A program made the position numbers and the translations under genes. A model generated the notes under the pieces. It ran no database searches and had not been told where the DNA came from. It worked only from the letters and a program-made list of their open reading frames with translations. Of a DNA stretch of 64,000 bases, positions 1-64,000 are shown one piece after another (position 1 is the first letter of the stretch; every line of letters begins with the position of its first letter). This DNA comes from Microbacterium sp. 4R-513. Lineage in GTDB: Bacteria; Actinomycetota; Actinomycetes; Actinomycetales; Microbacteriaceae. The DNA is taken from assembly GCF_011046485.1 (NCBI RefSeq), contig NZ_CP049256.1:1860001-1924000 (forward strand), given 5' to 3'.

Positions 1-1629
1 GACACCGTTCAGAGTGTGTCGTGGCTCAACGAGGGCCAGACGGTACCGTTCACCCAGTCCGGTACGAACGTCACGGTCGATCTGACCAACGTCCAACGTG
101 ACCAGGTCGACACGATCATCAAGCTGGTCACCGACAATCCGGTGCGAAACTTCCCGCTGACGAACCTTGTGGCGACCGGCAGGCAGCTGACGGCCGGGAC
201 GCTGCAGATCGACGTCGAGGGTTACCGCACTTACCCGGCCCTGAAGGCGGCTCTGGCCGGACTGTCGTACAGCAGCAGCAGCCCCGGCGTCGCCACCGTA
301 TCGGCGAGTGGTGTCGTCACCGCCGGCGTGGACGGGACCGCCGTGATCACCGTCGACGGCACTTCGGATGGCGTCACGAAGACGACCACGCTCGATGTCA
401 AGGTGTCGGCGGGCAAGGTGTACGTCAAGGATTCGCTCATCGGGGCGGTACTGAAGGTCGAGGGTCGCGAGATGTACGGCGCGTTCTCCAGTCAGGATCC
501 GCACGACTATCGCCTCGAGGGGCGTGCTGCCAGGGGCGGTGCGATCAGCCTTGGAGCTGCTGATGTCGTCATGAAGGCCGGCATCGTCGACCTCGATGGC
601 GGCACGCCTACAACCCCCGTGTCGATCCAAGAGAGCGGCATCGTCACTTTCGCGGGTGGCCAGGTGGTTCCCGACCAGGTCGATGAGCCGACCCGTGTCG
701 CGGTCTGGGCCGAGGTCACGCTCGACGGCCAGACAGTCACGTCGAACAAGGTCTTCATGGACCTTCTGCCCAGTCGCAACGTCGCGGTCGATGCGACCGT
801 CACAGCAAGCGGCAGCACGGGGCCTTTCACTGCCGGCAAGGTCATCGACGGCAGGACCATAGGCGGCTCCGCCTTCGACAGCTCGAAGTGGTCGGTCGGC
901 GGATCAGGGGTGTCGTGGATCTCTTTCGCAATGAACCAGTCCGCGAATGTGCAGGACATCGAAGTGGTCTTCAACTCGAAGGATCAGAACTTCTACAACA
1001 CTCCGGAATCGATGGAGATCCAGACCAGCGTGGACGGCTCGACGTGGACCACGATCAAGACCGTCACGCCGCCGGCGCCGGGAACCGGGGCCTACTTCGG
1101 CTATGCCAACGCCTACAGCGTCGCACGGGTCACGCAGTATCTCCGACTCAACTTCCCGCTGGGCGGTAATGGAAGCTCGCCGATCGACCTTCAAGAGGTC
1201 AAGATCGACGCCGTGCTCGGATCGGTCCGAGTCAACGCCGCCACCGAGGCCACCGCAACCGCGTCCTCTTCGTTCAATGCCTCGTACGCCCCGGCGAAGG
1301 CAATCGACGACGTCGTCGGTGTCCACGGCAGCGGGGAGTGGGCGTCCAACGGCCAAGTCAATCCGTGGATCCAACTGACGTGGCCGTCGCCCAAGACGAT
1401 CGACAGCGTCGTCCTCTTCGACCGGCCCAACGGCTCGGACAACGTGCGAGCAGGAACTCTCTCCTTCAGCGACGGATCCAGCATCGACGTGACCGGCATC
1501 GACGATGGCGGGGCCGCCAAGGAGGTCACTTTCCCACCGAAGTCGGTGACATGGGTGAGGTTCACTGTCACGGGCGGTAGCGGGAGCAACAACGGTCTCT
1601 CCGAGATCCAAACCTGGCTCGCGCCTTAG
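1..1629 (+). CDS. Secreted multidomain protein with Ig-like and two discoidin-like domains (C-terminal part)
   Basis: The reading frame is open from the first base, so the true start lies upstream; 542 residues are visible. Around residues 80-135 there is a bacterial Ig-like (Big) domain, with alternating beta strands and a GVATVSASGVVTAG stretch typical of that fold. Two F5/8 type C (discoidin, CBM32-like) modules follow, at roughly residues 258-405 (start NVAVDATVTASGS) and 407-540 (start VRVNAATEATATASS). Both carry the usual early A-x-A-S-x-S and late WVRF or YLRL features. Such modules bind sugars at the C-terminal end of large extracellular glycoside hydrolases, so the missing part is probably a catalytic domain, whose family cannot be told. 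No sortase signal or membrane anchor is visible at the C-terminus. Confidence 0.8.
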   Translation, partial: DTVQSVSWLNEGQTVPFTQSGTNVTVDLTNVQRDQVDTIIKLVTDNPVRNFPLTNLVATGRQLTAGTLQIDVEGYRTYPALKAALAGLSYSSSSPGVATVSASGVVTAGVDGTAVITVDGTSDGVTKTTTLDVKVSAGKVYVKDSLIGAVLKVEGREMYGAFSSQDPHDYRLEGRAARGGAISLGAADVVMKAGIVDLDGGTPTTPVSIQESGIVTFAGGQVVPDQVDEPTRVAVWAEVTLDGQTVTSNKVFMDLLPSRNVAVDATVTASGSTGPFTAGKVIDGRTIGGSAFDSSKWSVGGSGVSWISFAMNQSANVQDIEVVFNSKDQNFYNTPESMEIQTSVDGSTWTTIKTVTPPAPGTGAYFGYANAYSVARVTQYLRLNFPLGGNGSSPIDLQEVKIDAVLGSVRVNAATEATATASSSFNASYAPAKAIDDVVGVHGSGEWASNGQVNPWIQLTWPSPKTIDSVVLFDRPNGSDNVRAGTLSFSDGSSIDVTGIDDGGAAKEVTFPPKSVTWVRFTVTGGSGSNNGLSEIQTWLAP

Positions 1630-2598
1630 ACGTCCCGCACTAGCCTGGCTCGGCGAACCGTGCGAGTCGTGGGAGAAGAGCCACGGGCACCTTCCATATT
1701 GCTGATCGACTGCTTGAGGGGGACGGCGGTTCGCCAGTCGGTTCTTCCTGTCGGGCACCGTCGTGTGCGAGACGCCGAAATGGCACAGGCGGTGGTGGGA
1801 GCAGCAGATCAGGCTGCCGTCCGGACTGGCTGTGCCGCGGGTGACCTGAGCTCCTAGGGGACGTTGGCTCCTCGAGCTCACGGCAGAAGGAGTGAACCAC
1901 CGGCTTTCGAGCAGTGTGACAAGGAGACTCCGAGTGACTGATCCAAGTAAGTCGGGCGCCGGAAGCGGACGGACAACGCTATCTGGGGGTGTTGACTACT
2001 TTGCTAGCTACCTGCTCACCATGCGACATGACGCGACCGGCGGATCAGGCTTCGACAACAAAGGCTTCGATCACGGATTCCGGCGGCCCGTGCTATAACG
2101 CTGACGGCGCCGGGGGTGTCATCGTCGCAGGCATCGTGGAGGGTCACAATGACCTTCCCCCGCTATTACTGCACCCAGCTGACGGGAGTCTTGGGTTGGG
2201 CCCGCGACGCAGAACTCGGCTAGCGACGTGGTCACGGCTTGTCGCCTACGCCGCGATGGTGTGCGGCACGACGGGCGGCTGTGCCGGGCAGCGTGCACAG
2301 CAGAGCCCGCAGATCCGCCGGCCCGGCGCGCCAGTCTCCCGCCTCGCCCGCTCCTTGATGCGCGCAGTTGTGGAGGCGTTCGGTCGGCCGCTCTGTCGTG
2401 ACTGATGCGGGTCCTGGTGGGGCGTCCGCGAAGCCGTCAACTCCTTCCGTTGAGCGCTTGAATGCCGCCCGCGACCCGTAAGCCGCGAACTACATTGTGT
2501 GTACTCAGCGTGTACCGAGCCCCTTGAGAATGCCGTGTTTCTAGTGCGCCGGAAGTGCAGGAGCGCGCGAGATAGCCTGTGGTCGGTGAAGAGCGACC
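1630..2598. other. Stretch of about 1 kb with no supported gene
   Basis: I find no reading frame here with protein-like composition, a believable ribosome binding site and a recognisable family. The short open frames are basic or of low complexity and look like chance frames in GC-rich DNA. The stretch lies between the discoidin-domain gene and a tRNA-Ser fragment, so it may be the decayed end of an integrated element. Confidence 0.5.
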
Positions 2599-2656
2599 CT
2601 GCTAAGGTGGAGTCCCCTTGCGGGGACCGACGGTTCAAATCCCTCCGTCTCTGCCA
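2599..2656 (+). tRNA. 3' half of a tRNA-Ser(GCU), probable attachment-site scar
   Basis: The segment starts with a seven-base anticodon loop CTGCTAA holding anticodon GCT (2601-2603). It continues with the 3' anticodon stem GGTGG, a long class-II variable arm built from GTCCCC and GGGGAC around TTGC, a T-arm with loop TTCAAAT, a CGTCTCT acceptor strand and CCA (2654-2656). These are hallmarks of tRNA-Ser. The bases upstream do not provide the matching 5' acceptor strand (AGAGACG) or a D-arm, and the T-stem has one mismatch. It is therefore a partial gene. Integrases often recombine between the anticodon loop and the 3' end, so this is most likely an att remnant. In this orientation the displaced copy would mark the right end of an element lying to the left. 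Confidence 0.65.
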
Positions 2657-2712
2657 AGAAATCCCTGATCGAGTCTCCTTTCGTGGCGAGTCGATCCGGT
2701 GCGATGAGCCGC

Positions 2713-3643
2713 TCACTTACTCTCGCTCGCGGGAGGCAGTCCGGCGTCGCCGAGGGACTGAGCCGCGCGGACTGCGGCCTGCCGCAGCCACTTGTGGCCG
2801 GGGTCTCGCTCGTGCACGGGATGCCACCACAGCGCTTCCACCAGCAACCCCAGTTCGAAGGGGGCCTCGACAACGGCGACGGCGGGCGTGTCTGCCGCCA
2901 GTCGCGCGACGCGCTCGGGCATCAGGCCGATTCGCTCACTGCCGGCGACCAGGTGGGGTACCGCCAGGAAGTCCTCGGTGCTGACAGCGGCGCGCGGCTC
3001 GACCCCCGCCTGACGCACCCGGTGCAGCGCCGAAAGGACCGGCATCCGCGGGTGGTACGGCGTGACCCACGGACGCTCACCCATCTCGGCGAGAGAGAGC
3101 AACCCGGAGTCGACCGTCCCCGCCGCGACGACGCAGACCCACCTGTCCCGGTACAGGTCCAGGCTCGGAGCATCGGCGAGGATGCCTTGGGGCAGCACGA
3201 GCGCGTCGACGTCGCGCAGCCACTCCAGCCCTGGGACGATCATCCGCGCAGTGCTGTGCTCGAACCGCAGGCGCACACCGGGCGCCTCGGTCTCGACGAG
3301 CTCCGCCAGTGCGCGGCCCAGGATGGGCAGTTGCGCGTCGGACATGACGAGGGTGAACTGCCGCTGCGCCTCCGCAGGAATGAACCGGGGCCGGGTATCG
3401 AAGACGCGATCCGTCCACGACAGGGCTTGGCCCGTCGACTCGAGGAGCTCTTCCGCGAGGGGGGGTGAGTCGGTACGCGTTGCCCGTGCGGGTGAGCAGC
3501 TCGTCGCCGAAGTGCCGGCGCAGCCGGGCGAGAGCCGTGCTCAGAGTCGGCTGACTGAGGCCCAGCCGCACCGCCGCGCGACTCACGCTCCGCTCTTCGA
3601 GCAGCGCGTTCAGTGAGGTCAGCAGGTTCAGATCTACGCCCAT
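2713..3643 (-). pseudogene. LysR-family transcriptional regulator, frameshifted
   Basis: The N-terminal frame starts at 3643 with an AGGGTGAG ribosome site 6 bases upstream. It encodes a LysR winged helix (NLLTSLNALLEERSVSRAA, then LGLSQPTLSTALARLRRHFG) up to the conserved YRLTP. The continuation, with the effector-binding domain (FTLVMSDAQLPILGRALAEL onwards), is in another frame. The break is at a seven-base run (G on the plus strand, 3459-3465); removing one base restores RLTPLAEELLES and a regulator of normal length. It is divergent from the monooxygenase at 3775 and probably controlled that gene and itself through the palindrome at 3655-3679. This may be a true mutation or a homopolymer sequencing error. 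Confidence 0.8.
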
Positions 3644-3654
3644 GCGCTCACCCT

Positions 3655-3679
3655 TCGCTATTGGCTCAGCCAATAGCGA
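3655..3679. promoter_or_regulatory. Perfect 25-bp palindrome, likely LysR operator
   Basis: Twelve bases (TCGCTATTGGCT) are followed by a central C at 3667 and their exact reverse complement. The site lies 11 bp upstream of the LysR start and about 95 bp before the divergent monooxygenase. It contains the interrupted T-N11-A type symmetry usual for LysR boxes, so it is the natural binding site of the neighbouring regulator. Confidence 0.65.
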
Positions 3680-3774
3680 CCATAGTCATCTTCGGCTTCC
3701 CCGATAGCCGACTGCGCTCGAAGATCAGATGAAGTGGCCCCGACCGACCGCTCTGGAAGACGAAGGAGTCGACG

Positions 3775-4983
3775 ATGTCGTCGTTTCATGTGCTGATCGC
3801 CGGGGGAGGAATCGGCGGTCTATGTCTCGCGCAGGGTCTGAAGAGGGCGGGCATCAGCTGCGCTGTGTACGAGGCCGCGGCCGAAATCGTGCATTCCGGA
3901 TACCGGCTGCACATGAATGCGCTGGGCGGCGAGGCGCTCCGCGCGTGCCTCCCGGACAACCTCTACGAGCTGTACCTGCAGACGTCGCGGCGCACCCCCG
4001 AACGAGAGATGTCGGTGATGCTCGACATCCACGGCGGCGAGATCTGGACAAGGCCGCACATCGGCCCTCCCAACGAGGGCCCGCGCCCTCACACGGCCGT
4101 CAACCGCCGAACCCTTCGACAGATCCTGGCGACAGGTCTCGACGACGTCCTGCACTTCGGCCAGACCGCAGTCGAATACGAAGCAGACGACGACGAGGTT
4201 CGGCTGCTCCTGGACGACGGCTCGTCCGCGGTCGGCGACGTCTTGGTCGGTGCTGACGGCATCCATTCCGTCATCCGGTCACAGCTGCTGCCCGAGGTCG
4301 ACGTCATCGACACGGGAATGCGGGGAATGTGGTCGATCGCTCCACTGACCGACGATCTCGCGGAGGTGATGCCGGCGGCTCTCTTCGATGGGTTCGCCAT
4401 CGTCACGCGGGGCGACGGCACGATCTCGGCGATCGGCGTCTACGACCCACGTCGCCCCATCGCGGAGGCTGTCGCCGACCTGGCTCCGGGAGCCGAGATC
4501 GGCCATGTCGACCCGTACGTGATGGTCACCTACGGATCCGACCTGGGCGCCGAGCGGGGCCCCGCCTTGCCCGACTTCGCCAACGACTCACCCGCGGAGC
4601 TCCACGACGCCATCCGTCGCGCGATGCAAGGCGCGCACCCGGGACTGGTCGAGCTCGTCGAGCGGATCGATGAGTCGACGATCTCGCCGAGCGCCATCCG
4701 CTACCTCGAGGTCGCCGATCCGTGGCCGCCGAGTCGCGTGACGCTTCTGGGCGACGCCATCCATGCCATGCCGCCCAGCTTCGGCGCCGGGGCCAACTCG
4801 GCCCTGCGCGACGCCGCCTGCCTTGTGCGCTCGCTCGAGGACGCCGTCCACGGGCGCAAGCCCCTGCTCGAGGCGATCAGTGAGTACGAGGGGCAGATGC
4901 GCGCCGAGGTGTTCCCGATCATGCGCGCGTCGGCGGACCCTGACGCCGTGCACAGTGACCACGTGCCGGACCTGGCCGGCTGA
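3775..4983 (+). CDS. FAD-dependent aromatic/class A monooxygenase
   Basis: This 402-residue protein has the three fingerprints of class A flavoprotein monooxygenases: the N-terminal dinucleotide fold (LIAGGGIGGLCLAQGLKRAG, residues 6-25), the middle GD motif (VLVGADGIHSVIR, about residue 155) and the C-terminal FAD ribityl motif (LLGDAIHAMPPSFGAGANSA, about residue 325). Members hydroxylate aromatic or polyketide substrates with NAD(P)H and oxygen; some inactivate tetracyclines or rifampicin. The substrate here cannot be told. A GAAGGAG site lies 6 bases before the ATG. The divergent LysR gene and the hydrolase just downstream suggest a small degradation or detoxification unit that oxidises a ring compound and then hydrolyses the product. 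Confidence 0.85.
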   Translation: MSSFHVLIAGGGIGGLCLAQGLKRAGISCAVYEAAAEIVHSGYRLHMNALGGEALRACLPDNLYELYLQTSRRTPEREMSVMLDIHGGEIWTRPHIGPPNEGPRPHTAVNRRTLRQILATGLDDVLHFGQTAVEYEADDDEVRLLLDDGSSAVGDVLVGADGIHSVIRSQLLPEVDVIDTGMRGMWSIAPLTDDLAEVMPAALFDGFAIVTRGDGTISAIGVYDPRRPIAEAVADLAPGAEIGHVDPYVMVTYGSDLGAERGPALPDFANDSPAELHDAIRRAMQGAHPGLVELVERIDESTISPSAIRYLEVADPWPPSRVTLLGDAIHAMPPSFGAGANSALRDAACLVRSLEDAVHGRKPLLEAISEYEGQMRAEVFPIMRASADPDAVHSDHVPDLAG

Positions 4984-5005
4984 TCGCGGCGACGGGGAAG
5001 AGAGC

Positions 5006-5899
5006 ATGCACAGCGAACAAGATGTCGAATTCCTGGTTGAGCGTGTCACGTTGCGGGGACGGCTCTTCCTCCCCGTGGATGCCGAGTCGCCTCCGCCCGT
5101 CGTCATCCTCCAGGGCGGACTCGGCGGGCCCGCCGAGTCGAACTGGCCGATGGCGCCGGCGTTCGCCGCCCAGGGCCTCGCCTGTCTCTCGTACGACCAC
5201 CGGTCCACCGGCTACAGCGACGGTGAGCCCCGCCAGGAGTTCGACCCGTGGCAGCAGTGCCGGGATCTGCGGGATGTCATCACCCACCTGACCCTGCGAG
5301 ATGACGTCGACGCGGATCGGCTCGGGCTCTGGGGCGTCAGCATCGGCGGGGCCAATTCGATGTTCACCGCTGCGATGGATCGTCGCGTGGGCGCCGTGGT
5401 GAGCATCATCCCGCCCGTGAGCGGCTGGAGTGCGCGACAGCTGCAGCCCGAGGCGACCCTCGCGGAACTGGAAGCGCTCATCCCGATCGATCGGCGGAAC
5501 CGGCTGCGCGGCGAACCGGCCGCCACCATCCGCCTGCACGGAACTCCGGAGCCTGGCCGACCAGTCATGTTCAGCGATCAGGAAGGGCTGGAGTTCGTGG
5601 AGAAGATGATCCACGGGCTGCCCAGCTTCCGCAACGAGATCACGATCTCGACACTGGACCGCATCTTCGAGATGGAGGTCACCGCGTACGCCGAGCGAAT
5701 CACGGCCCCTCTCCTGATGATGCTGGCCTCCGAAGACACGGTCGCGCCGGTCGAGGAAGCGCGCGAGATGTATTCGCGCATCCCCGAGCCGAAGAAGCTG
5801 ATCGAGTACGGCGGTCAGCATTACGAGATCCTCTTCCAGCACTTTCCGGAAATCGTGGAGCGCAGCACCCGCTGGCTGGCCGAGACCCTGGCGAACTGA
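5006..5899 (+). CDS. Alpha/beta hydrolase, dienelactone-hydrolase-like
   Basis: The protein is 297 residues long. The nucleophile elbow is GVSIGGANS (Ser near residue 115), the acid is probably the Asp of LASEDTVAP and the base the His of GGQHYEIL close to the end. The N-terminal strand and oxyanion loop (VVILQGGLGGP) are typical of X-Pro-dipeptidyl-peptidase/DLH-like hydrolases. The ATG at 5006 follows GGGGAAGAGA and lies 22 bp after the monooxygenase stop, so the two are probably co-transcribed. It would cleave an ester, lactone or C-C bond in the oxidised product; this role is inferred from position only. Confidence 0.8.
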   Translation: MHSEQDVEFLVERVTLRGRLFLPVDAESPPPVVILQGGLGGPAESNWPMAPAFAAQGLACLSYDHRSTGYSDGEPRQEFDPWQQCRDLRDVITHLTLRDDVDADRLGLWGVSIGGANSMFTAAMDRRVGAVVSIIPPVSGWSARQLQPEATLAELEALIPIDRRNRLRGEPAATIRLHGTPEPGRPVMFSDQEGLEFVEKMIHGLPSFRNEITISTLDRIFEMEVTAYAERITAPLLMMLASEDTVAPVEEAREMYSRIPEPKKLIEYGGQHYEILFQHFPEIVERSTRWLAETLAN

Positions 5900-6045
5900 A
5901 AGACCAGTGCGCGGTAGGGCGCATCGCCGCGCCCGGCCCCCGCGGAGCGGACGCGGTGGCCAGTTCCTGAAGGCACCATCGACGCCGGCATTGCGCCGCA
6001 TAAGCACTGCGGATGCCGGACTCGAAGCGATCGTGCGAACCTTGA

Positions 6046-6057
6046 TGAAACGTTCAA
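6046..6057. promoter_or_regulatory. Possible operator before the sugar-binding protein gene
   Basis: An imperfect inverted repeat, TGAA-ACG-TTCA, sits about 45 bp before the start of the binding-protein gene in otherwise GC-rich DNA. It resembles half-sites of LacI-family operators. No regulator gene lies next to it, so the assignment is weak. Confidence 0.3.
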
Positions 6058-6102
6058 ATTGACCTGAGCTGCTGGCTCGATGACGTCACGAAGGAGTGAA
6101 CG

Positions 6103-7401
6103 ATGTCACATCACACACCACCCCCGGGCACACGCTGGTCGCTTCTCGCGCCGGTGCTGATCGGGGCGCTGCTCCTTGCCGGATGCACCGCAGGCGGTGG
6201 CGGGACAGGAGGCGCGACCCAGGGCGGCGACGCGTCGAGCGGGTTCTCCATCATGGTCGCGCAGTCCAACGACGCCGACGACTACTGGGCGAAGTTCGCA
6301 GAGCAGTACACCGAGGAGACCGGCGTCCCTGTCGAGGTGATCCCTTACCCGGGCGATGGCTACAACACCCAGGTGACGACTCAGCTTCAGGCGGGCAACG
6401 CCGCGGACATGATGATCCTGTCGCCGGGGACCGGGCAGGCGATCTCGGTCGTCACTCTGGCCGAGGCCGGGTTCCTCGAGCCGCTCGACGACACATCGGC
6501 GGCCGTCATCCCCGAGGGAACCGAGTCGCTGTACGAGGCGGACGGCGAGATCTACGCTCAGCCGGCAGCCCTGAACCCCACGGGCTTCATCTACAACGCC
6601 GCTGGAGCGGCAGAGGTGGGCATCGACGACTACCCCGCCTCCTATGACGACATGCTGGAAGCGTGCGGCGCCGCTCGCGACGGGGGCAAGTCGTTCAACG
6701 TCCTGGCCGGCTCGGCACCGCCCAATAACGGCCTGCTCGCCATGGTCATCTCTGCAACGCAGGTCTACGGGCCCGAGCCCGACTGGAACGAGCAGCGAGC
6801 GGCAGGCGAGGTCACCTTCGCGGACAGCAATTGGCGGGACGTTCTGGACACCATCGTCGAGATGAAAGAGAGTGGTTGCTTCCAGGACGGCGTAGAAGGA
6901 GGCACGTTCGACTCCATCACGCAGGGGATCGGCGGCCAGACGTCGCTGACGGCGAGCGTCCCCGGTTCGGCCGCGGCATCGATCGGGTCTGCGACGGGAC
7001 TGGACTTGACAGTGCAGGCGTTCCCGGCGGCGGATGGCAAGCAGCCGTACATCGTCGCCTCAGCGGGTTATGCCTGGGCGATCAACGCCGCTGCGGAGGA
7101 GGGAGCCAAGGCTGCAGCGCAGGAGTTCCTGGACTGGGCTGCCAAGCCCGAGCAGGCGCAGACGTTCGCGGACCTCTCCGGCCTCGTCGCGATCACGGGC
7201 GTGGACGCCGCCAACTTGGCGCCCGCCTACCAGCCTGTCGGCGACCTGCTCGAGCAGGGCGACTTCGTCGAAGCCCCTCTCGCGACATTCCCGAACCCCG
7301 GGGTGTACGACGCCCTCACCGTCGGCATCCAGGGTCTGCTGACCAGTCAGAAGACCGTCGACCAGGTGCTCGACGCGATGGACGCCGCCTGGGACGCGTG
7401 A
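6103..7401 (+). CDS. ABC sugar-transport substrate-binding lipoprotein
   Basis: A 432-residue family 1 extracellular solute-binding protein. The signal peptide ends in a lipobox (LLLAGC, Cys near residue 27), followed by a Gly/Thr-rich linker. The mature part has the usual features of CUT1 sugar-binding proteins, for example YTEETGVPVEVIPYPG, NAADMMILSPG and a C-terminal AAQEFLDWAAKPEQAQ block. A GAAGGAG site precedes the ATG. No permease gene lies beside it, which is odd for this family, so it must feed a permease encoded elsewhere or be a rearranged remnant of an importer operon. The GH78 gene downstream suggests a rhamnose-containing ligand. Confidence 0.85.
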   Translation: MSHHTPPPGTRWSLLAPVLIGALLLAGCTAGGGGTGGATQGGDASSGFSIMVAQSNDADDYWAKFAEQYTEETGVPVEVIPYPGDGYNTQVTTQLQAGNAADMMILSPGTGQAISVVTLAEAGFLEPLDDTSAAVIPEGTESLYEADGEIYAQPAALNPTGFIYNAAGAAEVGIDDYPASYDDMLEACGAARDGGKSFNVLAGSAPPNNGLLAMVISATQVYGPEPDWNEQRAAGEVTFADSNWRDVLDTIVEMKESGCFQDGVEGGTFDSITQGIGGQTSLTASVPGSAAASIGSATGLDLTVQAFPAADGKQPYIVASAGYAWAINAAAEEGAKAAAQEFLDWAAKPEQAQTFADLSGLVAITGVDAANLAPAYQPVGDLLEQGDFVEAPLATFPNPGVYDALTVGIQGLLTSQKTVDQVLDAMDAAWDA

Positions 7402-7416
7402 CGAACGACGAGGAAC

Positions 7417-7451
7417 GGATGCCGCTTCGGAGCTTTTCCGTGGCGGCATCC
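7417..7451 (+). terminator. Stem-loop between binding protein and rhamnosidase genes
   Basis: GGATGCCGC (7417-7425) pairs perfectly with GCGGCATCC (7443-7451). There is no U-tract, so it may attenuate or protect the upstream transcript rather than end it. GGATGCC-type words are common in this genome, which weakens the case. Confidence 0.35.
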
Positions 7452-7493
7452 GCCTCGCGGCAACGCGCCGACCGCACGGGAATGGGAAGTGTC

Positions 7494-10289
7494 ATGACGA
7501 GACTCGAGCACCTTCGCGTCGAGCAGCTGGACCATCCGCTCGGACTGTGGACGCGGCATCCGCGATTCTCATGGAAGATCATCGCCGCGTCCGCCACAGA
7601 TGTGATCCAGACCGCGTATGAAATGGAGATCCAGAGCCCGCGTGAGCCCGCGACCACGTGGCGGACGGGGCGGGTCGAATCGCGCGATTCGGTGCTCGTC
7701 GCGCTCGACGGCTTCGAAGCCGACTCAGCCACGGCGTACCGCTGGCGGGTCCGGTCATGGGTCGGTGGGTCGGATGACCCGACCCCGTGGGCGGAATCGA
7801 CCTTCGAGACGACTCTCCTCGATGCGGACGACTGGCGCGCTCGCTGGATCGAGCCGCGGCAGATACCGGTTCGCAAGGATGGCGCTTCGAACTTCCAGGA
7901 GCTCTTCAGCCTTCGCATCGAAAGCCCGCCCGAGGCGCGGCTTCTGCCGACGCCGTATCTCCGCCGGCGTTTCCGCCTCGAGGAATACCCCGCCCGTGCC
8001 CGCCTCTACGCCACCGCCCACGGCATCTACCAGGCGGAGATCAACGGGGCACCTGTATCCGATGAGCTCTTCGCACCGGGGGTCGAGAGCTACGACATCC
8101 ACTTGTCTTTCCAGACGTACGACGTGACGGACCACCTGGTATCCGGCGACAATGTCCTCGGAATGGTCCTGTCCGACGGTTGGTATGCCGGCCGCGTGGG
8201 GATCCTCGGGGCAAGTCGGGGTTACGGCGACACACTGAAGGCGCTGTGGCAGCTAGAAGTGGAGTACGCCGACGGCAAGCGGGTCACGATCACGTCGGAT
8301 GGTACGAGCGTGTCGTCGACCGACGGGCCCACTCGGTACGCCGATCTCGCCGTGGGGGAGTGCTACGACGCCCGTGTCGCGTGGGATGGCTGGAGCACTG
8401 TCGACTTCGACGACTCGACATGGACTCCGGTCGCGGAAGTCGAGGTGGAGCAGTCGCTCGTCCCATTCGTCGGAGAACCGGTTCGAAGCGTGATGCAGGT
8501 GCCCGCGCAACGCATCCTGCGGACTCCCGCGGGGGACACCGTCGTCGACTTCGGGCAGGTGATGGCAGGCAGGGTCCGATTCCGGGTGCGAGGCGAGCGC
8601 GGCCGAATCGTTCGCCTCGAGCATTCGGAGGTCCTCGACGAGAACGGCGACTACTTCAACAACATCGTCGGGCCGAACAAGGATCAGACCGACGTGTACG
8701 TCCTCGCGGGCGACCCGGAGGGGGAGACGTGGGAACCCTCCTTCACCTTTCACGGGTTCCGCTACGCGCGCATCAGCGGCTTCACCGAGTCGATCAGCAC
8801 GGACGACTTCACCGCGATCGTGACCTCGTCGGACCTTCCCGTCATCGGACGCCTGGAGACATCGGACGAGCGACTCAACAGACTGCACGCCAACGTTCTG
8901 TGGAGCCAGCGGGCGAACTTCCTCTCCATTCCGACCGACTGCCCGCAGCGCGAGCGATACGGCTGGACGGGCGATCTGCAGATCTTCGCCGCCACGGCGG
9001 CCACCAACATGGCGGTCGGGCCCTTTCTTTCACGGTGGCTGAGGATCGTCCGCGACGACCAGCTCGCCGACGGCCAGATCATGAACATCTCGCCGAGCCC
9101 TCCGCAACTGGACTACCTGTTGGAGGGACCGGCTCCCAGCTACGACGACCCGATCATGCTGCTGGCCTCGTCGGCGGGATGGGGCGACGTCATCGCGATC
9201 GCGCCGCTGGTGCTGTACCAGCACTTCGCCGACCGCCGGGTGCTCGCGGAGAACTACGACGCGATGGCGGCCTGGGCGCAGTACCAGATCGACAGTGCGA
9301 CAACCGGCCTCCCGCCGCGCTTGATCGGCGCCGCGCTCACGGGTGAGCAGAGGGAGAGACAGCGGTTTCTGTGGAACAACGAGCCGAACTTCGGCGACTG
9401 GCTCGCCCCCAGCACGCTGAGAGGTCCGGACGCGAGCCAGATGAACGCGCCACGACGCACGGGCGAGGTGATCGGGTCGCTCTACCACGGACACCTCATG
9501 GATGTCATGGCCGAAATCGCCGAGGTCCTCGGGCGCACCGACGATGCGCGGCGATATGCGGAGCGCGCTCGAGGCGCGCGTGAGGCCTTCGCCGCAGAAT
9601 ACATAGACGACGATGGGCGAATTCCCGGCGGCCTGCAGGGTCCGTACGTGGTCGCGCTCGCCTTCGACTTCGTTCCCGACCATCGGAAGGGCGAGGTCGT
9701 CGATCGGCTCGTCGAACTCATCCACGACGCCGCCGATCACTTGGACACCGGCTTCCTCTCGGTGCAGTTCCTCTTGGACGTCCTGTGGGACAACGGCCAC
9801 CGCGAGCTCGCGCGCACCCTCCTCTTCCAGGAGACCGCCCCGTCATGGCTCTACCAGGTCGCTCAGGGCGCCACGACGATGTGGGAAGGGTGGGAGGCGA
9901 TCGCCCCCGACGGCTCGGTCACCGACCTGTCCTTCAACCATTACGCCTTCGGCTGCGTCGACGACTGGCTTTACCGGCGCGTCGGCGGAATACAGCTCAA
10001 GGGACCGGGCTACCGCGAGTCGCGCATCGAGCCTGACTTCGCCGGTCCGCTCACCAGTGCCGCCGCGGAAATCGACACGCCTTATGGCGAGCTGGCCACG
10101 CGATGGGCGAAGACGGAGGACGGTCGAGTCGAGTTGATCGTCCGCATCCCACCGAATACGACGAGCACGATCCAACTTCCGGAGTCAGCGCACGACATCC
10201 AGCGCGACGGTCGAGCCCTGACCTCGGAAGGGCCCCTGCTCATGCCGGTCGGCTCGGGGGAAGCCAGGGTGACTTTCCGACTCGCCTGA
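7494..10289 (+). CDS. GH78 alpha-L-rhamnosidase (931 aa)
   Basis: The chain has the whole GH78 layout: an N-terminal Fn3-like segment (HPRFSWKI onwards), a beta-sandwich accessory domain (ARLYATAHGIYQAEINGAPV, GDNVLGMVLSDGWYAGRVG), and the six-hairpin catalytic domain from about residue 470 with TDCPQRERYGWTGD and GATTMWEGWE. By family knowledge the Glu in the first motif is the general acid and the Glu after W in the second is the base. The usual CPQRDERLGW is shortened by one residue here to CPQRERYGW, keeping the Glu. There is no signal peptide, so it probably acts in the cytoplasm on imported rhamnosides. The start at 7494 has GGGAAG upstream; an in-frame ATG at 7482 is the alternative. 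Confidence 0.88.
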   Translation: MTRLEHLRVEQLDHPLGLWTRHPRFSWKIIAASATDVIQTAYEMEIQSPREPATTWRTGRVESRDSVLVALDGFEADSATAYRWRVRSWVGGSDDPTPWAESTFETTLLDADDWRARWIEPRQIPVRKDGASNFQELFSLRIESPPEARLLPTPYLRRRFRLEEYPARARLYATAHGIYQAEINGAPVSDELFAPGVESYDIHLSFQTYDVTDHLVSGDNVLGMVLSDGWYAGRVGILGASRGYGDTLKALWQLEVEYADGKRVTITSDGTSVSSTDGPTRYADLAVGECYDARVAWDGWSTVDFDDSTWTPVAEVEVEQSLVPFVGEPVRSVMQVPAQRILRTPAGDTVVDFGQVMAGRVRFRVRGERGRIVRLEHSEVLDENGDYFNNIVGPNKDQTDVYVLAGDPEGETWEPSFTFHGFRYARISGFTESISTDDFTAIVTSSDLPVIGRLETSDERLNRLHANVLWSQRANFLSIPTDCPQRERYGWTGDLQIFAATAATNMAVGPFLSRWLRIVRDDQLADGQIMNISPSPPQLDYLLEGPAPSYDDPIMLLASSAGWGDVIAIAPLVLYQHFADRRVLAENYDAMAAWAQYQIDSATTGLPPRLIGAALTGEQRERQRFLWNNEPNFGDWLAPSTLRGPDASQMNAPRRTGEVIGSLYHGHLMDVMAEIAEVLGRTDDARRYAERARGAREAFAAEYIDDDGRIPGGLQGPYVVALAFDFVPDHRKGEVVDRLVELIHDAADHLDTGFLSVQFLLDVLWDNGHRELARTLLFQETAPSWLYQVAQGATTMWEGWEAIAPDGSVTDLSFNHYAFGCVDDWLYRRVGGIQLKGPGYRESRIEPDFAGPLTSAAAEIDTPYGELATRWAKTEDGRVELIVRIPPNTTSTIQLPESAHDIQRDGRALTSEGPLLMPVGSGEARVTFRLA

Positions 10290-10353
10290 ACGGGCTCCTG
10301 CACCTCGCCCACCGCCCGCGGCCGACAGCCCGGGCCACCCGTGGCCCGCACCG

Positions 10354-11094
10354 TCAGCGGCGTCCCGCCCGGCCGTCCAGGCGCCGCCACTCCCCGTGTC
10401 GGTAACTCGACGCGAAGGATGCCGTCAGGGCGACGACCAGGCCGAGCAGGACCGCGATGCCGTGCTGGTCGCGGGCGGCGATGAGCAGAACGAAAGCCAG
10501 GACGGTGAGGACAAGCGTGGTCGTGAGAGCCCACACGGCGAAGCCAGACCGGACCAGGACGGATACGGCCACTCCGGTCAGCACCGAGCCCACGACGGCC
10601 CCGGCCAGCGGACCGAAAAGCGCCAGCACCGCCAGGTACCAGACGAAGAACACCTGGTAGCCCGCTGCCAGAGCCGCCCACTGCACCGGCTTCACGAACC
10701 AGGTGACCGACAGCATCCCGACCAGCCCGCTGACGAAGAGTGAGCTTCCCGAATCGGGCACTCCGGGTGTCCAGGCGAGCGCGGCCAGACTGGCGCCGAC
10801 CTGCGCGACCACCACCCCGGCGACCCACTGGATGGAGCCTCGCGTCTTCTCGACGGCGGCCCCGACCACGACCAGCCCGACGGTGTTGAACAGGTATTGA
10901 CCCCAGCCGGAGCCCTGCACGAGCACCGAACTGAGGATCCGCCACCACTGGCCGTCCGCGATCGCCGCACCTTCGCGCTCCATCAACTGCTCGAGGGGAA
11001 GCAGCCATTGCAGAGCGAATCCGACGGTCACCGCGACCGAGACGATGATCGTGGCCGGGTATCTACCGCCGGCCGACCGCACCCGGCCGTTCAT
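10354..11094 (-). CDS. Rhomboid-like membrane protein, probably inactive as a protease
   Basis: This 246-residue protein has about seven hydrophobic segments. The order of motifs is that of rhomboids: GQWWRILSSVLVQGSGWGQYLFN corresponds to the usual GEWWRL..HxxxLHLLFN stretch (quoted in two parts: GQWWRILSSVLVQ and GSGWGQYLFN), then LFVSGLVG where the GxSG serine sits, then GPLAGAVVG where HxxG is expected. The histidines of the first and last motifs are missing and the first Gly of GxSG is Phe, so proteolysis is unlikely. The ATG at 11094 follows GAGGG. It is convergent with the rhamnosidase. A related small integral membrane family cannot be excluded. Confidence 0.6.
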   Translation of the reverse strand: MNGRVRSAGGRYPATIIVSVAVTVGFALQWLLPLEQLMEREGAAIADGQWWRILSSVLVQGSGWGQYLFNTVGLVVVGAAVEKTRGSIQWVAGVVVAQVGASLAALAWTPGVPDSGSSLFVSGLVGMLSVTWFVKPVQWAALAAGYQVFFVWYLAVLALFGPLAGAVVGSVLTGVAVSVLVRSGFAVWALTTTLVLTVLAFVLLIAARDQHGIAVLLGLVVALTASFASSYRHGEWRRLDGRAGRR

Positions 11095-11277
11095 CCACTT
11101 GCGCCCTCGTGTCCATGCCGCCAACGATGCCACCGAGAGCTCGAGAGCTCGACCCCGGCGCTGGATACACCCGCACCTTGCGTCCTCCGTAATCCGAGGA
11201 GTACTCGCCGGCGACGCAGCCCTCGAAGCGGGCGGCCAGCACAACACGATGAACCAGTTCGGCTGATTCCAGGTGAG

Positions 11278-11315
11278 GACGGATGCCTCGGCCCGGCAGG
11301 TCCGAGGCATCCGTC
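11278..11315. terminator. Strong 14-bp hairpin in the 11.1-11.4 kb intergenic region
   Basis: GACGGATGCCTCGG (11278-11291) and its exact complement (11302-11315) flank a 10-base loop. The hairpin is about 110 bp beyond the stop of the GntR gene, on its downstream side, and could end that transcript. The rest of 11095-11422 shows no convincing gene. Confidence 0.5.
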
Positions 11316-11422
11316 GTCCCCTTGTTCGCGACTGTCCCGACGAACGGCGGAGGGTGGACGCGACGATGAAGATCGCCGCAGCCGACGTCCGCGGTGAGCC
11401 GCGCGGCGATGGCTCGCGAGGG

Positions 11423-12079
11423 CTAGGCGATGAGGGTCTCGGTCGCGCGGGCCATATGATCCTCGACGACCGCGGCGGCCCGGTCGGCGTCGCCCCCGGC
11501 GATCGCGTCGACGATCTCGAGGTGCCGGGGAACGTCCATGTTGCGCACGGCCCGTTCGATACCGGATCGCGTGATCGACATCTCGATGGAGCCCTCGAGC
11601 GCTGACCAGGCGCGCAGGAGCGTCTCGTTGCCGCTGAGGCGGCACAGCTCGCGGTGGAAGTCGAGGTCGGCGCGCATCCGCGCGTCGAGGGACACGTCTT
11701 CGGCGGCGTGCATCCGCTCCACCGCGTCCCGGAGCTTGGCGACGATGGCGTCGCGATCAGGACTCTCGGCGACGGTCCGGGCGGCCAGCGCCTCCAGAGA
11801 CGCGCGAACGCGGAAGAGATCGCGCAGCTCTCGGTCGTCCATCCGCCGCACGAGAAGCCGTCCGCGGGATCCTTCGGTGAGGAGCCCCTCGAGCTGCAGA
11901 GTCCGCATCGCCTCGCGAAGGGTGCCGCGGCTGATCTGCAGTCGCTGAGACATCTCGATCTCCGAGACGTGAGAGCCCGGCGGGAGTTCGCCGGTGGTGA
12001 TGGCCCGGCGCAGGGCTTCGACGGCCTGCATGCGCAGGGTGTTGCGCTGCAGACCCAGAATCGCCGGCCCGTCGGTCAT
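11423..12079 (-). CDS. GntR/FCD-family transcriptional regulator
   Basis: A 218-residue FadR-type regulator. The N-terminal winged helix includes RMQAVEALRRAITTGELPPG and LQISRGTLREAMRTLQLEGL (residues 15-70). The C-terminal all-helical FCD domain has the metal-binding pattern D-x3-H (ADLDFHRELC), later RHLEIVDAI and ending VVEDHMARA. FCD regulators usually sense small carboxylates or sugar acids. A GGGAG site precedes the ATG at 12079; an ATG at 12091 is possible. The gene follows the MHS transporter on the same strand and probably binds the operator-like sites at 13583-13616 to control the divergent catabolic genes. Confidence 0.85.
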   Translation of the reverse strand: MTDGPAILGLQRNTLRMQAVEALRRAITTGELPPGSHVSEIEMSQRLQISRGTLREAMRTLQLEGLLTEGSRGRLLVRRMDDRELRDLFRVRASLEALAARTVAESPDRDAIVAKLRDAVERMHAAEDVSLDARMRADLDFHRELCRLSGNETLLRAWSALEGSIEMSITRSGIERAVRNMDVPRHLEIVDAIAGGDADRAAAVVEDHMARATETLIA

Positions 12080-12164
12080 CGCCGCTCCCATCCTGTCCAC
12101 CTGGAGTCTACGAGAGCGGCGCGGCGATGCCGCCGCGCCGCTCTCGCGGTGACCTGGGTGCGCC

Positions 12165-13505
12165 TCAGCCGACCGGCTCCAGCGCGCCTGCCTCGTCCGA
12201 GGCCTGCTTCGCATAGGCGCGCTGCGCCTTCGTCCAGGTCTCGGGTGTGACGATCGCCGCGATGAAGCCGACGAGCGCGTAGAGAGCGAACAGGGAGGCG
12301 GGACCGACCCAGCCGAAGGCGCCGAAGAGCAGGGTGGTGATGAACGGGGTGAAACCGGAGACCATCGCCGAGATCTGATAGGCCAGCGAGGCACCGGAGG
12401 TGCGGGTGTTCGCGTTGAACAGCTCGGGGAACCACGCTCCCTGAGCACCCGCGAGCGCGTTCTGGAACACCGCGTAGGACAGCACGATCACGACGATGAC
12501 CATCGGGTAGACGGCGGTGTTGACGCCGAGGAACATCAGGAAGCCCCAGAAGACGCCCATTGCCGTGACGATGAGGTACAGGGGACGACGGCCGATGATG
12601 TCGGTCAGGCGCGCCCACCCCCAGGTCGCGAAGATGCCGATCCCGGCCGCGATGCACAGCGCCGTCAGGGTCTGCCAGCTCTCGGTGATCTTGTTGGTGT
12701 TGAGGTAGGAGATCAGGTAGGTGATCGAGACCGCGTAGCCGGCGGTCTCGGCGACGCGAAGGCCGATTCCGCGAAGGATGTTGCCCCAGTCGGTCTTGAT
12801 GACCTCGATCAGAGGTGCCTTCAGCACCTTGCCCTCGGCCTTGACGTCCTCGAAGACGGGCGACTCCGGCACTTTGGCGCGGATGATGAGCCCGACGATG
12901 ACGAGCAGGATGCTGGCCAGGAACGGCACGCGCCACGCCCAGTCGCCCGGCAGATGGACACTCACCAGGAAGACGAGGTTGGCGAGGAGAAGGCCGACGG
13001 GGAAGCCGGCCTGCACGATGCCGGTGAAGCCGCCCTTGAGTCGCCACGGGGCGTGCTCGTAGGTCATGAGGATCGCGCCGCCCCACTCGGCGCCGAATGC
13101 CAGGCCCTGGATGATCCGGACGACCACGAGCAGGATCGGCGCGAGGATCCCCACCATCGCGTAGGTGGGAAGCAGCCCGATGGCGAACGTCGCGAGCCCC
13201 ATCACGATGAGCGAGGCGACCAGGACGGGCTTCCGGCCTACGCGGTCGCCGAGGTGGCCGCCGATGATGCCGCCGATCGGGCGCGCAGCGAAGCCGACTC
13301 CGAGGGTGGCGAACGACAGAAGGGTTCCCGTCACCGGGTCGGAGCCGGGGAAGAAGGCGGTTCCGAAGTACAGGGCGGCTGCTGTTCCGAAGCCGATGAA
13401 GTCGTAGGTCTCGATGACCGCGCCGACACCTGAGCCGACCGCGACCCGTTTTCTCTGGGGAGTGCCGTTGACCACACCCCGCATCGTGATGGCTGCTTCG
13501 CCCAT
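12165..13505 (-). CDS. MHS-family (metabolite:H+ symporter) MFS transporter
   Basis: A 446-residue, 12-helix major facilitator protein. MHS-family marks are the first-helix ETYDFIGFG motif, the loop GGHLGDRVGRKP (about residue 82), the internal RLIQG-like RIIQGLAFGAEWGGA, and the second-half repeat RLTDIIGRRP. Family members import organic acids such as shikimate, citrate, dicarboxylates or osmolytes with protons. Its promoter is divergent from the SDR/transketolase operon and the GntR gene lies downstream, so it is probably the uptake system for the substrate of that cassette, likely an anionic sugar acid or polyol. Confidence 0.88.
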   Translation of the reverse strand: MGEAAITMRGVVNGTPQRKRVAVGSGVGAVIETYDFIGFGTAAALYFGTAFFPGSDPVTGTLLSFATLGVGFAARPIGGIIGGHLGDRVGRKPVLVASLIVMGLATFAIGLLPTYAMVGILAPILLVVVRIIQGLAFGAEWGGAILMTYEHAPWRLKGGFTGIVQAGFPVGLLLANLVFLVSVHLPGDWAWRVPFLASILLVIVGLIIRAKVPESPVFEDVKAEGKVLKAPLIEVIKTDWGNILRGIGLRVAETAGYAVSITYLISYLNTNKITESWQTLTALCIAAGIGIFATWGWARLTDIIGRRPLYLIVTAMGVFWGFLMFLGVNTAVYPMVIVVIVLSYAVFQNALAGAQGAWFPELFNANTRTSGASLAYQISAMVSGFTPFITTLLFGAFGWVGPASLFALYALVGFIAAIVTPETWTKAQRAYAKQASDEAGALEPVG

Positions 13506-13559
13506 CTCTCTGCCTTTCTCACGTCATTGTGTCCGACTCGCGACGCGAGCGGTGACCCA

Positions 13560-13589
13560 AGTATGGGCATCGATGACGATCGTTGTCAA
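13560..13589 (-). promoter_or_regulatory. Sigma-A-type promoter of the MHS transporter gene
   Basis: Read leftward, a consensus -35 TTGACA (13589-13584) is followed by an 18-base spacer and a -10 CATACT (13565-13560). Transcription would start about 50 bases before the transporter ATG. The -35 box lies within the TTGTCAACAA palindrome, which suggests repression. Confidence 0.6.
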
Positions 13590-13592
13590 CAA
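13583..13592. promoter_or_regulatory. Operator-like palindrome 1 (TTGTCAACAA) for a GntR/FCD regulator
   Basis: TTGT-CA-ACAA has the spacing and TTGT/ACAA half-sites common in operators of FadR-subfamily regulators. It covers the -35 box of the leftward transporter promoter. Confidence 0.5.
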
Positions 13593-13596
13593 TCAA

Positions 13597-13616
13597 ACAG
13601 TCAACTATTGAACTGT
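13597..13616. promoter_or_regulatory. Operator-like inverted repeat 2, overlapping the SDR promoter
   Basis: ACAGT and ACTGT arms enclose CAA and TTGA half-sites, giving a near-perfect inverted repeat of 20 bases. It covers the -35 box of the rightward promoter. A regulator bound here and at 13583-13592 would block both divergent units. Confidence 0.45.
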
Positions 13617-13636
13617 CGAGAAATCCGTCGTACGAT
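13608..13636 (+). promoter_or_regulatory. Promoter of the SDR-transketolase operon
   Basis: The -35 TTGAAC (13608-13613), a 17-base spacer and the -10 TACGAT (13631-13636) form a good sigma-A-like promoter about 36 bases before the SDR start codon. Confidence 0.55.
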
Positions 13637-13678
13637 CGTCGTGCCGCCGCAAAGGAGCGGCCGAACGGGAGCAGCACA

Positions 13679-14449
13679 ATGACATCCACACGCACCGCAG
13701 TCCTCACCGGCGCCGCAGCCGAGCGAGGGATCGGACAGGCGACCGCACGCGCCTACGCCAAGGCGGGCTGGGCGGTCGCGATCCTCGACATCGATGGTGA
13801 GCTCGCTGCCCGTGTGGCCGCCGACATCGCCGAAGAGCACGGTGTGCCCGCATACGGCGGTCCGGTCGACGTCGCCGACGAGGCATCCGTCGCCGCGGCA
13901 CAGCAGGCGATCGCATCCCGCGTGACCGAGGGAGCACTTCCTCCCGTCGGCGCGCTCGCGAACATCGCCGGCATCACGTCGCCGGTGCCCTTCCTCGAGA
14001 CGACTCTCGACCTGTGGAACAAGGTGATGGCGGTCAACGCAACCGGCACCTACCTCGTCACCAAGGCCTTCCTCCCCGCCATGATCGATCAGGGCTTCGG
14101 GCGCATCGTCAACATGTCGTCCGTCTCTGCTCAGCGGGGCGGGGGAGTCTTCGGAAAGGTCCCGTACTCGGCCGCGAAGGCCGCGATCCTCGGCTTCACC
14201 AAGGCCCTCGCGCGCGAGCTGGGATCGACCGGAGTCACCGTCAACGCCGTCACGCCGGGCGCCGTCGACACCAACATCCGAGTCGGGTCGACGCCGGAGC
14301 AGGAAGCGGCGATCGTCCGCGACATCCCCGTCGGCCGGACGGCGACCCCGGAGGATGTCGCAGCCGTTTTCGTCTTCCTCTCGAGCGACGAGGCCGGCTA
14401 TCTGCAGGGGACCACGATCGACATCAACGGCGGAAGCCACCTGCACTGA
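13679..14449 (+). CDS. SDR-family NAD(P)-dependent oxidoreductase
   Basis: This 256-residue classical short-chain dehydrogenase has the cofactor motif TGAAAERGIGQATAR (residues 8-22), an NIAGI-type strand, catalytic Ser in MSSVS, YxxxK in PYSAAKAA (about residue 160), and the C-terminal NGG block. The acidic LDID after the second strand suggests NAD rather than NADP. A GGGAG site precedes the ATG. It is the first gene of a co-directional run with a split transketolase and a TIM-barrel isomerase, so it probably oxidises a polyol or sugar alcohol group to a keto sugar that the transketolase can use. Confidence 0.85.
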   Translation: MTSTRTAVLTGAAAERGIGQATARAYAKAGWAVAILDIDGELAARVAADIAEEHGVPAYGGPVDVADEASVAAAQQAIASRVTEGALPPVGALANIAGITSPVPFLETTLDLWNKVMAVNATGTYLVTKAFLPAMIDQGFGRIVNMSSVSAQRGGGVFGKVPYSAAKAAILGFTKALARELGSTGVTVNAVTPGAVDTNIRVGSTPEQEAAIVRDIPVGRTATPEDVAAVFVFLSSDEAGYLQGTTIDINGGSHLH

Positions 14450-14497
14450 CGCGGGCACCGCGCTCGAGATCCGCGATCGAACGAAGGAGTTTCATCG

Positions 14498-15394
14498 ATG
14501 ACCACCGCAACCGCGCCAGCCGACCTGGCGACCCGTGTGCGCGCCGTGCGCGACGCAGCACAGCGCATCCGGCTCAACGCCCTCGCGATGGGTGAAGTGC
14601 AGGGCCAGGGCTACGTCGGGCAGGCGCTCGGCGCCGCCGACATCCTCGCCGCGGTGTATGCCGACCAGCTGCGCTTCCGCGCCGAGGACCCCCACTGGGA
14701 GGGGCGCGACCGCTTCCTGCTCTCGACCGGTCACTACGCCATCGGGCTCTACGCCGCACTCGCGGAGGCGGGCATCATCCCGCTCGAAGAGCTCGACACC
14801 TACGGGTCCGACGACTCGCGCCTGCCCATGTCGGGCATGGCGAGCTACACACCAGGCATGGAGATCTCCGGCGGCTCCCTCGGACACGGGCTCACCGTCG
14901 CGGTCGGGATGGCCCTCGGCCTGCGGCACCTCGGGAGCTCGTCGCGCGTCATCAACTTCCTCTCCGACGGCGAGCTGAATGAGGGGTCCACCTGGGAGGC
15001 GGCGATGGGCGCGGCATCCCATCGCCTCGGCAATCTCGTCGCGCTCGTCGATATGAACGCGCTCCAGGCCGACGGGCCTACCGCCGGCGTGCTGAACATC
15101 GAACCCGCCGAGGAGAAGTGGGCGTCCTTCGGATGGCACACGCAGCGCGTCGACGGCAACGACCCCGATGTGCTTCTCCGGGCGTTCGACGAGATCGCGG
15201 GCGGCGACCCGGTCGGGCCCCCGCACGTCATCGTCTGCGACACGAAGGTCGGGCGAGGCGTGCCGCTCCTCGAGACCCGCGAGAAGTCGCACTTCATGCG
15301 GATCGAGGAGCACGAATGGGCGATCTGCCGAGAGCAGCTCATCGCCGGCTTCGAGACGGATGCCGCGGCCGCGGCGGAGGGAACGGCATCATGA
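14498..15394 (+). CDS. Transketolase, N-terminal (thiamine-binding) subunit
   Basis: A 298-residue protein matching only the first domain of transketolase. The ThDP/Mg motif is SDGELNEGSTWEAAM through VDMN (about residues 155-190). An early substrate/phosphate region is STGHYAIGLYAAL, and GGSLGHGL is the conserved GS-GHG motif. The partner subunit begins in an ATGA overlap, so the two halves are made in equal amounts and form one enzyme. Split transketolases often belong to dedicated carbohydrate catabolic clusters rather than to the central pentose phosphate pathway, and that fits the context here. Confidence 0.9.
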   Translation: MTTATAPADLATRVRAVRDAAQRIRLNALAMGEVQGQGYVGQALGAADILAAVYADQLRFRAEDPHWEGRDRFLLSTGHYAIGLYAALAEAGIIPLEELDTYGSDDSRLPMSGMASYTPGMEISGGSLGHGLTVAVGMALGLRHLGSSSRVINFLSDGELNEGSTWEAAMGAASHRLGNLVALVDMNALQADGPTAGVLNIEPAEEKWASFGWHTQRVDGNDPDVLLRAFDEIAGGDPVGPPHVIVCDTKVGRGVPLLETREKSHFMRIEEHEWAICREQLIAGFETDAAAAAEGTAS

Positions 15395-16383
15395 GCGCGA
15401 CCACCAAGCCCAAGCTCAAGACCTCGGCGATGATCGCGTCGTTCGCTGACCCGGGGCAGAGGACGGCGCCCGCGCCCTTCGGACACGCGCTCGCAGCGCT
15501 CGCCGAGTCCGACGAGCGCGTCGTCGGCTTGTCCGCGGACCTCGCGAAGTACACCGACATGCATATCTTCCGAGAAGCGCACCCCGACCGCTTCTTCCAG
15601 GTGGGGATGGCGGAGCAGCTGCTCTTCGGCGCCGCCGCCGGAATGGCCGAGGTCGGTCTGGTGCCGTTCGCCTCCACCTACTCCGTCTTCGCTGCCCGGC
15701 GTGCATACGACTTCATCTGCCTCGACATCGCCGAGCCCAATCTCAACGTGAACATCGTCGGAGGCCTCCCGGGCCTCACGACGGGTTACGGACCGAGCCA
15801 CCAGGCCACCGAGGACATGGCGATCTTCCGGGGGATGCCCAATCTCACGATCGTGGACCCCTGCGACTCGGTCGACATCGCCGGAGCGGTGCCGCAGCTG
15901 GCGGCATCCGACGGGCCCACCTACCTGCGCCTGCTGCGGGGGAACGTGCCGACCGTACTCGACGAGTACGACTACACCTTCGAACTCGGCAAAGCCCAGG
16001 TTCTGCGACCGGGCAACGACGTCGTATTCGTCTCCAGCGGGCTCATGACGATGCGAGCGCTGCAGGCGGCCGAGGCGCTCGCGGCACACCACGTCGACGT
16101 CGCCGTCGTGCACACTCCCACGATCAAGCCCTTTGACGAGGAGACGGTGCTCCGCGAGGTCGACACCCCGCGTCTGACCGTCACCCTAGAGAACCACTCG
16201 ATCGTCGGCGGCCTGTTCGAGACCGTCGCGGGTGCCGTCGCCCGACGAGGCCTCGGGCGCCGCGTCGTCCCGATCGGACTCCCGGATGAATTCCTCGACG
16301 CCGGAGCGCTGCCGACCCTCCACGAGCGGTATGGGCTGGCCGTCGGCTCGATCGTCGACTCGACTCTGCGCGAATTGGGATGA
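15391..16383 (+). CDS. Transketolase, C-terminal subunit
   Basis: A 330-residue protein with the pyrimidine-binding and C-terminal domains of transketolase/DXS-type enzymes: VVGLSADLAKYTDM, the conserved Glu in VGMAEQLLFGAAAG, the HQATEDMAIFRGMPN segment (about residue 140) and the TVTLENHSIVGGL motif near the end. The ATG overlaps the stop of the N-terminal subunit. Together they move a two-carbon ketol unit between sugars. The donor cannot be told from sequence. Confidence 0.9.
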   Translation: MSATTKPKLKTSAMIASFADPGQRTAPAPFGHALAALAESDERVVGLSADLAKYTDMHIFREAHPDRFFQVGMAEQLLFGAAAGMAEVGLVPFASTYSVFAARRAYDFICLDIAEPNLNVNIVGGLPGLTTGYGPSHQATEDMAIFRGMPNLTIVDPCDSVDIAGAVPQLAASDGPTYLRLLRGNVPTVLDEYDYTFELGKAQVLRPGNDVVFVSSGLMTMRALQAAEALAAHHVDVAVVHTPTIKPFDEETVLREVDTPRLTVTLENHSIVGGLFETVAGAVARRGLGRRVVPIGLPDEFLDAGALPTLHERYGLAVGSIVDSTLRELG

Positions 16384-16715
16384 CCGCGATGACTCGGCAG
16401 CTCGAAGCCGACTCGGGGCTGGAGCGATGCTTCTCCGCGGTCGCGTTCGGCGAGCGTCGGGCGCTCCTGGAGCGCCTCCTGGACGACCACCTCGACGCCG
16501 GCGACGGGATGACCATCACCGCACTCGCGCAGGCCACCGGCACGACCCGATTCACGGCCTCGCGGCACCTCGCCGTACTCCGAGCTGCGGGCCTCGTCCG
16601 CGCCGAGCTTCGGGGGACCCGGCGTGTGCATCGCCTCGACCTCGACGCCATCGCAGCGATCGACGATTGGCTGCAGCCCTTCATCGCGGCGAGCTGGGCC
16701 GCCGATGTCGCATGA
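16380..16715 (+). CDS. ArsR-like winged-helix regulator
   Basis: A 111-residue protein dominated by a winged helix-turn-helix: ALLERLLDDHL, then ITALAQATGTTRFTASRHLAVLRAAGLVRAEL (quoted from residues 46-78 as two parts, ITALAQATGTTRFTASRHL and AVLRAAGLVRAEL) and RRVHRLDLDAI. This matches ArsR-type repressors of the subgroup without metal-binding cysteines. The start overlaps the transketolase stop (ATGA), so it belongs to the operon and may be a second regulator besides the GntR protein. Confidence 0.75.
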   Translation: MTAMTRQLEADSGLERCFSAVAFGERRALLERLLDDHLDAGDGMTITALAQATGTTRFTASRHLAVLRAAGLVRAELRGTRRVHRLDLDAIAAIDDWLQPFIAASWAADVA

Positions 16716-16729
16716 TCCACGGAGTCGCG

Positions 16730-17551
16730 ATGAACCCCGGTGAGACCCGTCCCTTCACCATTTCCACAGTCTGTCTCCGCCGCTACGAGTTCTCGCATGC
16801 CCTGCGGGTGGCCCGCGATATCGGGTTCGACGCCGTCGACGTGGTGGGACTGCGCGGTCTCTGCGAGCACGTGCCGGTCAACGGCACCCGGGCGGACTTC
16901 CGCGAGGCGGCCGCGCAGTTCGTCGCCTCCGGACTTCGTGCGGCGAGCGTGAACGCCGATCCCGGCTCCTTCGACGGCTTCGATGACCTGGACGACGTGC
17001 ACGGACGTGTCGACCGGCTGCTCGAGTTCGCCGTCGCGACCAGCACGCCGCTGCTCGTCCTCCCCGCGGGTGAGAAAACAGATGTTCGAGTGACTCCTCC
17101 GCCGGTCGGTCTTCTTGCGGAGGGGTTCAATCGCGCGGCGGAGCGTGCGCGATCGGCGGGCGTTCGCCTCGCCGTCGAAGCGCCCTACTTCGGACGGCCG
17201 ATCGACCGAGTGGATCGCGCTTCCGCGCTGCTGGATGCCTTGGACCCCGACATCCAGCTCGCCTTCGATGTCTCCCATATCGAGGCCGCCGACGAATCGG
17301 TCATCGATGCGTGGAACACCTTCATGCCTCGTATCGGAATCGTCCATTTCCGCGATGCCGTCAGCGGGGACATCCGCCGAGTGATCGGGCGGGGTCGCGT
17401 CGACTTCGGCGGCGTCATGCACGCCATCGATTCATCCGACTACGGCGGTGCCATCGTGCTCGAACTCGAGACCCGAAACAGCCCATACGCGAGCAAGGAG
17501 GATGAGGTGAACGCTGCGGTCGAGTACTTGGATGCGCGGCGGGGCCGATAA
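16730..17551 (+). CDS. Sugar phosphate isomerase/epimerase-like TIM-barrel protein
   Basis: A 273-residue AP-endonuclease-2-like TIM barrel (xylose isomerase-like family). It shows the recurring metal-site features: SVNADPGSF, LAVEAPYF (Glu), IQLAFDVSHIEAAD (Asp and His), IVHFRDA (His) and the terminal IVLELE (Glu). Family members isomerise or epimerise keto sugars or inositol derivatives, or dehydrate 3-dehydroshikimate. The ATG at 16730 has a GGAG site; an ATG at 16712 overlapping the preceding stop is also possible. As the last gene of the cassette it may prepare the ketose for the transketolase; the substrate is unknown. Confidence 0.8.
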   Translation: MNPGETRPFTISTVCLRRYEFSHALRVARDIGFDAVDVVGLRGLCEHVPVNGTRADFREAAAQFVASGLRAASVNADPGSFDGFDDLDDVHGRVDRLLEFAVATSTPLLVLPAGEKTDVRVTPPPVGLLAEGFNRAAERARSAGVRLAVEAPYFGRPIDRVDRASALLDALDPDIQLAFDVSHIEAADESVIDAWNTFMPRIGIVHFRDAVSGDIRRVIGRGRVDFGGVMHAIDSSDYGGAIVLELETRNSPYASKEDEVNAAVEYLDARRGR

Positions 17552-17552
17552 G

Positions 17553-17702
17553 CCGACTGAGAGCTACCTGGCGAGCGGCTTCACCACTTTCCACGGCCGC
17601 GCCCAGGCCATCGTGCGGCGCAGCGACGATGGATGCGGTGCCGTGGTTCTCGAGTCGCCCGGGCTGGCAGAGGTTCGTCTCGAGCTCCCCATGTGGCGCC
17701 GT
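17553..17702 (+). pseudogene. Remnant of a GH2 beta-galactosidase C-terminus
   Basis: One frame reads ESYLASGFTTFHGRAQAIVR and then GAVVLESPGLAEVRLELPMW. This resembles the last beta-sandwich of GH2 beta-galactosidases, where S.....F.GRALAVVR..G..VTVEAPGL is common. Nothing upstream continues the domain, because the isomerase gene fills it, and downstream the similarity ends. It looks like the 3' scrap of a deleted gene. Confidence 0.4.
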
Positions 17703-17799
17703 GAGGGATGTCTCGATGACCCCCAACCGCATCCCGCAGGCGGACCGCCACGGCATGCTCCTAGGGGCGTAACGTTGCGGTCATCATTCAGGAGGGGTC

Positions 17800-18255
17800 G
17801 TGAAGCGGCGGCACGCGAAGCAGCTCATCAGCGAAGAGGAGCAGATCGCTCGATACGCGTACGTCCTCGGAAACGTGCCAGCCGCCATCGCGGACAGAGG
17901 GTACGCGGCTGCCTTCCGACGACTGGCAGCGCCACAGCAGGAACGCCTCTTGAGCGGGATGCGTGAGCAGCTGCCGGCTGGCCTCGCAGAGGTGGCATCC
18001 GACGATCCGGATTCGTTCGCGACACTGATGCGCAATCTGCACGCCCGCTCCGCCATCGTGACCGCGCCTGGCGCCGGTGCCCTGGCGGTCGCATTCGTCA
18101 CAAGCCCTCCGATCGTCGCCTACTTCACGACGGGCGCCGGGTCGGTCGCGATCGACCAGCATCCGCCGTGGTTGCACGAACTTGCCGGACACGAGACGGC
18201 CCCGATAGACGCCGGAGGGAACAGAAGTTTCAACGGCCCCCAGCGCTGGGTCTGA
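17800..18255 (+). CDS. Hypothetical protein, 151 aa
   Basis: The GTG start at 17800 follows a strong GGAGGGG site, which is the best evidence that this is a gene. The first half is amphipathic and helical (LISEEEQIARYAYVLGN, then FRRLAAPQQERLLSGMREQL). A hydrophobic stretch, IVTAPGAGALAVAFVTSPPIV, lies near residues 86-106, and a short polar tail follows. I do not recognise the family. It stands alone between the GH2 remnant and a YjbR-like gene. Confidence 0.55.
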   Translation: MKRRHAKQLISEEEQIARYAYVLGNVPAAIADRGYAAAFRRLAAPQQERLLSGMREQLPAGLAEVASDDPDSFATLMRNLHARSAIVTAPGAGALAVAFVTSPPIVAYFTTGAGSVAIDQHPPWLHELAGHETAPIDAGGNRSFNGPQRWV

Positions 18256-18449
18256 TCGCCGAGCAGCGGCTCGCGTGGCCGCGCACGCCAGACACCCGGC
18301 CATCACCCGCGGATGCGACGGATGCGGAAGTCGGCCTCGCATATCGTCCTTGCTTCCACGGTAGGCACCGTCAGCATTGAGATGAAGATGCCGTCCTTCA
18401 CAGCGCGCGGGTGGGCATAGCGTTTGGCGCATATCGGACGGCTTCTGAG

Positions 18450-18815
18450 ATGGCAGTGATTGAGGATGTTCGGGCCCTGGGCGGCGAGCTGGAGCGGTCG
18501 TACCAGGTGTATGTGCGCGGAAGGTTGAAGTTTCGCGTGGGTCAGATGGTCTACGTGGCGTTCTCTCTCGACGAGAGTGTGATGGGTTTCGCCTTCCCGA
18601 AGGAGGAGCGGGCGGCGTTGGTCGGCGGCAACCCTCGCAAGTTCCAAATGCCGTCGGAGTCAGACATGCGCTTCAGCTGGGTCCACGCACATCTCGCGTT
18701 TCTGGACGCGAGCGAGGCTCGCGAGCTCGTCGTGGACGCGTGGCGCATGGTGGTCCCCAGGAAGATTTCTCACGCGTACGATCTCGCCCATCCCAACGGC
18801 CCAGGTGCGGGATGA
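18450..18815 (+). CDS. MmcQ/YjbR-family protein
   Basis: About 121 residues. The sequence VYVAFSLDESVMGFAFPKEER, read as VYVAFSLDESVMG and FAFPKEER, followed by FQMPSESDMRFSWVHAHLAF and a final ELVVDAWRMVVPRKI, matches the compact YjbR/DUF419 fold (a CyaY-like DNA-binding domain of unknown role). The start is uncertain: the ATG at 18450 has only a weak ribosome site, and a GTG at 18411 is an alternative. Confidence 0.6.
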   Translation: MAVIEDVRALGGELERSYQVYVRGRLKFRVGQMVYVAFSLDESVMGFAFPKEERAALVGGNPRKFQMPSESDMRFSWVHAHLAFLDASEARELVVDAWRMVVPRKISHAYDLAHPNGPGAG

Positions 18816-19066
18816 CTCGCCGCACCGTTCTGCTGGGTGTTGACGGCTCGTTGCTGGTCGAGATCGATTCTCCGGAGCGCGGGTACGCCGCCTACCGCGT
18901 GGGCGTGGAGTATCAGCCGCTGGCCGTACCGGACGATGGGCAACGACTCGACATGGTGGGAGCGGGCGGGCGGAGGCCCGACGACTCTCCGAGGGGATCG
19001 CGCGCCGAGCGCGCCGCGACGGCGTCAGGCTTGGAGGGATCAAGACGTCCGACCAGCGCGGTCTGA
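18812..19066 (+). CDS. Doubtful small hypothetical protein
   Basis: Its ATG overlaps the stop of the YjbR-like gene (ATGA), which favours translation. The first 50 residues (TVLLGVDGSLLVEIDSPERG) look protein-like, but the rest is Arg/Pro/Ser-rich and probably read-through of noncoding DNA. It may be a truncated gene. The following bases to 19250 show nothing recognisable. Confidence 0.3.
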   Translation: MTRRTVLLGVDGSLLVEIDSPERGYAAYRVGVEYQPLAVPDDGQRLDMVGAGGRRPDDSPRGSRAERAATASGLEGSRRPTSAV

Positions 19067-19250
19067 ATGCGTGAGCGCTCGACGAGCTTGAAGCCTGGGC
19101 GAATGACGGGCACCTTCCCCGCCTGTAACGCAGCGCCGGACCACCCCCAGCTCGACTCGCACGCCTACGAGTACTCCCATGGCGCTCCGGGATCCTGGCC
19201 GAGCGTCGGTTTCCGGTACCAAACGCAACCGCCCGGGCAGACCCGACTAT

Positions 19251-19526
19251 TCAGAAACGATCACGGTCCGCGGACGGATGCGGCTGACCGTCGTCGAACG
19301 CCCGGTCACGCCCTCGCGCTCTCAACGCCGTCAGCACCTGAGCGACCGCGAGTACCCCGAAGCCAATCGCCGGTTCCCAATCTCCAGAGGTGGCCCACCA
19401 CACGCTCAGCAGAGCAGCGAGCCCGGCGAAAACCATCAGCGCGACGAATCCCGGCTCGTCATCCTTCACCGGTCCATCGCCACTCACCTCGCTAAAGATG
19501 CCAGCGAGAGCCTCCGACGTCCACAC
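19251..19526 (-). CDS. Small membrane protein with two helices
   Basis: About 91 residues, with transmembrane segments FVALMVFAGLAALLSVWWAT and AIGFGVLAVAQVLTALRA and a charged C-terminal tail. The GTG at 19526 is one of several possible starts (another GTG lies at 19487). The family is not recognised; similar short two-helix proteins are common in Microbacteriaceae. Confidence 0.45.
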   Translation of the reverse strand: MWTSEALAGIFSEVSGDGPVKDDEPGFVALMVFAGLAALLSVWWATSGDWEPAIGFGVLAVAQVLTALRARGRDRAFDDGQPHPSADRDRF

Positions 19527-19606
19527 CCACGCCCGCTCGCTCAAGGACGGCTGACGCACGGTCGTTCTGGCACCGAAGGTCGCCCGGCAAGCGGGATACA
19601 AGAGAC

Positions 19607-19636
19607 GAGCCCGAGGGTCCGTAGGCCCACGGGCTC
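19607..19636 (-). terminator. Rho-independent-like terminator after the small membrane gene
   Basis: On the minus strand, GAGCCCG and CGGGCTC arms (19636-19630 and 19613-19607) enclose a partly paired loop and are followed by TCTCTTGT. The hairpin begins three bases past the stop of the gene at 19640. Confidence 0.5.
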
Positions 19637-19639
19637 TTG

Positions 19640-19852
19640 TTACGCACCGCGCTGGTCGGCAGCGCGCCGTGCGAGTTCCACATCCGCGGCCATCGCCTTG
19701 CGGTGGGAGGACAGCGCGGCGCGCACTGCACTGTAGATGATGAGCCACATCAGGAGGAGCCAGATCGCGATGAGTGCGATCGCGTAAATGATCGCCAGGA
19801 GGCCGCCGGCCGGCAGGAGAGGGTTGACGGCCTCACTCATTGCGATGTGCAT
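19640..19852 (-). CDS. Small integral membrane protein
   Basis: About 70 residues with one long hydrophobic helix (LLAIIYAIALIAIWLLLMWL) followed by a basic and helical tail (AVRAALSSHRKAMAADVELA). It could be a phospholipase-D-nuclease-N-terminal-like or regulatory micro-protein, but no family can be assigned. Starts at 19864, 19852 and 19840 are all possible; 19852 has GGTGAG before it. Confidence 0.5.
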   Translation of the reverse strand: MHIAMSEAVNPLLPAGGLLAIIYAIALIAIWLLLMWLIIYSAVRAALSSHRKAMAADVELARRAADQRGA

Positions 19853-19950
19853 GGCGCTCACCATACTCAGCTTGTCGGGGTTCGAACGCTATCTGGTGCC
19901 TGGGCGGACCGGCTTGCGATCAGTGCGTCGCGAGTCGGTAGGTTCAACGC

Positions 19951-20256
19951 ATGACGCACGCAGTCCTTCAGTACAGCTATCGCGACGACTACCTGGAAGC
20001 CCGCGAGTCGTATCGGTCTGCGCATCTCGCACTCGCATGGGCAGCGGTCGAACGCGGTGATCTGGTTCTCGGCGGCGCGGTAGGAACGGGTCCGTACGAA
20101 GGCCTACTGGTCTTCAAGGGCGAGAACGCGGTGGAGCGGGCCTCCGACTTCGCGTCCGCCGATCCCTATGTCACGTCGGGGCTCGTCACTTCGTGGACGG
20201 TGCGTCCCTGGGCCACCGTCGTCGGCGTCGACGCAGCGTCGCCAGTGCAGCCGTGA
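19951..20256 (+). CDS. YciI-like protein
   Basis: A 101-residue protein with the YCII ferredoxin-like fold: an N-terminal strand AVLQYSYRDDYLEARESYR, a helix LALAWAAVERGDLVLGGAV, the GLLVFKGENA strand, ASDFASADPYVTSGLVTSW (the conserved D-P-x-V) and a final WATVVG strand. YciI-like proteins act as small enzymes, for example muconolactone isomerase-like, or are of unknown function. Its 3' end overlaps the convergent DUF2461 gene by about 90 bp. Confidence 0.75.
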   Translation: MTHAVLQYSYRDDYLEARESYRSAHLALAWAAVERGDLVLGGAVGTGPYEGLLVFKGENAVERASDFASADPYVTSGLVTSWTVRPWATVVGVDAASPVQP

Positions 20257-20744
20257 AGGTTGACCTCGGCGCGGTAACCGCGGGGTGAGGTCTTGAGGGC
20301 GTCGTCGCGGGAGAGCTCGAAGCCCGCGCTGCTCGGCTCGCCCAGGAGCGACTCCAGGTCCTCAGCGCTCCGCGGGTCGTCGACGGCTTCCCGGAAGCGG
20401 GCCAGCGCCGTGGGCGGCACGTCGTACATCCCGCCACCCACCATCAAGCCCTCTTCGCTCAGCTGCAGGTAGTGGGCCACCGTCACTTGCGTGACCATGC
20501 CGATGTGCAGCTTGTAGGGCGTCTTGTCGGCGCTGAAGCGCACGTCGCGATACGGGCGGAAGATCTTCACCGCACCGAACTCGGGCTCGAGCTCCGCCCC
20601 GAGCGCTTCGAACGGCCCGCGCACGGCCGTGTCGTACCGAGCTTTGTTGGCCGTCCACCATGTCTTCGTGTTGTCGGTGCGAAGCTCGGCGTAGGACGAG
20701 ACGGCGTCGCGATCGAGTCGTTCGAATCCCACCACGAGGTCCAT
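20166..20744 (-). CDS. DUF2461-family protein, C-terminus shortened
   Basis: The 192-residue product begins at an ATG with a GGAGG site. It carries the DUF2461 marks NTKTWWTANKARYDTAVRGP, FRPYRDVRFSADKTPYK, HIGMVTQ and GLMVGGGMY. The family normally continues past the PRGY motif with a DHPR...LL-type region. Here the chain leaves the family after SPRGYRAEV and ends about 25 residues later, inside DNA that codes for the YciI-like gene on the other strand. A deletion or rearrangement probably joined the two genes. The function of DUF2461 is unknown. Confidence 0.7.
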   Translation of the reverse strand: MDLVVGFERLDRDAVSSYAELRTDNTKTWWTANKARYDTAVRGPFEALGAELEPEFGAVKIFRPYRDVRFSADKTPYKLHIGMVTQVTVAHYLQLSEEGLMVGGGMYDVPPTALARFREAVDDPRSAEDLESLLGEPSSAGFELSRDDALKTSPRGYRAEVNLHGCTGDAASTPTTVAQGRTVHEVTSPDVT

Positions 20745-20918
20745 GCTGACGGGCCTCCGTACAAGCTGCACGCACCGGCATCCGCCCCTGGAGCTCGTCA
20801 TCGCCCCCGCGCCGCCGGCTGCAGCTCGTGCGCCCCGGGACCGGCGGATGTCGGCGGCCGGCAAGTATGACTCGACCCGTTCCCTGGTGCGCGGCCCCAC
20901 GATCGGGGAGGCGACGAG

Positions 20919-21929
20919 GTGTACGTTGCGGAGATGAAGCCGATCCGAGTGGGACTCGTGGCTGACCCGGCCTCGCCCACAGAAGTGGCGCGCCGGATGA
21001 CGGATCTGGTTCCACCGGACCCCGACGGCGGCGGCTGGGATCTTGAGCTCCTGAGCGAGCCGTTCACGCTCGGCTCGGAGGATATCGACACCGCCTTAGC
21101 GCGGCTGCGGGCGGAGGGCAGCAGACAGCAGTGGGAGTTGGTCATCGGGGTCACCGAACTGCCGCTCCGGGATGTCAACGGCGAGTACTTGCTGGCCGCA
21201 ATCGATCCGCAGCGGCGGTCTGCTGTGCTCTCGCTCCCCGCTCTCGGCGGGTTCCGCGTTCAGTCTCGAGCCAGAGATGCAGTCCGGGGCCTGATCAGCG
21301 GGATGGCCGAATCCACCTCACATGAGGAGCAGCGTCTGCCGCTTCCCGGTCCCAGCGGTCGTGGACGGGTCCTCCTGGGTATGGTGCTCGCGAATCGCCC
21401 GTGGCGGCTCGCAGCGGGGCTCAAGTCCGCACTCGTGGCGGCCCTGGCCACCGGCGCGGTGGCGACGATTCAGCCCACGGTCTGGCAGCTTGCTGCCTCG
21501 TTATCCGGATGGCGCCTTGTGATCGCGACCATCGCGTCGATCATCATCGTCGTCGCCTGGATCGTCATCGACGGTGAGCTATGGGACCGTCCCGAGGGCG
21601 GCTCCGCTCAAGCTCGCGAGAGATCCCGGCTCTACAACACCTCGACGCTGTTGACGCTGACGATCGGAGTCGTCATCTGCTATTCGGTGCTGTACGTGGT
21701 CAACCTTGCCTGGGCGCTGTTCGTCCTGGATCCGGATGTGATGGGCGGTTCGCTGGGAGCGCCGGCCGGCTACGGCGACCTGTTCGTGCTCACCTGGTTC
21801 GTCGCGTCGGTTGCGACTCTCGGCGGGGCGCTGGGCACGGGCCTCGAATCGGATGAGGCAATCCGCGCGGCTGCCTACTCGAAGCGCGAAGAAGTCCGCC
21901 GCGCTCGCCTGGCAGATGCGCGAGTGTAA
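20919..21929 (+). CDS. Membrane protein with N-terminal cytoplasmic domain
   Basis: 336 residues. Residues 1-130 form a soluble alpha/beta domain (IRVGLVADPASPTEVARRMT, WELVIGVTELPLRD). After an Arg-rich linker, about four transmembrane segments follow (ALVAALATGAVATIQ, LVIATIASIIIVVAWIVI, LTLTIGVVICYSVLYVVNLA, LFVLTWFVASVATLGGALG), with a basic C-terminal tail. The GTG at 20919 follows GGGGAG. The family is widespread in actinobacteria, but I cannot name its role. Confidence 0.65.
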   Translation: MYVAEMKPIRVGLVADPASPTEVARRMTDLVPPDPDGGGWDLELLSEPFTLGSEDIDTALARLRAEGSRQQWELVIGVTELPLRDVNGEYLLAAIDPQRRSAVLSLPALGGFRVQSRARDAVRGLISGMAESTSHEEQRLPLPGPSGRGRVLLGMVLANRPWRLAAGLKSALVAALATGAVATIQPTVWQLAASLSGWRLVIATIASIIIVVAWIVIDGELWDRPEGGSAQARERSRLYNTSTLLTLTIGVVICYSVLYVVNLAWALFVLDPDVMGGSLGAPAGYGDLFVLTWFVASVATLGGALGTGLESDEAIRAAAYSKREEVRRARLADARV

Positions 21930-22013
21930 GACGCCGCACCGACCGTCCATCGCGCGCATTGCACACGATGGCGCGGCGCGAGTTCAGGTTTGACAGGGCG
22001 CGCTGAGCCCTGA

Positions 22014-22798
22014 TCATTCGGAGATGAGGTTCTCCCGCCTGATGCCGGATCGGGCGGGCACAGCGTGCTTCAGCTCACCGGGTTCTCGGACGGGCTGGTC
22101 CAGGTCGCCGGCGTCAACCCGCTCGCGGCGCACTGGTCCCACAGTTCCCGGCCGACCGATGCCGTCGCGCTTCTCAGCGGCCAAGTGCTGATGGTCCGCA
22201 GCCCGGACGACGCCGAGGCCCACCTGCCCGGGGTCGGGATCAGCGACATCTATCGTGCGGGCGGGATCCATACCGCGATCGCCTCGCCGATGCGCTCGCA
22301 TGGGGAATCGATCGGCTCGATGATCTGCTACTTCGACCACTCGCGCGAGTTCGATGAGGAGGCCGTGCCGCTCGCCGAGGCGCTGTCCAGTCAGGCCGCG
22401 CAGGCGATCGGCCGGATCCACCTCGAGGAGACTCTGCGCCGCGCGGCGATGCACGACGAGGTGACCGGTCTCCCGAACCGTCGACTGGTTGAGGAAGACG
22501 TCACGCGCACCTTGCTGGACGGGTACACGGCGCTGAGTGTCATCTTCATCGACCTGGGCGGGTGCAAGGCGGTGAACGATCTGCTCGGTCATGCGGCTGG
22601 TGACGCGCTCTTGCGGGAGGTCGGTCACCGTCTGCGCAGTGTGATCCGCGACACCGACGTGCGGGGCAGATTCGGCGCCGACGGGGAACGACGACGCGCC
22701 TTGTGAGGGACCAGCTCATCCGTGCCGCCGACAACGCGATCTACCACGCGAAGATGGCTGGTGGGGATCGTGTGACTCTGACCGCCCTCGACCGCTGA
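22014..22798 (+). pseudogene. GAF-GGDEF (diguanylate cyclase) gene with the active site deleted
   Basis: From the stop at 22011 the frame enters directly into a GAF domain (LQLTGFSDGLVQVAGVN ... GGIHTAIASPMRSHGESIGS), with no start. A GGDEF domain then begins correctly (HDEVTGLPNRRLVEED, IFIDLGGCKAVNDLLGHAAG). At about 22680, where RFGGDEF is expected, the sequence reads RFGADGE and the frame ends (22706). The last piece of a GGDEF domain (RDQLIRAADNAIYHAKMAGG) follows at once in a shifted frame and stops at 22798. About 60 residues around the active site are therefore missing, as is the N-terminus. The gene cannot make a working cyclase. Confidence 0.75.
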
Positions 22799-22818
22799 GT
22801 TCGATCTGTCCCGGCCCA

Positions 22819-24435
22819 TCATCCGGCGGTGTCGGGCTGGAACTGTTCCCACGCACGTCGCCGCTCATCGCGGGGATCCTTCTCGACGCGGTCCGTCACG
22901 TCGATGATCAATGTGGACCGGTCGGGCTCGCAGTAGGGCGGCCACGTCTCCGCAGGCGGAGCGCCTGCCGCGAATCGCAGCCACATCGTCCGCATCCGCC
23001 GGCCGGCCGCCGCGTACTCCTCCGCCCCGCCGAACCCCGTGATGATTCGCGCCATCGTAAGGTCGGTGCGCGCGAACAGCGCGAACATCTCGACGCCGTG
23101 GGTGGCATCCAAGCCGAGGATCTTCAGCAGTCGGGGGGCCATGTCGAAGCGGTAGGCCCACGTGGGGGCGAAGCGCGAGTGATAGTCGGCGACTCGTGTG
23201 CTGGGGAACCAGAAGCCGAAGTCCCCTCCGAAGTCCGCGGCGGCCCGTCGTGCGGGGAGGCCAGGATAGGCGATGTGCATTCGAGGCGCAGAACCGGCTG
23301 GGGCGCGCGCGAAGAGCGCCTCGATCCGTGGGGGAGTACGCGGCAGGATGTCGACCCGGCCTCGGAAGATCGCGCCCTCGCGATTGTTCGTGCCGATGAT
23401 GATCGGCACGCGGTGGGCAGTGCCGTCGCGGAACGCCCGCATCGGATGCTGGGGCAGGAAGTCGCCATCGATGACCGGGGCGAGGCAGAACGTGCCGGGG
23501 TAGGCGTCCGGCGTGCGGATCTGGAGCGCCGTGCAGGCCGCGACGAGATCGCTCGGCGACGCGGCCAGAAGCAGCTGGTGCGCCGATCGGAGGGCGGGGG
23601 GCTCTTCAGGAGACCCTCGTGTGTCTCGACTCGCGCGAGACTCGAGCATCTGGCGGAGGATCTGGACGTACTCTCCCGCCCATCGCCGACTCATCGAGGA
23701 CGGGTACACGGCACCCGGTGGCGGGCTCTGGGCGATGGCCCGTGCGAACAGCCCCCGCGCGGACGGCGTTGCCATCAGGGTCGTCACGGCGTTGCCACCC
23801 GCCGAGGCGCCGAACACCGTCACGTTCTCGGCGTCGCCCCCGAAAGCACCGATGTTCTCACGCACCCATTTGAGCAGTGCCACCTGGTCGCGAAGTCCGA
23901 GATTGCTCGCGAACGATCGGTCACGGGTCGAGTAGCGGCTGAAGTCGAGGTAGCCGAGCGGCCCGAGCCGATAGTTGAAGCTGACGTACACGACGCGGCC
24001 GTCACGCACGAAGCCCTCACCTTGTCCCGAGAAGTCGCGGGACGACCCGACGCTGTAACCGCCGCCGTGGATGTACACCATGACCGGCAGAGGGGTGGAA
24101 CCGTGATCGTCCCACACGGGCGCGTGGACGTTCACCGTCAGGCAGTCCTCGTCCGCAGCGACCACTGCCGACGGCGGATGGATGAGCGGATTGCGGAACG
24201 CCTGCGGAGCAGCCGGACCGAAACCGAAGGCGTCGCGCGTGCCCGCCCACGGCACCACATCGGCAGGACCCGCGAATCGTAGCGATCCCACGGGAGGCGC
24301 CGCATACGGGATCCCGCGCCAGGCGAGCAGCCCGCGTTCCCGCACGCCGCGCACCACGCCGCCGGCGACCCGCACGTCGACGGTCTCGTCGTCGTGCCGC
24401 CGGCGGCGACCGATCAACGATCGCACGCTGTTCAC
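22819..24435 (-). CDS. Type B carboxylesterase
   Basis: A 538-residue alpha/beta hydrolase of the carboxylesterase/lipase type B family. The chain has the family entry LLAWRGIPYAAPPVGSLRFA, the EDCLTVNV signature, the oxyanion HGGGY, the nucleophile elbow FGASAGGN (Ser near residue 215), Glu in NNREGAIF and His in DATHGVEMFALF (about residue 455). There is no signal peptide. It is transcribed away from the amine-oxidase gene. Possible substrates are esters or carbamates; nothing local narrows this. Confidence 0.88.
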   Translation of the reverse strand: MNSVRSLIGRRRRHDDETVDVRVAGGVVRGVRERGLLAWRGIPYAAPPVGSLRFAGPADVVPWAGTRDAFGFGPAAPQAFRNPLIHPPSAVVAADEDCLTVNVHAPVWDDHGSTPLPVMVYIHGGGYSVGSSRDFSGQGEGFVRDGRVVYVSFNYRLGPLGYLDFSRYSTRDRSFASNLGLRDQVALLKWVRENIGAFGGDAENVTVFGASAGGNAVTTLMATPSARGLFARAIAQSPPPGAVYPSSMSRRWAGEYVQILRQMLESRASRDTRGSPEEPPALRSAHQLLLAASPSDLVAACTALQIRTPDAYPGTFCLAPVIDGDFLPQHPMRAFRDGTAHRVPIIIGTNNREGAIFRGRVDILPRTPPRIEALFARAPAGSAPRMHIAYPGLPARRAAADFGGDFGFWFPSTRVADYHSRFAPTWAYRFDMAPRLLKILGLDATHGVEMFALFARTDLTMARIITGFGGAEEYAAAGRRMRTMWLRFAAGAPPAETWPPYCEPDRSTLIIDVTDRVEKDPRDERRRAWEQFQPDTAG

Positions 24436-24592
24436 CTTTCGACCTCACCCCGATCGGGGGATGTCCGCAAGGGGTAGACAGATCGGCTCGCGGCCGGCGG
24501 CATGGCGAATAGCCCAGGAGGAGGGCGGGACGGGAACTCTCGCGCTTCGTGGTGGTCGAGGTGACCGCGAGCCCGGCCGAACGATGTCCTCC

Positions 24593-24598
24593 TACACT
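24593..24598 (+). promoter_or_regulatory. -10 box of a leaderless promoter
   Basis: TACACT ends six bases before the ATG at 24605, which places the expected transcription start on the A of the start codon. No ribosome binding site is present, as expected for a leaderless mRNA. A -35 box is not obvious. Confidence 0.5.
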
Positions 24599-24604
24599 CG
24601 GCTC

Positions 24605-25849
24605 ATGCAGACGCACGACGTGTTCGTGATCGGCGCCGGGCTTGCGGGCCTTCGATGCGCCGTGGAACTGGCGGCGCGTGGCCGTGAGGTGGTGGTGCTG
24701 GAGGCCGCCGATCGTGTCGGCGGACGCCAGCGCACCGATCGGGTGGACGACTTCACACTGGACCGCGGGTTCCACGTCCTCAACACCGCCTATCCGGCCG
24801 TCCGGGCCTCGGTGGATGTCGACCGCCTCGGCGTGCGGGCGTTCCCGACCGCGGTCCGGGTGCGCCGCACCGACGGCACGATGGCGACGCTCGGGCACCC
24901 GCTGCGGCATCCGAACCTGGTCCCGGCGACGCTCGCGAGTGGTTTCGTGACCAGGCGTGACCTCGCCGGGCTCCTGCGGTGGCTGGGCCCGATCGCCCTG
25001 CGTCCCGGTGTCGCGGTGACGCGCCCGGACGGCACCATCGGTAAGGGGTGGGATGCCGCAGGCCTGACCGGACCGTTGCGCACCGAGGTGCTGTCGCCGT
25101 TCTTCTCGGGCATTCTGGCGGACGCGTCGGAATCGACGTCGAACACCTACGTGCGCCTCCTCGCCCGATCGTTCCTGCCGGCGGGTGCGGGGCTGCCCCG
25201 AGACGGCATCGGCGCGCTCCCGAGGGCCCTTGCCTCGCGCGCTCGCGCGGCGGGAGCGGATATCAGGGTCGGCCGTGCCGTGAGTCGACTGCGGCGGCGC
25301 GAGAATCGGTGGGAGGTCCGCGCGCTCGGCGAGGGACGCCTGCTCGCCCGCGACGTCGTCGTCGCGGTCGGCGCGGAGTCTCTCGACGTGCTCATGGACG
25401 TGCCGGTGCCCGCCACGCGGGGATTGCAGACGTGGTGGTTCGCGGCCGAGGAGCCCCCGGTATCCGCGATCATCACCGTCGACGGCACCCGCGAGGGTCC
25501 GATCGTCAACTCGCTCGCGATCTCGGCCACGATTCCGGAGGCGGCGCCCCGCGGTCGCCACCTCATCCAGGCGACATGTCTGTGGGCCCCGGATCGCGCG
25601 GCGCCCGAGCCCGAGGTGCGCGCCCAGCTCACGCGATTGTGGGGCCGCGCCTCGGCGTCGTGGGAGCTCCTGCGGCGCGACGACATCCCGCACGCTCTCC
25701 CCGCGCTGCCCCCGCCCATGCGGCGCCCGTCGCCCGCACGCATCGGCGACGGACTGCACATCGCCGGCGATCACCGGGAGACACCTTCTATTCAAGGGGC
25801 GCTGCTCTCGGGGATGCGGGCGGCGAGGTCCGTGCTCGAGGGCGGATGA
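24605..25849 (+). CDS. FAD-dependent amine-oxidase/phytoene-dehydrogenase-like protein
   Basis: 414 residues. The N-terminal FAD motif is VIGAGLAGLRCAVELAARG, followed by the acidic LEAADRVGGRQRT, the classic GG-x-R-T motif of the NAD(P)-binding Rossmann-like flavoproteins. The middle carries FFSGILADASES, and the end GLHIAGDHRETPSIQGALLSG is the FAD-closing motif (GD..xxxS..GA..SG). Relatives include protoporphyrinogen oxidases, phytoene desaturases and monoamine oxidases; the substrate is unknown. Transcription is probably leaderless. The stop overlaps the start of the membrane protein at 25846. Confidence 0.82.
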   Translation: MQTHDVFVIGAGLAGLRCAVELAARGREVVVLEAADRVGGRQRTDRVDDFTLDRGFHVLNTAYPAVRASVDVDRLGVRAFPTAVRVRRTDGTMATLGHPLRHPNLVPATLASGFVTRRDLAGLLRWLGPIALRPGVAVTRPDGTIGKGWDAAGLTGPLRTEVLSPFFSGILADASESTSNTYVRLLARSFLPAGAGLPRDGIGALPRALASRARAAGADIRVGRAVSRLRRRENRWEVRALGEGRLLARDVVVAVGAESLDVLMDVPVPATRGLQTWWFAAEEPPVSAIITVDGTREGPIVNSLAISATIPEAAPRGRHLIQATCLWAPDRAAPEPEVRAQLTRLWGRASASWELLRRDDIPHALPALPPPMRRPSPARIGDGLHIAGDHRETPSIQGALLSGMRAARSVLEGG

Positions 25850-26892
25850 CCGTGGGCACCGAGGCATCTGCGGAGCGGCCTGAGACCAGGAGGTCGCCGG
25901 TGGCGTGGTCGTGGATCAACGCCGCTCACGGGGTGGCGCTGAGCGCACCCGCCGTGGCGATCTCACTGGTCGACCCCGGGATCGGGCTTCCACTGGCCGT
26001 CGGTGTCGTGCCTGCGGCCGCTCTCGGTGTCCGCGGACCGAGGCGGCAGCGGAGGGTGGCGGTCGTCGTCGGCGCTGTAGCAGGGCTGAACATCGTGATC
26101 GGCTCGCTGGTGGCGCCTTTCCCGGTCGCGGCGGTGGTGACGATCTTCGCCCTCTGCGTGGCCGCGGCGGTGCTCGTCGCCGACCCGAACCGCCACCTGG
26201 CCCCCCTCATCCTCATGCTCGGGATGCCGCTGCTCGGCGTCGGGCTCTCGGAGCCGCCGGCGACCGCACTCTCAGCCGGGGCTCTCCTCCTGCTCGGTTC
26301 GATCTATGGCTGGCTGGTTTCGTTGATCTGGCCCGACCGTCCTGGGATACAACGGCCGGCGAAAGCCGCGGTGCCGCGGCGGGTGATGCTCGCCTACGGC
26401 ATACAGATCGGCATCGCCGGCGCGGCCGGCGCCGCGCTCGGTTTCGCGCTCGACGTCGATCACCCCGGGTGGGCGTGCGCTGCGGCGCTGTTGATCAGCC
26501 GACCCGACCGGGCCCTCCTCGACGCCCGCAGCATCGGCCGCATTCTGTCGGTATTCCTCGGTGCCACGGCGGCCTGTGTCGTCGCGGCGTTCCATCCGTC
26601 GAATGCGGTGTTCGCTGCGGTCGTGCTCGTGGTCATCGCCGGAGCCGCAGGCACCGCAGGAAGCCGCTGGTACGTGCTGCCATTCTTCACCACACTCCTG
26701 GTGCTGTCGATGCTCATCGGGGACGAGACCGAGTCCGCGACGCACTGGTTCCTGGAGCGCGTCGCGCTCACTCTCGCCGGGGCTGCGCTCGCGGTGCTTG
26801 CCGCGTGGGTGGTTCCGCGCGTCATGGCCGTGCCCGGGTCGACGGCGGTCGGCTCTCAGAAGTCGAACTCAGACCAGTCCTCCGGAACCTGA
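25846..26892 (+). CDS. FUSC-like (aromatic acid exporter type) membrane protein
   Basis: 348 residues with about ten hydrophobic segments in two sets. The second set begins GIQIGIAGAAGAALGFALDV and continues HPGWACAAALLISRPDRALL, the typical pattern of FUSC/aromatic acid exporter domains, where a helix pair is followed by HxxWA and a cytoplasmic R-x-x-G-R motif (RSIGRILS). The large cytoplasmic domain of longer relatives is missing. The ATGA overlap with the flavoprotein suggests a two-gene operon, perhaps exporting or tolerating its product. The last 37 bp overlap the convergent gene. Confidence 0.7.
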   Translation: MTVGTEASAERPETRRSPVAWSWINAAHGVALSAPAVAISLVDPGIGLPLAVGVVPAAALGVRGPRRQRRVAVVVGAVAGLNIVIGSLVAPFPVAAVVTIFALCVAAAVLVADPNRHLAPLILMLGMPLLGVGLSEPPATALSAGALLLLGSIYGWLVSLIWPDRPGIQRPAKAAVPRRVMLAYGIQIGIAGAAGAALGFALDVDHPGWACAAALLISRPDRALLDARSIGRILSVFLGATAACVVAAFHPSNAVFAAVVLVVIAGAAGTAGSRWYVLPFFTTLLVLSMLIGDETESATHWFLERVALTLAGAALAVLAAWVVPRVMAVPGSTAVGSQKSNSDQSSGT

Positions 26893-27203
26893 TTCTCGAG
26901 ATTCTCAGCGGCGACAAGCGGGGCGCCGTCGCTCCGGGCCCGGTCTGCTCGGGCGCGCATCTGCTCCACGAGTTCGCCGTCGATGAGGTCGTCGCCATCG
27001 GATTCTTCGGCGTCCGAGATGATCTGACTCGATGGCCCGATCACGATCTGGGAGCGCCCACGAGACCCGTCACCGTTGAGTGTGGGGAAGTCGACCGTGG
27101 CGGACCCGCCCACTTGGGCGAGCGCCTGAGCGTAGTCGAGCAGTGCCCGGGCGATCGCGGAGCCCGTCAGTACCGAGTGTCCGGCGTAGTGGATCCTGTC
27201 CAT
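26856..27203 (-). CDS. Conserved hypothetical protein, 115 aa
   Basis: It begins MDRIHYAGHSVLTGSAIARA and continues LLDYAQALAQVGGSATVDFP, GRSQIVIGPSSQIISDAEES and an acidic, helical C-terminus ending WSEFDF. Similar proteins of about this length seem common in Microbacteriaceae, but I know no function. The ribosome site is weak; the frame stays open further upstream, but that part looks noncoding. It overlaps the FUSC-like gene tail to tail. Confidence 0.6.
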   Translation of the reverse strand: MDRIHYAGHSVLTGSAIARALLDYAQALAQVGGSATVDFPTLNGDGSRGRSQIVIGPSSQIISDAEESDGDDLIDGELVEQMRARADRARSDGAPLVAAENLENQVPEDWSEFDF

Positions 27204-27474
27204 CAGGCAGGAGTGGAAGTCTGGCTCGCGCTCATCATCCAAGTAGACGCCGTCCACGCGGGAATGAGTGTGGGGGTAGCGGAACGGTCCGGAGTGTGCA
27301 CGGCAACGCTGAGGGATTCCTTCGGGTCGGGACCGGCTCTCAGCGGCCCGCCGACGGCAGGGGCGGAGACGGCCTTGCAGCCTCCTCGACGACGAGTGAT
27401 GCTGGATGCCAGACCGGTCGCGCGACTCCCGCGACACCGCGGGCGGCGTCGTCCCTCCGGTGTGAGGAACCGCT

Positions 27475-27670
27475 ATGAGCGCTGTCTATGCGTGGGACGT
27501 CTTCTCCACCCTCGACGGTTACGGCTCCTTCACCGAGGGCGCCGATTGGGGTGGCTACTGGAGCAAACAGGGCCCCGAGCTGCTCGAGCATCGCGCGAGC
27601 CTCTTCGACACCGACCAGCGGATGGTCTACGGAGCCACCCCCTTCCAGGAGGTCGCCGAGATCCTGTCGC
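27475..27670 (+). pseudogene. 5' fragment of a dihydrofolate-reductase-like (RibD C-terminal type) gene
   Basis: The first 65 codons read VYAWDVFSTLDGYGSFTEGA, DWGGYWSKQGPELLEHRASL and MVYGATPFQEVAEIL. This is the N-terminus of small dihydrofolate-reductase-family proteins of actinobacteria. The similarity ends near 27670, where the DNA passes without a gap into the PfkB kinase remnant in another frame. The rest of the reductase, about 130 residues, is gone. Confidence 0.65.
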
Positions 27671-28445
27671 GGACTCCGCGGGCGATCTGGTCGAGCGGCA
27701 GATCCGGGCGGAGGGCGTCACCGTCATCGCCGAGCGTGACCCCGACGCTCCGACGGGCCTCATGCTCAAGGAGCGGCGCACCCCGGCTCTGACGCGCGTC
27801 TCGTACCATCGCGCAGCGAGCGCCGCCTCGCGGGCGACGGTGTCCGATCTCGACGAGGATGCGATCCGCGCGGCAGCACTGCTGCACCTCACAGGCATCA
27901 CGCCCGCCCTGTCGGACTCGGCGCGGGCGCTCACCCTGCATGCCGCCCGGGTCGCGAGGGAGGCGGCCGTCCCCGTCTCCTTCGACCTCAACTATCGAAG
28001 TGCGCTGTGGTCGCGGCCGCGGGCGCGGGACTGCTTCCGCACGCTCATCCCGCTCGCGGACGTGGTGTTCGCCGGCGAGGACGAGGCTGCGCTCGCGCTC
28101 GACCGCTCGCCCGACGACGTTCCCTCCCTCGCGGAAGGTCTCGCGTCGATGGGTCCGAGCGAAGCCGTCATCAAGCGAGGTGCGAAAGGCGCGTTCGCCC
28201 GGGTCGACGGCCGCTCATTCGAGCAGGATGCCGTCCGCATCGATCCGATCGACACCGTGGGCGCGGGCGATGCCTTCGTCGCGGGATATCTCGCCGAGCG
28301 CCTCAACGGAGTGCCAGTCCCCGAGCGACTCGAGACCGCCGTCGCCGTAGCCGCCTTCGTGTGCCTGTCCGAGGCCGACTGGGAGGGATCACCACGTCGA
28401 GCGGAGCAGGCTCAGCTCACGCCCGAGGACCCCGTCGCGCGCTGA
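27671..28445 (+). pseudogene. 3' part of a PfkB-family sugar kinase (2-keto-3-deoxygluconate-kinase-like)
   Basis: From about 27671 the frame reads GDLVERQIRAEGVTVIAERD, PTGLMLKERRTP, FDLNYRSALWS, then VIKRGAKGAFA and DTVGAGDAFVAGYLAERL, where the GAGD Asp is the catalytic base. This is the C-terminal two thirds of a KDG-kinase-like PfkB protein. The first 50-70 residues with the sugar-binding lid and the start codon are missing, replaced by the reductase fragment. It is a scar of one deletion that removed the end of one gene and the start of the other. Confidence 0.7.
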
Positions 28446-28658
28446 CCGCTTCGCACGCCGAGGTGCTCGAACGGCAGCTCGGCCGCGTATCGGGCTAGGG
28501 ATGCCGGTTCTCGCGCCGGCGCTCAGAACGTCTGGATTTTCCCGTTGCTCCTGCCGGAAAGCAAGGGCAAAGGCGAAACTCATGCCGTCTGTCCACTTGA
28601 TGAAGTGGTGCAACGCGCACCCGGCAGTACCGATAGTCACAGCAAGGACTGAAGCAGT

Positions 28659-28946
28659 ATGAGCACGACCACTCAGAACACCCGCGTCTCGCGTCTCTCG
28701 ACCGAGACGAAGGCCGCCTTCAAGACCACCGAGTTCATCTCGTACGTCGTCATTCTCGTCGGGATGTTCATCGCGTCCGCTGTCGTCGACAGCAACGAGG
28801 ACGGCCAGGGCTTCGGAGCCGAGCAGGTGTGGTTCTACACCACGCTCCTCACCATTGGATACATGGTGAGCCGCGGTCTGGCCAAGTCCGGAAGCCGCGA
28901 GTTCTACGACCGCGGCGACCGAGACGACCGTAACGCTCGCTCCTGA
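28659..28946 (+). CDS. Small membrane protein, 95 aa
   Basis: Two transmembrane segments (SYVVILVGMFIASAVVD and WFYTTLLTIGYMVSRGLA) lie between a Ser/Thr-rich N-terminus and a strongly charged tail (REFYDRGDRDDRNARS). A strong terminator follows. This type of short protein is common in actinobacteria and has no assigned function. Confidence 0.7.
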   Translation: MSTTTQNTRVSRLSTETKAAFKTTEFISYVVILVGMFIASAVVDSNEDGQGFGAEQVWFYTTLLTIGYMVSRGLAKSGSREFYDRGDRDDRNARS

Positions 28947-28993
28947 CTCCGGGAGCAGGACAGGGTTCTCGACCCTGACCGTAGACAGCTCTA

Positions 28994-29024
28994 CGAAGGC
29001 CCCCTGCGATGCGGGGGGCCTTCG
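28994..29024 (+). terminator. Rho-independent terminator
   Basis: CGAAGGCCCCC pairs with GGGGGCCTTCG over an eight-base loop, the typical shape of a bacterial terminator (GAAGGCCCC...GGGGCCTTC). It lies 48 bases after the stop of the small membrane gene. Confidence 0.75.
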
Positions 29025-29094
29025 CTGTGTCAGGAGCAGTCCTCGACGGCCGAAGCGCCGAAAGGCCGCTGCACGTGTCGAGCGTTCGCCCGGT

Positions 29095-29364
29095 CTACCA
29101 GACCGTGCCGCCGCCGATCGAGATACCGCCCCACGTGAGCGCGATGAAGATCGCGGCGAAGACGACGGGACCGATGCCCTTGCCGTTGCGGGCGAGTCCC
29201 TTCAGAAGTCCGATCACGGCCAGGACCGCCGCGATGACGGAAAGGGCGCCGCCCAGGATCAGGCCGATGAACAGCGGGATCGGCATGAGCACGAGGCCGG
29301 CGAGTGCGACCCAGAAGGCGGCCCAGGCAGTCGGATTGGAACGGCGTTCGACGGAGGAGGACAT
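29095..29364 (-). CDS. DUF4190-like small membrane protein, 89 aa
   Basis: Three hydrophobic segments (AAFWVALAGLVLMPIPLFIG, LSVIAAVLAVIGLLKGLARN, GPVVFAAIFIALTWGGISIG) with short loops resemble the small two- to three-helix proteins of the DUF4190 type. The function is unknown. Confidence 0.6.
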   Translation of the reverse strand: MSSSVERRSNPTAWAAFWVALAGLVLMPIPLFIGLILGGALSVIAAVLAVIGLLKGLARNGKGIGPVVFAAIFIALTWGGISIGGGTVW

Positions 29365-29470
29365 GCCTGCATTATCTCGTGCTCGCGCACGCAGACCGGT
29401 AACGGCCGCCGTTCAGGCCCGCGGCGTCGTCAGCGCGTCGTTGACGCGCGCCGCCGACGCTCAGCGGAGT

Positions 29471-30490
29471 TCAGTCGGTCGACTCCGCAGGGACCCGGAT
29501 CGTGAGCCCACCGTGCACCGCCCATGTCCGCACGGCGGTCGCCTCGCCGAACTCGTCGCCGTCGAGCTCGATCTTCTCGGGCCGGTTGAGCACGAGGGTG
29601 AAGCGCTCGCCCTTGATGTAGTTGAGGGCGTCGACCTCTTTCGTGCGGAACTTGCGCCCGAGGCGCGTGCGGCTGAGGACGCCGTTCTCCCAGATGATCT
29701 TCGTCGCAATCTGCGCCCAGCTGAGGAATCCCTCGGGGCGGAGCAGCACGATGTCGAGCTTGCCGTCGTCGACCGAGGCCTCGGGCATGAGCAGCACGTT
29801 CGCCTGAAGCGCGCCGCAGTTGCCGATGATGACGGTGTGCGCGCGGATGGACCGCGTCGGGTGGGTGTCGAGCTTGTAGCGAAGGCGGAGCTGGTTCTTG
29901 TCGCGCAGTGCCAGCACGATCGCCTTGACGTACGCAAGCCAGCCGATCTTCGCCTTCAGCTCGTCGTCGGTGTTGGCGAGCATCTTGGCGTCGAGGCCGA
30001 GCCCCGCCATGACGAGGTACACGTGGCGGTCGACCTGCGAGTCGGCGCGACGGATCTCGATCACGCCGAGGTCGATCTGCCGGTCCTCGCCCGTGAAGGC
30101 CGAGTGGACCGAGTGCTCGAGATCGTCGAGCGTGAGCTTCAGGTTGCGCGCAAGCAGGTTCCCCGTTCCCGAGGGGAGCAGGGCGAGAGCGACGTCGTGC
30201 TCGTGCATGGCCTCGGCGACCGCGCGCACGGTCCCGTCTCCTCCGGCGACGATGATCATCGACACGTTCTCGGCGAGTGCCGCCTCGGTCGCGCCGCGTC
30301 CCGGGTCCTCGGCCGATGTCTCGAACCAGAGGGTCTCACCCCAGCCGGCGGCAGCCTGTTCCGCCTCGACGACGGTCTTGATGGCGGGGAGATCCACCTT
30401 GATCGGGTTGTAGACGACGGCTGCGACACGGGTGTCGGATGCGGGCGTCGTAGACGTGGCGGCGGCGGTGGGAGTCTGCGTGTCGGTCAT
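29471..30490 (-). CDS. Diacylglycerol-kinase-family lipid kinase
   Basis: A 339-residue DAGK-catalytic-domain protein. After a Thr/Ala-rich lead it has VYNPIKVD (the NP start motif), the nucleotide-binding IIVAGGDGTVRAVAEAM (residues 79-95), LLPSGTGNLLARNL and IDLGVIE. The C-terminal beta-sandwich includes GNCGALQANVLLMPEASVDD, the DGKLDIVLL block and ELDGDEFGEA. The enzyme phosphorylates diacylglycerol or related lipids using ATP, working at the inner face of the membrane. Confidence 0.88.
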   Translation of the reverse strand: MTDTQTPTAAATSTTPASDTRVAAVVYNPIKVDLPAIKTVVEAEQAAAGWGETLWFETSAEDPGRGATEAALAENVSMIIVAGGDGTVRAVAEAMHEHDVALALLPSGTGNLLARNLKLTLDDLEHSVHSAFTGEDRQIDLGVIEIRRADSQVDRHVYLVMAGLGLDAKMLANTDDELKAKIGWLAYVKAIVLALRDKNQLRLRYKLDTHPTRSIRAHTVIIGNCGALQANVLLMPEASVDDGKLDIVLLRPEGFLSWAQIATKIIWENGVLSRTRLGRKFRTKEVDALNYIKGERFTLVLNRPEKIELDGDEFGEATAVRTWAVHGGLTIRVPAESTD

Positions 30491-30760
30491 GATGGATCTC
30501 TGTTCTCGGCGCGGGGCACTCGCAGCGCTTCACACGCCTGCACGAGGGGTTCTCCGGAGGCTAGCCCCTGCTCGGCTGAAGGCGCCCGCCCTTGACAAAG
30601 GGCCCCGAGGAACCACTGTCGCGCCGCAGCCGGATGACCGCCCGGCTTCGCGATGGCTGGGTCGGCGTCACAGGGCTCGGTCGGCCGGCGGGTGTACCAT
30701 CAGGCCGACGGCACCAAGACCCCGCGCCCCGTCATCCATCGACAGACGGGCGGATATCCA

Positions 30761-31468
30761 GTGGGCCAGGCACTGCCGGGCGATGACCGCGACGCTTTCG
30801 TCGGAGCCATCAGACAGTTGACCGAGGCGGGGCACCCGGGCGCCGATCTCTGCGCGCCTTTCGTCGGAGCCGTCGGCGTGACAGGGGCGGCGATCTCCAC
30901 TCTCGGCGCGCCCTTCGGGAGTCAGACCGTGTGCGCGAGCAGCCCCGTTGCCGCCCGCGTGGACGAGATCCAGATCGATCTCGGCGAAGGCCCCTGCTGG
31001 GAGGCGCTGCGAACACGCCGACCGGTGCTCCAGGCCGACCTCCGAGGCCACAGCGACGAGCGGTGGCCGGCGGCGAGCGTGGCGCTTCGGCAACTTGATC
31101 TCGGCTCGCTGTACGCCTTCCCCCTCTTCGTCGGTCGACTCGGGGTCGGCTCGGTCGACCTCTATGCGGATGTCCCGCGCGAGCTCTCCGAAGAAGATGT
31201 GAAGGACGTGACCGTCCTCGCCACGATCGCCGCGCGTCAGGTGCTGAGGCGCACTCTGGACGAGCTCGGCACGGTCGATGAGGGCGTGCCGGGGGGACCG
31301 TATTCGCGACGCGAGCTGCATCAGGCGTCGGGGATGGTCGCCGCGCAGCTGGGGGTCGGCGTCGACGACGCTCTCGTCGTCCTCCGGGGCCACGCGTTCG
31401 CCTCCGACCGCAGCGTTCTCGAGGTCGCCGGTGACGTTGTGCGCCGTCGCCTGGTTTTCGAGACCTGA
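30761..31468 (+). CDS. GAF-ANTAR regulator (first of a pair)
   Basis: 235 residues from a GTG start, the same length as its neighbour. The GAF domain spans about residues 1-150 (GAAISTLG, IDLGEGPCWEALRTRRPVLQ, YAFPLFVGRLGVGSVDLY). The C-terminal helices (RRELHQASGMVAAQLGVGVD, ALVVLRGHAFASDRSVLEVA) form an ANTAR RNA-binding domain. Such proteins bind double-hairpin antitermination sites. A longer frame starts at 30653, but its extra N-terminus has no counterpart in the neighbour, and a -10-like TACCAT at 30695 lies inside it, so I prefer 30761. Confidence 0.72.
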   Translation: MGQALPGDDRDAFVGAIRQLTEAGHPGADLCAPFVGAVGVTGAAISTLGAPFGSQTVCASSPVAARVDEIQIDLGEGPCWEALRTRRPVLQADLRGHSDERWPAASVALRQLDLGSLYAFPLFVGRLGVGSVDLYADVPRELSEEDVKDVTVLATIAARQVLRRTLDELGTVDEGVPGGPYSRRELHQASGMVAAQLGVGVDDALVVLRGHAFASDRSVLEVAGDVVRRRLVFET

Positions 31469-31482
31469 CGCCGGCATGGATC

Positions 31483-31488
31483 TAGACT
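31483..31488 (+). promoter_or_regulatory. -10 box of a leaderless promoter
   Basis: TAGACT ends six bases before the ATG at 31495, the same layout as at 24593-24605. Transcription would begin at the start codon. No ribosome binding site is seen. Confidence 0.5.
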
Positions 31489-31494
31489 CCTGAC

Positions 31495-32202
31495 ATGAGG
31501 TCGCGGGAGGATCACCTGCTCCACACGGTCGCCTCGCTGGCCGACTCCCTCGTCGCGGACTTCCACGTCGTCGACCTGCTGCAGCTCCTGGTGGAGGAGT
31601 GCACCGCGCTCTTCGACGCCTCCGCCGCCGGCATCCTGCTGCAGGGCTCCACGGGAGAGCTCGAGGTGATCGCCTCCACGAACGAGCGCAGCGAGTTCAT
31701 CGGTCTGATGCAGCTCCAGTTCGGCGAGGGGCCTTGCGTCGAGGCCGTGACGAGCGGTGAGGTCGTCTCCGTCCCAGACCTGTCGCAGGTAGCCGATCGG
31801 TGGCCGGCCTTTGCCGCCGCGGCGCGTCAGTCCGGCTTCGCGTCCCTCCACGCGATCCCGATGCGACTGCGCGACGCGACGATCGGGTCGCTCAATCTGT
31901 TCCGCGACCGGGTGGGCGAACTCAACCGCCCGGATGCGATCGCGGCCCGTGCTCTCACCGACATCGCGACCATCAGCATCCTTCAGCAGCGCCTCGTCGA
32001 GGAGTCGAGCATCGCCCAGGCGCAGCTGCAGCGCGCGCTCGACAGCCGCGTCATCATCGAGCAGGCCAAAGGGTACCTCGCTCAGAGCCGCGGGCTCGAC
32101 ATGGATGCCGCGTTCCAGCGGATCCGCTCGCACGCCCGTTCGACGCAGACGCGGCTCACCGACGTCGCCGCTGCCATCGTGGCGGGCGACCTCACGCTCT
32201 GA
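31495..32202 (+). CDS. GAF-ANTAR regulator (second of a pair)
   Basis: 235 residues. The GAF domain (LLQLLVEECTALFDASAAGI, LQFGEGPCVEAVTSGEVVSV, SLHAIPMRLRDATIGSLNLF) is followed by a textbook ANTAR domain from about residue 175 (QRALDSRVIIEQAKGYLA, AFQRIRSHARSTQTRLTDVA). It probably acts as a transcription antiterminator in response to a small ligand or redox signal. It arose by tandem duplication with the gene upstream. The target hairpins are not in obvious reach. Confidence 0.85.
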   Translation: MRSREDHLLHTVASLADSLVADFHVVDLLQLLVEECTALFDASAAGILLQGSTGELEVIASTNERSEFIGLMQLQFGEGPCVEAVTSGEVVSVPDLSQVADRWPAFAAAARQSGFASLHAIPMRLRDATIGSLNLFRDRVGELNRPDAIAARALTDIATISILQQRLVEESSIAQAQLQRALDSRVIIEQAKGYLAQSRGLDMDAAFQRIRSHARSTQTRLTDVAAAIVAGDLTL

Positions 32203-32245
32203 CCGCGGCCGACCGGGAAGCGGCCGCGGTCAGCTGAGGGAGTCT

Positions 32246-33337
32246 CTAGACGGCCTGTCGCTGCTGCAGCAACGGGCACTCGAACGGATCGCGTTCACCG
32301 AGCCCGACCCGATTGATGTAGCGGACGACGATCCCATAGGACTGGAACAAACCCGTCTGCGTGTAGGTCACACCGCGCTCGCGGCAGTAGTCGGCGATCA
32401 TCCCTGAGGCCTTCCGCAGGTGCGGTCGCGGCATCGACGGGAAGAGGTGGTGCTCGATCTGGTAGTTGAGGCCACCCATCGCGGCGTCCAGCATCCGGTT
32501 CCCGCGGATGTTGCGGCTCATGAGCACCTGGCGTCGCAGGAAGTCCAGCTTGAGCTCGGCCGGGACGATCGGCATGCCCTTGTGATTGGGGGCGAACGCC
32601 ATTCCCATGTAGACGCCGAACAGCCCGAGCTGGATGCCGAGGAAGGCGAACGCGATGCCCGGCGACAGCACGAGGAAGACGAGCAGGAGGTAGCCGACGA
32701 TCCGGATCGTGAGGAATGCGATCTCCACCGGGCGCCGGCGCAGCGGCTCACGCGAGAAGACCCGTCGCACGCCCGAGGCGTGGAGAGACAGCCCCTCGAG
32801 CAGCAGGATCGGGAAGAAGAAGATGCCCTGGTGGCCCATGAGCCATCCGAGCGGTCCGGTGCGACGGCGCGCGGCCTGCTCCGGGGTGAAGGACACGACA
32901 GGCAGCTCGATGTCGGGGTCGGCGCCGATCTTGTTGGGGTTGGCGTGATGCCTCGTGTGCTTGTGCTGCCACCAGCCGTAGCTCATGCCGACGAACAGAT
33001 TGCCGATGATGAGCGAGGTCCAGTCGTTCCACCGCCCCGAGCGGAAGATCTGCCGGTGCGCGGCATCGTGGCCGAGCATCGCGATCTGCGTGAACATCAC
33101 AGCGAACGCGGCCGCCGTGGCCAGCTGCCACCAGGAGTCGCCGATCCAGATGAACAGGAACGCCATCGCGCCTACGACGACCGGGACGGCCACCAGCTTC
33201 GTCCAGTAGTACCCGTATCGGCGCCGCAGGAGGCCGCTCGCGGTGACGATCGTCGCGAGGTCGGTGAAATCGTTCGGCAACTTGGGAGTCGTCGTCCGGA
33301 CGGCGCGTGGCGAAGGTCCGGGAAGCGTGTCGGTCAC
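32246..33337 (-). CDS. Membrane fatty acid desaturase (first paralogue)
   Basis: 363 residues. The three histidine boxes of acyl-lipid desaturases are present: HDAAH (with GHDAAHRQIF), HTRHH (HKHTRHHANPN) and QIEHH near the C-terminus. They are set among about four to six membrane helices. The di-iron enzyme inserts a double bond into membrane lipids, using ferredoxin or a similar electron donor and oxygen. The GTG start at 33337 has AGGGG upstream; an in-frame ATG at 33376 is less likely. Confidence 0.88.
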   Translation of the reverse strand: MTDTLPGPSPRAVRTTTPKLPNDFTDLATIVTASGLLRRRYGYYWTKLVAVPVVVGAMAFLFIWIGDSWWQLATAAAFAVMFTQIAMLGHDAAHRQIFRSGRWNDWTSLIIGNLFVGMSYGWWQHKHTRHHANPNKIGADPDIELPVVSFTPEQAARRRTGPLGWLMGHQGIFFFPILLLEGLSLHASGVRRVFSREPLRRRPVEIAFLTIRIVGYLLLVFLVLSPGIAFAFLGIQLGLFGVYMGMAFAPNHKGMPIVPAELKLDFLRRQVLMSRNIRGNRMLDAAMGGLNYQIEHHLFPSMPRPHLRKASGMIADYCRERGVTYTQTGLFQSYGIVVRYINRVGLGERDPFECPLLQQRQAV

Positions 33338-33509
33338 GGGGAGCCCCTGTCGTCCGGTGCGCACGAGCCGATGCACTCGTGCGAAAGACGGGGTCCGGGC
33401 CTTCTGCTACGAGGCTATCCGCGCGGCTCGTGCGCCGCTACGGGCATTGACATTCGAGAACGCTCATGCATCATCTCGCCGCCCGGGCATCGCCCCGCGG
33501 GGCACGCGC

Positions 33510-34610
33510 TCAGCGACCGAACGCCGTCGCGGCGGGGCAGTCGAACGGATCGCCACCGGCGGCCAGGCCGACGCGATTCAGATATCGGATGACGATGCCA
33601 TAGGACTGGCGGAGTCCCGTCTCGGTGTACTCGATGGAGTGGTCGCGGCAGTACGCCTTCGTGATCTTCTGCGCGTGCTTGAGGTGCGGTCGCGGCATGT
33701 TCGGGAAGAGGTGGTGCTCGATCTGGTAGTTCAGGCCGCCCATGAACACGTCCATGACGCGGCTGCCGCGGATGTTGCGGGACGTGAGAACCTGCCGACG
33801 CAGGAAGTCGACCTTGGAGTCGCGGGGGAGGATCGGCATCCCCTTGTGATTGGGTGCGAACGAGGCCCCCATGTAGACGCCGAAGACGGCGAGCTGAACG
33901 CCGATGAAGGCGAAGGCGAGCCCGAGCGGCAAGAAGGCGAAGACGACCGCCAGGTACACCGCGACGCGGGTGACCAGCATGGCGATCTCGAGCCCGCGCT
34001 TGTCGACCTTGCCCGCGCCGAACACGGTGCGGAACCCGTGGATGTGCAGATTGAGACCTTCGAAGATCAGCACGGGGAAGAACAGGAATCCCTGGTGGCG
34101 GGTGAACCACCCGTAGAGGCCGGTTGCCCGCGCGGCATCCTCCGGGGTGAACGACACCACGTCGCGATCGATGTCGGGATCCTTGCCGAGCACGTTCGGA
34201 TTCGCGTGGTGGCGGCTGTGCTTCGTCATCCACCAGGAGTAGCTGATTCCGACCACGAGATTCGCGAGCGTGCGGCCGGCGCGATCGTTCGCCTTGCCGG
34301 ACAGGAACACCTGGCGGTGGGATGCCTCGTGCGCGAGGAAAGCGAACTGCGTGAGGATGATGCCCAGCGCAGCGGCGATGAGGAGCTGGAACCACGAGTC
34401 GCCCAGGAGCACGAAGCCGACAGCGGCGCCGCCGAGCGCGAGCGTGACCGCGCCGAACATCATGATGTAGAACCCCGTCCGGCGTCCCAGCAGACCCTGG
34501 TCGCGGACCGTGTGGAGGAGAGCCGAGTACTCCGACGTCGGGTTGGTGCCGGGTCGCTTCGGCGTCGTGGTGCGGATGCGCCCCTGCAGGGCGGGTGCCT
34601 CGATGGTCAT
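33510..34610 (-). CDS. Membrane fatty acid desaturase (second paralogue)
   Basis: 366 residues, clearly homologous to the downstream gene over its whole length, with boxes HEASH, HSRHH and QIEHH and the shared APNHKGMPI and RQVL.SRNIRG segments. Transcription is toward the first paralogue, about 170 bp away, so they may form one unit. Two copies may differ in chain length or position of the double bond and could help to adjust membrane fluidity. The ATG at 34610 is preferred to that at 34646 because of a GACGGA site. Confidence 0.88.
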   Translation of the reverse strand: MTIEAPALQGRIRTTTPKRPGTNPTSEYSALLHTVRDQGLLGRRTGFYIMMFGAVTLALGGAAVGFVLLGDSWFQLLIAAALGIILTQFAFLAHEASHRQVFLSGKANDRAGRTLANLVVGISYSWWMTKHSRHHANPNVLGKDPDIDRDVVSFTPEDAARATGLYGWFTRHQGFLFFPVLIFEGLNLHIHGFRTVFGAGKVDKRGLEIAMLVTRVAVYLAVVFAFLPLGLAFAFIGVQLAVFGVYMGASFAPNHKGMPILPRDSKVDFLRRQVLTSRNIRGSRVMDVFMGGLNYQIEHHLFPNMPRPHLKHAQKITKAYCRDHSIEYTETGLRQSYGIVIRYLNRVGLAAGGDPFDCPAATAFGR

Positions 34611-34901
34611 GCGATCGTCCGTCTCGTCGGTGGAGTCCGCGCCCATGAAGGGCGGGGGACGGTCAACCGTGGTCCGGGGACAACCGTGTGATCAATTCAA
34701 CGCCCATGTCCGCCCGCCTACTCCCTTGCCAGGCAGATGCTCAGCTTCGGGTCGGGGGGCTTCGCATCGGCGCCCGGCCGCAGCCGAGTCGGGGACGGCG
34801 ATACGGTATGTCTGCATCGCGTCCTCCCCGTCGAACGACGCCAGCGGATCGACCACGGGGCGATGACTCGCAACATTCCGCAGGTCGGCAACGGAGGAAT
34901 G

Positions 34902-36089
34902 ATGACCAGAGCGACCAAGGATCGCGCAGCCGCGCCCACGGCGGCTGCCGCGGGAACCGGGTGGCGCGGCATCCTGACTCCGTCCACCATCGTCACGCTC
35001 GTCGTCGCTTGGGCGACGACGATCCTCTTCCTCACGGTCGGGCACGAGTGGGTGGTCCACCCGGCCAACGGCGTCGTCGCCATCGCCTGCTTCGTGCTGA
35101 TCCTCGGCGTGATCATGCTCGCGGCCTTCGGGGTCGTCCGGCATGCGGAACACCTGGCCGAGAGGATCGGCGAGCCCTTCGGCACGCTCATCCTCACGCT
35201 GACGGTGGTCGTGATCGAGGTCGTGCTCATCGCGTCGGTGATGCTCGGTCCTGGAGGATCGGCCACGATCGGTCGGGACTCGCTCTTCGCGGTGATGATG
35301 ATCATCATCAACGGCGTCCTAGGCCTCTGCATCCTCCTGGGTGCCCTCCGTTTCGGACCGCAGCACTACAACCCTGAAGGCGTCTCGATCTACCTCGCGA
35401 TGATCGCGGCGCTGTCGCTGTGCACCCTCGTGCTTCCGAGCTTCCTCGCCTCGACCGACGACGGGACGCTCGTCCCCCTGCAGTCGATCGGCCTCGCGGT
35501 CCTCGCGGCAGCGCTGTACGCCTTCTTCCTCTTCATGCAGACGGGTGCCGATCGGGAGCTCTATGTTCAGCCGCTCCGGGAGGCGCCACGGGAACCGTCG
35601 GTGCCGAATGGCTCGTCGCGGGCGGGCGGCTCGGCATCCGAGCTCCTCGTCCGCACCCTCCTGCTCATCGCGACCGTCCTGCCGATCGTGCTGCTGGCGC
35701 ACGATCTGGGAATCCTCGTGGATATCGGAATTGAGATCACCGGAGCGCCGACTGCTTTGGGCGGCGTCGTCATCGCGGTCATCGTCTTCACGCCCGAGGC
35801 CATCACCGCCGTCCGCGCATCGTTGGCGAACGAGAACCAGCGGGCACTCAATCTGGGCCTCGGCGCGTTCGTGTCGACGGTCGGATTGACGATCCCCGCC
35901 ATCCTCGTCATCGGACTGCTGACCGGCCAGCCTGTCATCCTCGGCGAATCGCCCGCGAACATGGTCCTCATCTGCATCACGCTCGTGATGACCCTGATCA
36001 CCTACTTCGCGCCCCGCACCACAGCGGTGCACGGCGCGGTGCACCTCATGCTCTTCGGAGTGTACGGAGTGCTGCTCTTCGCGCCGTGA
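34902..36089 (+). CDS. chaA: ChaA-type calcium (sodium/potassium):proton antiporter
   Basis: 395 residues with about eleven helices. The first cation/Ca2+ exchanger repeat holds the acidic motif GEPFGTLILTLTVVVIEVVL (about residue 90). The second repeat holds VVIAVIVFTPEAITAVRASL, with an acidic residue in the mirror position and the following ANENQRALNLGLGAFVST. This pattern fits ChaA-like antiporters, which extrude Ca2+, Na+ or K+ in exchange for protons. The ATG at 34902 is about five bases after GGAGG; the one at 34899 is too close. It is divergent from the desaturases. Confidence 0.82.
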   Translation: MTRATKDRAAAPTAAAAGTGWRGILTPSTIVTLVVAWATTILFLTVGHEWVVHPANGVVAIACFVLILGVIMLAAFGVVRHAEHLAERIGEPFGTLILTLTVVVIEVVLIASVMLGPGGSATIGRDSLFAVMMIIINGVLGLCILLGALRFGPQHYNPEGVSIYLAMIAALSLCTLVLPSFLASTDDGTLVPLQSIGLAVLAAALYAFFLFMQTGADRELYVQPLREAPREPSVPNGSSRAGGSASELLVRTLLLIATVLPIVLLAHDLGILVDIGIEITGAPTALGGVVIAVIVFTPEAITAVRASLANENQRALNLGLGAFVSTVGLTIPAILVIGLLTGQPVILGESPANMVLICITLVMTLITYFAPRTTAVHGAVHLMLFGVYGVLLFAP

Positions 36090-36094
36090 GCCGG

Positions 36095-37123
36095 TCAGCT
36101 GCCGGGCGCCGCGACCTGACCCGAGGGAACGGGCTGCTCCTTCTCGCCGACGGGGGTGCCGAAGTCCGGCACTCCGTCCTTCCAGGTGAACCGCTGGGCG
36201 TTCATCATCCGATCCCATCCGGCGCCGGAGTAGCGGGCGGAGTGATACACCATCCAGTCCTCCTTGCCGTCGGGTGAGGTGGTGAAAGAACCGTGCCCGG
36301 GCCCGAAGACGTCGTCCGTCTTGGCGAACACGGACTCCGGCGATTTCTGCCATGACGAAGGATCGAGCAGGTCGTCACCGGACCCGGTGAGCATCCCGTA
36401 TCCGTAGTCGTCGGTCCAGCTGGCGCTCGCCGAGTAGACCAGGAAGACCTTGTCGTCCGTGACGATCGCCTGGGGGCCCTCGTTGATCGGCATCGTCTGG
36501 CGCTCGAAGTCGAGCGTCGGCTCGGAGATGAGGACGCCGGCTCCCTCGAGGGTGGTGGGGCTCGTCATCTCGGCGATGTACAGGTTCTGCTGGCCGTCGG
36601 TCGACCCCGGCCACCCTGACCAGGCGAAGTACGCCCGGTCTCCGAACTCGAAGCGCGTGCCGTCGATCGCCCAGCGGTCGTTCTGGTCCGCGATCTTGCC
36701 GCGATCGATGTACGGTCCGAGCGGATCGTCGCCCTCGCTCTCGAGGACGAACATGCGGTGATTCGTATTGTCGCCGTCGCACGTCGTGGCGGCGTAGTAG
36801 ATGTACCACTTCCCGTCGACGTGATGGAGTTCGGGAGCCCACACGTCGGCGCAGTTCGGCCCCTCGCTGGGAGTGGTCCATACCTGGGTGCGGTCGCCGC
36901 CGGCGATGCCGGTGAGGTTGTTCTCGGGTGATTTCGTCACCGAGATACCTCCTCCCGCGCTCTCGACGAGGAGGTAGTGCGACCCGTCCTTGATGACGTA
37001 GGGGTCATTCGCGACATCCAGGATCGGGTTGGTGAAGGTGGCGGCGCCGGTGCAGCCCGCAAGGGCCACCGTCACGAGCATCGCCGCCATCGCGACCGCC
37101 CCCACTCGACGCGTGCGGTGCAT
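36095..37123 (-). CDS. GH43-family glycoside hydrolase, lipoprotein
   Basis: 342 residues. The signal peptide ends in the lipobox VALAGC (Cys at about 23), so the enzyme is anchored outside the cell. The five-blade propeller starts FTNPILDVANDPYVIKDG with the catalytic Asp, continues CADVWAPELHHVDGKWYIYY (GH43 WAPE motif) and AIDGTRFEFGDRAYFAWSG, and INEGPQAI holds the probable general acid Glu. Members act on arabinan, arabinoxylan or arabinosyl side chains of pectin. It lies at the edge of the rhamnosidase/LacI locus, which fits a pectin or plant glycoside role. Confidence 0.85.
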   Translation of the reverse strand: MHRTRRVGAVAMAAMLVTVALAGCTGAATFTNPILDVANDPYVIKDGSHYLLVESAGGGISVTKSPENNLTGIAGGDRTQVWTTPSEGPNCADVWAPELHHVDGKWYIYYAATTCDGDNTNHRMFVLESEGDDPLGPYIDRGKIADQNDRWAIDGTRFEFGDRAYFAWSGWPGSTDGQQNLYIAEMTSPTTLEGAGVLISEPTLDFERQTMPINEGPQAIVTDDKVFLVYSASASWTDDYGYGMLTGSGDDLLDPSSWQKSPESVFAKTDDVFGPGHGSFTTSPDGKEDWMVYHSARYSGAGWDRMMNAQRFTWKDGVPDFGTPVGEKEQPVPSGQVAAPGS

Positions 37124-37158
37124 GAGCTGCCTCTCGGATCCTGGGATGCCTCGTCCGT

Positions 37159-38043
37159 TCAGCGTAATCCGCTCCCGAGCGGAAGCACCGGGCCGGCGTC
37201 GATCCGCGCGGTCAGAGCCTCGACATCCCAGGGGTCGGCGAGCGCAGGCCAGTCGAGCCCGAACCGAAGGGGGCTCAGGTCTTCGAGCCACCACGTCGCC
37301 ACGGCGGAGTATCCGTCGATGAGGTCCCGCGAAGCCTCGTCGTGCTCGGTCCGGCCGCTCGCTACGACGTCGAAGGGCGCATCGCTCTCGCGGTGGGCGC
37401 GGATGCAGTCGACGACCTGCCGGAGCTCGTCGGGACCGGCGACGGTTCCCCCGAGCGGCACGACGCCTTGGTAACGCGCCGCCCGTTGGAACGGACGCCG
37501 GTTCGGCCAGGCGCCGCCGACCCAGATGGGGATGGGTGACGCCGGCGCCGGCAGGAAGGTCATCGGCTCGAGGCTGTAGTGCTTTCCGCGGAAGGAGAAC
37601 TTGGAACCCGACCACAGTCCGGTCAGGATCTCGAGCCCCTCATCGAGCATCTCCGCCCGGATCCGAGCATCGGTCGGGTCGCCGAAGAAGCGGAAATCCC
37701 ACTCCGTCGGGTCTCCGAGCCCCACCCCGAGGACCAGTCGGCCGTTCGAGTAGTTCTGCAGCGTCACCGTCTGACGGGCGAGCTCCCAGGGCCTCCGGCG
37801 GGCGAGGGGAGTGACGAGGGTGCCGATCGTGATCCGCGAGGTGGCGCCCGCCACGGCGGTCAGGGCGATCCACGGGTCGGCGTGCGCGTTGAGGTCGAAC
37901 TCGCAGAACAGGAGGTGGTCCCAGAGGAAGAATCCGTCCCACCCGGCATGCTCAGCACGGATCGCCAGCTCGGCGAGGACAGTCGCATCGCCGAACGCCC
38001 CGAAGTTGGGCAGGTGGACCGCGGACTTCACACTCTCACCCAC
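37159..38043 (-). CDS. LLM-class flavin-dependent oxidoreductase
   Basis: 294 residues of the bacterial luciferase-like TIM barrel: GWDGFFLWDHLL, ITIGTLVTPLARRRPWELAR, LVLGVGLGDPTEWDF, MLDEGLEILTGLWSG and PIWVGGAWPNRRPF. Members use FMN or F420; the N-terminal pattern resembles F420-dependent enzymes, but the cofactor is not certain. The gene starts 7 bases after the LacI stop on the same strand. Its link with sugar use is not clear. GTG codons at 38043 and 38031 are both possible starts. Confidence 0.8.
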   Translation of the reverse strand: MGESVKSAVHLPNFGAFGDATVLAELAIRAEHAGWDGFFLWDHLLFCEFDLNAHADPWIALTAVAGATSRITIGTLVTPLARRRPWELARQTVTLQNYSNGRLVLGVGLGDPTEWDFRFFGDPTDARIRAEMLDEGLEILTGLWSGSKFSFRGKHYSLEPMTFLPAPASPIPIWVGGAWPNRRPFQRAARYQGVVPLGGTVAGPDELRQVVDCIRAHRESDAPFDVVASGRTEHDEASRDLIDGYSAVATWWLEDLSPLRFGLDWPALADPWDVEALTARIDAGPVLPLGSGLR

Positions 38044-38049
38044 TCCCTC

Positions 38050-39060
38050 TCAAGCGAGGCGTCGGGTGGATGTGCGCACGCGCAATCGGGGCTCGAACAC
38101 CTCGTGCACGGCATCCGTCCGCCCGGCGATCCGCTCGAGAAGCAGCTCGATCGCCCGCGCGCCCATCTCGTCGCCCGGCTGATCCACGGTCGTGAGGCCG
38201 AGGGCCGGGTGCGACGCGATGGGCACGTCGTCGTAGCCGACGACGGAGATCGCGCGATCCGCCTCCGCGACCGCGCGCAGCGTGCCGATCGCCAGCTCGT
38301 CGTGGGCGGCGAAGATCGCCGTCGGCGGGGCTCCGACCTCGAGCGCCTCGCGCATCGTGCGGTATGCGGCCTCCTGGCCCTCGTCGGTCCGCACGACGAC
38401 GATCTGGTCGGCGAGTCCGGCGCTCTCCATCTCGGCACGATAGGTGCGCAGCCGGAGTCCGTGCGGCGAGGGGACGTCCTCGTCCGACTCGGGCAGGGTC
38501 AGGTGCGTGATCCTGGTGTGGCCGAGTTCGAGCAGGTGCGACATCGCCGCCTGGGCGCCGACGACGTCGTCGCCGGCGACCGTGTCGTAGGCGTCGGACG
38601 TGTCGTGCCGCCCGAACATCACGACGGGGCTGTGGACGGCGATCCGCTCGAGCGCCTCCGACGTGACGCGGGGAGAGACCGCGATGACACCGTCGACCTG
38701 CCGGTCGACGAGGGCCTCGATGGCGCGCAGTCCGTGGCGGGAGCCCGACTCGGCCGGAGCGATCACCACCTGATAGCGGGTGTCGGCGAGCGCCCGCATC
38801 GCGCCGTTCAGCATCCGGGTGAAGAACTGGTTGCCGAAGTCGGGGATCTCGATCCCGATCGTGAAGGTCCGCCCGCGCATCGCACGCGCGGCGATCCGCG
38901 GGCGGTAGTTGAGCTCGGTCATCGCCGCGGTGACGCGCTCGCGCATGGCGTCGCTCACGCCGTAGGCGTCACGCAGCACCTTCGACACCGCGGCGCGCGA
39001 GACGCCCGCGGCGAGCGCGACGTCTTCGATGGTCGCACTGCGTGCGGGGGTCGGAGCCAT
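38050..39060 (-). CDS. LacI-family transcriptional regulator
   Basis: 336 residues. The N-terminal helix-turn-helix and hinge are standard: ATIEDVALAAGVSRAAVSKV then ERVTAAMTELNYRPRIAARA. The periplasmic-binding-like domain follows (TFTIGIEIPDFGNQFFTRML, VDGVIAVSPR, AIFAAHDELAIGTL, ISVVGYDDVPIASHPALGLT). It lies immediately downstream of the GH78 gene on the same strand, probably in one transcript. The best operator candidates are the repeated 14-bp sites in the divergent region at 41464-41557 and before the GH3 gene. Confidence 0.9.
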   Translation of the reverse strand: MAPTPARSATIEDVALAAGVSRAAVSKVLRDAYGVSDAMRERVTAAMTELNYRPRIAARAMRGRTFTIGIEIPDFGNQFFTRMLNGAMRALADTRYQVVIAPAESGSRHGLRAIEALVDRQVDGVIAVSPRVTSEALERIAVHSPVVMFGRHDTSDAYDTVAGDDVVGAQAAMSHLLELGHTRITHLTLPESDEDVPSPHGLRLRTYRAEMESAGLADQIVVVRTDEGQEAAYRTMREALEVGAPPTAIFAAHDELAIGTLRAVAEADRAISVVGYDDVPIASHPALGLTTVDQPGDEMGARAIELLLERIAGRTDAVHEVFEPRLRVRTSTRRLA

Positions 39061-39072
39061 GAACCGAGAGTA

Positions 39073-41379
39073 CTAGCGGGCCGTGGCGTCGGCCGGGGAA
39101 GGAAGGGCGACGGATGCCGGAGCCGTGAGGCGATGCGTTCCCGGACCCAGCTCGACGTCGGCCGACCCAGCGGGGCGGAAGATCGCCGTGGCGCCGTCGG
39201 GCACCACCGCCACGACTCGGAGCACATCGGCATCCGTCTCCCACTCCACCGAAGCGAGGCCGTGCGGGGTCGCGAGAGAGGTCTTCGCCCACTCGACGCC
39301 GCCGCCCGGTCGCGGTGCGATCTCGAGACGCGCGTACCCGGGGTCGATCGCGGCGAGGCCGCCGAGCACGCGATGCATCCAGTCCGCGACCGCGCCGAGG
39401 GCGTAGTGGTTGAAGCTTGTCATCTCGCCCGGGTTGATCGAGCCGTCGGGCAGCATCGAATCCCAGCGCTCCCACACCGTCGTCGCGCCCATCGTGACCG
39501 GGTACAGCCACGACGGGCACTCGCGCTGCATGAGCAGGGCGTATGCCTCGTCGAGGTGACCCGTCGAGGTGAGCGCGTCCATGATGAACGGCGTCCCGGC
39601 GAAGCCTGTCGAGATGTGGAAGCCGCTCTCTCGCACGAGCTCGGCCAGCCTGTCGCCGGCCCACGACTGCTGTTGCTCGTCCAGCAGCCCGAATGCGATC
39701 GCGAGCGAGTACACGGTCGTGCAGTCGCTGACGATCCGCTCGTCATCGACGTACTCGGCCTGGAAACCCCGGCGCAGCCTGTCGGCGAGCTCGGCGAACT
39801 CCGTGGCGTCCTCGGCGCGCCCGAGGATCGCGGCGGCTTCGGCGACGATCCGCGCGGTGCGGTACGCCGCGGCCGTCGCGACGACGCCGCGGTCGGCCTT
39901 CGCGTTCGCGGGGTCGCTCGGGGGCGCATCCGGGTCGAGCCAGTCGCCGAACTGGAAGCCGCGGTCCCACACTCCCGTCGGCGAGAGGAGGGACCGCACG
40001 CGTCGCGCGTGCGCGGCCATCGCCGGGAAGGTCTCGGCCAGGAGGTCTTCGTCCCCGTACGCGCGCCACAGCGCCCAGGGGACCCACGCGACGGCATCGC
40101 TCCACACCGCCGTCGTGTCGACGGGGGCGAAGTCCTCGGGGATGCCCATCTTCTTGAGGATGTCCGGAACGACGAAGGGGACGACCCCGTCCTGGTGCGC
40201 CTGCTCGAGCGCCAGATCCCTCAGCCAGTCGCGGAGGAACCCGCCGACGTCGAAGAGGAACGTCGAGGTGGCGGCGAAGACGGCGATGTCTCCGGTCCAT
40301 CCGAGCCGCTCGTCCCGCTGCGGGCAATCGGTCGGGACATCGAGGAAGTTGCCGCGCATGCCCCACACGACGTTCTCGTGCAGCTGATTGAGAAGGGGAT
40401 CGGATGACTTGAACCGGCCGATGCGTCGCAGTTCCGAGCTGACGACGACCGCCGTGAGCGCGCCGCCGGCGATCGCGTCGGCGCCGCCCGGCCAGCCCTC
40501 GACCTCGACGTACCGGAACCCGTGGAAGGTGAAGGTGGGTTCGAACACGTCGTCGCCGCCGCTCAGGACGAAGACATCCGTCGCCTTCGCCGTGCGCAGC
40601 GGTCGCGTCCCGAGCTCGCCGTCTTCGAGCACCTCGGCATGGCGGAGGGTGATGGCCTGGCCCGCTTCGCCGCGAACCGAGACACGCACCCACCCGACGA
40701 GGTTCTGACCGAAGTCCACCAGCGTCTTCCCGGCGGGACTCGTCCACACCCTCGCGGGGGCGATGCTGTCCTGCCGGCGGACGGGGGGACCCACATAGGG
40801 CTCGAGCTTCTCGAGGTCGAAGTCCACCACGTGTACCGGCATCCATTCGTGGTCGTCGAATCCTACGCGGTTCCAGCCGGGCAGACTCGCTCGCGCATCG
40901 ATGTGCTGACCGTCGTAGATGCTGTCGGAGACCACCGGCCCGGCGGCCGCCCGCCAGCTCTCATCCGTGACGACGACCTGCTCGTGCCCGTCCTCGAAGG
41001 TGATCCGCAACTCGAGGAACCCGGCGATCTCGGGACCGTAAGGGGGAGCGTCGTCCCAGCCGAGGCGGCCCCGGTACCACCCGTCGCCGAGCGCCAGTCC
41101 CAGCGCGATGCGTGCGCCGTGCGCGCTCGCGACATGGGACGTCACGTCGTACGTCGCATAGCGCACCCGCCATTCGTAGCTCGTCCACCCGGGGGTGAGC
41201 ACGTCGTCCGAGACCGGGATGCCGTCGATGAACGCCTCGACGATCCCGAGCGCCGAGACATCGACGGTCGCGCGGACGACACGCCCATGACCTCCGTCGA
41301 GGTCGACCTCGGTGCGCAGGAGAGGGGAACGCTCGGGCTTGGTCTCGGGTGCGATGAAGCGGGCGATCCGGTCAGACAT
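39073..41379 (-). CDS. GH78 alpha-L-rhamnosidase (768 aa)
   Basis: This shorter GH78 lacks the N-terminal Fn3 part of the enzyme at 7.5 kb and begins at the beta-sandwich (VRATVDVSALGIVEAFIDGI, GLALGDGWYRGRLGWDDAPP). The catalytic six-hairpin barrel contains TDCPQRDERLGWTGD (general acid Glu) and GATTVWERWDSM (general base Glu). There is no signal peptide, so it acts inside the cell on rhamnosides brought in by the divergent ABC importer. A GAGG site precedes the ATG. The stop is 12 bases before the LacI start. Confidence 0.9.
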   Translation of the reverse strand: MSDRIARFIAPETKPERSPLLRTEVDLDGGHGRVVRATVDVSALGIVEAFIDGIPVSDDVLTPGWTSYEWRVRYATYDVTSHVASAHGARIALGLALGDGWYRGRLGWDDAPPYGPEIAGFLELRITFEDGHEQVVVTDESWRAAAGPVVSDSIYDGQHIDARASLPGWNRVGFDDHEWMPVHVVDFDLEKLEPYVGPPVRRQDSIAPARVWTSPAGKTLVDFGQNLVGWVRVSVRGEAGQAITLRHAEVLEDGELGTRPLRTAKATDVFVLSGGDDVFEPTFTFHGFRYVEVEGWPGGADAIAGGALTAVVVSSELRRIGRFKSSDPLLNQLHENVVWGMRGNFLDVPTDCPQRDERLGWTGDIAVFAATSTFLFDVGGFLRDWLRDLALEQAHQDGVVPFVVPDILKKMGIPEDFAPVDTTAVWSDAVAWVPWALWRAYGDEDLLAETFPAMAAHARRVRSLLSPTGVWDRGFQFGDWLDPDAPPSDPANAKADRGVVATAAAYRTARIVAEAAAILGRAEDATEFAELADRLRRGFQAEYVDDERIVSDCTTVYSLAIAFGLLDEQQQSWAGDRLAELVRESGFHISTGFAGTPFIMDALTSTGHLDEAYALLMQRECPSWLYPVTMGATTVWERWDSMLPDGSINPGEMTSFNHYALGAVADWMHRVLGGLAAIDPGYARLEIAPRPGGGVEWAKTSLATPHGLASVEWETDADVLRVVAVVPDGATAIFRPAGSADVELGPGTHRLTAPASVALPSPADATAR

Positions 41380-41450
41380 TCACATACCTCGTCATAAGTT
41401 CGGTGGGGCAGAGCCCGACGGCGGCCTTCCTCGGCCGGGACAGCGGGGCG

Positions 41451-41479
41451 AGCCTATCGATTCGTGGATCGGTCTACAA
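41451..41479 (-). promoter_or_regulatory. Promoter of the leftward GH78-LacI unit
   Basis: Reading leftward, -35 TTGTAG (41479-41474), a 17-base spacer and -10 TAGGCT (41456-41451) give a good promoter about 70 bases before the GH78 start. The operator-like site at 41464-41477 lies between the two boxes. Confidence 0.55.
41464..41477. promoter_or_regulatory. Operator-like site A (GTGGATCGGTCTAC)
   Basis: This is one of four copies of an imperfect palindrome GTRGAYCNRTCYAC found in the window. It sits in the spacer of the leftward GH78 promoter, a position where a bound LacI-type repressor would block RNA polymerase. Confidence 0.55.
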
Positions 41480-41519
41480 GTCGCCCGGAGGAGATCGCCC
41501 CGCGTGAAGATAACGATCT

Positions 41520-41533
41520 GTAGATCAGTCCAC
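41520..41533. promoter_or_regulatory. Operator-like site B (GTAGATCAGTCCAC)
   Basis: Second copy of the shared motif, midway between the two divergent promoters and 24 bp from site C, suitable for cooperative binding. Confidence 0.5.
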
Positions 41534-41543
41534 ATTCGTCTGT

Positions 41544-41557
41544 GTAGATCGGTTGAC
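41544..41557. promoter_or_regulatory. Operator-like site C (GTAGATCGGTTGAC)
   Basis: Third copy of the motif. Its right half overlaps the -35 box of the rightward promoter for the ABC importer, again a repressing position. Confidence 0.55.
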
Positions 41558-41582
41558 ACACTGATCGGGCTGTGCCTAGTGT
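41553..41582 (+). promoter_or_regulatory. Promoter of the ABC importer operon
   Basis: A perfect -35 TTGACA (41553-41558), an 18-base spacer and a -10-like TAGTGT (41577-41582) predict a transcription start near 41589, about 70 bases before the binding-protein ATG. Confidence 0.6.
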
Positions 41583-41659
41583 GGCCTCACCCACGCACCG
41601 AGAGCGGTGTCCGCCTCGGAGCATCAACAGCGCAGTTCCCTTTACATGGAGGTAAAGAG

Positions 41660-42985
41660 ATGGTTTCCCGCACCACGACCCGCCGAGCGCTCGCCGCGCT
41701 GGGCGTCGGCGGCGTCGCAATGGCAATGACGCTGGCGGGGTGCTCCGCCGGTGGCGGAGCCTCCTCGACCGACGGATCGGTCACCCTGTCCTACCTCGTC
41801 GACAACGGCGAGGCGACGGTCGTCGTCGCCGAGGCGCTCGCGAAGGCCTTCGAGGCCGAGAACCCCGACATCAAGATCGACGTGCAGACGCGTCCCCAGG
41901 GCTCCGAGGGTGACAACCTCGTCAAGACGAGGCTCTCCACGGGTGAGATGGACGACGTCTTCGCCTACAACTCGGGGTCGCTCTTCCAGGCGCTCAGCCC
42001 CGATCAGACCCTCGTGAACCTCGACGACCAAGAGTGGGTCGGCAAGCTCGACGACAACTTCGTCAAGACCGTGTCGACCGACGGCGGCACCTACGGCGTG
42101 CCGATGGGCCAGTCGATGGCGGGTGCCGTCATCTACAACAAGGACATCTACTCTCAGCTCGGGCTCGAGATCCCCACCACCTGGGACGAGTTCATCTCCA
42201 ACAGCGAGGCGATCAAGGCGGCGGGTGTGGCCGCCCCCATCGTGCAGACGTACGGCGACACCTGGACGTCGCAGCTCTTCGTGCTCGGCGACTTCAACAA
42301 CGTCCTCGCCGAGGACCCGGACTGGGCCGAGAAGTACACCGACAACAAGGCCAAGTACGTCGACGAGCCGGCGTTCGCGGGCTTCGAGCACCTCCAGGAG
42401 GTCGCCGAGAAGGGCCTCCTCAACGAAGACTTCGCCTCGGCCACCTACAACGACGGCGTGTCCATGGTGGCCACGGGGGAGGGCGCGCAGTACCCGATCC
42501 TCACCTTCGCCGCCTCGCAGCTCATGACCAGCAACCCCGACGCGAAGGACGTCGTCGGCACCTTCCCGCTCCCGGGTCCGGACGCCGACACCAACGGCCT
42601 CACCGTGTGGATGCCCGGAGGCGTCTACATCCCCAAGTCGACCGAGGGCGACAAGCTCGACGCGGCGAAGAAGTTCCTCGCCTGGCTGGCCACGCCGGAG
42701 TCGTGCGACATCCAGGCGGAGTCGACGGCACCGCAGGGTCCCTTCGTCATCGAGGGCTGCACGCTCGGCGACGACGTGCCGGCGATGATCTCCGACATGC
42801 AGCCGTACTTCGACGACGGCAAGACCAACCTCGCCCTCGAGTTCCTCTCGCCCATCAAGGGGCCGGCGCTCGAGCAGATCACGGTCGCCGTCGGATCGGG
42901 CATCACCTCCGCCAAGGACGGTGCCGCACAGTACGACGAGGACGTCAAGAAGCAGGCGCAGCAGCTGGGCCTCGACGGCTGGTAA
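41660..42985 (+). CDS. CUT1-type sugar ABC substrate-binding lipoprotein
   Basis: 441 residues. A twin-basic signal peptide ends in the lipobox LAGCSAGGG (Cys near 26). The mature chain matches family 1 extracellular solute-binding proteins: YLVDNGEATVVVAEALAKAF, FEAENPDIKIDVQTRP, DDVFAYNSGSLFQAL, QSMAGAVIYNKDIYSQLGLE, the IPTTWDEF motif and a C-terminal AAKKFLAWLATPESCDIQ block. GGAGG lies seven bases before the ATG. It is the first gene of the importer operon and probably recognises a rhamnosyl-glycoside or related oligosaccharide. Confidence 0.92.
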   Translation: MVSRTTTRRALAALGVGGVAMAMTLAGCSAGGGASSTDGSVTLSYLVDNGEATVVVAEALAKAFEAENPDIKIDVQTRPQGSEGDNLVKTRLSTGEMDDVFAYNSGSLFQALSPDQTLVNLDDQEWVGKLDDNFVKTVSTDGGTYGVPMGQSMAGAVIYNKDIYSQLGLEIPTTWDEFISNSEAIKAAGVAAPIVQTYGDTWTSQLFVLGDFNNVLAEDPDWAEKYTDNKAKYVDEPAFAGFEHLQEVAEKGLLNEDFASATYNDGVSMVATGEGAQYPILTFAASQLMTSNPDAKDVVGTFPLPGPDADTNGLTVWMPGGVYIPKSTEGDKLDAAKKFLAWLATPESCDIQAESTAPQGPFVIEGCTLGDDVPAMISDMQPYFDDGKTNLALEFLSPIKGPALEQITVAVGSGITSAKDGAAQYDEDVKKQAQQLGLDGW

Positions 42986-42997
42986 GCCGCTGAATCG

Positions 42998-43028
42998 CTG
43001 CGGGGCCGGGTCATGCCCGGCCCCGCAG
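42998..43028 (+). terminator. 13-bp perfect hairpin between binding-protein and permease genes
   Basis: CTGCGGGGCCGGG and its exact complement enclose the loop TCATG. There is no U-tract, so full termination is unlikely. Hairpins at this position typically protect the upstream message, allowing more binding protein than permease. Confidence 0.55.
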
Positions 43029-43042
43029 CCATCGGAGATGAC

Positions 43043-43975
43043 ATGAGCACCACGATCGCGCAGCCGCAGAGCGGCAGACGTGCGCCGACTGAGGCTTCCG
43101 AGCCCAAGCGCCGCCGCAAGATGAAGAGCCCCTATCCCACGTGGTTCTTCCTTCCGGCGGGCGTCTTCTACGTCACCCTGTTCCTCGTCCCGACCGTCGC
43201 ATCGTTCTGGTTCTCGCTGACACGGTGGACGCTGTTCGACGTCGAGTTCATCGGCATCGACAACTACGTGCGGTTCTTCCAGGAGCCGCCGCTGGTGCAG
43301 GGGTTCGTCAACACCTTCATCTACGCGTTCGTGACGTCCGGCGCGAAGGTCGTGCTCGGTCTGCTGCTCGGAGTGCTGCTGAGCTCTCAGATCATCGGGC
43401 GCGGCTTCACCCGCTCCGTGATCTTCTTCCCCGTGCTGGCGAGCACGATCGGCGTCGGGATCATGTTCAAGGTGCTCCTCGACCCCTTCGACGGGCCGGT
43501 CAATGCGGGGCTCGAGGCACTCGGCATCCCGGGTCCCGGCTGGTGGACCGACCCGGCCACTGCTCTCCTCACGGTCGCCATGGTCGACATCTGGAAGGGT
43601 GTGGGGCTGGCGACCCTCATCTTCATCGCGGGCATGGTCGCGATCCCCCAGGAGTACTACGAGGCCGCCAAGGTCGACGGGGCGAGCTCCGCCAAGACCT
43701 TCTGGAACATCACGCTGCCGCTCCTCCAGCCGGCGACCGCGACCGTCGTCCTCTTGTCGCTCATCGGCGGCCTGCGATCGTTCGACCTCATCTGGGCGAT
43801 CACGAAGGGCGGGCCCGGCTTCACGAGCGACGTCCTCGCTTCCGTCGTCTACAAGCAGTACCAAGCAGGATTCTTCGGCCTGTCCACGGCCGGCAACGTC
43901 GTGCTCTTCGTCGTGGTAGCGGCGATCATCTTCCCGCTCTCGTGGTGGTTGAACCGGAAGGGGGACGAGTCGTGA
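43043..43975 (+). CDS. CUT1-type sugar ABC permease (MalF-like)
   Basis: 310 residues with six membrane helices after a basic N-terminus. The MalF-type membrane-spanning domain has the first-helix LFLVPTVASFWFSLTRWTLF and the ATPase-contacting EAA loop YYEAAKVDGASSAKTFWNIT (about residue 215), then LLQPATATVVLLSLIGGLRS. The ATG at 43043 has a GGAG site. No ATPase gene is present; in actinobacteria an MsiK-like ATPase is commonly shared between sugar importers. Confidence 0.92.
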   Translation: MSTTIAQPQSGRRAPTEASEPKRRRKMKSPYPTWFFLPAGVFYVTLFLVPTVASFWFSLTRWTLFDVEFIGIDNYVRFFQEPPLVQGFVNTFIYAFVTSGAKVVLGLLLGVLLSSQIIGRGFTRSVIFFPVLASTIGVGIMFKVLLDPFDGPVNAGLEALGIPGPGWWTDPATALLTVAMVDIWKGVGLATLIFIAGMVAIPQEYYEAAKVDGASSAKTFWNITLPLLQPATATVVLLSLIGGLRSFDLIWAITKGGPGFTSDVLASVVYKQYQAGFFGLSTAGNVVLFVVVAAIIFPLSWWLNRKGDES

Positions 43976-44802
43976 GAAACCGCGTCTGGCGGTGGACCGG
44001 CGGCCTGGTCGCGCTCGTCATCGCCGTCGTCATCTTCTTGGTGCCGTTCGTGTTCATGGTCTTCACCGCGGGCAAGACGCAGCAGGAGGCATCGGCGCTC
44101 CAGTTCAGCTGGCCGACCGAGTGGGCGTTCTTCGACAACCTGATGACGGTGCTCAGCACGCGGGACTTCCTCATCGTGCGCGCCTTCTTCAACAGCACCG
44201 TGCTCACGATCGGCGCCGTCGCCATCATGGTCGTCCTCGGCGCCATGGTCGGATACGTCCTCCAGCGCCGCCGCTCGCGCTGGAACCCGCTCATCAACTT
44301 CTTCGTGCTCGCGGGACTCATCATCCCGCCGGCCGTCGTTCCCACGATCTGGGTGCTTCAGGGGCTCGGGCTCTTCAAGACCCTCGTCGGGCTCATCGCA
44401 GTGCACGTCGCGTTCGGCCTGTCGTTCTGCATCCTCCTCTTCCGGGCGTTCGTGGCGGGGATCCCGCGGGAGCTCGACGAGGCTGCGATCATCGACGGCG
44501 CGGGCCCGGTGAAGCTCTTCTTCCGGGTCGTCTTCCCGCTGCTGCGCTCGGTCATCATCACCGTCGTCGTCGTGCAGGCGGTGTTCGTGTTCAACGACTT
44601 CACCTACGCGCTGTACTTCCTGCCGGGCGACCAGAACGCCACCGTGCAGCTGACGACGTACAACTACACGTCGCAGGCGGTCAGCGCGTGGAACCTGCTG
44701 TTCATGAACGTGCTCCTCATCACGATCCCGCCGCTCATCATGTACATCTTCTTCCAGCGCCAGATCGTCGCCGGCATGACGTCGGGTGCCGTGAAGGGGT
44801 GA
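43972..44802 (+). CDS. CUT1-type sugar ABC permease (MalG-like)
   Basis: 276 residues with six helices. The EAA loop is ELDEAAIIDGAGPVKLFFRV (about residue 165), followed by FPLLRSVIITVVVVQAVFVFND and a C-terminal QRQIVAGMTSGAVKG, the usual MalG ending. The GTG start overlaps the TGA of the first permease (GTGA), indicating translational coupling. Confidence 0.92.
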   Translation: MRNRVWRWTGGLVALVIAVVIFLVPFVFMVFTAGKTQQEASALQFSWPTEWAFFDNLMTVLSTRDFLIVRAFFNSTVLTIGAVAIMVVLGAMVGYVLQRRRSRWNPLINFFVLAGLIIPPAVVPTIWVLQGLGLFKTLVGLIAVHVAFGLSFCILLFRAFVAGIPRELDEAAIIDGAGPVKLFFRVVFPLLRSVIITVVVVQAVFVFNDFTYALYFLPGDQNATVQLTTYNYTSQAVSAWNLLFMNVLLITIPPLIMYIFFQRQIVAGMTSGAVKG

Positions 44803-46891
44803 GCATTCCGCCCCCTCGCCCCGCCTCTGCGCACGACATCAGACGGTGGGTGGCCGAGCGATCCCCTCAGCCGTTCGCGGAGTCCGACGTTCGACCCACC
44901 CCCGCCGATGTCGTCTGGCTCTACGGACCCGGTCAGTACGAGCTCGCGGTCCTCGCGCGGCTCGTGGACGAGGGGTTCGCTGCGAACCGCAGAGTGCATT
45001 ACCCGCGGAACAACGGCCGGGTCGCCGTCGCGACGGTCTTCCGCACGACCGCGGCGCGGAGCGGGCGATTTCGGCTGCGGGTGTCCGGCGCGGCCTCCGT
45101 GACCATCGACGCCGTGCCGGTGCAGCCGCTCGTCGGCGAGGACGGAGCGCTCCAGCTCGATGTGCCGGAGCGCGGGGCCGAGGTGTTGGTCGAGATCGTG
45201 GGCGATGCGTCGGTCGTGCCGGCGCTCGCGGTCGTCGGCGCCGACAGCGACGGAGCCTGGTCCGTGAGCCTGGAGGGAGGCGCGTGGACCGAGGCGGCGC
45301 GCCGGCGCGGCGGCATCCGTCCTCCGCATCTCAGCCCGACCGCAACAGTGACGCTCCCGCTCGACGACCTCGGCGGGGGACTCCTCGATGTCGGCGCGCC
45401 GGTGCTCGGACGACCCGTGTTCGCGGCCGGGCCCCTGCCCTTCGTCGCCAGCGGCGAGAGCCCCGAAGAGGCGGCATCGGACCCCCGTTCGCACGAGACG
45501 CGGCACGACGTCGTCCCGCTCGCGGACGGGACATGGACCACCCGGCACCGCCTCGGGTTCCGGTACCTGCGCACCGACCGGGCGGCGTCCGAGGTCAGCG
45601 TGGAGGCATCCGTCCGGCCGGCTCCCCGCGCGGGCGCCTTCGCATGCTCCGACGATCGGCTCACGAGGATCTGGGCGGCTGCGCAGTACACCCTCCGCAC
45701 CTGCGCACAGGGCCTCCTCATCGATGGCATCAAGCGCGACCGGATGCCGTGGGCCGGCGACCAGGCGATGAGCACCCTTGCGAACGCCTTCGCGCTGGGC
45801 GCCGGCGGGCTCGTCGCCGACGGACTCGTCGCGCTCGGCCAACCCGGCCACGGCTACGTCAACGGCATCTCGGACTACTCGCTGTGGTGGGTCGTCAACG
45901 CCGACCTGTACGTGCGGTACTTCGGCGACACCGCCTTCGTCGAGAGCGAGGCGCAGCGCGTGCACGAATTCGTCGGGGATCTCGCTCAGCACGCGGGCGA
46001 GGACGGCATCTTCCGGCCGCTGCGTCAGGTCGGGGGTTTCGTCGACGCAGGCCCGGGCTCGGTCTTCATCGACTGGGGCGTCGAGCTCGAGCACGACCGG
46101 GATCCCGTCGCGCTGCAGATGCTCTGGTACTGGGCGCTGCGGAGCGCCGAGCGCTTCCTCGAACGAGCCGCGCATCCTGGGTCCGCGCGGTGGGCTGCCC
46201 TCGCCGAGGTGCTCCGAGCGACCCTCCGCACGCGCGCGTGGGGGAGGCGGCCGGACGGTGGACGCAGTACGTCGACTCGACGGACGCCGAGGACGCGCCT
46301 TACCCCAACTTCCTCGCGCTGCTCGCGGGCATCCACACCGGTGTCCCGCCGGGCGTGCGGGATGCCGCGGTCCGCCTCGAGGCGGGAACCCCCTTCATGA
46401 ACGGGCTGCGGCTGCACGCGCTCGTGCAGAGCGGCGACCGGGACGAAGTCCTCGCCGAGATCGAACGGGTGTGGGGTGGGATGCTCGACCGCGGTCCCGG
46501 CACGTTCTGGGAGGAGGCGACACTCGCCGGCGATCCGTTCGCGATGTACGGCCGGCCGTTCGGGCGCAGCCTGTGCCACGCCTGGTCGGCGGGACCTGCC
46601 GCGATCATTCCGGAGGCCGTGCTCGGCATCCTTCCGCTCGACGACGGCTGGTCGTCCTTCACGGTGGAGCCGTCCCTCGCGCATCTCGACTGGGCAGCGC
46701 TCGTCGTGCCGGCCGCGCTGGGTGACATCGTCGTCAGCGCGGACCGCGACGCGGTGGAGGTGGACGTGCCGCCGGGAGCCGCCTTGGTACATCCCGGGGG
46801 TGACCGCGTGGAAGGGCCGTCCCGTGTCAGGTGGGCCTACGGCGCGCGCGAAGGCGCACCATCGGACGTGCGGGTGACCGGAGGCGCATAG
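44799..46891 (+). pseudogene. GH78-like six-hairpin glycosidase, one frameshift
   Basis: The GTG overlaps the permease stop (GTGA). The first frame covers an N-terminal beta domain and the start of an (alpha/alpha)6 barrel (AAQYTLRTCAQGLLIDGIKR, DRMPWAGDQAMSTLANAFAL, LYVRYFGDTAFVES) and runs into RTRAWG. The rest (RWTQYVDSTDAEDAPYPNFL, GPGTFWEEATLAGDPFAMYG, LCHAWSAGPAAIIPEAVLGI) is in another frame. One missing G in the five-G run at 46240-46244 explains the break; with six Gs a 697-residue protein results. The layout is that of alpha-L-rhamnosidase-like proteins acting in the cytoplasm on imported oligosaccharides. Recent mutation and sequencing error are both possible. Confidence 0.75.
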
Positions 46892-46949
46892 CGGCGTGAG
46901 CGGCCGGCGGCCGCGGCGCGAGCCGCCGTACGAGCGAGGAGCCTCGACG

Positions 46950-47729
46950 ATGCAGCACCACGACGACACCGTCGCCGCCTTCGCCGAGGCCTCGCGGCGA
47001 GACCCCGACGCAATCGGCCTCGTGCTGGTGGGATCGGTCGCCCGGGGCACCGAGGGCGCCGATTCCGATGTGGACGTGTACCTCGTGGTGGCCGAGCCGG
47101 CATTCCACCGCGCCCGCCACTCGGATCGGCTGAGCTACACCGCCCCGGCCACCTACCCGGGGGGCTACGTGGACGTCAAGGTGATCTCGCGGGACTACCT
47201 GGCACGGGCCGCCGAGAAGGCCGACGAGCCCACGCGCGCCTCCTTCGTCGGCGCACGGGTGATCTGGAGTCAGGACCCTGCGCTGGACGCCGTGCTCGCC
47301 CGCATCAGCAACCCCGGGGACGAGTTCTTCCGCCGCCGCGCCACCTCGTTCATCGCGCACATGCGACTGCAGGGCGGCTACTTCCTCGCGCAGGGCGAGA
47401 AGCGCGAAGACCCGTATCTCACGGCCTGGGCCTCCCTGCACATGATCGCGGCGGCCGACCGGGCGCTCCTGAGCACCCACCGCGTGCTCTTCCGCGGGCA
47501 CAAGTACCTCCGCGAGATGGTCGCCGCGCTCCCCGGGCTGCCGCCGGACTACGAGCGGCTCGTCGCGGCGCAGCTTCGACGGCCCACGGCCTCGCGCGGT
47601 CGCGGAATCATGCGTCGGATCGAGGACGTACGGGAGTGGGATCTCCCCGCCGATGCCACGCTATCCCGCTACATCGAGGAGACGGAGCTCTGCTGGCTCT
47701 TCGGCACGACGCCGCCGGAGTACTGCTGA
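46950..47729 (+). CDS. Nucleotidyltransferase-domain protein
   Basis: 259 residues. The nucleotidyltransferase-fold signature GS-x-ARG-x6-SDVDVYLV (LVLVGSVARGTEGADSDVDV, about residues 25-45) provides the two metal-binding Asp residues. A helical C-terminal half (HMRLQGGYFLAQGEKREDPY, SLHMIAAADRALL, KYLREMVAALPGL) follows, as in kanamycin/streptomycin adenylyltransferase-like proteins and MNT proteins. GAGGAG precedes the ATG. It is 59 bases after the GH78-like gene; its substrate and link to sugar use are unknown. Confidence 0.75.
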   Translation: MQHHDDTVAAFAEASRRDPDAIGLVLVGSVARGTEGADSDVDVYLVVAEPAFHRARHSDRLSYTAPATYPGGYVDVKVISRDYLARAAEKADEPTRASFVGARVIWSQDPALDAVLARISNPGDEFFRRRATSFIAHMRLQGGYFLAQGEKREDPYLTAWASLHMIAAADRALLSTHRVLFRGHKYLREMVAALPGLPPDYERLVAAQLRRPTASRGRGIMRRIEDVREWDLPADATLSRYIEETELCWLFGTTPPEYC

Positions 47730-47883
47730 CGGAAGACGGATGCCGCGGCATCCGGTCGTCGATCGGTATCTCCCTCACGACCGGGCGCCGCGACCCGCAC
47801 GTGCGTGCACCGGATGCGACATTTCCACCGCGAACTCTTGACATCGACCCCGGCATGCGAAAACGTGAATCGTTCCACAAAAC

Positions 47884-47897
47884 GTGGACCGATCTAC
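47884..47897. promoter_or_regulatory. Operator-like site D (GTGGACCGATCTAC) before the GH3 gene
   Basis: Fourth copy of the motif seen at sites A-C, 34 bases before the GH3 start codon. A TTGACA at 47838-47843 lies upstream, but no matching -10 box is clear. The shared motif suggests that GH3 belongs to the same regulon as the importer. Confidence 0.5.
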
Positions 47898-47931
47898 GAA
47901 TCGGATACCTTCGAGGAAGAGGGCACTGCCA

Positions 47932-50223
47932 ATGACGACATCCGACAAGACTCCGAACGTGCGCACGCGGCGCACCCGGAGAGCCATCGCGCTGATCGTG
48001 GGAGCAGCGATCATCTCGACCGGTGCGACGGTCGCCGCGGCGGTCCCCGCCTCGGCGGTGGACTGCAGCACCGTGCCGTGGATGGACGCGGGCAAGTCGG
48101 CAGACGAGCGCGCGCAGGCGCTCCTCGACGCGAGCTCGCAGCACCAGAAGTACCGCTGGCTCGTGGAGCAGCCGGCCGTGACGCCGACCCGGACCGACTG
48201 GCCCGCCGGGCTGACGGGCGAGGCGCCCGTCGTCTACCCCGTTCAGCTCGAGTGCACGCCGACGATCGTCTACACGGATGGCCCCGAGGCGGTCCGCAGT
48301 GCCGGGGTCACGGACTTCCCGTCGCAGATCGCCCTCGCCTCGACGTGGAACCTCGACCTCGCCTACCAGAAGGGCGTCGCACAGGCCGAAGAGGCCTTCG
48401 CGAAGCGCAAGAACGTGCTCCTCGCGCCGGGCATCGGCAACACGCGGACGCCGCTCGCCGGGCGCACGCCCGAGTACTTCGGCGAGGACCCGCTCATCAA
48501 CGGCCTGATGGCGGCATCCGATGTCCAGGGCATCGAGGCGGACGGCAAGGTCGCCGGCCAGCTCAAGCACTTCGTGGCCAACGAGCAGGAGCTCGACCGC
48601 CAGACGAGCTCGTCGAACATGGACGAGCGCACCCTGCGCGAGCTCTACACGCTGCCCTACGACATCGCCATCAAGCGCGGCTCGCCCGAGACGGTCATGT
48701 GCGCGTTCAACCAGGTCAACGGCGTCTACATCTGCGAGAGCCCGCTCATGCAGAAGGTGCTCAAGGACGACGCCGGGTTCGACGGGTTCATCATGTCGGA
48801 CTTCGGTTCGGTGCACTCGACGGCGGCCTCGCTCAACGCCGGGCTCGATCAGGAGCTGAACCGTCCGATCTGGTTCACGCCGGCGAAGCTGGATGCCGCG
48901 CTCGCGGCCGGCACGCTCACGCAGGCCCGCATCGACGAGGCCGCGTTCCGCGTCGTTCGCTCCTACATCCGCGCGGGGCTCTTCGACAACCCGCTCCCGG
49001 CGCAGGCTGTGGCCGACGCCTCGAACGCCGCCAACAAGGCCGTCGCGAAGCAGATCGCCGAAGAGGGCAGCGTGCTCCTCAAGAACGACGGAGTGCTTCC
49101 GCTCTCGGTCGCACAGGGCCAGAAGATCGCGCTGTTCGGCCCGACCGCCTCCAGGACGGTGACGACGGTCGGTGGTGCCCCCACGAGCGCCGTCTCGGTG
49201 TGCAGCCTCACGCTCCGGTTCCGTCCCACCTCGCCGCCCTCGAACACGCTTCCCTGCGAAGACGTCGTGTCGGCCGAGACGGCTCTCACGGAGCGGGCGG
49301 CTCAGGTCGGTGCGACGGTGACCTGGAACAACGGGCAGGATGTCGCGGCCGCCGCTGCACAGGCGGCCTCCGCCGATGTCGCCATCGTCTTCGGCTACCA
49401 GCGCATGGGAGAGTTCAGCGACCTCACCGACCTGAAGCTCCAGGGGAACGGCGATGCCCTGATCTCGGCGATCGAGCAGGCCAACCCCCGCACGGTCGTC
49501 GTGCTGCAGACCGGCAGCGCGGTCGAGATGCCGTGGCTCGGCGGAGTCCAGGCGGTGCTCGAGAACTGGTACGGCGGCGAGCAGCAGGGACCCGCGATCG
49601 CCTCGCTCCTCTTCGGCGACGTGGCTCCTTCGGGCAAGCTGCCGATGACGTTCCCCAAGTCGCTCGCCGACACCCCGACCAGCACACCCGCGCAGTACCC
49701 GGGCGTCTTCTCGGACGGCTCGACGACGCGACCCGCAGGTTCGTCCGAGATCCGCCAGGTCTCGTACAGCGAGGGCCTCGCCGTGGGCTACAAGTGGTAC
49801 CAGTCCCGGGGCATCGAGCCGCTGTTCCCGTTCGGCCACGGGCTGTCCTACACGACGTTCTCCTACGACCGCGTGCAGGTCACGCCCAAGTCGACGAACG
49901 GCGAGAAGGAGATCCGGATCATGTTCAAGGTGACCAACACCGGCACGCGGACCGGCACCGAGACGGCGCAGGCGTACGTGACGCTGCCGAGCTCGACCGG
50001 CACGCCGGGCTCGCGCCTCGTCGGCTGGGAATCGCTGACCCTCGCACCGGGTGAGCACGCCAACGTGACCATCACGCTGTCGCCCGCCGATCTGGCCGAC
50101 CTGCACCTCCTGCAGTACTGGGATGCCGCGGCCGACAAGTGGGCGACCGCGAAGGGCACGTACGGCGTCGCCGTGGGCGGCTCTTCCGCCGCTGCGATCG
50201 CGACCTCTTTCACCATCAAGTGA
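47932..50223 (+). CDS. Secreted GH3 beta-glucosidase/beta-xylosidase
   Basis: 763 residues. A long signal peptide (RRTRRAIALIVGAAIISTGA ending in VPASAVD, cleavage near residue 40) directs export. The GH3 N-terminal barrel contains LASTWNLDLAYQKG, the KHFVANEQELDR motif and the nucleophile Asp in FIMSDFGSVHS, where SDW is more usual. The C-terminal sandwich has EEGSVLLKNDGVLPL and VIEMPWLGGVQAVLENWYGG-like sequence, and a fibronectin-III-like domain ends the chain. It releases terminal glucose or xylose outside the cell. With intracellular GH78 enzymes and the importer it could process rhamnosyl-glucosides such as flavonoid or saponin sugars. Confidence 0.9.
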   Translation: MTTSDKTPNVRTRRTRRAIALIVGAAIISTGATVAAAVPASAVDCSTVPWMDAGKSADERAQALLDASSQHQKYRWLVEQPAVTPTRTDWPAGLTGEAPVVYPVQLECTPTIVYTDGPEAVRSAGVTDFPSQIALASTWNLDLAYQKGVAQAEEAFAKRKNVLLAPGIGNTRTPLAGRTPEYFGEDPLINGLMAASDVQGIEADGKVAGQLKHFVANEQELDRQTSSSNMDERTLRELYTLPYDIAIKRGSPETVMCAFNQVNGVYICESPLMQKVLKDDAGFDGFIMSDFGSVHSTAASLNAGLDQELNRPIWFTPAKLDAALAAGTLTQARIDEAAFRVVRSYIRAGLFDNPLPAQAVADASNAANKAVAKQIAEEGSVLLKNDGVLPLSVAQGQKIALFGPTASRTVTTVGGAPTSAVSVCSLTLRFRPTSPPSNTLPCEDVVSAETALTERAAQVGATVTWNNGQDVAAAAAQAASADVAIVFGYQRMGEFSDLTDLKLQGNGDALISAIEQANPRTVVVLQTGSAVEMPWLGGVQAVLENWYGGEQQGPAIASLLFGDVAPSGKLPMTFPKSLADTPTSTPAQYPGVFSDGSTTRPAGSSEIRQVSYSEGLAVGYKWYQSRGIEPLFPFGHGLSYTTFSYDRVQVTPKSTNGEKEIRIMFKVTNTGTRTGTETAQAYVTLPSSTGTPGSRLVGWESLTLAPGEHANVTITLSPADLADLHLLQYWDAAADKWATAKGTYGVAVGGSSAAAIATSFTIK

Positions 50224-50232
50224 GGAGACGGG

Positions 50233-50264
50233 ACGCGGGGTGGAGCTTCGGCTCCACCCCGCGT
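50233..50264. terminator. Strong 14-bp hairpin with TTCG loop, shared by convergent genes
   Basis: ACGCGGGGTGGAGC and its exact complement flank the stable tetraloop TTCG. It lies between the ends of the GH3 gene and the leftward amidohydrolase gene, so it can serve both directions. Confidence 0.75.
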
Positions 50265-50276
50265 TCCGCTGTCCGG

Positions 50277-51881
50277 CTAGTGGCGGAGAAGGCTCCCGCC
50301 GATCGCCGTCGCGACCACGGCGGTTCCGGCGAACGCCTCGGCGCCCTCGCTCAGGGGATCGCCCTCGAACACCGCGAGGTCCGCGTACCTGCCGGGCTCG
50401 AGGGTGCCGACGCGGTCGTCCCAGCCGATCGCCCGCGCAGCTGCGCGCGTGTATCCCTCGACCGCCATCTCGGCCGTCAGGGCTTGTCGGGGGAAGGTGA
50501 GACCCTGGTCCTCTCGATCGTGCGGGCGCCGCAGGCGTGCATCGGCGATGACGCCCCGCGGGTCGAACGGGGCGACGGGCCAGTCAGACCCGAGCGCGAC
50601 CGTGACCCCCGCGTCGACGAGGTCCCGGAACCGGAATCCGTTCACCTGGGCTCGAACCGGACCGAGCCGACGACTCCACTCGTCCTGGTGGTCGGGCCAC
50701 ACGTACAGGGTCGAGTGGGTCGGCTGCATGCTCGCGATGGCTCCCGACCGCGCGAAGGCGTCGAGGAGATCGTCTGGCATCGTCTCGATGTGCTCGATCC
50801 GATGGGGAGCGCGCTCGCGCTGTGCCGGGGTCATGCCCGCGATCGCGGCGACGGCCTCGCGGATCGCCGCATCGCCGATCGCGTGCGTCGCCGTCGCGAT
50901 GCCCCGCTCCGCCAGCTCGCGGACCGCCCAGCGGAAGTGGTCGGGATCGTGCCACAGGCTCTGGGTGGAATCGCCGAACGTGTCGGGCTGCTCCAGCCAC
51001 GCGGTCCCGTTGTCGATGGTCCCGTCGAGCACGAATTTCACGCCCTCGATGAGCCAACGACGACCCCCGATGCCCTGCAGGTCCACGACTCGCGTGAGCT
51101 CCGATGCCACGTCGGCGCCGGGGTCGAACACCGGGGAGCAGCGGAGCCTCAGGGGCAGGTCGCCGGACTCCTCGAGAGCTGCGAGCGTTCCGAGCGACCG
51201 CGGATTCAGATCGAGCAGTGAAAGCGTCGTGAGACCCGTCGCCGCCATCCCGTGCAGGAGCGCGAGGAGCGATGCGGCCTGCGCCTCCGGAGAGAGCGGT
51301 GGAACGCGGCCGCTCACGAGGCTGAGCGCCGCGTCCTCGAGGAGCAGCCCGGTGGGCTCGCCGTCGCCGTCGCAGACCACCGACGAGTGCGACGCGAACA
51401 CCTCCCGTCCCGTCACGCCGGCGAGGCGGAGCCCGGCGGCGTTCACGATGCCCGAGTGGCCGTCGGCCATCTTCACGAACACGGGGCGATCGCCGCACGG
51501 CTCGAGGAACCGGTTGTCGGGGGTCGCGCTGCCGAAGAGGTTGGGGTCGAACGACCATCCGAGGAGCCATGGGGAGTCCTCGTCGTCCGGCTGCGACAGG
51601 AGTGCCCGGACCACCTCGTCGAGGTCGCGGCATCCCGACAGGTCGACGCCGCGGCGATTCGCACCCGCGGACACGGCATGGGAGTGCGCGTCGATGAGAC
51701 CCGGGGTGATGGTCGCGCCGCCGAAGTCGACGACGTCGCGCGCGTCCCACTCGGCGGCCTCGTCGCGGGAGCCCACGCGCATGACGCGGCCGTCGCGGAC
51801 GCCGATCGCCTGAGCCGTCGGCCCGGTCGAGGTCACGTGGACGGTGTCGGCGAGGAAGACGGCATCCATCTTCTGCGTCAC
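50277..51881 (-). CDS. Amidohydrolase family 3 protein (YtcJ/AepA-like)
   Basis: 534 residues of the amidohydrolase superfamily, subgroup 3. The features are the N-terminal sandwich LADTVHVTSTGP, the metal motif GLIDAHSHAVS, then HIEHIETMP, HAIGDAAIREA, the final metal Asp in VALGSDWPVAPFDP and the closing GRYADLAVFE. Relatives are N-acyl amino acid or amide hydrolases and are poorly characterised. The GTG at 51881 overlaps the TetR stop (GTGA) and has AGGGG upstream. As the last gene of the peptide importer operon it may remove an N-acyl or formyl group from an imported amino acid or peptide. Confidence 0.82.
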   Translation of the reverse strand: MTQKMDAVFLADTVHVTSTGPTAQAIGVRDGRVMRVGSRDEAAEWDARDVVDFGGATITPGLIDAHSHAVSAGANRRGVDLSGCRDLDEVVRALLSQPDDEDSPWLLGWSFDPNLFGSATPDNRFLEPCGDRPVFVKMADGHSGIVNAAGLRLAGVTGREVFASHSSVVCDGDGEPTGLLLEDAALSLVSGRVPPLSPEAQAASLLALLHGMAATGLTTLSLLDLNPRSLGTLAALEESGDLPLRLRCSPVFDPGADVASELTRVVDLQGIGGRRWLIEGVKFVLDGTIDNGTAWLEQPDTFGDSTQSLWHDPDHFRWAVRELAERGIATATHAIGDAAIREAVAAIAGMTPAQRERAPHRIEHIETMPDDLLDAFARSGAIASMQPTHSTLYVWPDHQDEWSRRLGPVRAQVNGFRFRDLVDAGVTVALGSDWPVAPFDPRGVIADARLRRPHDREDQGLTFPRQALTAEMAVEGYTRAAARAIGWDDRVGTLEPGRYADLAVFEGDPLSEGAEAFAGTAVVATAIGGSLLRH

Positions 51882-52506
51882 CGGGTCGCCCCTTCGACCG
51901 GAAGCGCCGCCGGCACATCGTGCCACCGCAGGAAGGGCTCGGAGAACGAGCGGCATAGGCGGATGGCGGATTCTCGGCTCAGACCGCGGTAGCCGACGAC
52001 GATGCGGATGGACAGGCCGTCGAGCAGAGCGGCGAACCCTTCCACGAACTCGGCCACATCGAGGTCGTCGGGCAGCTCGCCGCGCTCCTTGCCGTACGCC
52101 AGCACCCCGGTGACGAGCTCGTTCCAGTCCTTCTCCAGCTGCTCGACGTGGAACCGCACGTCCTCGTCGTGCACGGCCTCGGTCCACGCCTCGAGCCACA
52201 GCGAGAGGTCGCTGTCACGGCGGTCTTCAGGGGTGGCCGCGCGGAGCAGCCACTCCCAGCGCTCCCTCGCGGTCGGCATCGATTCGAAGGTCTCGAGCGC
52301 ACGTTCGCGGAGGTCGCGCTCGACGATCTGAAGGGAACTGAGGAACAGCGCGGTCTTGCTCTCGAAGTAGTAGAGCAGGTGCGCCCCGGTCATCCCGATG
52401 CTCTCACCGATGTCGGCGAGGCGGGAATTGCGCACCCCCGCTCGCTGAGCGGTCCGATCGCCTGGCGGGCGATCTCGGCCGCGCGCTGGTGCCGCCTGCT
52501 CACCAT
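51878..52506 (-). pseudogene. TetR-family regulator, one frameshift near the N-terminus
   Basis: The ATG at 52506 has GGAGG nine bases upstream and begins MVSRRHQRAAEIARQAIGPL, as a TetR first helix should. After SERG the helix-turn-helix continues (VRNSRLADIGESIGMTGAHL, LYYFESKTALF) in another frame. A missing base in the run of five C at 52435-52439 (plus strand) explains this; with six the protein is 209 residues. The ligand domain has WLEAWTEAVHDEDVRF and GFAALLDGLSIRIVVG. It overlaps the ATPase gene before it and the amidohydrolase gene after it, so it is part of the operon it may control. Confidence 0.75.
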
Positions 52507-53318
52507 GATGTGTGGACCTCCGAAGTCGCGGGGAGCTGCGGGACCGCGGCGATGAGCTCCTGCGTGTAACGCTCACGCGGACTGTCGAAGAGCTCCGCGA
52601 CCGTGTTCGTCTCGACCACTCGTCCCGACCGCATGACCACTGCCCGCTCGCAGAGGTAGCGCACGAGGGTCAGATCGTGGGTGATGAAGATCAGCGTGAT
52701 ACCGGTGTCGGCGCGCAGCTCGGCGAAGAGATCGAGCACGGATGCCTGCACGATCACGTCCAAGGCGCTGGTGGCCTCATCGGCGATCAGGATGCTGGGC
52801 TCCAACGCGAGCGACCGCGCTATGGCGACGCGCTGCTTCTGACCGCCCGAGAGCTCGCGGGGGTACGCGCGCTGTGCCGTGGCAGGCAGTCGCACGCGGT
52901 CGAACAGCTCCGCGACGCGCTTCTTCCGCTCGGTCGCAGAGCCGGCGAGTCGATGGACCTTGAGCAGCTCCTCGATCGATTCGCCGACCCGGCGCGACGG
53001 GTTGAGCGTCGTGCCGGGGTCCTGGAAGACCATCTGGATCGCGCGCCGTGTCTCGATGGAGCGCTGCTGTGTGAGCGGCGTCCCCCGGAACCGGATCTCG
53101 CCGGAATGCAGGGGCGCGAGTCCCAGGACCGCTCGCATCAGCGTGGTCTTGCCCGAGCCCGATTCCCCGACGATGCCGACTGCCTCGCCCGCCTCGATGT
53201 TCAGGCTGGCGTCCGCCACCGCGGTCACGCTCTCCCGGGCGAGTCCCAGGCGCTCGATCCAGGCCGAGCGCCTCTCGCCGAACTTCACGGTCACGTCGTC
53301 GATCTCGAGCAGACTCAT
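52500..53318 (-). CDS. Peptide ABC transporter ATP-binding protein (OppF/DppF-like)
   Basis: 272 residues. Walker A is GESGSGKTT, the Q-loop VFQDPGTTLNP, the signature LSGGQKQRVAIARSLAL, Walker B ILIADEATSALD and the H-loop ITHDL. The C-terminal extension (SPRERYTQELIAAVPQL) is typical of oligopeptide importers. The start overlaps the stop of the partner ATPase. Confidence 0.92.
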   Translation of the reverse strand: MSLLEIDDVTVKFGERRSAWIERLGLARESVTAVADASLNIEAGEAVGIVGESGSGKTTLMRAVLGLAPLHSGEIRFRGTPLTQQRSIETRRAIQMVFQDPGTTLNPSRRVGESIEELLKVHRLAGSATERKKRVAELFDRVRLPATAQRAYPRELSGGQKQRVAIARSLALEPSILIADEATSALDVIVQASVLDLFAELRADTGITLIFITHDLTLVRYLCERAVVMRSGRVVETNTVAELFDSPRERYTQELIAAVPQLPATSEVHTSW

Positions 53319-54109
53319 CGCATCACCTCTCCGAGTGTCGCAGCATGCATCCGGCGGGACAGGTTCGCATCCAGCAGGGCCCGCGTGTACTCGTGCTGCG
53401 GGCGGGTGAGAACGTCTTCCGTGCGACCCGTTTCGAGCATGACGCCGTTGCGCATGACGATGATGCGCTCGCAGACCGAGCTCACGACCGCGAGATCGTG
53501 GCTGACGAACAGCATCCCGAGCCCTCGCTCCGTCACCAGCGTCTGCAGCAGCGCGAGGATCTGCGCCTGCACGCGGACGTCGAGCGCCGTGGTGGCCTCG
53601 TCGCAGAGCAGCAGGCCGGGCTCGCAGGCGAGAGCCGAGGCGATGGCGATCCGCTGCTTCATGCCGCCGGACAGCTCATGGGGCCACGCGTCGAAGCGCG
53701 AGGGAGGATCGGCGATCCCGACGTCGGACATGAGGCCGATCGCCGCAGCCTTCGCCTCCTTGTCGGAGCACCCCGGGTGGTGCTTCTTCCAGGTCAGCTG
53801 CAGCAGGCGTCCGACACGGAGGGTCGGATTGAGGGCGAGGCCGGGCTCCTGGAACACCATGGCGGCCGCCTGCGCCCCGGGCTCCGTCTGCGTGAGCGTC
53901 GTGCTGCCGGTCGTGTGGAGAGTGGAGGGAAGGATGCCGATGATGGCCCGGAGGGTGAGGCTCTTGCCGCTGCCGGACTCGCCGACCACGCCGACGGTCT
54001 CGCCCTCGTCGACCGACAGGCTCACGTTCTGGACGAGTACGCGGTCCTGTCCGTCGAGGATCGAGAGGTCGTCGACGCGGAGCAGCGTCCGGGCGCTCGC
54101 GGCGCTCAT
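53315..54109 (-). CDS. Peptide ABC transporter ATP-binding protein (OppD/DppD-like)
   Basis: 264 residues. Walker A GESGSGKSLTL, Q-loop VFQEPGLALNP, signature LSGGMKQRIAIASALA, Walker B LLLCDEATTALD and H-loop VSHDL are all intact. The ending RPQHEYTRALLDANL is the peptide-importer type. The ATG at 54109 overlaps the permease stop (ATGA). It forms the ATPase pair with the following gene. Confidence 0.92.
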   Translation of the reverse strand: MSAASARTLLRVDDLSILDGQDRVLVQNVSLSVDEGETVGVVGESGSGKSLTLRAIIGILPSTLHTTGSTTLTQTEPGAQAAAMVFQEPGLALNPTLRVGRLLQLTWKKHHPGCSDKEAKAAAIGLMSDVGIADPPSRFDAWPHELSGGMKQRIAIASALACEPGLLLCDEATTALDVRVQAQILALLQTLVTERGLGMLFVSHDLAVVSSVCERIIVMRNGVMLETGRTEDVLTRPQHEYTRALLDANLSRRMHAATLGEVMR

Positions 54110-54966
54110 CGGCTGCCGTCCGATTGGAGGGCGTCCCCGATGAGCGCGAGGCCGAGTGCGAGCAGGGCGAGCACGAGGCCGGGAGCGACGCTGAGCCACG
54201 GCGCGACCGAGATGTACGGCTGGCCGGCGGCGATCATGTTGCCCCACTCCGGCGTCGGCGGCTGCACCCCCAGCCCGAGGAACGAGAACGACGCGAGAGC
54301 CGTCACGGCGAAGATCAGGTCGGAGGTGAAGTAGACCGCCGACTGCCGCACCGTATTGGGAAGGACGTGCAGCCCCATGATGCGCGTATGGCCGAGGCCG
54401 GCGGTCGTGGCCGCGGTGATGTAGTCCGATTCCTTCACGCGGAGCACCTCTCCGCGCGTCAGGCGTGCGTAGACGACCCAGCCGACGGCGGTGAACGCGA
54501 TGATGAGCGAGCTGACGCTCGGTCCGAGGACGAAGACGAGCACGATCATCAGGATGTACGTCGGGAACGCCTGGAGGAGGTCGGCCACCCGCAGCACGAC
54601 GACCTCCACGCCCCGGCCGAAGTAGCCGGCCAGGAGCCCGAGGGCGGTGCCCACGAGCGCGGGCAGGATCGTGCCGATCAGCGACACCGGCAGGTCGACG
54701 CGCGCGGCGTAGACGACCCGGCTGAAGGCATCCCTTCCCAGTTCGTCCGTGCCGAGAAGGTGGGCCGGCGACGGTGGCGCCAGTGCGTTGGCGACGTCCT
54801 GCGCGAGGGGGTCGTAGGGCGCGATCAGCGGTGCCAGGATCGCCACGAGGACGAACCCCGCGACGATGGCCCCGCCCACGATGAGCTGGCCGCGCCCCGA
54901 GCGCCGGCGTCGCCGGGTCGGGGGCTCGTCGACAAGCGCGACGGGGGCGTCTGCGGTCGTGGTCAT
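54106..54966 (-). CDS. Peptide ABC transporter permease (OppC/DppC-like)
   Basis: 286 residues. The N-terminal tail with one helix (IVGGAIVAGFVLVAILAPLI) and the PYDPLAQD..LAPPSPAHLLGTDELGRD stretch (quoted here as PYDPLAQD and HLLGTDELGRDAFSRVVYAA) are signatures of DppC-type permeases. The ATPase-binding loop is SDYITAATTAGLGHTRIMGL. It is translationally coupled on both sides (ATGA). Confidence 0.92.
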   Translation of the reverse strand: MTTTADAPVALVDEPPTRRRRRSGRGQLIVGGAIVAGFVLVAILAPLIAPYDPLAQDVANALAPPSPAHLLGTDELGRDAFSRVVYAARVDLPVSLIGTILPALVGTALGLLAGYFGRGVEVVVLRVADLLQAFPTYILMIVLVFVLGPSVSSLIIAFTAVGWVVYARLTRGEVLRVKESDYITAATTAGLGHTRIMGLHVLPNTVRQSAVYFTSDLIFAVTALASFSFLGLGVQPPTPEWGNMIAAGQPYISVAPWLSVAPGLVLALLALGLALIGDALQSDGSR

Positions 54967-55922
54967 GCGGAGATCCTCACTCTCGGATCGATGACGGCCG
55001 TGAGGATGTCGGCCAGGAGGAAGACGAGGACGATCAGCAGGGCGAACACGAGTGTGTACCCCTGGACGAGCGGATAGTCGCGCGCGCCCGCGGCGGTCAC
55101 GAGGCCCTGCCCCATCCCGGGCAGGCTGAAGGCGACCTCGACGATCACCGTTCCGAACAGTGCGTAGCTGGCCTGCACCGCGGTGACCGTGATGAGAGGA
55201 GGGAGGGCGTTCCGCAGCACGAACCGCCGTGTGAGACCGAACCCCGTGAAGCCGAGGGTCCGGCCGGCGAGGACGTACTCCGTCGTCTGCAGCCCGCGGA
55301 TGGTCGTCCGCAGGCTGCGGATCATCGGCGGGGAGATGGCGATCGCGACGACCAGCGCCGGCAGGAAGATCGACCGCAGATTCTCGGCGGGCGTCTGCCC
55401 GAAGCCGGCGACCGGGAACCAGCCGGTGGGGAGAGCCACGTACGTGATGAGCATGATGGCGAGCCAGAACGGCGGGAGGCCGATGCCGAGGACGTTGAAC
55501 CCGCGTACCGCGTGATCAGCGACGCCGCCGTTGCTGCGCGCGGCGAGCACCGCGAGCGGCACCGAGATCACGATGGCCATCAGCACCGCCACTCCCGCGA
55601 GCAGCAGCGTGATCGGCAGCTGCTCGAAGATCTGGGCGCTCACCGAGCGACCGGTCTTGAATGACTGGCCGAGGTCGCCGTGCAGCGCTCCGGCGAGGTA
55701 CGCGAAGTACCTCACCCAGAGCGGCTGATCGATGCCGAGCTGCTCACGGGCCTGCGCCACCTCGTCCTGGGTCGCGCGCGGACCCAGGACGAGGCGGGCC
55801 GGATCACCGGGTGTGAGCGCGAGCAGCAGCATCACCACGAGGAGGATGCCGAGCAGCAGCGGCACCAGACTGGCGAGCCGCCGGACGACGAACCCGTAGC
55901 GATTCGAGAGCATGAGACTCAC
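54963..55922 (-). CDS. Peptide ABC transporter permease (OppB/DppB-like)
   Basis: 319 residues with six helices. Family marks are FVVRRLASLVPLLLGILLVV, LTPGDPARLVLGPRATQDEV, REQLGIDQPLWVRYFAYLAG, HGDLGQSFKTGRSV and the EAA loop TTEYVLAGRTLGFTGFGLTR. The ending LVQGYTLVFALLIVLVFLLA, DILTAVIDPRVRIS is typical. It follows the binding-protein gene by 19 bases. Confidence 0.93.
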   Translation of the reverse strand: MSLMLSNRYGFVVRRLASLVPLLLGILLVVMLLLALTPGDPARLVLGPRATQDEVAQAREQLGIDQPLWVRYFAYLAGALHGDLGQSFKTGRSVSAQIFEQLPITLLLAGVAVLMAIVISVPLAVLAARSNGGVADHAVRGFNVLGIGLPPFWLAIMLITYVALPTGWFPVAGFGQTPAENLRSIFLPALVVAIAISPPMIRSLRTTIRGLQTTEYVLAGRTLGFTGFGLTRRFVLRNALPPLITVTAVQASYALFGTVIVEVAFSLPGMGQGLVTAAGARDYPLVQGYTLVFALLIVLVFLLADILTAVIDPRVRISA

Positions 55923-55941
55923 ATTCCGTCGCGGTCTCGGC

Positions 55942-57492
55942 TCACTCGGACTTCCAGATGGTCTCCAGGGCGTAGGTGCCCCACAGAGTCAGCTGGATGT
56001 CGCGCACGGTCTTCTGTGCAGCGCCGAGCGAGGGAAGGTGGCCGAGGGCGATGAAGGGGGCCTGCTCCGAGTAGATGTCCTGCAGGGCGGTGATCGCCGC
56101 CTTCTTCTCCTCGGGATCCGCGGTCTGCTGGTAGGCCGCCACCTGCTCGTCGACCTCGGGGGAGGTGAAGCCGGTGAACATGCCGTCCGTCGCCGTGACA
56201 TACGAGATCGGGTCGGAGACGTCCGGAGAGATGGCGTTGTAGGCGAAGGAAGCCAGCTGGTAGTCGCCGTTGGTCAGGTTGGTGTATCGCGCCCCGGCGT
56301 CCTGCGGAACGAGGTTCACGGTGATGCCGATCTCCGCGAGGTTGTCCGCGACGATCTGGGCCAGCAGCGTCGCGCTGCCCTGGCTGGTGAAGATGAAGTC
56401 GAGGGTCTCGGGGACATCCTTGCCCTTCAGGAGCGACTTCGCCTTCTCGAGGTCCTGCGAGAAGTACGGCGAGCTCGGTGCAGCCCAGTTGGCGAGGTTC
56501 GTGGGAAGCGCGCCGGTGGGTGCCGAGCCGTATCCGCTGTAGACGCTCTTGAGGATCGCCGGGTAGTCCAGTGCGTAGCCGATCGCCTGGCGGACGGCGG
56601 GGTCGGACAGGGCCGGGTCGGCGGTGTTCATCAGGAGCAGAGGCGTGTTGTGCTCCGCGACGGGCAGCACGAGTGACTGGTCGAGACCGCGCGCGAGAAC
56701 GGGGCTGATCTCGTCGGCGACATCGATCTGCTTCGACTTCAGCTGAAGGGAGAGCGAATTGGAGTCCGCCGCGTAGGAGCTCACCACCTTGTCGAGGTAG
56801 GGCTGGCCCTCCTTGTAGTAGTGCGGGTTCTTCGCGAGCACGATGTCACCGGTGGACGACCAGCTCTCGACGGTGAACGGGCCGGCACCGATCGGCTCCT
56901 GCCAGAACTCTTCGGCAGAGCGGCCCCCGAAGTCGGCGGGGATGACACCCGCGTTCGCCCACGAGAGGAACGCCGGCAGCGACGTGTCGGGGTTGGCGAG
57001 ATCGAAGCGGATCGTGTGGTCGTCGATGACCTCGGTTCCCTCGATGCCCCCGTACACGGCGCCGTAGTTCGGGCCGTCCTGCCACGTCTGCACCGAGAAG
57101 GCGACGTCGTCGGCGGTCACAGGCTCTCCGTCGCTGAAGGTCGCTTCGGGGTTCAGCGCGATCGTCAGCTGCGTGTTGTCGTCGTTGTAGGTCCACTCGG
57201 AGGCGATGCCCGGCTCGAGGTCCGTGCCCTCGGCGTTCGTCCGGATCAGCGGCTCGAGGACCGCCTGCGACAGCTGGAAGCTCGAGTTGAGAGTCTCCTG
57301 GTCGAGTTCGAAGCCCTCGAACAGGTTGCCGCGCGCCACAGTGAGGGTGCCGCCGGCGACCGGCTCGCCGGCGGCGGCGGGAGCCTCTTCCCCCGATGCC
57401 GCGCCGGAGCAGCCCGTCAGCAGAAGCGTCGCAGCGACGGACACGACTGCGAGCGCGCCCGCGGTGCGGGCGTGAGTCCGGGAGTAGTTCAT
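55942..57492 (-). CDS. Peptide ABC transporter substrate-binding lipoprotein (family 5)
   Basis: 516 residues. The signal peptide ends in LLLTGCSGAAS (lipobox Cys near 28). Family 5 (DppA/OppA) features include TLTVARGNLFEGFELDQETL, LEPGIASEWTYNDDNTQLTI, LNPEATFSDGEPVTADDVAF, GAGPFTVESWS and AVRQAIGYALDYPAILKSVY. It should bind peptides or peptide-like compounds outside the cell. Given the downstream dipeptidase and racemase genes, the ligand may be a peptide with D-residues. GGAG precedes the ATG, and an inverted repeat lies about 30 bases upstream. Confidence 0.93.
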   Translation of the reverse strand: MNYSRTHARTAGALAVVSVAATLLLTGCSGAASGEEAPAAAGEPVAGGTLTVARGNLFEGFELDQETLNSSFQLSQAVLEPLIRTNAEGTDLEPGIASEWTYNDDNTQLTIALNPEATFSDGEPVTADDVAFSVQTWQDGPNYGAVYGGIEGTEVIDDHTIRFDLANPDTSLPAFLSWANAGVIPADFGGRSAEEFWQEPIGAGPFTVESWSSTGDIVLAKNPHYYKEGQPYLDKVVSSYAADSNSLSLQLKSKQIDVADEISPVLARGLDQSLVLPVAEHNTPLLLMNTADPALSDPAVRQAIGYALDYPAILKSVYSGYGSAPTGALPTNLANWAAPSSPYFSQDLEKAKSLLKGKDVPETLDFIFTSQGSATLLAQIVADNLAEIGITVNLVPQDAGARYTNLTNGDYQLASFAYNAISPDVSDPISYVTATDGMFTGFTSPEVDEQVAAYQQTADPEEKKAAITALQDIYSEQAPFIALGHLPSLGAAQKTVRDIQLTLWGTYALETIWKSE

Positions 57493-57518
57493 TCTTTCTC
57501 TCCGATTGGTATCTGATT

Positions 57519-57533
57519 TTGAACTGGATTCAA
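57519..57533. promoter_or_regulatory. Operator-like inverted repeat before the peptide importer
   Basis: TTGAA and TTCAA arms are separated by five bases, in an AT-rich patch of the 74-bp gap between the fusion gene and the binding-protein gene. It may bind the TetR protein of this operon or serve a promoter inside the gene run. Confidence 0.35.
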
Positions 57534-57566
57534 GGTAGGTGGATGGAAGGAGTCAGACAAGCGGCG

Positions 57567-59336
57567 TTACTCGTTCGATATGTCGCGCGCGCGGCGGAAC
57601 GCGGCATCCGTCGCCTCGAGCACCCGGAGGATGTTGCCGGACGCGAGCGCGATCAGCTCGCCCGGAGTCCAGCCCCGCCGCCGGAGCTCTGCGAAGAGCG
57701 CCGGATACGCCGAGACGTCGCCGAGCCCGTCGGGAGTGAGCGTCGTCCCATCGAAGTCGCCGCCGATGCCCACGTGCGCGATTCCCGCGACATCGCAGGA
57801 ATGCTCGATGTGGTCGGCGACATCGACGAGACGAGCGATCGATGCCGGGTCCGGCGTGCCGTGCGCCGCCTCTCCGCGCGTCGCCGACGGGGTGACGAAC
57901 GCCGGGACGAACGTGATCATCTGCACTCCGCCGTTGTCGCGGAGCCGCCGCAGGACGTCGTCGGGGACGTTCCGGTCGTGCGCCGTGACCGCCTGGGTAG
58001 ACGAGTGACTGAAGACCAGCGGGACCGACGCGATATCGAGGACGTCGTGCATCGTCGCGACGGAGGTGTGGGAGAGGTCGACGAGCACGCCGCACCGCTC
58101 GAGTTCGGCGACCAGCTGCGCGCCGTGGACACTGAGCCCGTCGTGGAGGGGGACGTCGGTGGCCGAGTCGGCCCACATCGTGCTCGCATTGTGCGTCAGG
58201 GTCATGTAGCGCACGCCCGCACGAGCGAGACTCGCGACGTTGGCCAGCTCGCCCTCGAGGCAGTGCGCCCCCTCGGAGCCGATGAGGCACCCGATCCGGC
58301 CGCGTCGGATGGCGCTGCGCACGTCGGCGGCGGTCGGGGTGATCTCCAGGTCGGCGGAGGCGGCCTCGACGACCTCGCCGAGACGGTCCACCTGCTCGAG
58401 GACCGTCTGGAGGGCTCGGGGCGTTCCATCGGGAACCCAGACCGACCAGAACTGCGCTCCGACGCCGCCCCGGCGCAGGCGATCGAGGTCCGTCTGGAGC
58501 TCCGGGATGCCGGTGACGAAGCGGTGCGGGTCGATCCGGCGCTCGCGCATCTCCCACAGCAGATCGTTGTGGCCGTCGATGACGAGCAGCGGCCGGGTGC
58601 GGGCGGTGTCGACCACGATGCGCGAGAAGTTCGCGACGAGGCGCCAGCTCGCGTCCCGCAGCTCCGGCTCGGCTTCCCCGGCCGCGACGCGGAGCGACGC
58701 GAGGTCCACTCCCTCATCCCGGAGCGCCGCCTCATCCCAGTCGTCCAGACGACTCACGGGCGCCTCAGGGTGGAACTGGACGCCCCAGGCCGTGCGGCCG
58801 ATGCGGAAGGCCTGGTACGCGCAGTCGTCTCCTTCGGCGAGGTGCACCGCGCCCGGGGGCAGGCTCGTGATCTGGTCGCGGTGGTTCTGAAGGACGGGGA
58901 AGACCGGATCGAGGCCGTCGAGGAGCGGGTCGTCGCCCGACTCGGGCCGCCGGCGGATGCGCACGAGCCCGCGCTCCGGTGTGCCGAACGCCCCCTGGAC
59001 CGCGCCGTCGGCCACGGCGGCGAGAAGCTGCGCGCCGAGGCAGATGCCGAGCAGCGGAACACCCTCCTCGATGCACCGCATGGCCAGGCGGCGCTCTCGG
59101 GCAAGCCACGGGGCGCGATCGTCGTCGTACGGCAGAAGTCCTCCGCCGAGCAGCACGACACCGTCGTACCGGTCCGGGGTGTCCGGGATCCGGGCGTCCT
59201 CGACGATCGTGCACGTGACGGCCGACTTGTCGAGCCAGTCGACGAGGTTGCCCGGCCCGCTGCCTGCGGAGTTGACCACGATGAGCACGCGCGCCCGGGG
59301 GGCGCGACGGCCGGCGGCCGCGACGTCAGCCGACAT
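57567..59336 (-). CDS. Fusion of a class I glutamine amidotransferase domain and an M19 (membrane/renal) dipeptidase
   Basis: 589 residues. Residues 15-240 form a GATase-1 domain with an intact triad: Cys99 in LGICLGAQLL, His189 and Glu191 in VQFHPEA. Residues 250-580 form a zinc dipeptidase of family M19: DGHNDLLW (His256, Asp258), the bridging Glu355 in IGSEGAHCLEG, His423 in DLSHTS, His444 in VFSHSS and Asp527/Asp529 in GGDFDG. There is no signal peptide. M19 enzymes cut dipeptides and accept D-residues at the C-terminal side; GATase-1 relatives release ammonia from glutamine or cleave gamma-glutamyl bonds. One base separates it from the racemase-like gene. The fusion suggests that one protein trims a gamma-glutamyl or amide group and then cuts the dipeptide. 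Confidence 0.85.
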   Translation of the reverse strand: MSADVAAAGRRAPRARVLIVVNSAGSGPGNLVDWLDKSAVTCTIVEDARIPDTPDRYDGVVLLGGGLLPYDDDRAPWLARERRLAMRCIEEGVPLLGICLGAQLLAAVADGAVQGAFGTPERGLVRIRRRPESGDDPLLDGLDPVFPVLQNHRDQITSLPPGAVHLAEGDDCAYQAFRIGRTAWGVQFHPEAPVSRLDDWDEAALRDEGVDLASLRVAAGEAEPELRDASWRLVANFSRIVVDTARTRPLLVIDGHNDLLWEMRERRIDPHRFVTGIPELQTDLDRLRRGGVGAQFWSVWVPDGTPRALQTVLEQVDRLGEVVEAASADLEITPTAADVRSAIRRGRIGCLIGSEGAHCLEGELANVASLARAGVRYMTLTHNASTMWADSATDVPLHDGLSVHGAQLVAELERCGVLVDLSHTSVATMHDVLDIASVPLVFSHSSTQAVTAHDRNVPDDVLRRLRDNGGVQMITFVPAFVTPSATRGEAAHGTPDPASIARLVDVADHIEHSCDVAGIAHVGIGGDFDGTTLTPDGLGDVSAYPALFAELRRRGWTPGELIALASGNILRVLEATDAAFRRARDISNE

Positions 59337-59337
59337 C

Positions 59338-60438
59338 TCAGACCACCTCCATCTCGGGTGCGATCCGCTCCATCACGACCTCGTGACCGAGCCCCGGGCC
59401 GCGGGGCACGTCGACGAGGCCCGCACGGGCGACGACGACCGGTTCGATGACATCCCTCGCGTAGTACTTCTCGGAGCCCGAGACGTCCGAGGGGTAGTGG
59501 AATCCGGCGAGGGAGGACAGCGCGACATTGGCGGCCCGGCCCACGCCGAACTCGTGCATCCCCCCGCACCAGACCGCTATGCCGGACTCCTGCGCCATCC
59601 GATACGCCTTGAGCGCGGGCGTCAGGCCGCCCATTCGCGACACCTTGATGTTGAGGACGGTGCCGGCGCGGAGCGCGATCATCGTGGCGAGGTCTCCGGT
59701 GTCGACGACCGACTCATCGAGGCACACCGGCGTCGAGACCGACCGCGCCAGGTCGGCGTGGGCGACGAATTCGCGCGGAGCGAAGGGCTGCTCCACCATG
59801 GCCAGATCGAACGCGTCGAGGCGCTTGAACCGGGTGATCGAGTACGACCCTGTCGGGTAGCCGCCGTTCGCGTCGACGTGCAGCAGGATGCCGGGGAAGG
59901 CGTCGCGCACGGCGCGGACCGGCTCGACATCCCACCCGGGCTTGATCTTGAGCTTGACGCGGGGGTACCCGCCGTCGACATGGCGCTGGACCTGTTCGAG
60001 GAGTCCGTCGATCGTCGGCTCGATGCCCAGCGAGACGCCCGCGGCCACCTGTCGGCGGGTGCCTCCGAGCGCGGAGGACAGAGAGACCCCCTGCATCCGG
60101 GACCACAGATCCCACGCGGCGATGTCGAAGCCGGCCTTGGCGAACTCGTGGCCCCGCACGATCCGCCATCGCTCCGCCAGTTCGCTCGGGTGCGTCCAGG
60201 GGCGGGCGAGGGTCAGGGGGACGAGGTGATCCCGCCCGATCATCTCGGCGGTTGCGACCGTCTCGGACGAGTAGAACGGATCGGTGGGCGACGCGATCTC
60301 GCCCCATCCCACCTCGCCGGACTCGTCGGTCAGCCGTACCAGGATGTGCTCGATGGCGGACTTGCGGTGCGAGCTCGTCTCGAACTCGTGCACGAGGGGG
60401 AGAGAGACCCGGAAGAGGTCGACGTCGGTGACGCGCAT
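59338..60438 (-). CDS. Enolase-superfamily N-acylamino acid racemase / o-succinylbenzoate synthase-like protein
   Basis: 366 residues. The muconate-lactonizing subgroup residues are all present: the K-x-K motif VKLKIKPGWD with Lys164, metal ligands Asp189, Glu216 and Asp241, and the opposite base Lys265 in NIKVSRMGG. The 20s loop (HEFETSSHRKSAIEHILVRL) and the C-terminal WCGGMHEFGVGRAANVALSS and YPSDVSGSEKYYARD match the NSAR/OSBS family. Since no other menaquinone genes are near and a GNAT and deacylase gene are, I infer the role of N-succinyl- or N-acyl-amino acid racemase rather than menaquinone synthesis. The start overlaps the SIS gene stop. Confidence 0.85.
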   Translation of the reverse strand: MRVTDVDLFRVSLPLVHEFETSSHRKSAIEHILVRLTDESGEVGWGEIASPTDPFYSSETVATAEMIGRDHLVPLTLARPWTHPSELAERWRIVRGHEFAKAGFDIAAWDLWSRMQGVSLSSALGGTRRQVAAGVSLGIEPTIDGLLEQVQRHVDGGYPRVKLKIKPGWDVEPVRAVRDAFPGILLHVDANGGYPTGSYSITRFKRLDAFDLAMVEQPFAPREFVAHADLARSVSTPVCLDESVVDTGDLATMIALRAGTVLNIKVSRMGGLTPALKAYRMAQESGIAVWCGGMHEFGVGRAANVALSSLAGFHYPSDVSGSEKYYARDVIEPVVVARAGLVDVPRGPGLGHEVVMERIAPEMEVV

Positions 60439-61094
60439 CAGGCACCGGCCTCTCGAGGGCGGACGGAGTAGTCGAGGAGCTGCTCCTCGAGGACTTCTCG
60501 CGCGTTCAGCCGGCGACGCGCGCCCTTGGCGCGCGCTGCCGCCAGAGTGGACAGCACGTGGCCGACGAGCGTGATCGTGGTCGGCGAATCCAGGTGCGAA
60601 CCGCCCTCCGTCGGCACGACGATGACGCTCGTCGCGAACGACGCGATGGGGGAGTCCGCTCGATCGGTGATCGCCACGACGTTGGCACCGGCCTCCGCGG
60701 CCATCCTCGCCACGGCGATGGTGTGCCCGCGGTACCGGCGGAACGAGAAGGCGACGAGGGCGTCGGTCGGCCCGAAGTCGGTGAGCGCGTCGATCGAGTC
60801 CTCGGGGTCCGATCCGAGGAGGGCGACCCCGCCCAGGGCCGCCCGCAGGGAGTGCTCGAAGAGAGCCGCGTGGAAGTGGCTGCGCCCCACGCCGATCACG
60901 GTGCGGCGTCGTGCCGCTACGAGATCGATCGCGGCGGTGAGGACCGCGGGATCCTCCTCGATGCTGCGCAGGGCAGTGAGGACGTTCGTCCGCTCAGCCT
61001 CCACGAGCTGGCCCCGCAGCGTCTCGGCCGAAGACCGCCGCCGGAGCCGGTCGTCGTAGCGGAGTGCGGGCGTGTCGGGGCTCGAGACGGTCAT
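60438..61094 (-). CDS. SIS-domain protein, RpiR/MurR-like but without the DNA-binding domain
   Basis: 218 residues. The SIS core is clear: RRRTVIGVGRSHFHAALFEH, DALVAFSFRRYRGHTIAVAR, ANVVAITDRADSPIASFATS, then SPTTITLVGHVLSTLAAARA. It resembles the C-terminal part of RpiR/MurR regulators, including the linker helix (AERTNVLTALRSIEEDPAVL), but the N-terminal helix-turn-helix of about 75 residues is missing. GGAGG lies eight bases before the ATG, and the ATG overlaps the GNAT stop (ATGA), so the start is well defined. It may be an isomerase or ligand sensor, or a regulator that has lost DNA binding. Confidence 0.78.
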   Translation of the reverse strand: MTVSSPDTPALRYDDRLRRRSSAETLRGQLVEAERTNVLTALRSIEEDPAVLTAAIDLVAARRRTVIGVGRSHFHAALFEHSLRAALGGVALLGSDPEDSIDALTDFGPTDALVAFSFRRYRGHTIAVARMAAEAGANVVAITDRADSPIASFATSVIVVPTEGGSHLDSPTTITLVGHVLSTLAAARAKGARRRLNAREVLEEQLLDYSVRPREAGA

Positions 61095-61822
61095 CGGGAG
61101 TCCTCCTGGCAGACGTAGGCGAAGACGCCGGGCGCGATCGGCGCGCAGCGCGTGACGGCGAGCCCATCGTCGAGCAGCTGTCGCAGCGACCCCGAGAGCG
61201 CGGCTCTCGTGGCAGGGGACATCGGGCCGTCGCCGGGAGCCGTGATCGCGGCCGTGCGTTCGCCGAGGACCTGGACGGTGCCGAAGAGTTCGACGGACGG
61301 ATCCACAGCGGGCGCGAGGCGAGCCTCGTGCGCGACACCGTCCCACTCCACGATGAGCCGGTCGGATTCGCCGTCGTCGTAGAAGTCGCGGCGGAACCAC
61401 CGCGCTCGCGCGCCCAGCTTGTCGAGGTTGATGCGCGCGTTGCGGAGGTTCGCCGGATCGAATGCCCAGCGCATGCGATCCAGCCCGTTGCGCCTCGCCT
61501 CGTGAAGCTGCGCGTGCTTGAGCGCCGTGCCGACCCCGCGCCCACGCCAGCCCGCGTCGACGCAGGCCGCCTGCGAGAAGAGGTAGCATCGACCGTCCTC
61601 GACCGCCGGGAACCCGTACACGAACCCGACGAGCTCTCCCTCGGCAGACCAGGCGCCCATGTTGACGCCGCCGGCGTAGCCGATCGCAAGCATGAGCTTG
61701 CTGTTGAGCGAGAACCGGTCGTCGTATCCGAAGACGCGACGGTACAGGGCTGACGCGGCATCGAACTCCGCGCGACCCGTCAACGGGGCGAGTTCGGCGC
61801 TGAGCTCGACGGGTGCAGTCAT
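61091..61822 (-). CDS. GNAT-family N-acyltransferase (COG3375-like)
   Basis: About 243 residues. The acyl-CoA pyrophosphate loop is GWRGRGVGTALK (about residues 92-103), preceded by the strand LFSQAACVDA. The segment MRWAFDPANLRNARINLDKL then GARARWFRRDFY is typical of a GNAT group that occurs with N-acylamino acid racemases and can succinylate D-amino acids. Here it would start the D-to-L route by blocking the amino group. The ATG at 61822 or a GTG at 61831 could be the start; neither has a good ribosome site. It heads the leftward gene run and is divergent from the M20 gene. Confidence 0.78.
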   Translation of the reverse strand: MTAPVELSAELAPLTGRAEFDAASALYRRVFGYDDRFSLNSKLMLAIGYAGGVNMGAWSAEGELVGFVYGFPAVEDGRCYLFSQAACVDAGWRGRGVGTALKHAQLHEARRNGLDRMRWAFDPANLRNARINLDKLGARARWFRRDFYDDGESDRLIVEWDGVAHEARLAPAVDPSVELFGTVQVLGERTAAITAPGDGPMSPATRAALSGSLRQLLDDGLAVTRCAPIAPGVFAYVCQEDSR

Positions 61823-61882
61823 ACTGATCACAAGATGGAACGGTAAGCGTCCGGCATCCGATTAATCAAGCGTTAGCCACGA

Positions 61883-61899
61883 TTATTTGTTACAAATAA
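61883..61899. promoter_or_regulatory. Perfect 17-bp AT-rich palindrome between GNAT and M20 genes
   Basis: TTATTTGT and ACAAATAA mirror each other exactly around a central T. In this GC-rich genome such a site is striking. It lies in the 110-bp gap between divergent genes of one presumed pathway, so it probably binds a shared regulator. The TTGT/ACAA core resembles GntR- or LacI-type operators. Confidence 0.6.
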
Positions 61900-61932
61900 G
61901 TGACGACGCTCGACGATGAGATAGGAAGCCCC

Positions 61933-63090
61933 ATGGACGCGCTCGCCTCCCCGGTCCACGACGATGGACTTCGGGATGCCGCGCGCCGGCGCCTCGAGGA
62001 GCTCGTGCGGTGCGAGACGCCCAGCGGCGACATCGACGCGCTGGAGCGCTTCGCCGGCCTTCTGGAGTCGCGGTGGAGTGATCTCGGCGTCCGGTCGGTG
62101 CGGACCGGCACCGCCGGCGGTCCTGTCCTCGTCGGGGATCTGCCGGGACGTGGCTGGGGCGAACGGCTGGCGCCGGTGCTCCTGATCACCCATGCCGACA
62201 CCGTCTGGCCGGTTGGAACCCTCGAATCCCGGGTTCGGTGGCGGCGCGAAGACGGCCTCGTCCGCGGGCCCGGCATCTTCGACATGAAGTCGGGGATCGT
62301 GATCATCGAGACCGTCGTCGGCCTCCTGGCAGCCGCCGGACAGCCTCATCCGCCCCTGCGCATCTTCGTCGCGCCCGACGAGGAGACCGGATCCGCCCAC
62401 TCCGCGCCCTTGCTGCAGGAGGCGGCGGTGGGCTGCGCCGCCGGACTCGGGTTCGAGTCTCCGCACCCGGATGGCGCGCCCAAGGTCGGGCGCTTCGGGA
62501 GCATGAGGCTGCGCATCAGTGTCACGGGGCGGGCAGCGCACGCCGCGCTCGATCCCGGTCTCGGGATCTCCGCCATCGATGAGCTCGTCGATCAGCTGCT
62601 GGTCGTGCGCCGGCTCGTGGAACCGTACGCGACGGGCGACCAGCCGGTCCTGCTGAACGTCGGCCGTGTCGAGGCCGAGGGGAAGACGAATGTCGTCTCG
62701 GCGCGCGCGGTCGCGGAGATCGGGCTGAGGTTCGCGCGGCAGGATCAGGAGGACGACCTGCTGCCCAGGATCACGGGGCTGCACCCGGTCCGCCACGGCG
62801 CGATGGTCGACATCGAGGTGCTGTCGCACCGGCCGCCGTGGGCGTCGGAGCCGCGCGATGCCGCGCTCGCGGCGCGACTCTTCGGAGGTGACGCCGGCCG
62901 ACCGGCCCGAGGCTCGGCCGACACGAACATGCTGGCCGGCTCAGGGCTTCCGCTCGTCGACGGGCTGGGCGCGAGGGGAGCGGGCGCGCACGCCGACCGT
63001 GAGCACATCGTCGAGGAGTCGCTCTGGGAGAGGGTGGCTCTCCTCCACCATGCCTTCACGGATGAGCATGCGTGGAGCGGGAGCGCCTGA
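61933..63090 (+). CDS. M20-family metallopeptidase / amino-acid deacylase
   Basis: 385 residues. Metal ligands fit the M20 pattern: His87 in LITHADTVWPVG, Asp117 in GPGIFDMKSG and Glu150/Glu151 in APDEETGS. The dimerisation lid includes ISVTGRAAHAALDPGLGISA, and the final zinc ligand His lies near GARGAGAHADREHI, as in carboxypeptidase-G2-like enzymes. The ATG at 61933 has GGAAG five bases upstream; a GTG at 61900 would touch the palindrome and is unlikely. With the racemase and GNAT it can remove the acyl group from the N-acyl-L-amino acid, the last step of the proposed route. Confidence 0.88.
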   Translation: MDALASPVHDDGLRDAARRRLEELVRCETPSGDIDALERFAGLLESRWSDLGVRSVRTGTAGGPVLVGDLPGRGWGERLAPVLLITHADTVWPVGTLESRVRWRREDGLVRGPGIFDMKSGIVIIETVVGLLAAAGQPHPPLRIFVAPDEETGSAHSAPLLQEAAVGCAAGLGFESPHPDGAPKVGRFGSMRLRISVTGRAAHAALDPGLGISAIDELVDQLLVVRRLVEPYATGDQPVLLNVGRVEAEGKTNVVSARAVAEIGLRFARQDQEDDLLPRITGLHPVRHGAMVDIEVLSHRPPWASEPRDAALAARLFGGDAGRPARGSADTNMLAGSGLPLVDGLGARGAGAHADREHIVEESLWERVALLHHAFTDEHAWSGSA

Positions 63091-63110
63091 CCCTCCGGGC
63101 CGGCCGGCGC

Positions 63111-64000
63111 TCAGCCGAGCGCGTCGCGGGTCGTCTCACGGAGCACCAGGCTCGCTGCGGACATGATCCGCTGCGGGGATCCGAGACCCGCTCCGGACAG
63201 CCGACGCAGCATGAGGTCGACGATCGCGTCGGCCATCTCTTCGTTGCCCGGCTCGATGGTGGAAAGCGCGGGCGTGTGGAACCGACCGCCCGTGACATTG
63301 TCGAAGCCGATGATCTGCACCTCGCCCGGGATGCGCCGGCCGTCTTCGTTCAGCGCGCGGACCGCTCCCATCGCATTCGCATCGGTGAGGGCGAAGATCC
63401 CGTCGAACGGCGTCCCTGCATCGAGGAGGGCTCGCACGTGGTGGTAGCCGTCGGCGATGTGCAGCCCGCTGTCGACGATCAGGTCCGGCCGGACCGGCAC
63501 ACCGACCGCTTCGTGCGCATCGAGATAGCCGCGGGTCCGCAGCGTCTCGACGGAATCCCCCTCCTCGGTCGCGCCGCCGAGGGCGACGATCGACCGGGCG
63601 CCCCGCGCGAGGAGCGCTTCGGTGGCGAGTCGGCCGCCTCCGCGGTTGTCCATGACGACATGGTCGAAGCGGGCGGAGAGAGCGCGTTCGCCGAGGAGCA
63701 CGATCGGCTTGGACGGAGCGATGACATTGAGGTCCGCCGATTCGCTCGCGGCGACCGCGAGGATGAAGCCGTCATACGTCTCGAGATGCGACGCGGCGAG
63801 GGACTCCACCTCGGCGGTGAGCGCGCCGCCCGTGTTCTCGACCACCATCCGGACCCCGTGCGCCGCGAAGCGATCGGCAAGCCGGTCCGCGAGCTCCCCG
63901 TAGTACTCGAGGGCGAGGAGGGGCAGACCGAGGCCGACGATGCCCGTGCGGCCCTTTCGGAGCGAGCGGGCGCTCTGATTGAGGCGGTAGCCGAGGTCGT
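63111..64000 (-). CDS. LacI-family regulator, N-terminus outside the window
   Basis: The frame runs leftward from the window edge and ends at 63111; 296 residues are visible. The visible chain starts at the end of the DNA-binding domain (LGYRLNQSARSLRKGRTGIV) and has the whole ligand domain (VVMDNRGGGRLATEALLARG, FDGIFALTDANAMGAVRALN, VQIIGFDNVTGGRFHTPALS, IEPGNEEMADAIVDLMLRR). The helix-turn-helix should lie just beyond 64000. It is convergent with the M20 gene, 20 bases away, and could control sugar genes to the right or the palindrome at 61883. Confidence 0.88.
   Translation of the reverse strand, partial: DLGYRLNQSARSLRKGRTGIVGLGLPLLALEYYGELADRLADRFAAHGVRMVVENTGGALTAEVESLAASHLETYDGFILAVAASESADLNVIAPSKPIVLLGERALSARFDHVVMDNRGGGRLATEALLARGARSIVALGGATEEGDSVETLRTRGYLDAHEAVGVPVRPDLIVDSGLHIADGYHHVRALLDAGTPFDGIFALTDANAMGAVRALNEDGRRIPGEVQIIGFDNVTGGRFHTPALSTIEPGNEEMADAIVDLMLRRLSGAGLGSPQRIMSAASLVLRETTRDALG

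Follow-up and report, generated by a model that had tools for sequence, protein, structure and literature searches.

A gene cluster of Microbacterium sp. 4R-513 with a probable role in the salvage of peptides containing D-residues

The gene cluster described here lies in a 64,000-nucleotide stretch of DNA from Microbacterium sp. 4R-513 (the window) and is probably a unit for the salvage of peptides that contain D-residues, most likely stem-peptide fragments of peptidoglycan. To our knowledge, the reuse of D-amino acids from cell walls is poorly known in Gram-positive actinobacteria. In the proposed pathway, (i) peptides would be taken up by an Opp-type importer; (ii) the GATase domain of a fusion protein would remove a gamma-glutamyl-type amide, and its M19 domain would split an L-X–D-Y dipeptide (e.g. 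L-Ala–D-Glu or D-Asp); (iii) the freed D-amino acid would be N-acylated by a GNAT protein; (iv) an enolase-superfamily racemase would convert the N-acyl-D form into the N-acyl-L form; and (v) a carboxypeptidase G2-like M20 hydrolase would release the L-amino acid. What we infer from the protein families and neighbourhoods reported below are all substrates, the nature of the acyl group (whether succinyl or another) and the identity of the inverted residue as D-Glu or D-Asp. Racemases are reversible, and 24 of the best 80 of 260 related loci have a D-aminoacylase-like gene; the importer, the peptidases and the carboxypeptidase G2-like M20 point to the breakdown direction, and operation in the opposite direction is very improbable.

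Layout of the cluster and its enzymes

The genes on the minus strand were arranged in the order GNAT, SIS, NSAR/OSBS-type racemase, GATase/M19 fusion, Opp importer, TetR and amidohydrolase, with the M20 gene divergent (Table 1), and family matches were obtained for all of them, confirming the gene run noted in the initial annotation. In transcription order, the intergenic gaps from GNAT to importer ATPase F were −4, −1, +1, 74, 19, −4, −4 and −4 bp, followed by 64 bp to the in-frame start of TetR and −4 bp between TetR and the amidohydrolase. The divergent M20 gene is a member of the cluster, being located opposite to GNAT in 72 of the best 80 of 260 scan matches in related genomes. The term "complete" operon, used initially, was too strong, because an S66 LD-carboxypeptidase gene was absent from the host genome and the TetR frame was broken. 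TetR was in frame only from 52435, with TetR_N matched from profile position 18, and the residues before the break were found in another frame starting at ATG 52506; an error in the sequencing or loss of a working gene may account for the break.

Table 1 Features of the cluster in window coordinates
Feature	Position	Strand	Remarks
Amidohydro_3 amidohydrolase	50277–51881	−	PF07969, 240 bits; start GTG 51881 or ATG 51869
TetR-family regulator, frame broken at G-run 52435–52439	51878–52506	−	TetR_N
Importer ATPase F	52500–53318	−	ORF; 42% match to AtpD2, ATPase of another importer type
Importer ATPase D	53315–54109	−	
Importer permease C	54106–54966	−	
Importer permease B	54963–55922	−	
Family 5 solute-binding protein	55942–57492	−	SBP_bac_5, 252 bits
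Fusion of class I GATase (~1–242) and M19 dipeptidase (~243–589)	57567–59336	−	Pfam GATase + Peptidase_M19
NSAR/OSBS-type enolase-superfamily racemase, proposed N-acyl-amino-acid racemase	59338–60438	−	PDB 2ggj
SIS-domain protein without HTH	60438–61094	−	Pfam SIS, sole match
GNAT N-acyltransferase, proposed for D-amino acids	61091–61822	−	ATG 61822; GTG 61831 possible
17-bp perfect palindrome TTATTTGTTACAAATAA, candidate operator of the window version	61883–61899	.	Directly before M20 start
M20 hydrolase, proposed N-acyl-L-amino-acid hydrolase	61900–63090	+	Pfam M20 + M20_dimer

The fusion protein carried a Cys-His-Glu triad identified by motif (C99, H189 and E191, which we take to be the triad of class I GATases) and an M19 domain scoring 338 bits to its family. 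M19 dipeptidases prefer L,D-dipeptides, and the closest solved relative was the dipeptidase 3id7 (E 3.2e-93), presumably Sco3058, a 400-residue chain without a GATase domain in contrast to the fused form of the window. The fusion was the sole match among 394 genomes of the class at E ≤ 1e-112 and the only full-length one among the matches listed for 299 genomes of the family. It is rare and not unique: the idea that it was confined to the host genome was rejected, as the GAT-M19 order was also detected in Nakamurella antarctica, two Streptomyces and one Gordonia MAG, and M19 and GATase were fused in both orders: of 120 proteins listed, 57 had both domains, 46 as M19-GAT and 11 as GAT-M19.

The same fusion could act on gamma-glutamyl compounds, either glutathione-like peptides or poly-gamma-glutamate: the GATase would be a gamma-glutamyl peptidase and M19 would split the dipeptide that is left, a step taken by renal dipeptidase when glutathione is broken down. 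The matches of the M19 domain to Dipeptidase 1 (E 8.1e-71) and of the GATase domain to gamma-glutamyl peptidase 1 (E 9.3e-6, with plain glutamine amidotransferases matching better at 2.7e-21) are consistent with this reading, which is nevertheless improbable, leaving unexplained both the racemase and the S66 genes of relatives.

The nearest solved structure to M20 was carboxypeptidase G2 (E 6.4e-29), which acts on N-acyl-L-Glu. Together with the M19 match, this hints that D-Glu or D-Asp would be the inverted residue; the original interpretation stands in part, and for the inverted residue these two relatives favour an acidic one over D-amino acids in general. GNAT was weakly typed (Acetyltransf_1, 32 bits), and a second racemase with a related GNAT nearby (33%) was present in the host genome. 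The SIS protein was nearest to RpiR 3sho among solved structures (E 3e-11), and in 75 of the best 80 of 260 loci the SIS and racemase genes were no more than 6.5 kb apart; its SxRRYR motif, on which no claim is based, occurred in 52 of the 76 loci having a SIS match.

For the importer, the solute-binding protein had a 65% identical relative in Nakamurella antarctica, and the nearest models of the permeases were the "nickel" Opp2B/Opp2C, with scores below the cut-off. Relatives of the amidohydrolase, approximately 30% identical, were found in the loci of some related genomes.

Assignment of the racemase

The NSAR/OSBS enzyme class is treated in PMC8142540. The best PDB match of the window racemase was the N-acylamino acid racemase 2ggj (E 3.9e-86). 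Among the top 13 of 140 PDB sequences, 11 were named N-acyl-/N-succinylamino acid racemase or OSBS, and the other two had general names. Residues K162, K164, D189, E216, D241, K265 and R268 were kept in the window racemase and in all of the best 80 of 260 relatives; K164 (with K162) and K265 are presumably the catalytic lysines and D189, E216 and D241 the metal ligands, so that both catalytic lysines of the subfamily, as well as its three metal ligands, are present. The TSFG-type specificity loop of the subfamily was absent from the window racemase and from these 80 relatives, in all of which a Ser-Ser-His-x-Lys loop (SSHxK) was invariant; the solved racemases aligned carry a TSFG-type loop and Leu where the clade has SSHxK and His295, and the loop of a paralogue in the host genome reads SFGTE. 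The conservation of His295 is selection-biased because the scan patterns included VWCGGMH, whereas Ser23, His24 and Lys26 lay outside every pattern. The SSHxK loop is a mark of the clade that is still compatible with the reaction of the superfamily, and it may mean that the substrate is not an N-succinyl amino acid.

The enolase might instead be an ordinary o-succinylbenzoate synthase, as suggested by its score to TIGR01928 menC_lowGC_arch (288 bits, cut-off 200.65) and by the database names of its relatives. The host genome contains its own menC elsewhere (469 bits, cut-off 288), and the window racemase is therefore dispensable for menaquinone and is not the sole OSBS of the genome. On account of this separate menC an OSBS function was rejected, and with the constant GNAT, M20 and SIS neighbours and the altered specificity loop also opposing it, the ordinary synthase is a very improbable identity.

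Conservation in relatives and candidate operators

Synteny was analysed by tblastn with queries from the window and from relatives in 80 actinobacterial loci of the racemase clade, which were the best 80 of 260 scan matches; the sets of loci used overlap in part. The gene set, whose loss in related genomes had been named beforehand as counting against the salvage idea, was retained. With M20, GNAT and SIS staying beside the racemase in 71 of the best 80 loci, the cluster is not a chance arrangement, and the GNAT–NSAR–hydrolase linkage of a D-amino-acid inversion operon is both present in the window and conserved in relatives. A sub-lineage adds M19, GATase, the Opp importer and the LD-carboxypeptidase S66. 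Among the best 80 loci, S66 was found in 21 of 25 with M19 and GATase versus 0 of 55 others, with many S66 matches at the very edge of the locus, and a type-2 importer was found in 22 of 25 versus 0 of 55. In 10 of the 15 relatives fetched, the S66 gene came immediately after the importer. The association of S66 with M19, GATase and the importer points to cell-wall peptides as the likely substrate source. Genes for a DadA-like dehydrogenase, an AmpH/D-aminopeptidase-like enzyme or an LD-carboxypeptidase were detected in the clusters of some relatives; an AT4 enzyme scored best as aminodeoxychorismate lyase and not as D-amino-acid transaminase.

In 55 of the best 80 loci (6 of these 55 having less than 4 kb to the right) the racemase occurred without M19 and GATase, and 24 of the 80 had a D-aminoacylase-like gene; the core is thus not bound to imported peptides. 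These counts, and the lack of S66 in the host genome, would suit a general scavenging of D- or N-acyl amino acids, whose sources might for instance be non-ribosomal peptides, antibiotics or organic matter in soil, with a hydrophobic inverted residue as in characterised NSARs. We consider such general scavenging unlikely, given the S66 association of the importer-type clusters and the resemblance of M20 to carboxypeptidase G2 and of M19 to 3id7, which favour the salvage of peptidoglycan fragments.

The importer and racemase genes of relatives share a palindromic operator motif, GATACG-N3-CGTATC. It was found at up to two mismatches in the M20–GNAT gap of 60 of 71 loci (0.4 expected), and 16 of 21 importers had it upstream (0.7 expected), all loci being drawn from the best 80 of 260, related to one another and compared with dinucleotide-block shuffles that ignore descent. 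The motif was chosen after inspection of the M20/GNAT gaps and was then left unchanged for the count in the importer regions, where some sites were already known. It was also observed beside relocated AT4 or SIS genes. Three sites away from the clusters were inspected: a pair where a C1-type peptidase gene begins, with S58 and amidohydrolase genes next in line (G271); one without a clear gene start beside it (G233); and one just before a TetR-family gene (G186). The last TetR was rejected as the regulator of the operator, with matches at E ≤ 1e-8 in only 4 of 15 genomes, only two of at least 69%, and a nearby site in G186 alone.

The shared operator was absent from the window cluster, in which the palindrome of Table 1 occupies the short GNAT–M20 gap as a candidate operator. 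With up to three mismatches allowed, this palindrome matched the window once (0.02 expected), and it was the sole copy in the host genome at up to two mismatches; as a general operator it was rejected, none being found at up to two mismatches in the best 80 of 260 loci. Two distant importer types accompany the racemase clusters, with solute-binding proteins approximately 22–26% identical, and the window has the one that is not type 2. Its importer type, the lack of the shared operator, the broken TetR and the absence of S66 from the host genome set the window version apart as a separate form, which is also present in Nakamurella antarctica and was probably transferred. No base-composition island was seen, GC being 0.67–0.72 from position 50001 on and 0.64–0.72 before. 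Because the host genome has no S66 and no relatives of the DadA, AT4 or AmpH genes were found within the 64-kb window, the peptide source of the window version may differ from that of its relatives.

Relation to known systems

Geobacillus/Amycolatopsis-type pathways comprise a GNAT N-succinyltransferase, an NSAR/OSBS enzyme and an N-succinyl-L-amino-acid hydrolase. The window shares the GNAT, enolase racemase and hydrolase, with catalytic lysines and metal ligands kept, and differs in the SSHxK loop and His295 replacing the usual loop and Leu, in the extra SIS protein and in the linked peptide importer and peptidases. The DgcN/DgcA route for D-glutamate likewise consists of N-acylation followed by an enolase-superfamily racemase, but uses an acyltransferase of another family without peptide import, and the window racemase scored 97 bits against NF042940 of that route (cut-off 400). 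Linkage to an importer is known for ykf, which is linked to dpp. An enolase-superfamily epimerase accompanies murein-peptide enzymes in Bacillus subtilis (YkfB) and Escherichia coli (YcjG) (PMC5808125). These L-Ala-D/L-Glu epimerases resemble the window enzyme as inverters of a murein D-residue near peptidase genes; they act on the intact dipeptide, whereas in the window cleavage of the dipeptide would probably precede N-acylation of the amino acid, and the window racemase fell below both epimerase models (69 bits, cut-off 500; 64 bits, cut-off 343). YejBEF-YepA of Agrobacterium is an ABC importer for muropeptides and in this respect resembles the proposed window importer, but belongs to a Gram-negative bacterium with a different enzyme set (PMC9790009). 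Sco3058 is an M19 dipeptidase of Streptomyces coelicolor (work cited in PMC6268094).

The joining of a dedicated importer and dipeptidase to an inversion route, initially regarded as undescribed, has gained a conserved gene set, an operator and D-residue enzymes in relatives, although the general idea is already known. Neither this cluster nor the N-acyl version in actinobacteria was found described in the open-access literature searched. More tentatively, and with somewhat less than an even chance, actinobacteria may possess an operator-controlled regulon that cuts a peptidoglycan dipeptide, N-acylates the D-glutamate (or D-aspartate) set free and inverts it in that form. This would be an undescribed third route, in addition to epimerisation of the dipeptide and to the direct action of glutamate racemase, and would be run by a racemase clade called o-succinylbenzoate synthase in databases. 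If true, this would provide a testable pathway with a shared operator delimiting the regulon, a naming correction for the racemase clade, and a set of new enzymes (GNAT, racemase and M20) with which pure L- or D-amino acids could be made. At present, the usual label for members of this clade in actinobacteria is that of a vitamin K enzyme.

Gene organisation and the racemase

The genes for which the initial annotation proposed a salvage operon for D-amino-acid peptides are listed in the table, and the intergenic spacing that it described was borne out by gap measurement in the window. Two features had been overlooked, namely, a disruption of the TetR frame at a five-G run (52435-52439), which may reflect either a sequencing error or a dead regulator, and a perfect 17-bp palindrome that abuts the M20 start and is the sole copy in the 3.91-Mb genome at ≤2 mismatches. 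The importer permeases were nearest to nickel-type Opp2 models, with scores below the cut-off. By reading, a sugar-use stretch (GH43-like, LacI, alpha-L-rhamnosidase-like, sugar ABC importer and GH3 beta-glucosidase genes) lies at 36095-50223, and a tandem pair of fatty-acid-desaturase-like genes at 32246-34646.

Genes of the putative salvage cluster, in window coordinates
Gene	Order	Position	Strand
GNAT	First in transcription order	Within 50277-61822	-
SIS-domain protein without HTH	Second, after GNAT	Within 50277-61822	-
NSAR/OSBS-type enolase-superfamily racemase	Third, after SIS	Within 50277-61822	-
Class I GATase/M19 dipeptidase fusion	After racemase	Within 50277-61822	-
Five-gene ABC importer with family 5 binding protein	After fusion	Within 50277-61822	-
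TetR	After importer	Within 50277-61822	-
Amidohydro_3 amidohydrolase	Last of minus-strand run	Within 50277-61822	-
M20	Divergent from minus-strand run	61900-63090	Opposite

The closest solved relatives of the window racemase were N-acylamino acid racemases (2ggj, E 3.9e-86). Scanning named genome records yielded 260 racemase relatives, and the catalytic and metal residues were kept in all of the best 80, which were retained for analysis. The window racemase also passes the OSBS-type model TIGR01928 (288 bits vs cut-off 200.65), and the relatives listed under a database name are called o-succinylbenzoate synthase; this genome nevertheless encodes a menC of its own (469 bits vs cut-off 288). The loop of the window clade reads Ser-Ser-His-x-Lys in 80/80 relatives, and its His295, whose conservation is biased because the residue is part of the scan pattern, is Leu in the three solved relatives aligned and in the paralogue. 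The loop occupied by Ser-Ser-His-x-Lys or SFGTE probably governs specificity. The second NSAR-type racemase of this genome (44% identical, SFGTE loop; L064 3300-9103, genome contig about 1524300-1530100), which has a GNAT (33% identical) nearby, offers a natural control for substrate tests. The window clade was present at ≥62% identity in 6 of 59 genomes of the genus, including this one, and the remaining matches were 41-46% identical.

Conservation and origin of the gene set

Within 6.5 kb of the racemase, GNAT was found in 79, SIS in 75 and M20 in 74 of the 80 loci (absent in 1, 5 and 6, respectively); all three accompanied it in 71, and GNAT lay on the racemase strand with M20 opposite in 72. 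The hosts include Microbacterium, Leifsonia, Agromyces, Cryobacterium, Cellulomonas, Kribbella, Jiangella, Saccharopolyspora, Pseudonocardia, Actinoplanes and Gordonia. M19 and GATase each occurred in 25/80 loci, as did an AmpH-like gene; class IV aminotransferase occurred in 28, a divergent Opp importer in 22 and a DadA-like gene in 2. The racemase lacked M19 plus GATase in 55/80 loci, 6 of which were cut short.

Microbacteriaceae genomes that matched M19 or GATase supplied 20 stretches for closer comparison. Nine held racemase, M20, GNAT, M19 and GATase together, one of them (L047) with no SIS match. Two (L040 and L042) carried SIS-M19-GATase and an importer, with no racemase, GNAT or M20 match, and the other nine had M19 or GATase without racemase, three of them (L049, L054 and L055) with adjoining importer genes. 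Peptide-related and racemase-related genes can thus occur apart.

The window racemase fell outside the Microbacterium rows of the tree and grouped with Nakamurella antarctica and other proteins (8 rows, 100/100 support). The genome putatively assigned to Nakamurella antarctica has the racemase at 75%, the GAT-M19 fusion at 63% and the matching importer solute-binding protein at 65%. The fusion and this binding protein co-occur on contigs of 5512, 4409 and 13849 bases, the first of which carries the racemase as well. Judged by gene presence, the set is thus a recurring unit, probably gained by transfer.

A shared operator in relatives

The palindrome GATACG-N3-CGTATC was found at ≤2 mismatches in 60/71 M20/GNAT gaps of relatives, vs 0.4 expected from shuffles, and at ≤1 mismatch in 34/71; spacers of 1, 2, 4 and 5 gave 0, 1, 0 and 3 matches, vs about 1 expected each. 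Sites also lay upstream of the importer in 16/21 regions (0.7 expected), as a spaced pair in seven, and beside relocated class IV aminotransferase (L105, L108) and SIS genes (L126, L137, L143). It is therefore very likely that importer and racemase come under common regulation in relatives with sites at both. The window contained no site at ≤2 mismatches, and its version is thus wired differently. A TetR-family gene (L179 6557-7200) that directly follows a 1-mismatch site, in one Pseudoclavibacter-type genome only, was tested as a candidate for the regulator and dropped. In genome G233, an exact copy away from the cluster (L178 6861) adjoins no clear gene start.

Probable substrates

Published work describes enolase-superfamily epimerisation of murein dipeptide (PMC5808125), ABC import of muropeptides (PMC9790009) and NSAR chemistry (PMC8142540); N-acylation, racemisation and M20 hydrolysis combined with peptide import and M19/GATase in actinobacteria were not found in the open-access literature searched.

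The substrates are probably D-amino-acid peptides from the cell wall. Among relatives, S66 LD-carboxypeptidase occurred in 21/25 M19+GATase loci vs 0/55 others (Fisher 1.3e-15, which ignores descent), and the type-2 importer, another type than that of the window, in 22/25 vs 0/55. Of 15 fetched relatives, 10 had S66 immediately after the importer and 1 had it elsewhere; in 4 it was not found. Family-level labels of further accessory genes were DadA-like (PRK00711, 151-177 bits, below the cut-off of 383), AmpH/D-aminopeptidase-like, and C1, S58 and S66 peptidases; at the same level, the class IV aminotransferase best matched aminodeoxychorismate lyase (269.8 bits vs 253) and reached 74 bits of 320 against the D-amino-acid transaminase model. 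Against this reading, a genome search found no S66 in the genome of the window, and no kin of DadA, class IV aminotransferase or AmpH were found in the window. Also against it stand the nickel-type scores of the window permeases, the 55/80 loci in which the racemase lacks M19 plus GATase, and the occurrence of a D-aminoacylase-like gene in 24/80 loci and an antiporter-like transporter in 21/80. M19-free clusters frequently had such an N-acyl-D-amino-acid deacylase-like gene and such a transporter (L110 12498-14120, L117 12702-14300 and kin), apparently a different pathway branch.

Fusions of M19 and GATase existed in either order: of the 57 two-domain proteins among 120 listed, 46 were M19-GAT and 11 GAT-M19. 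In the 25 named loci, 11 were fused M19-GAT and 14 separate. Among solved structures, the M19 domain was closest to dipeptidase 3id7, M20 to carboxypeptidase G2 and the D-aminoacylase-like protein encoded in L110 to N-acyl-D-glutamate deacylase 3gip. The dipeptidase, which we take to be Sco3058, reportedly prefers L,D-dipeptides whose D-residue is acidic, and carboxypeptidase G2 releases L-glutamate. Together these hints suggest that the inverted residue may be D-Glu or D-Asp. Beta-lactamase2-type serine hydrolases (PF13354) were also observed near the importers in 14/15 fetched relatives (L126 15450-16199, L177 3188-4024 and L180-L194).
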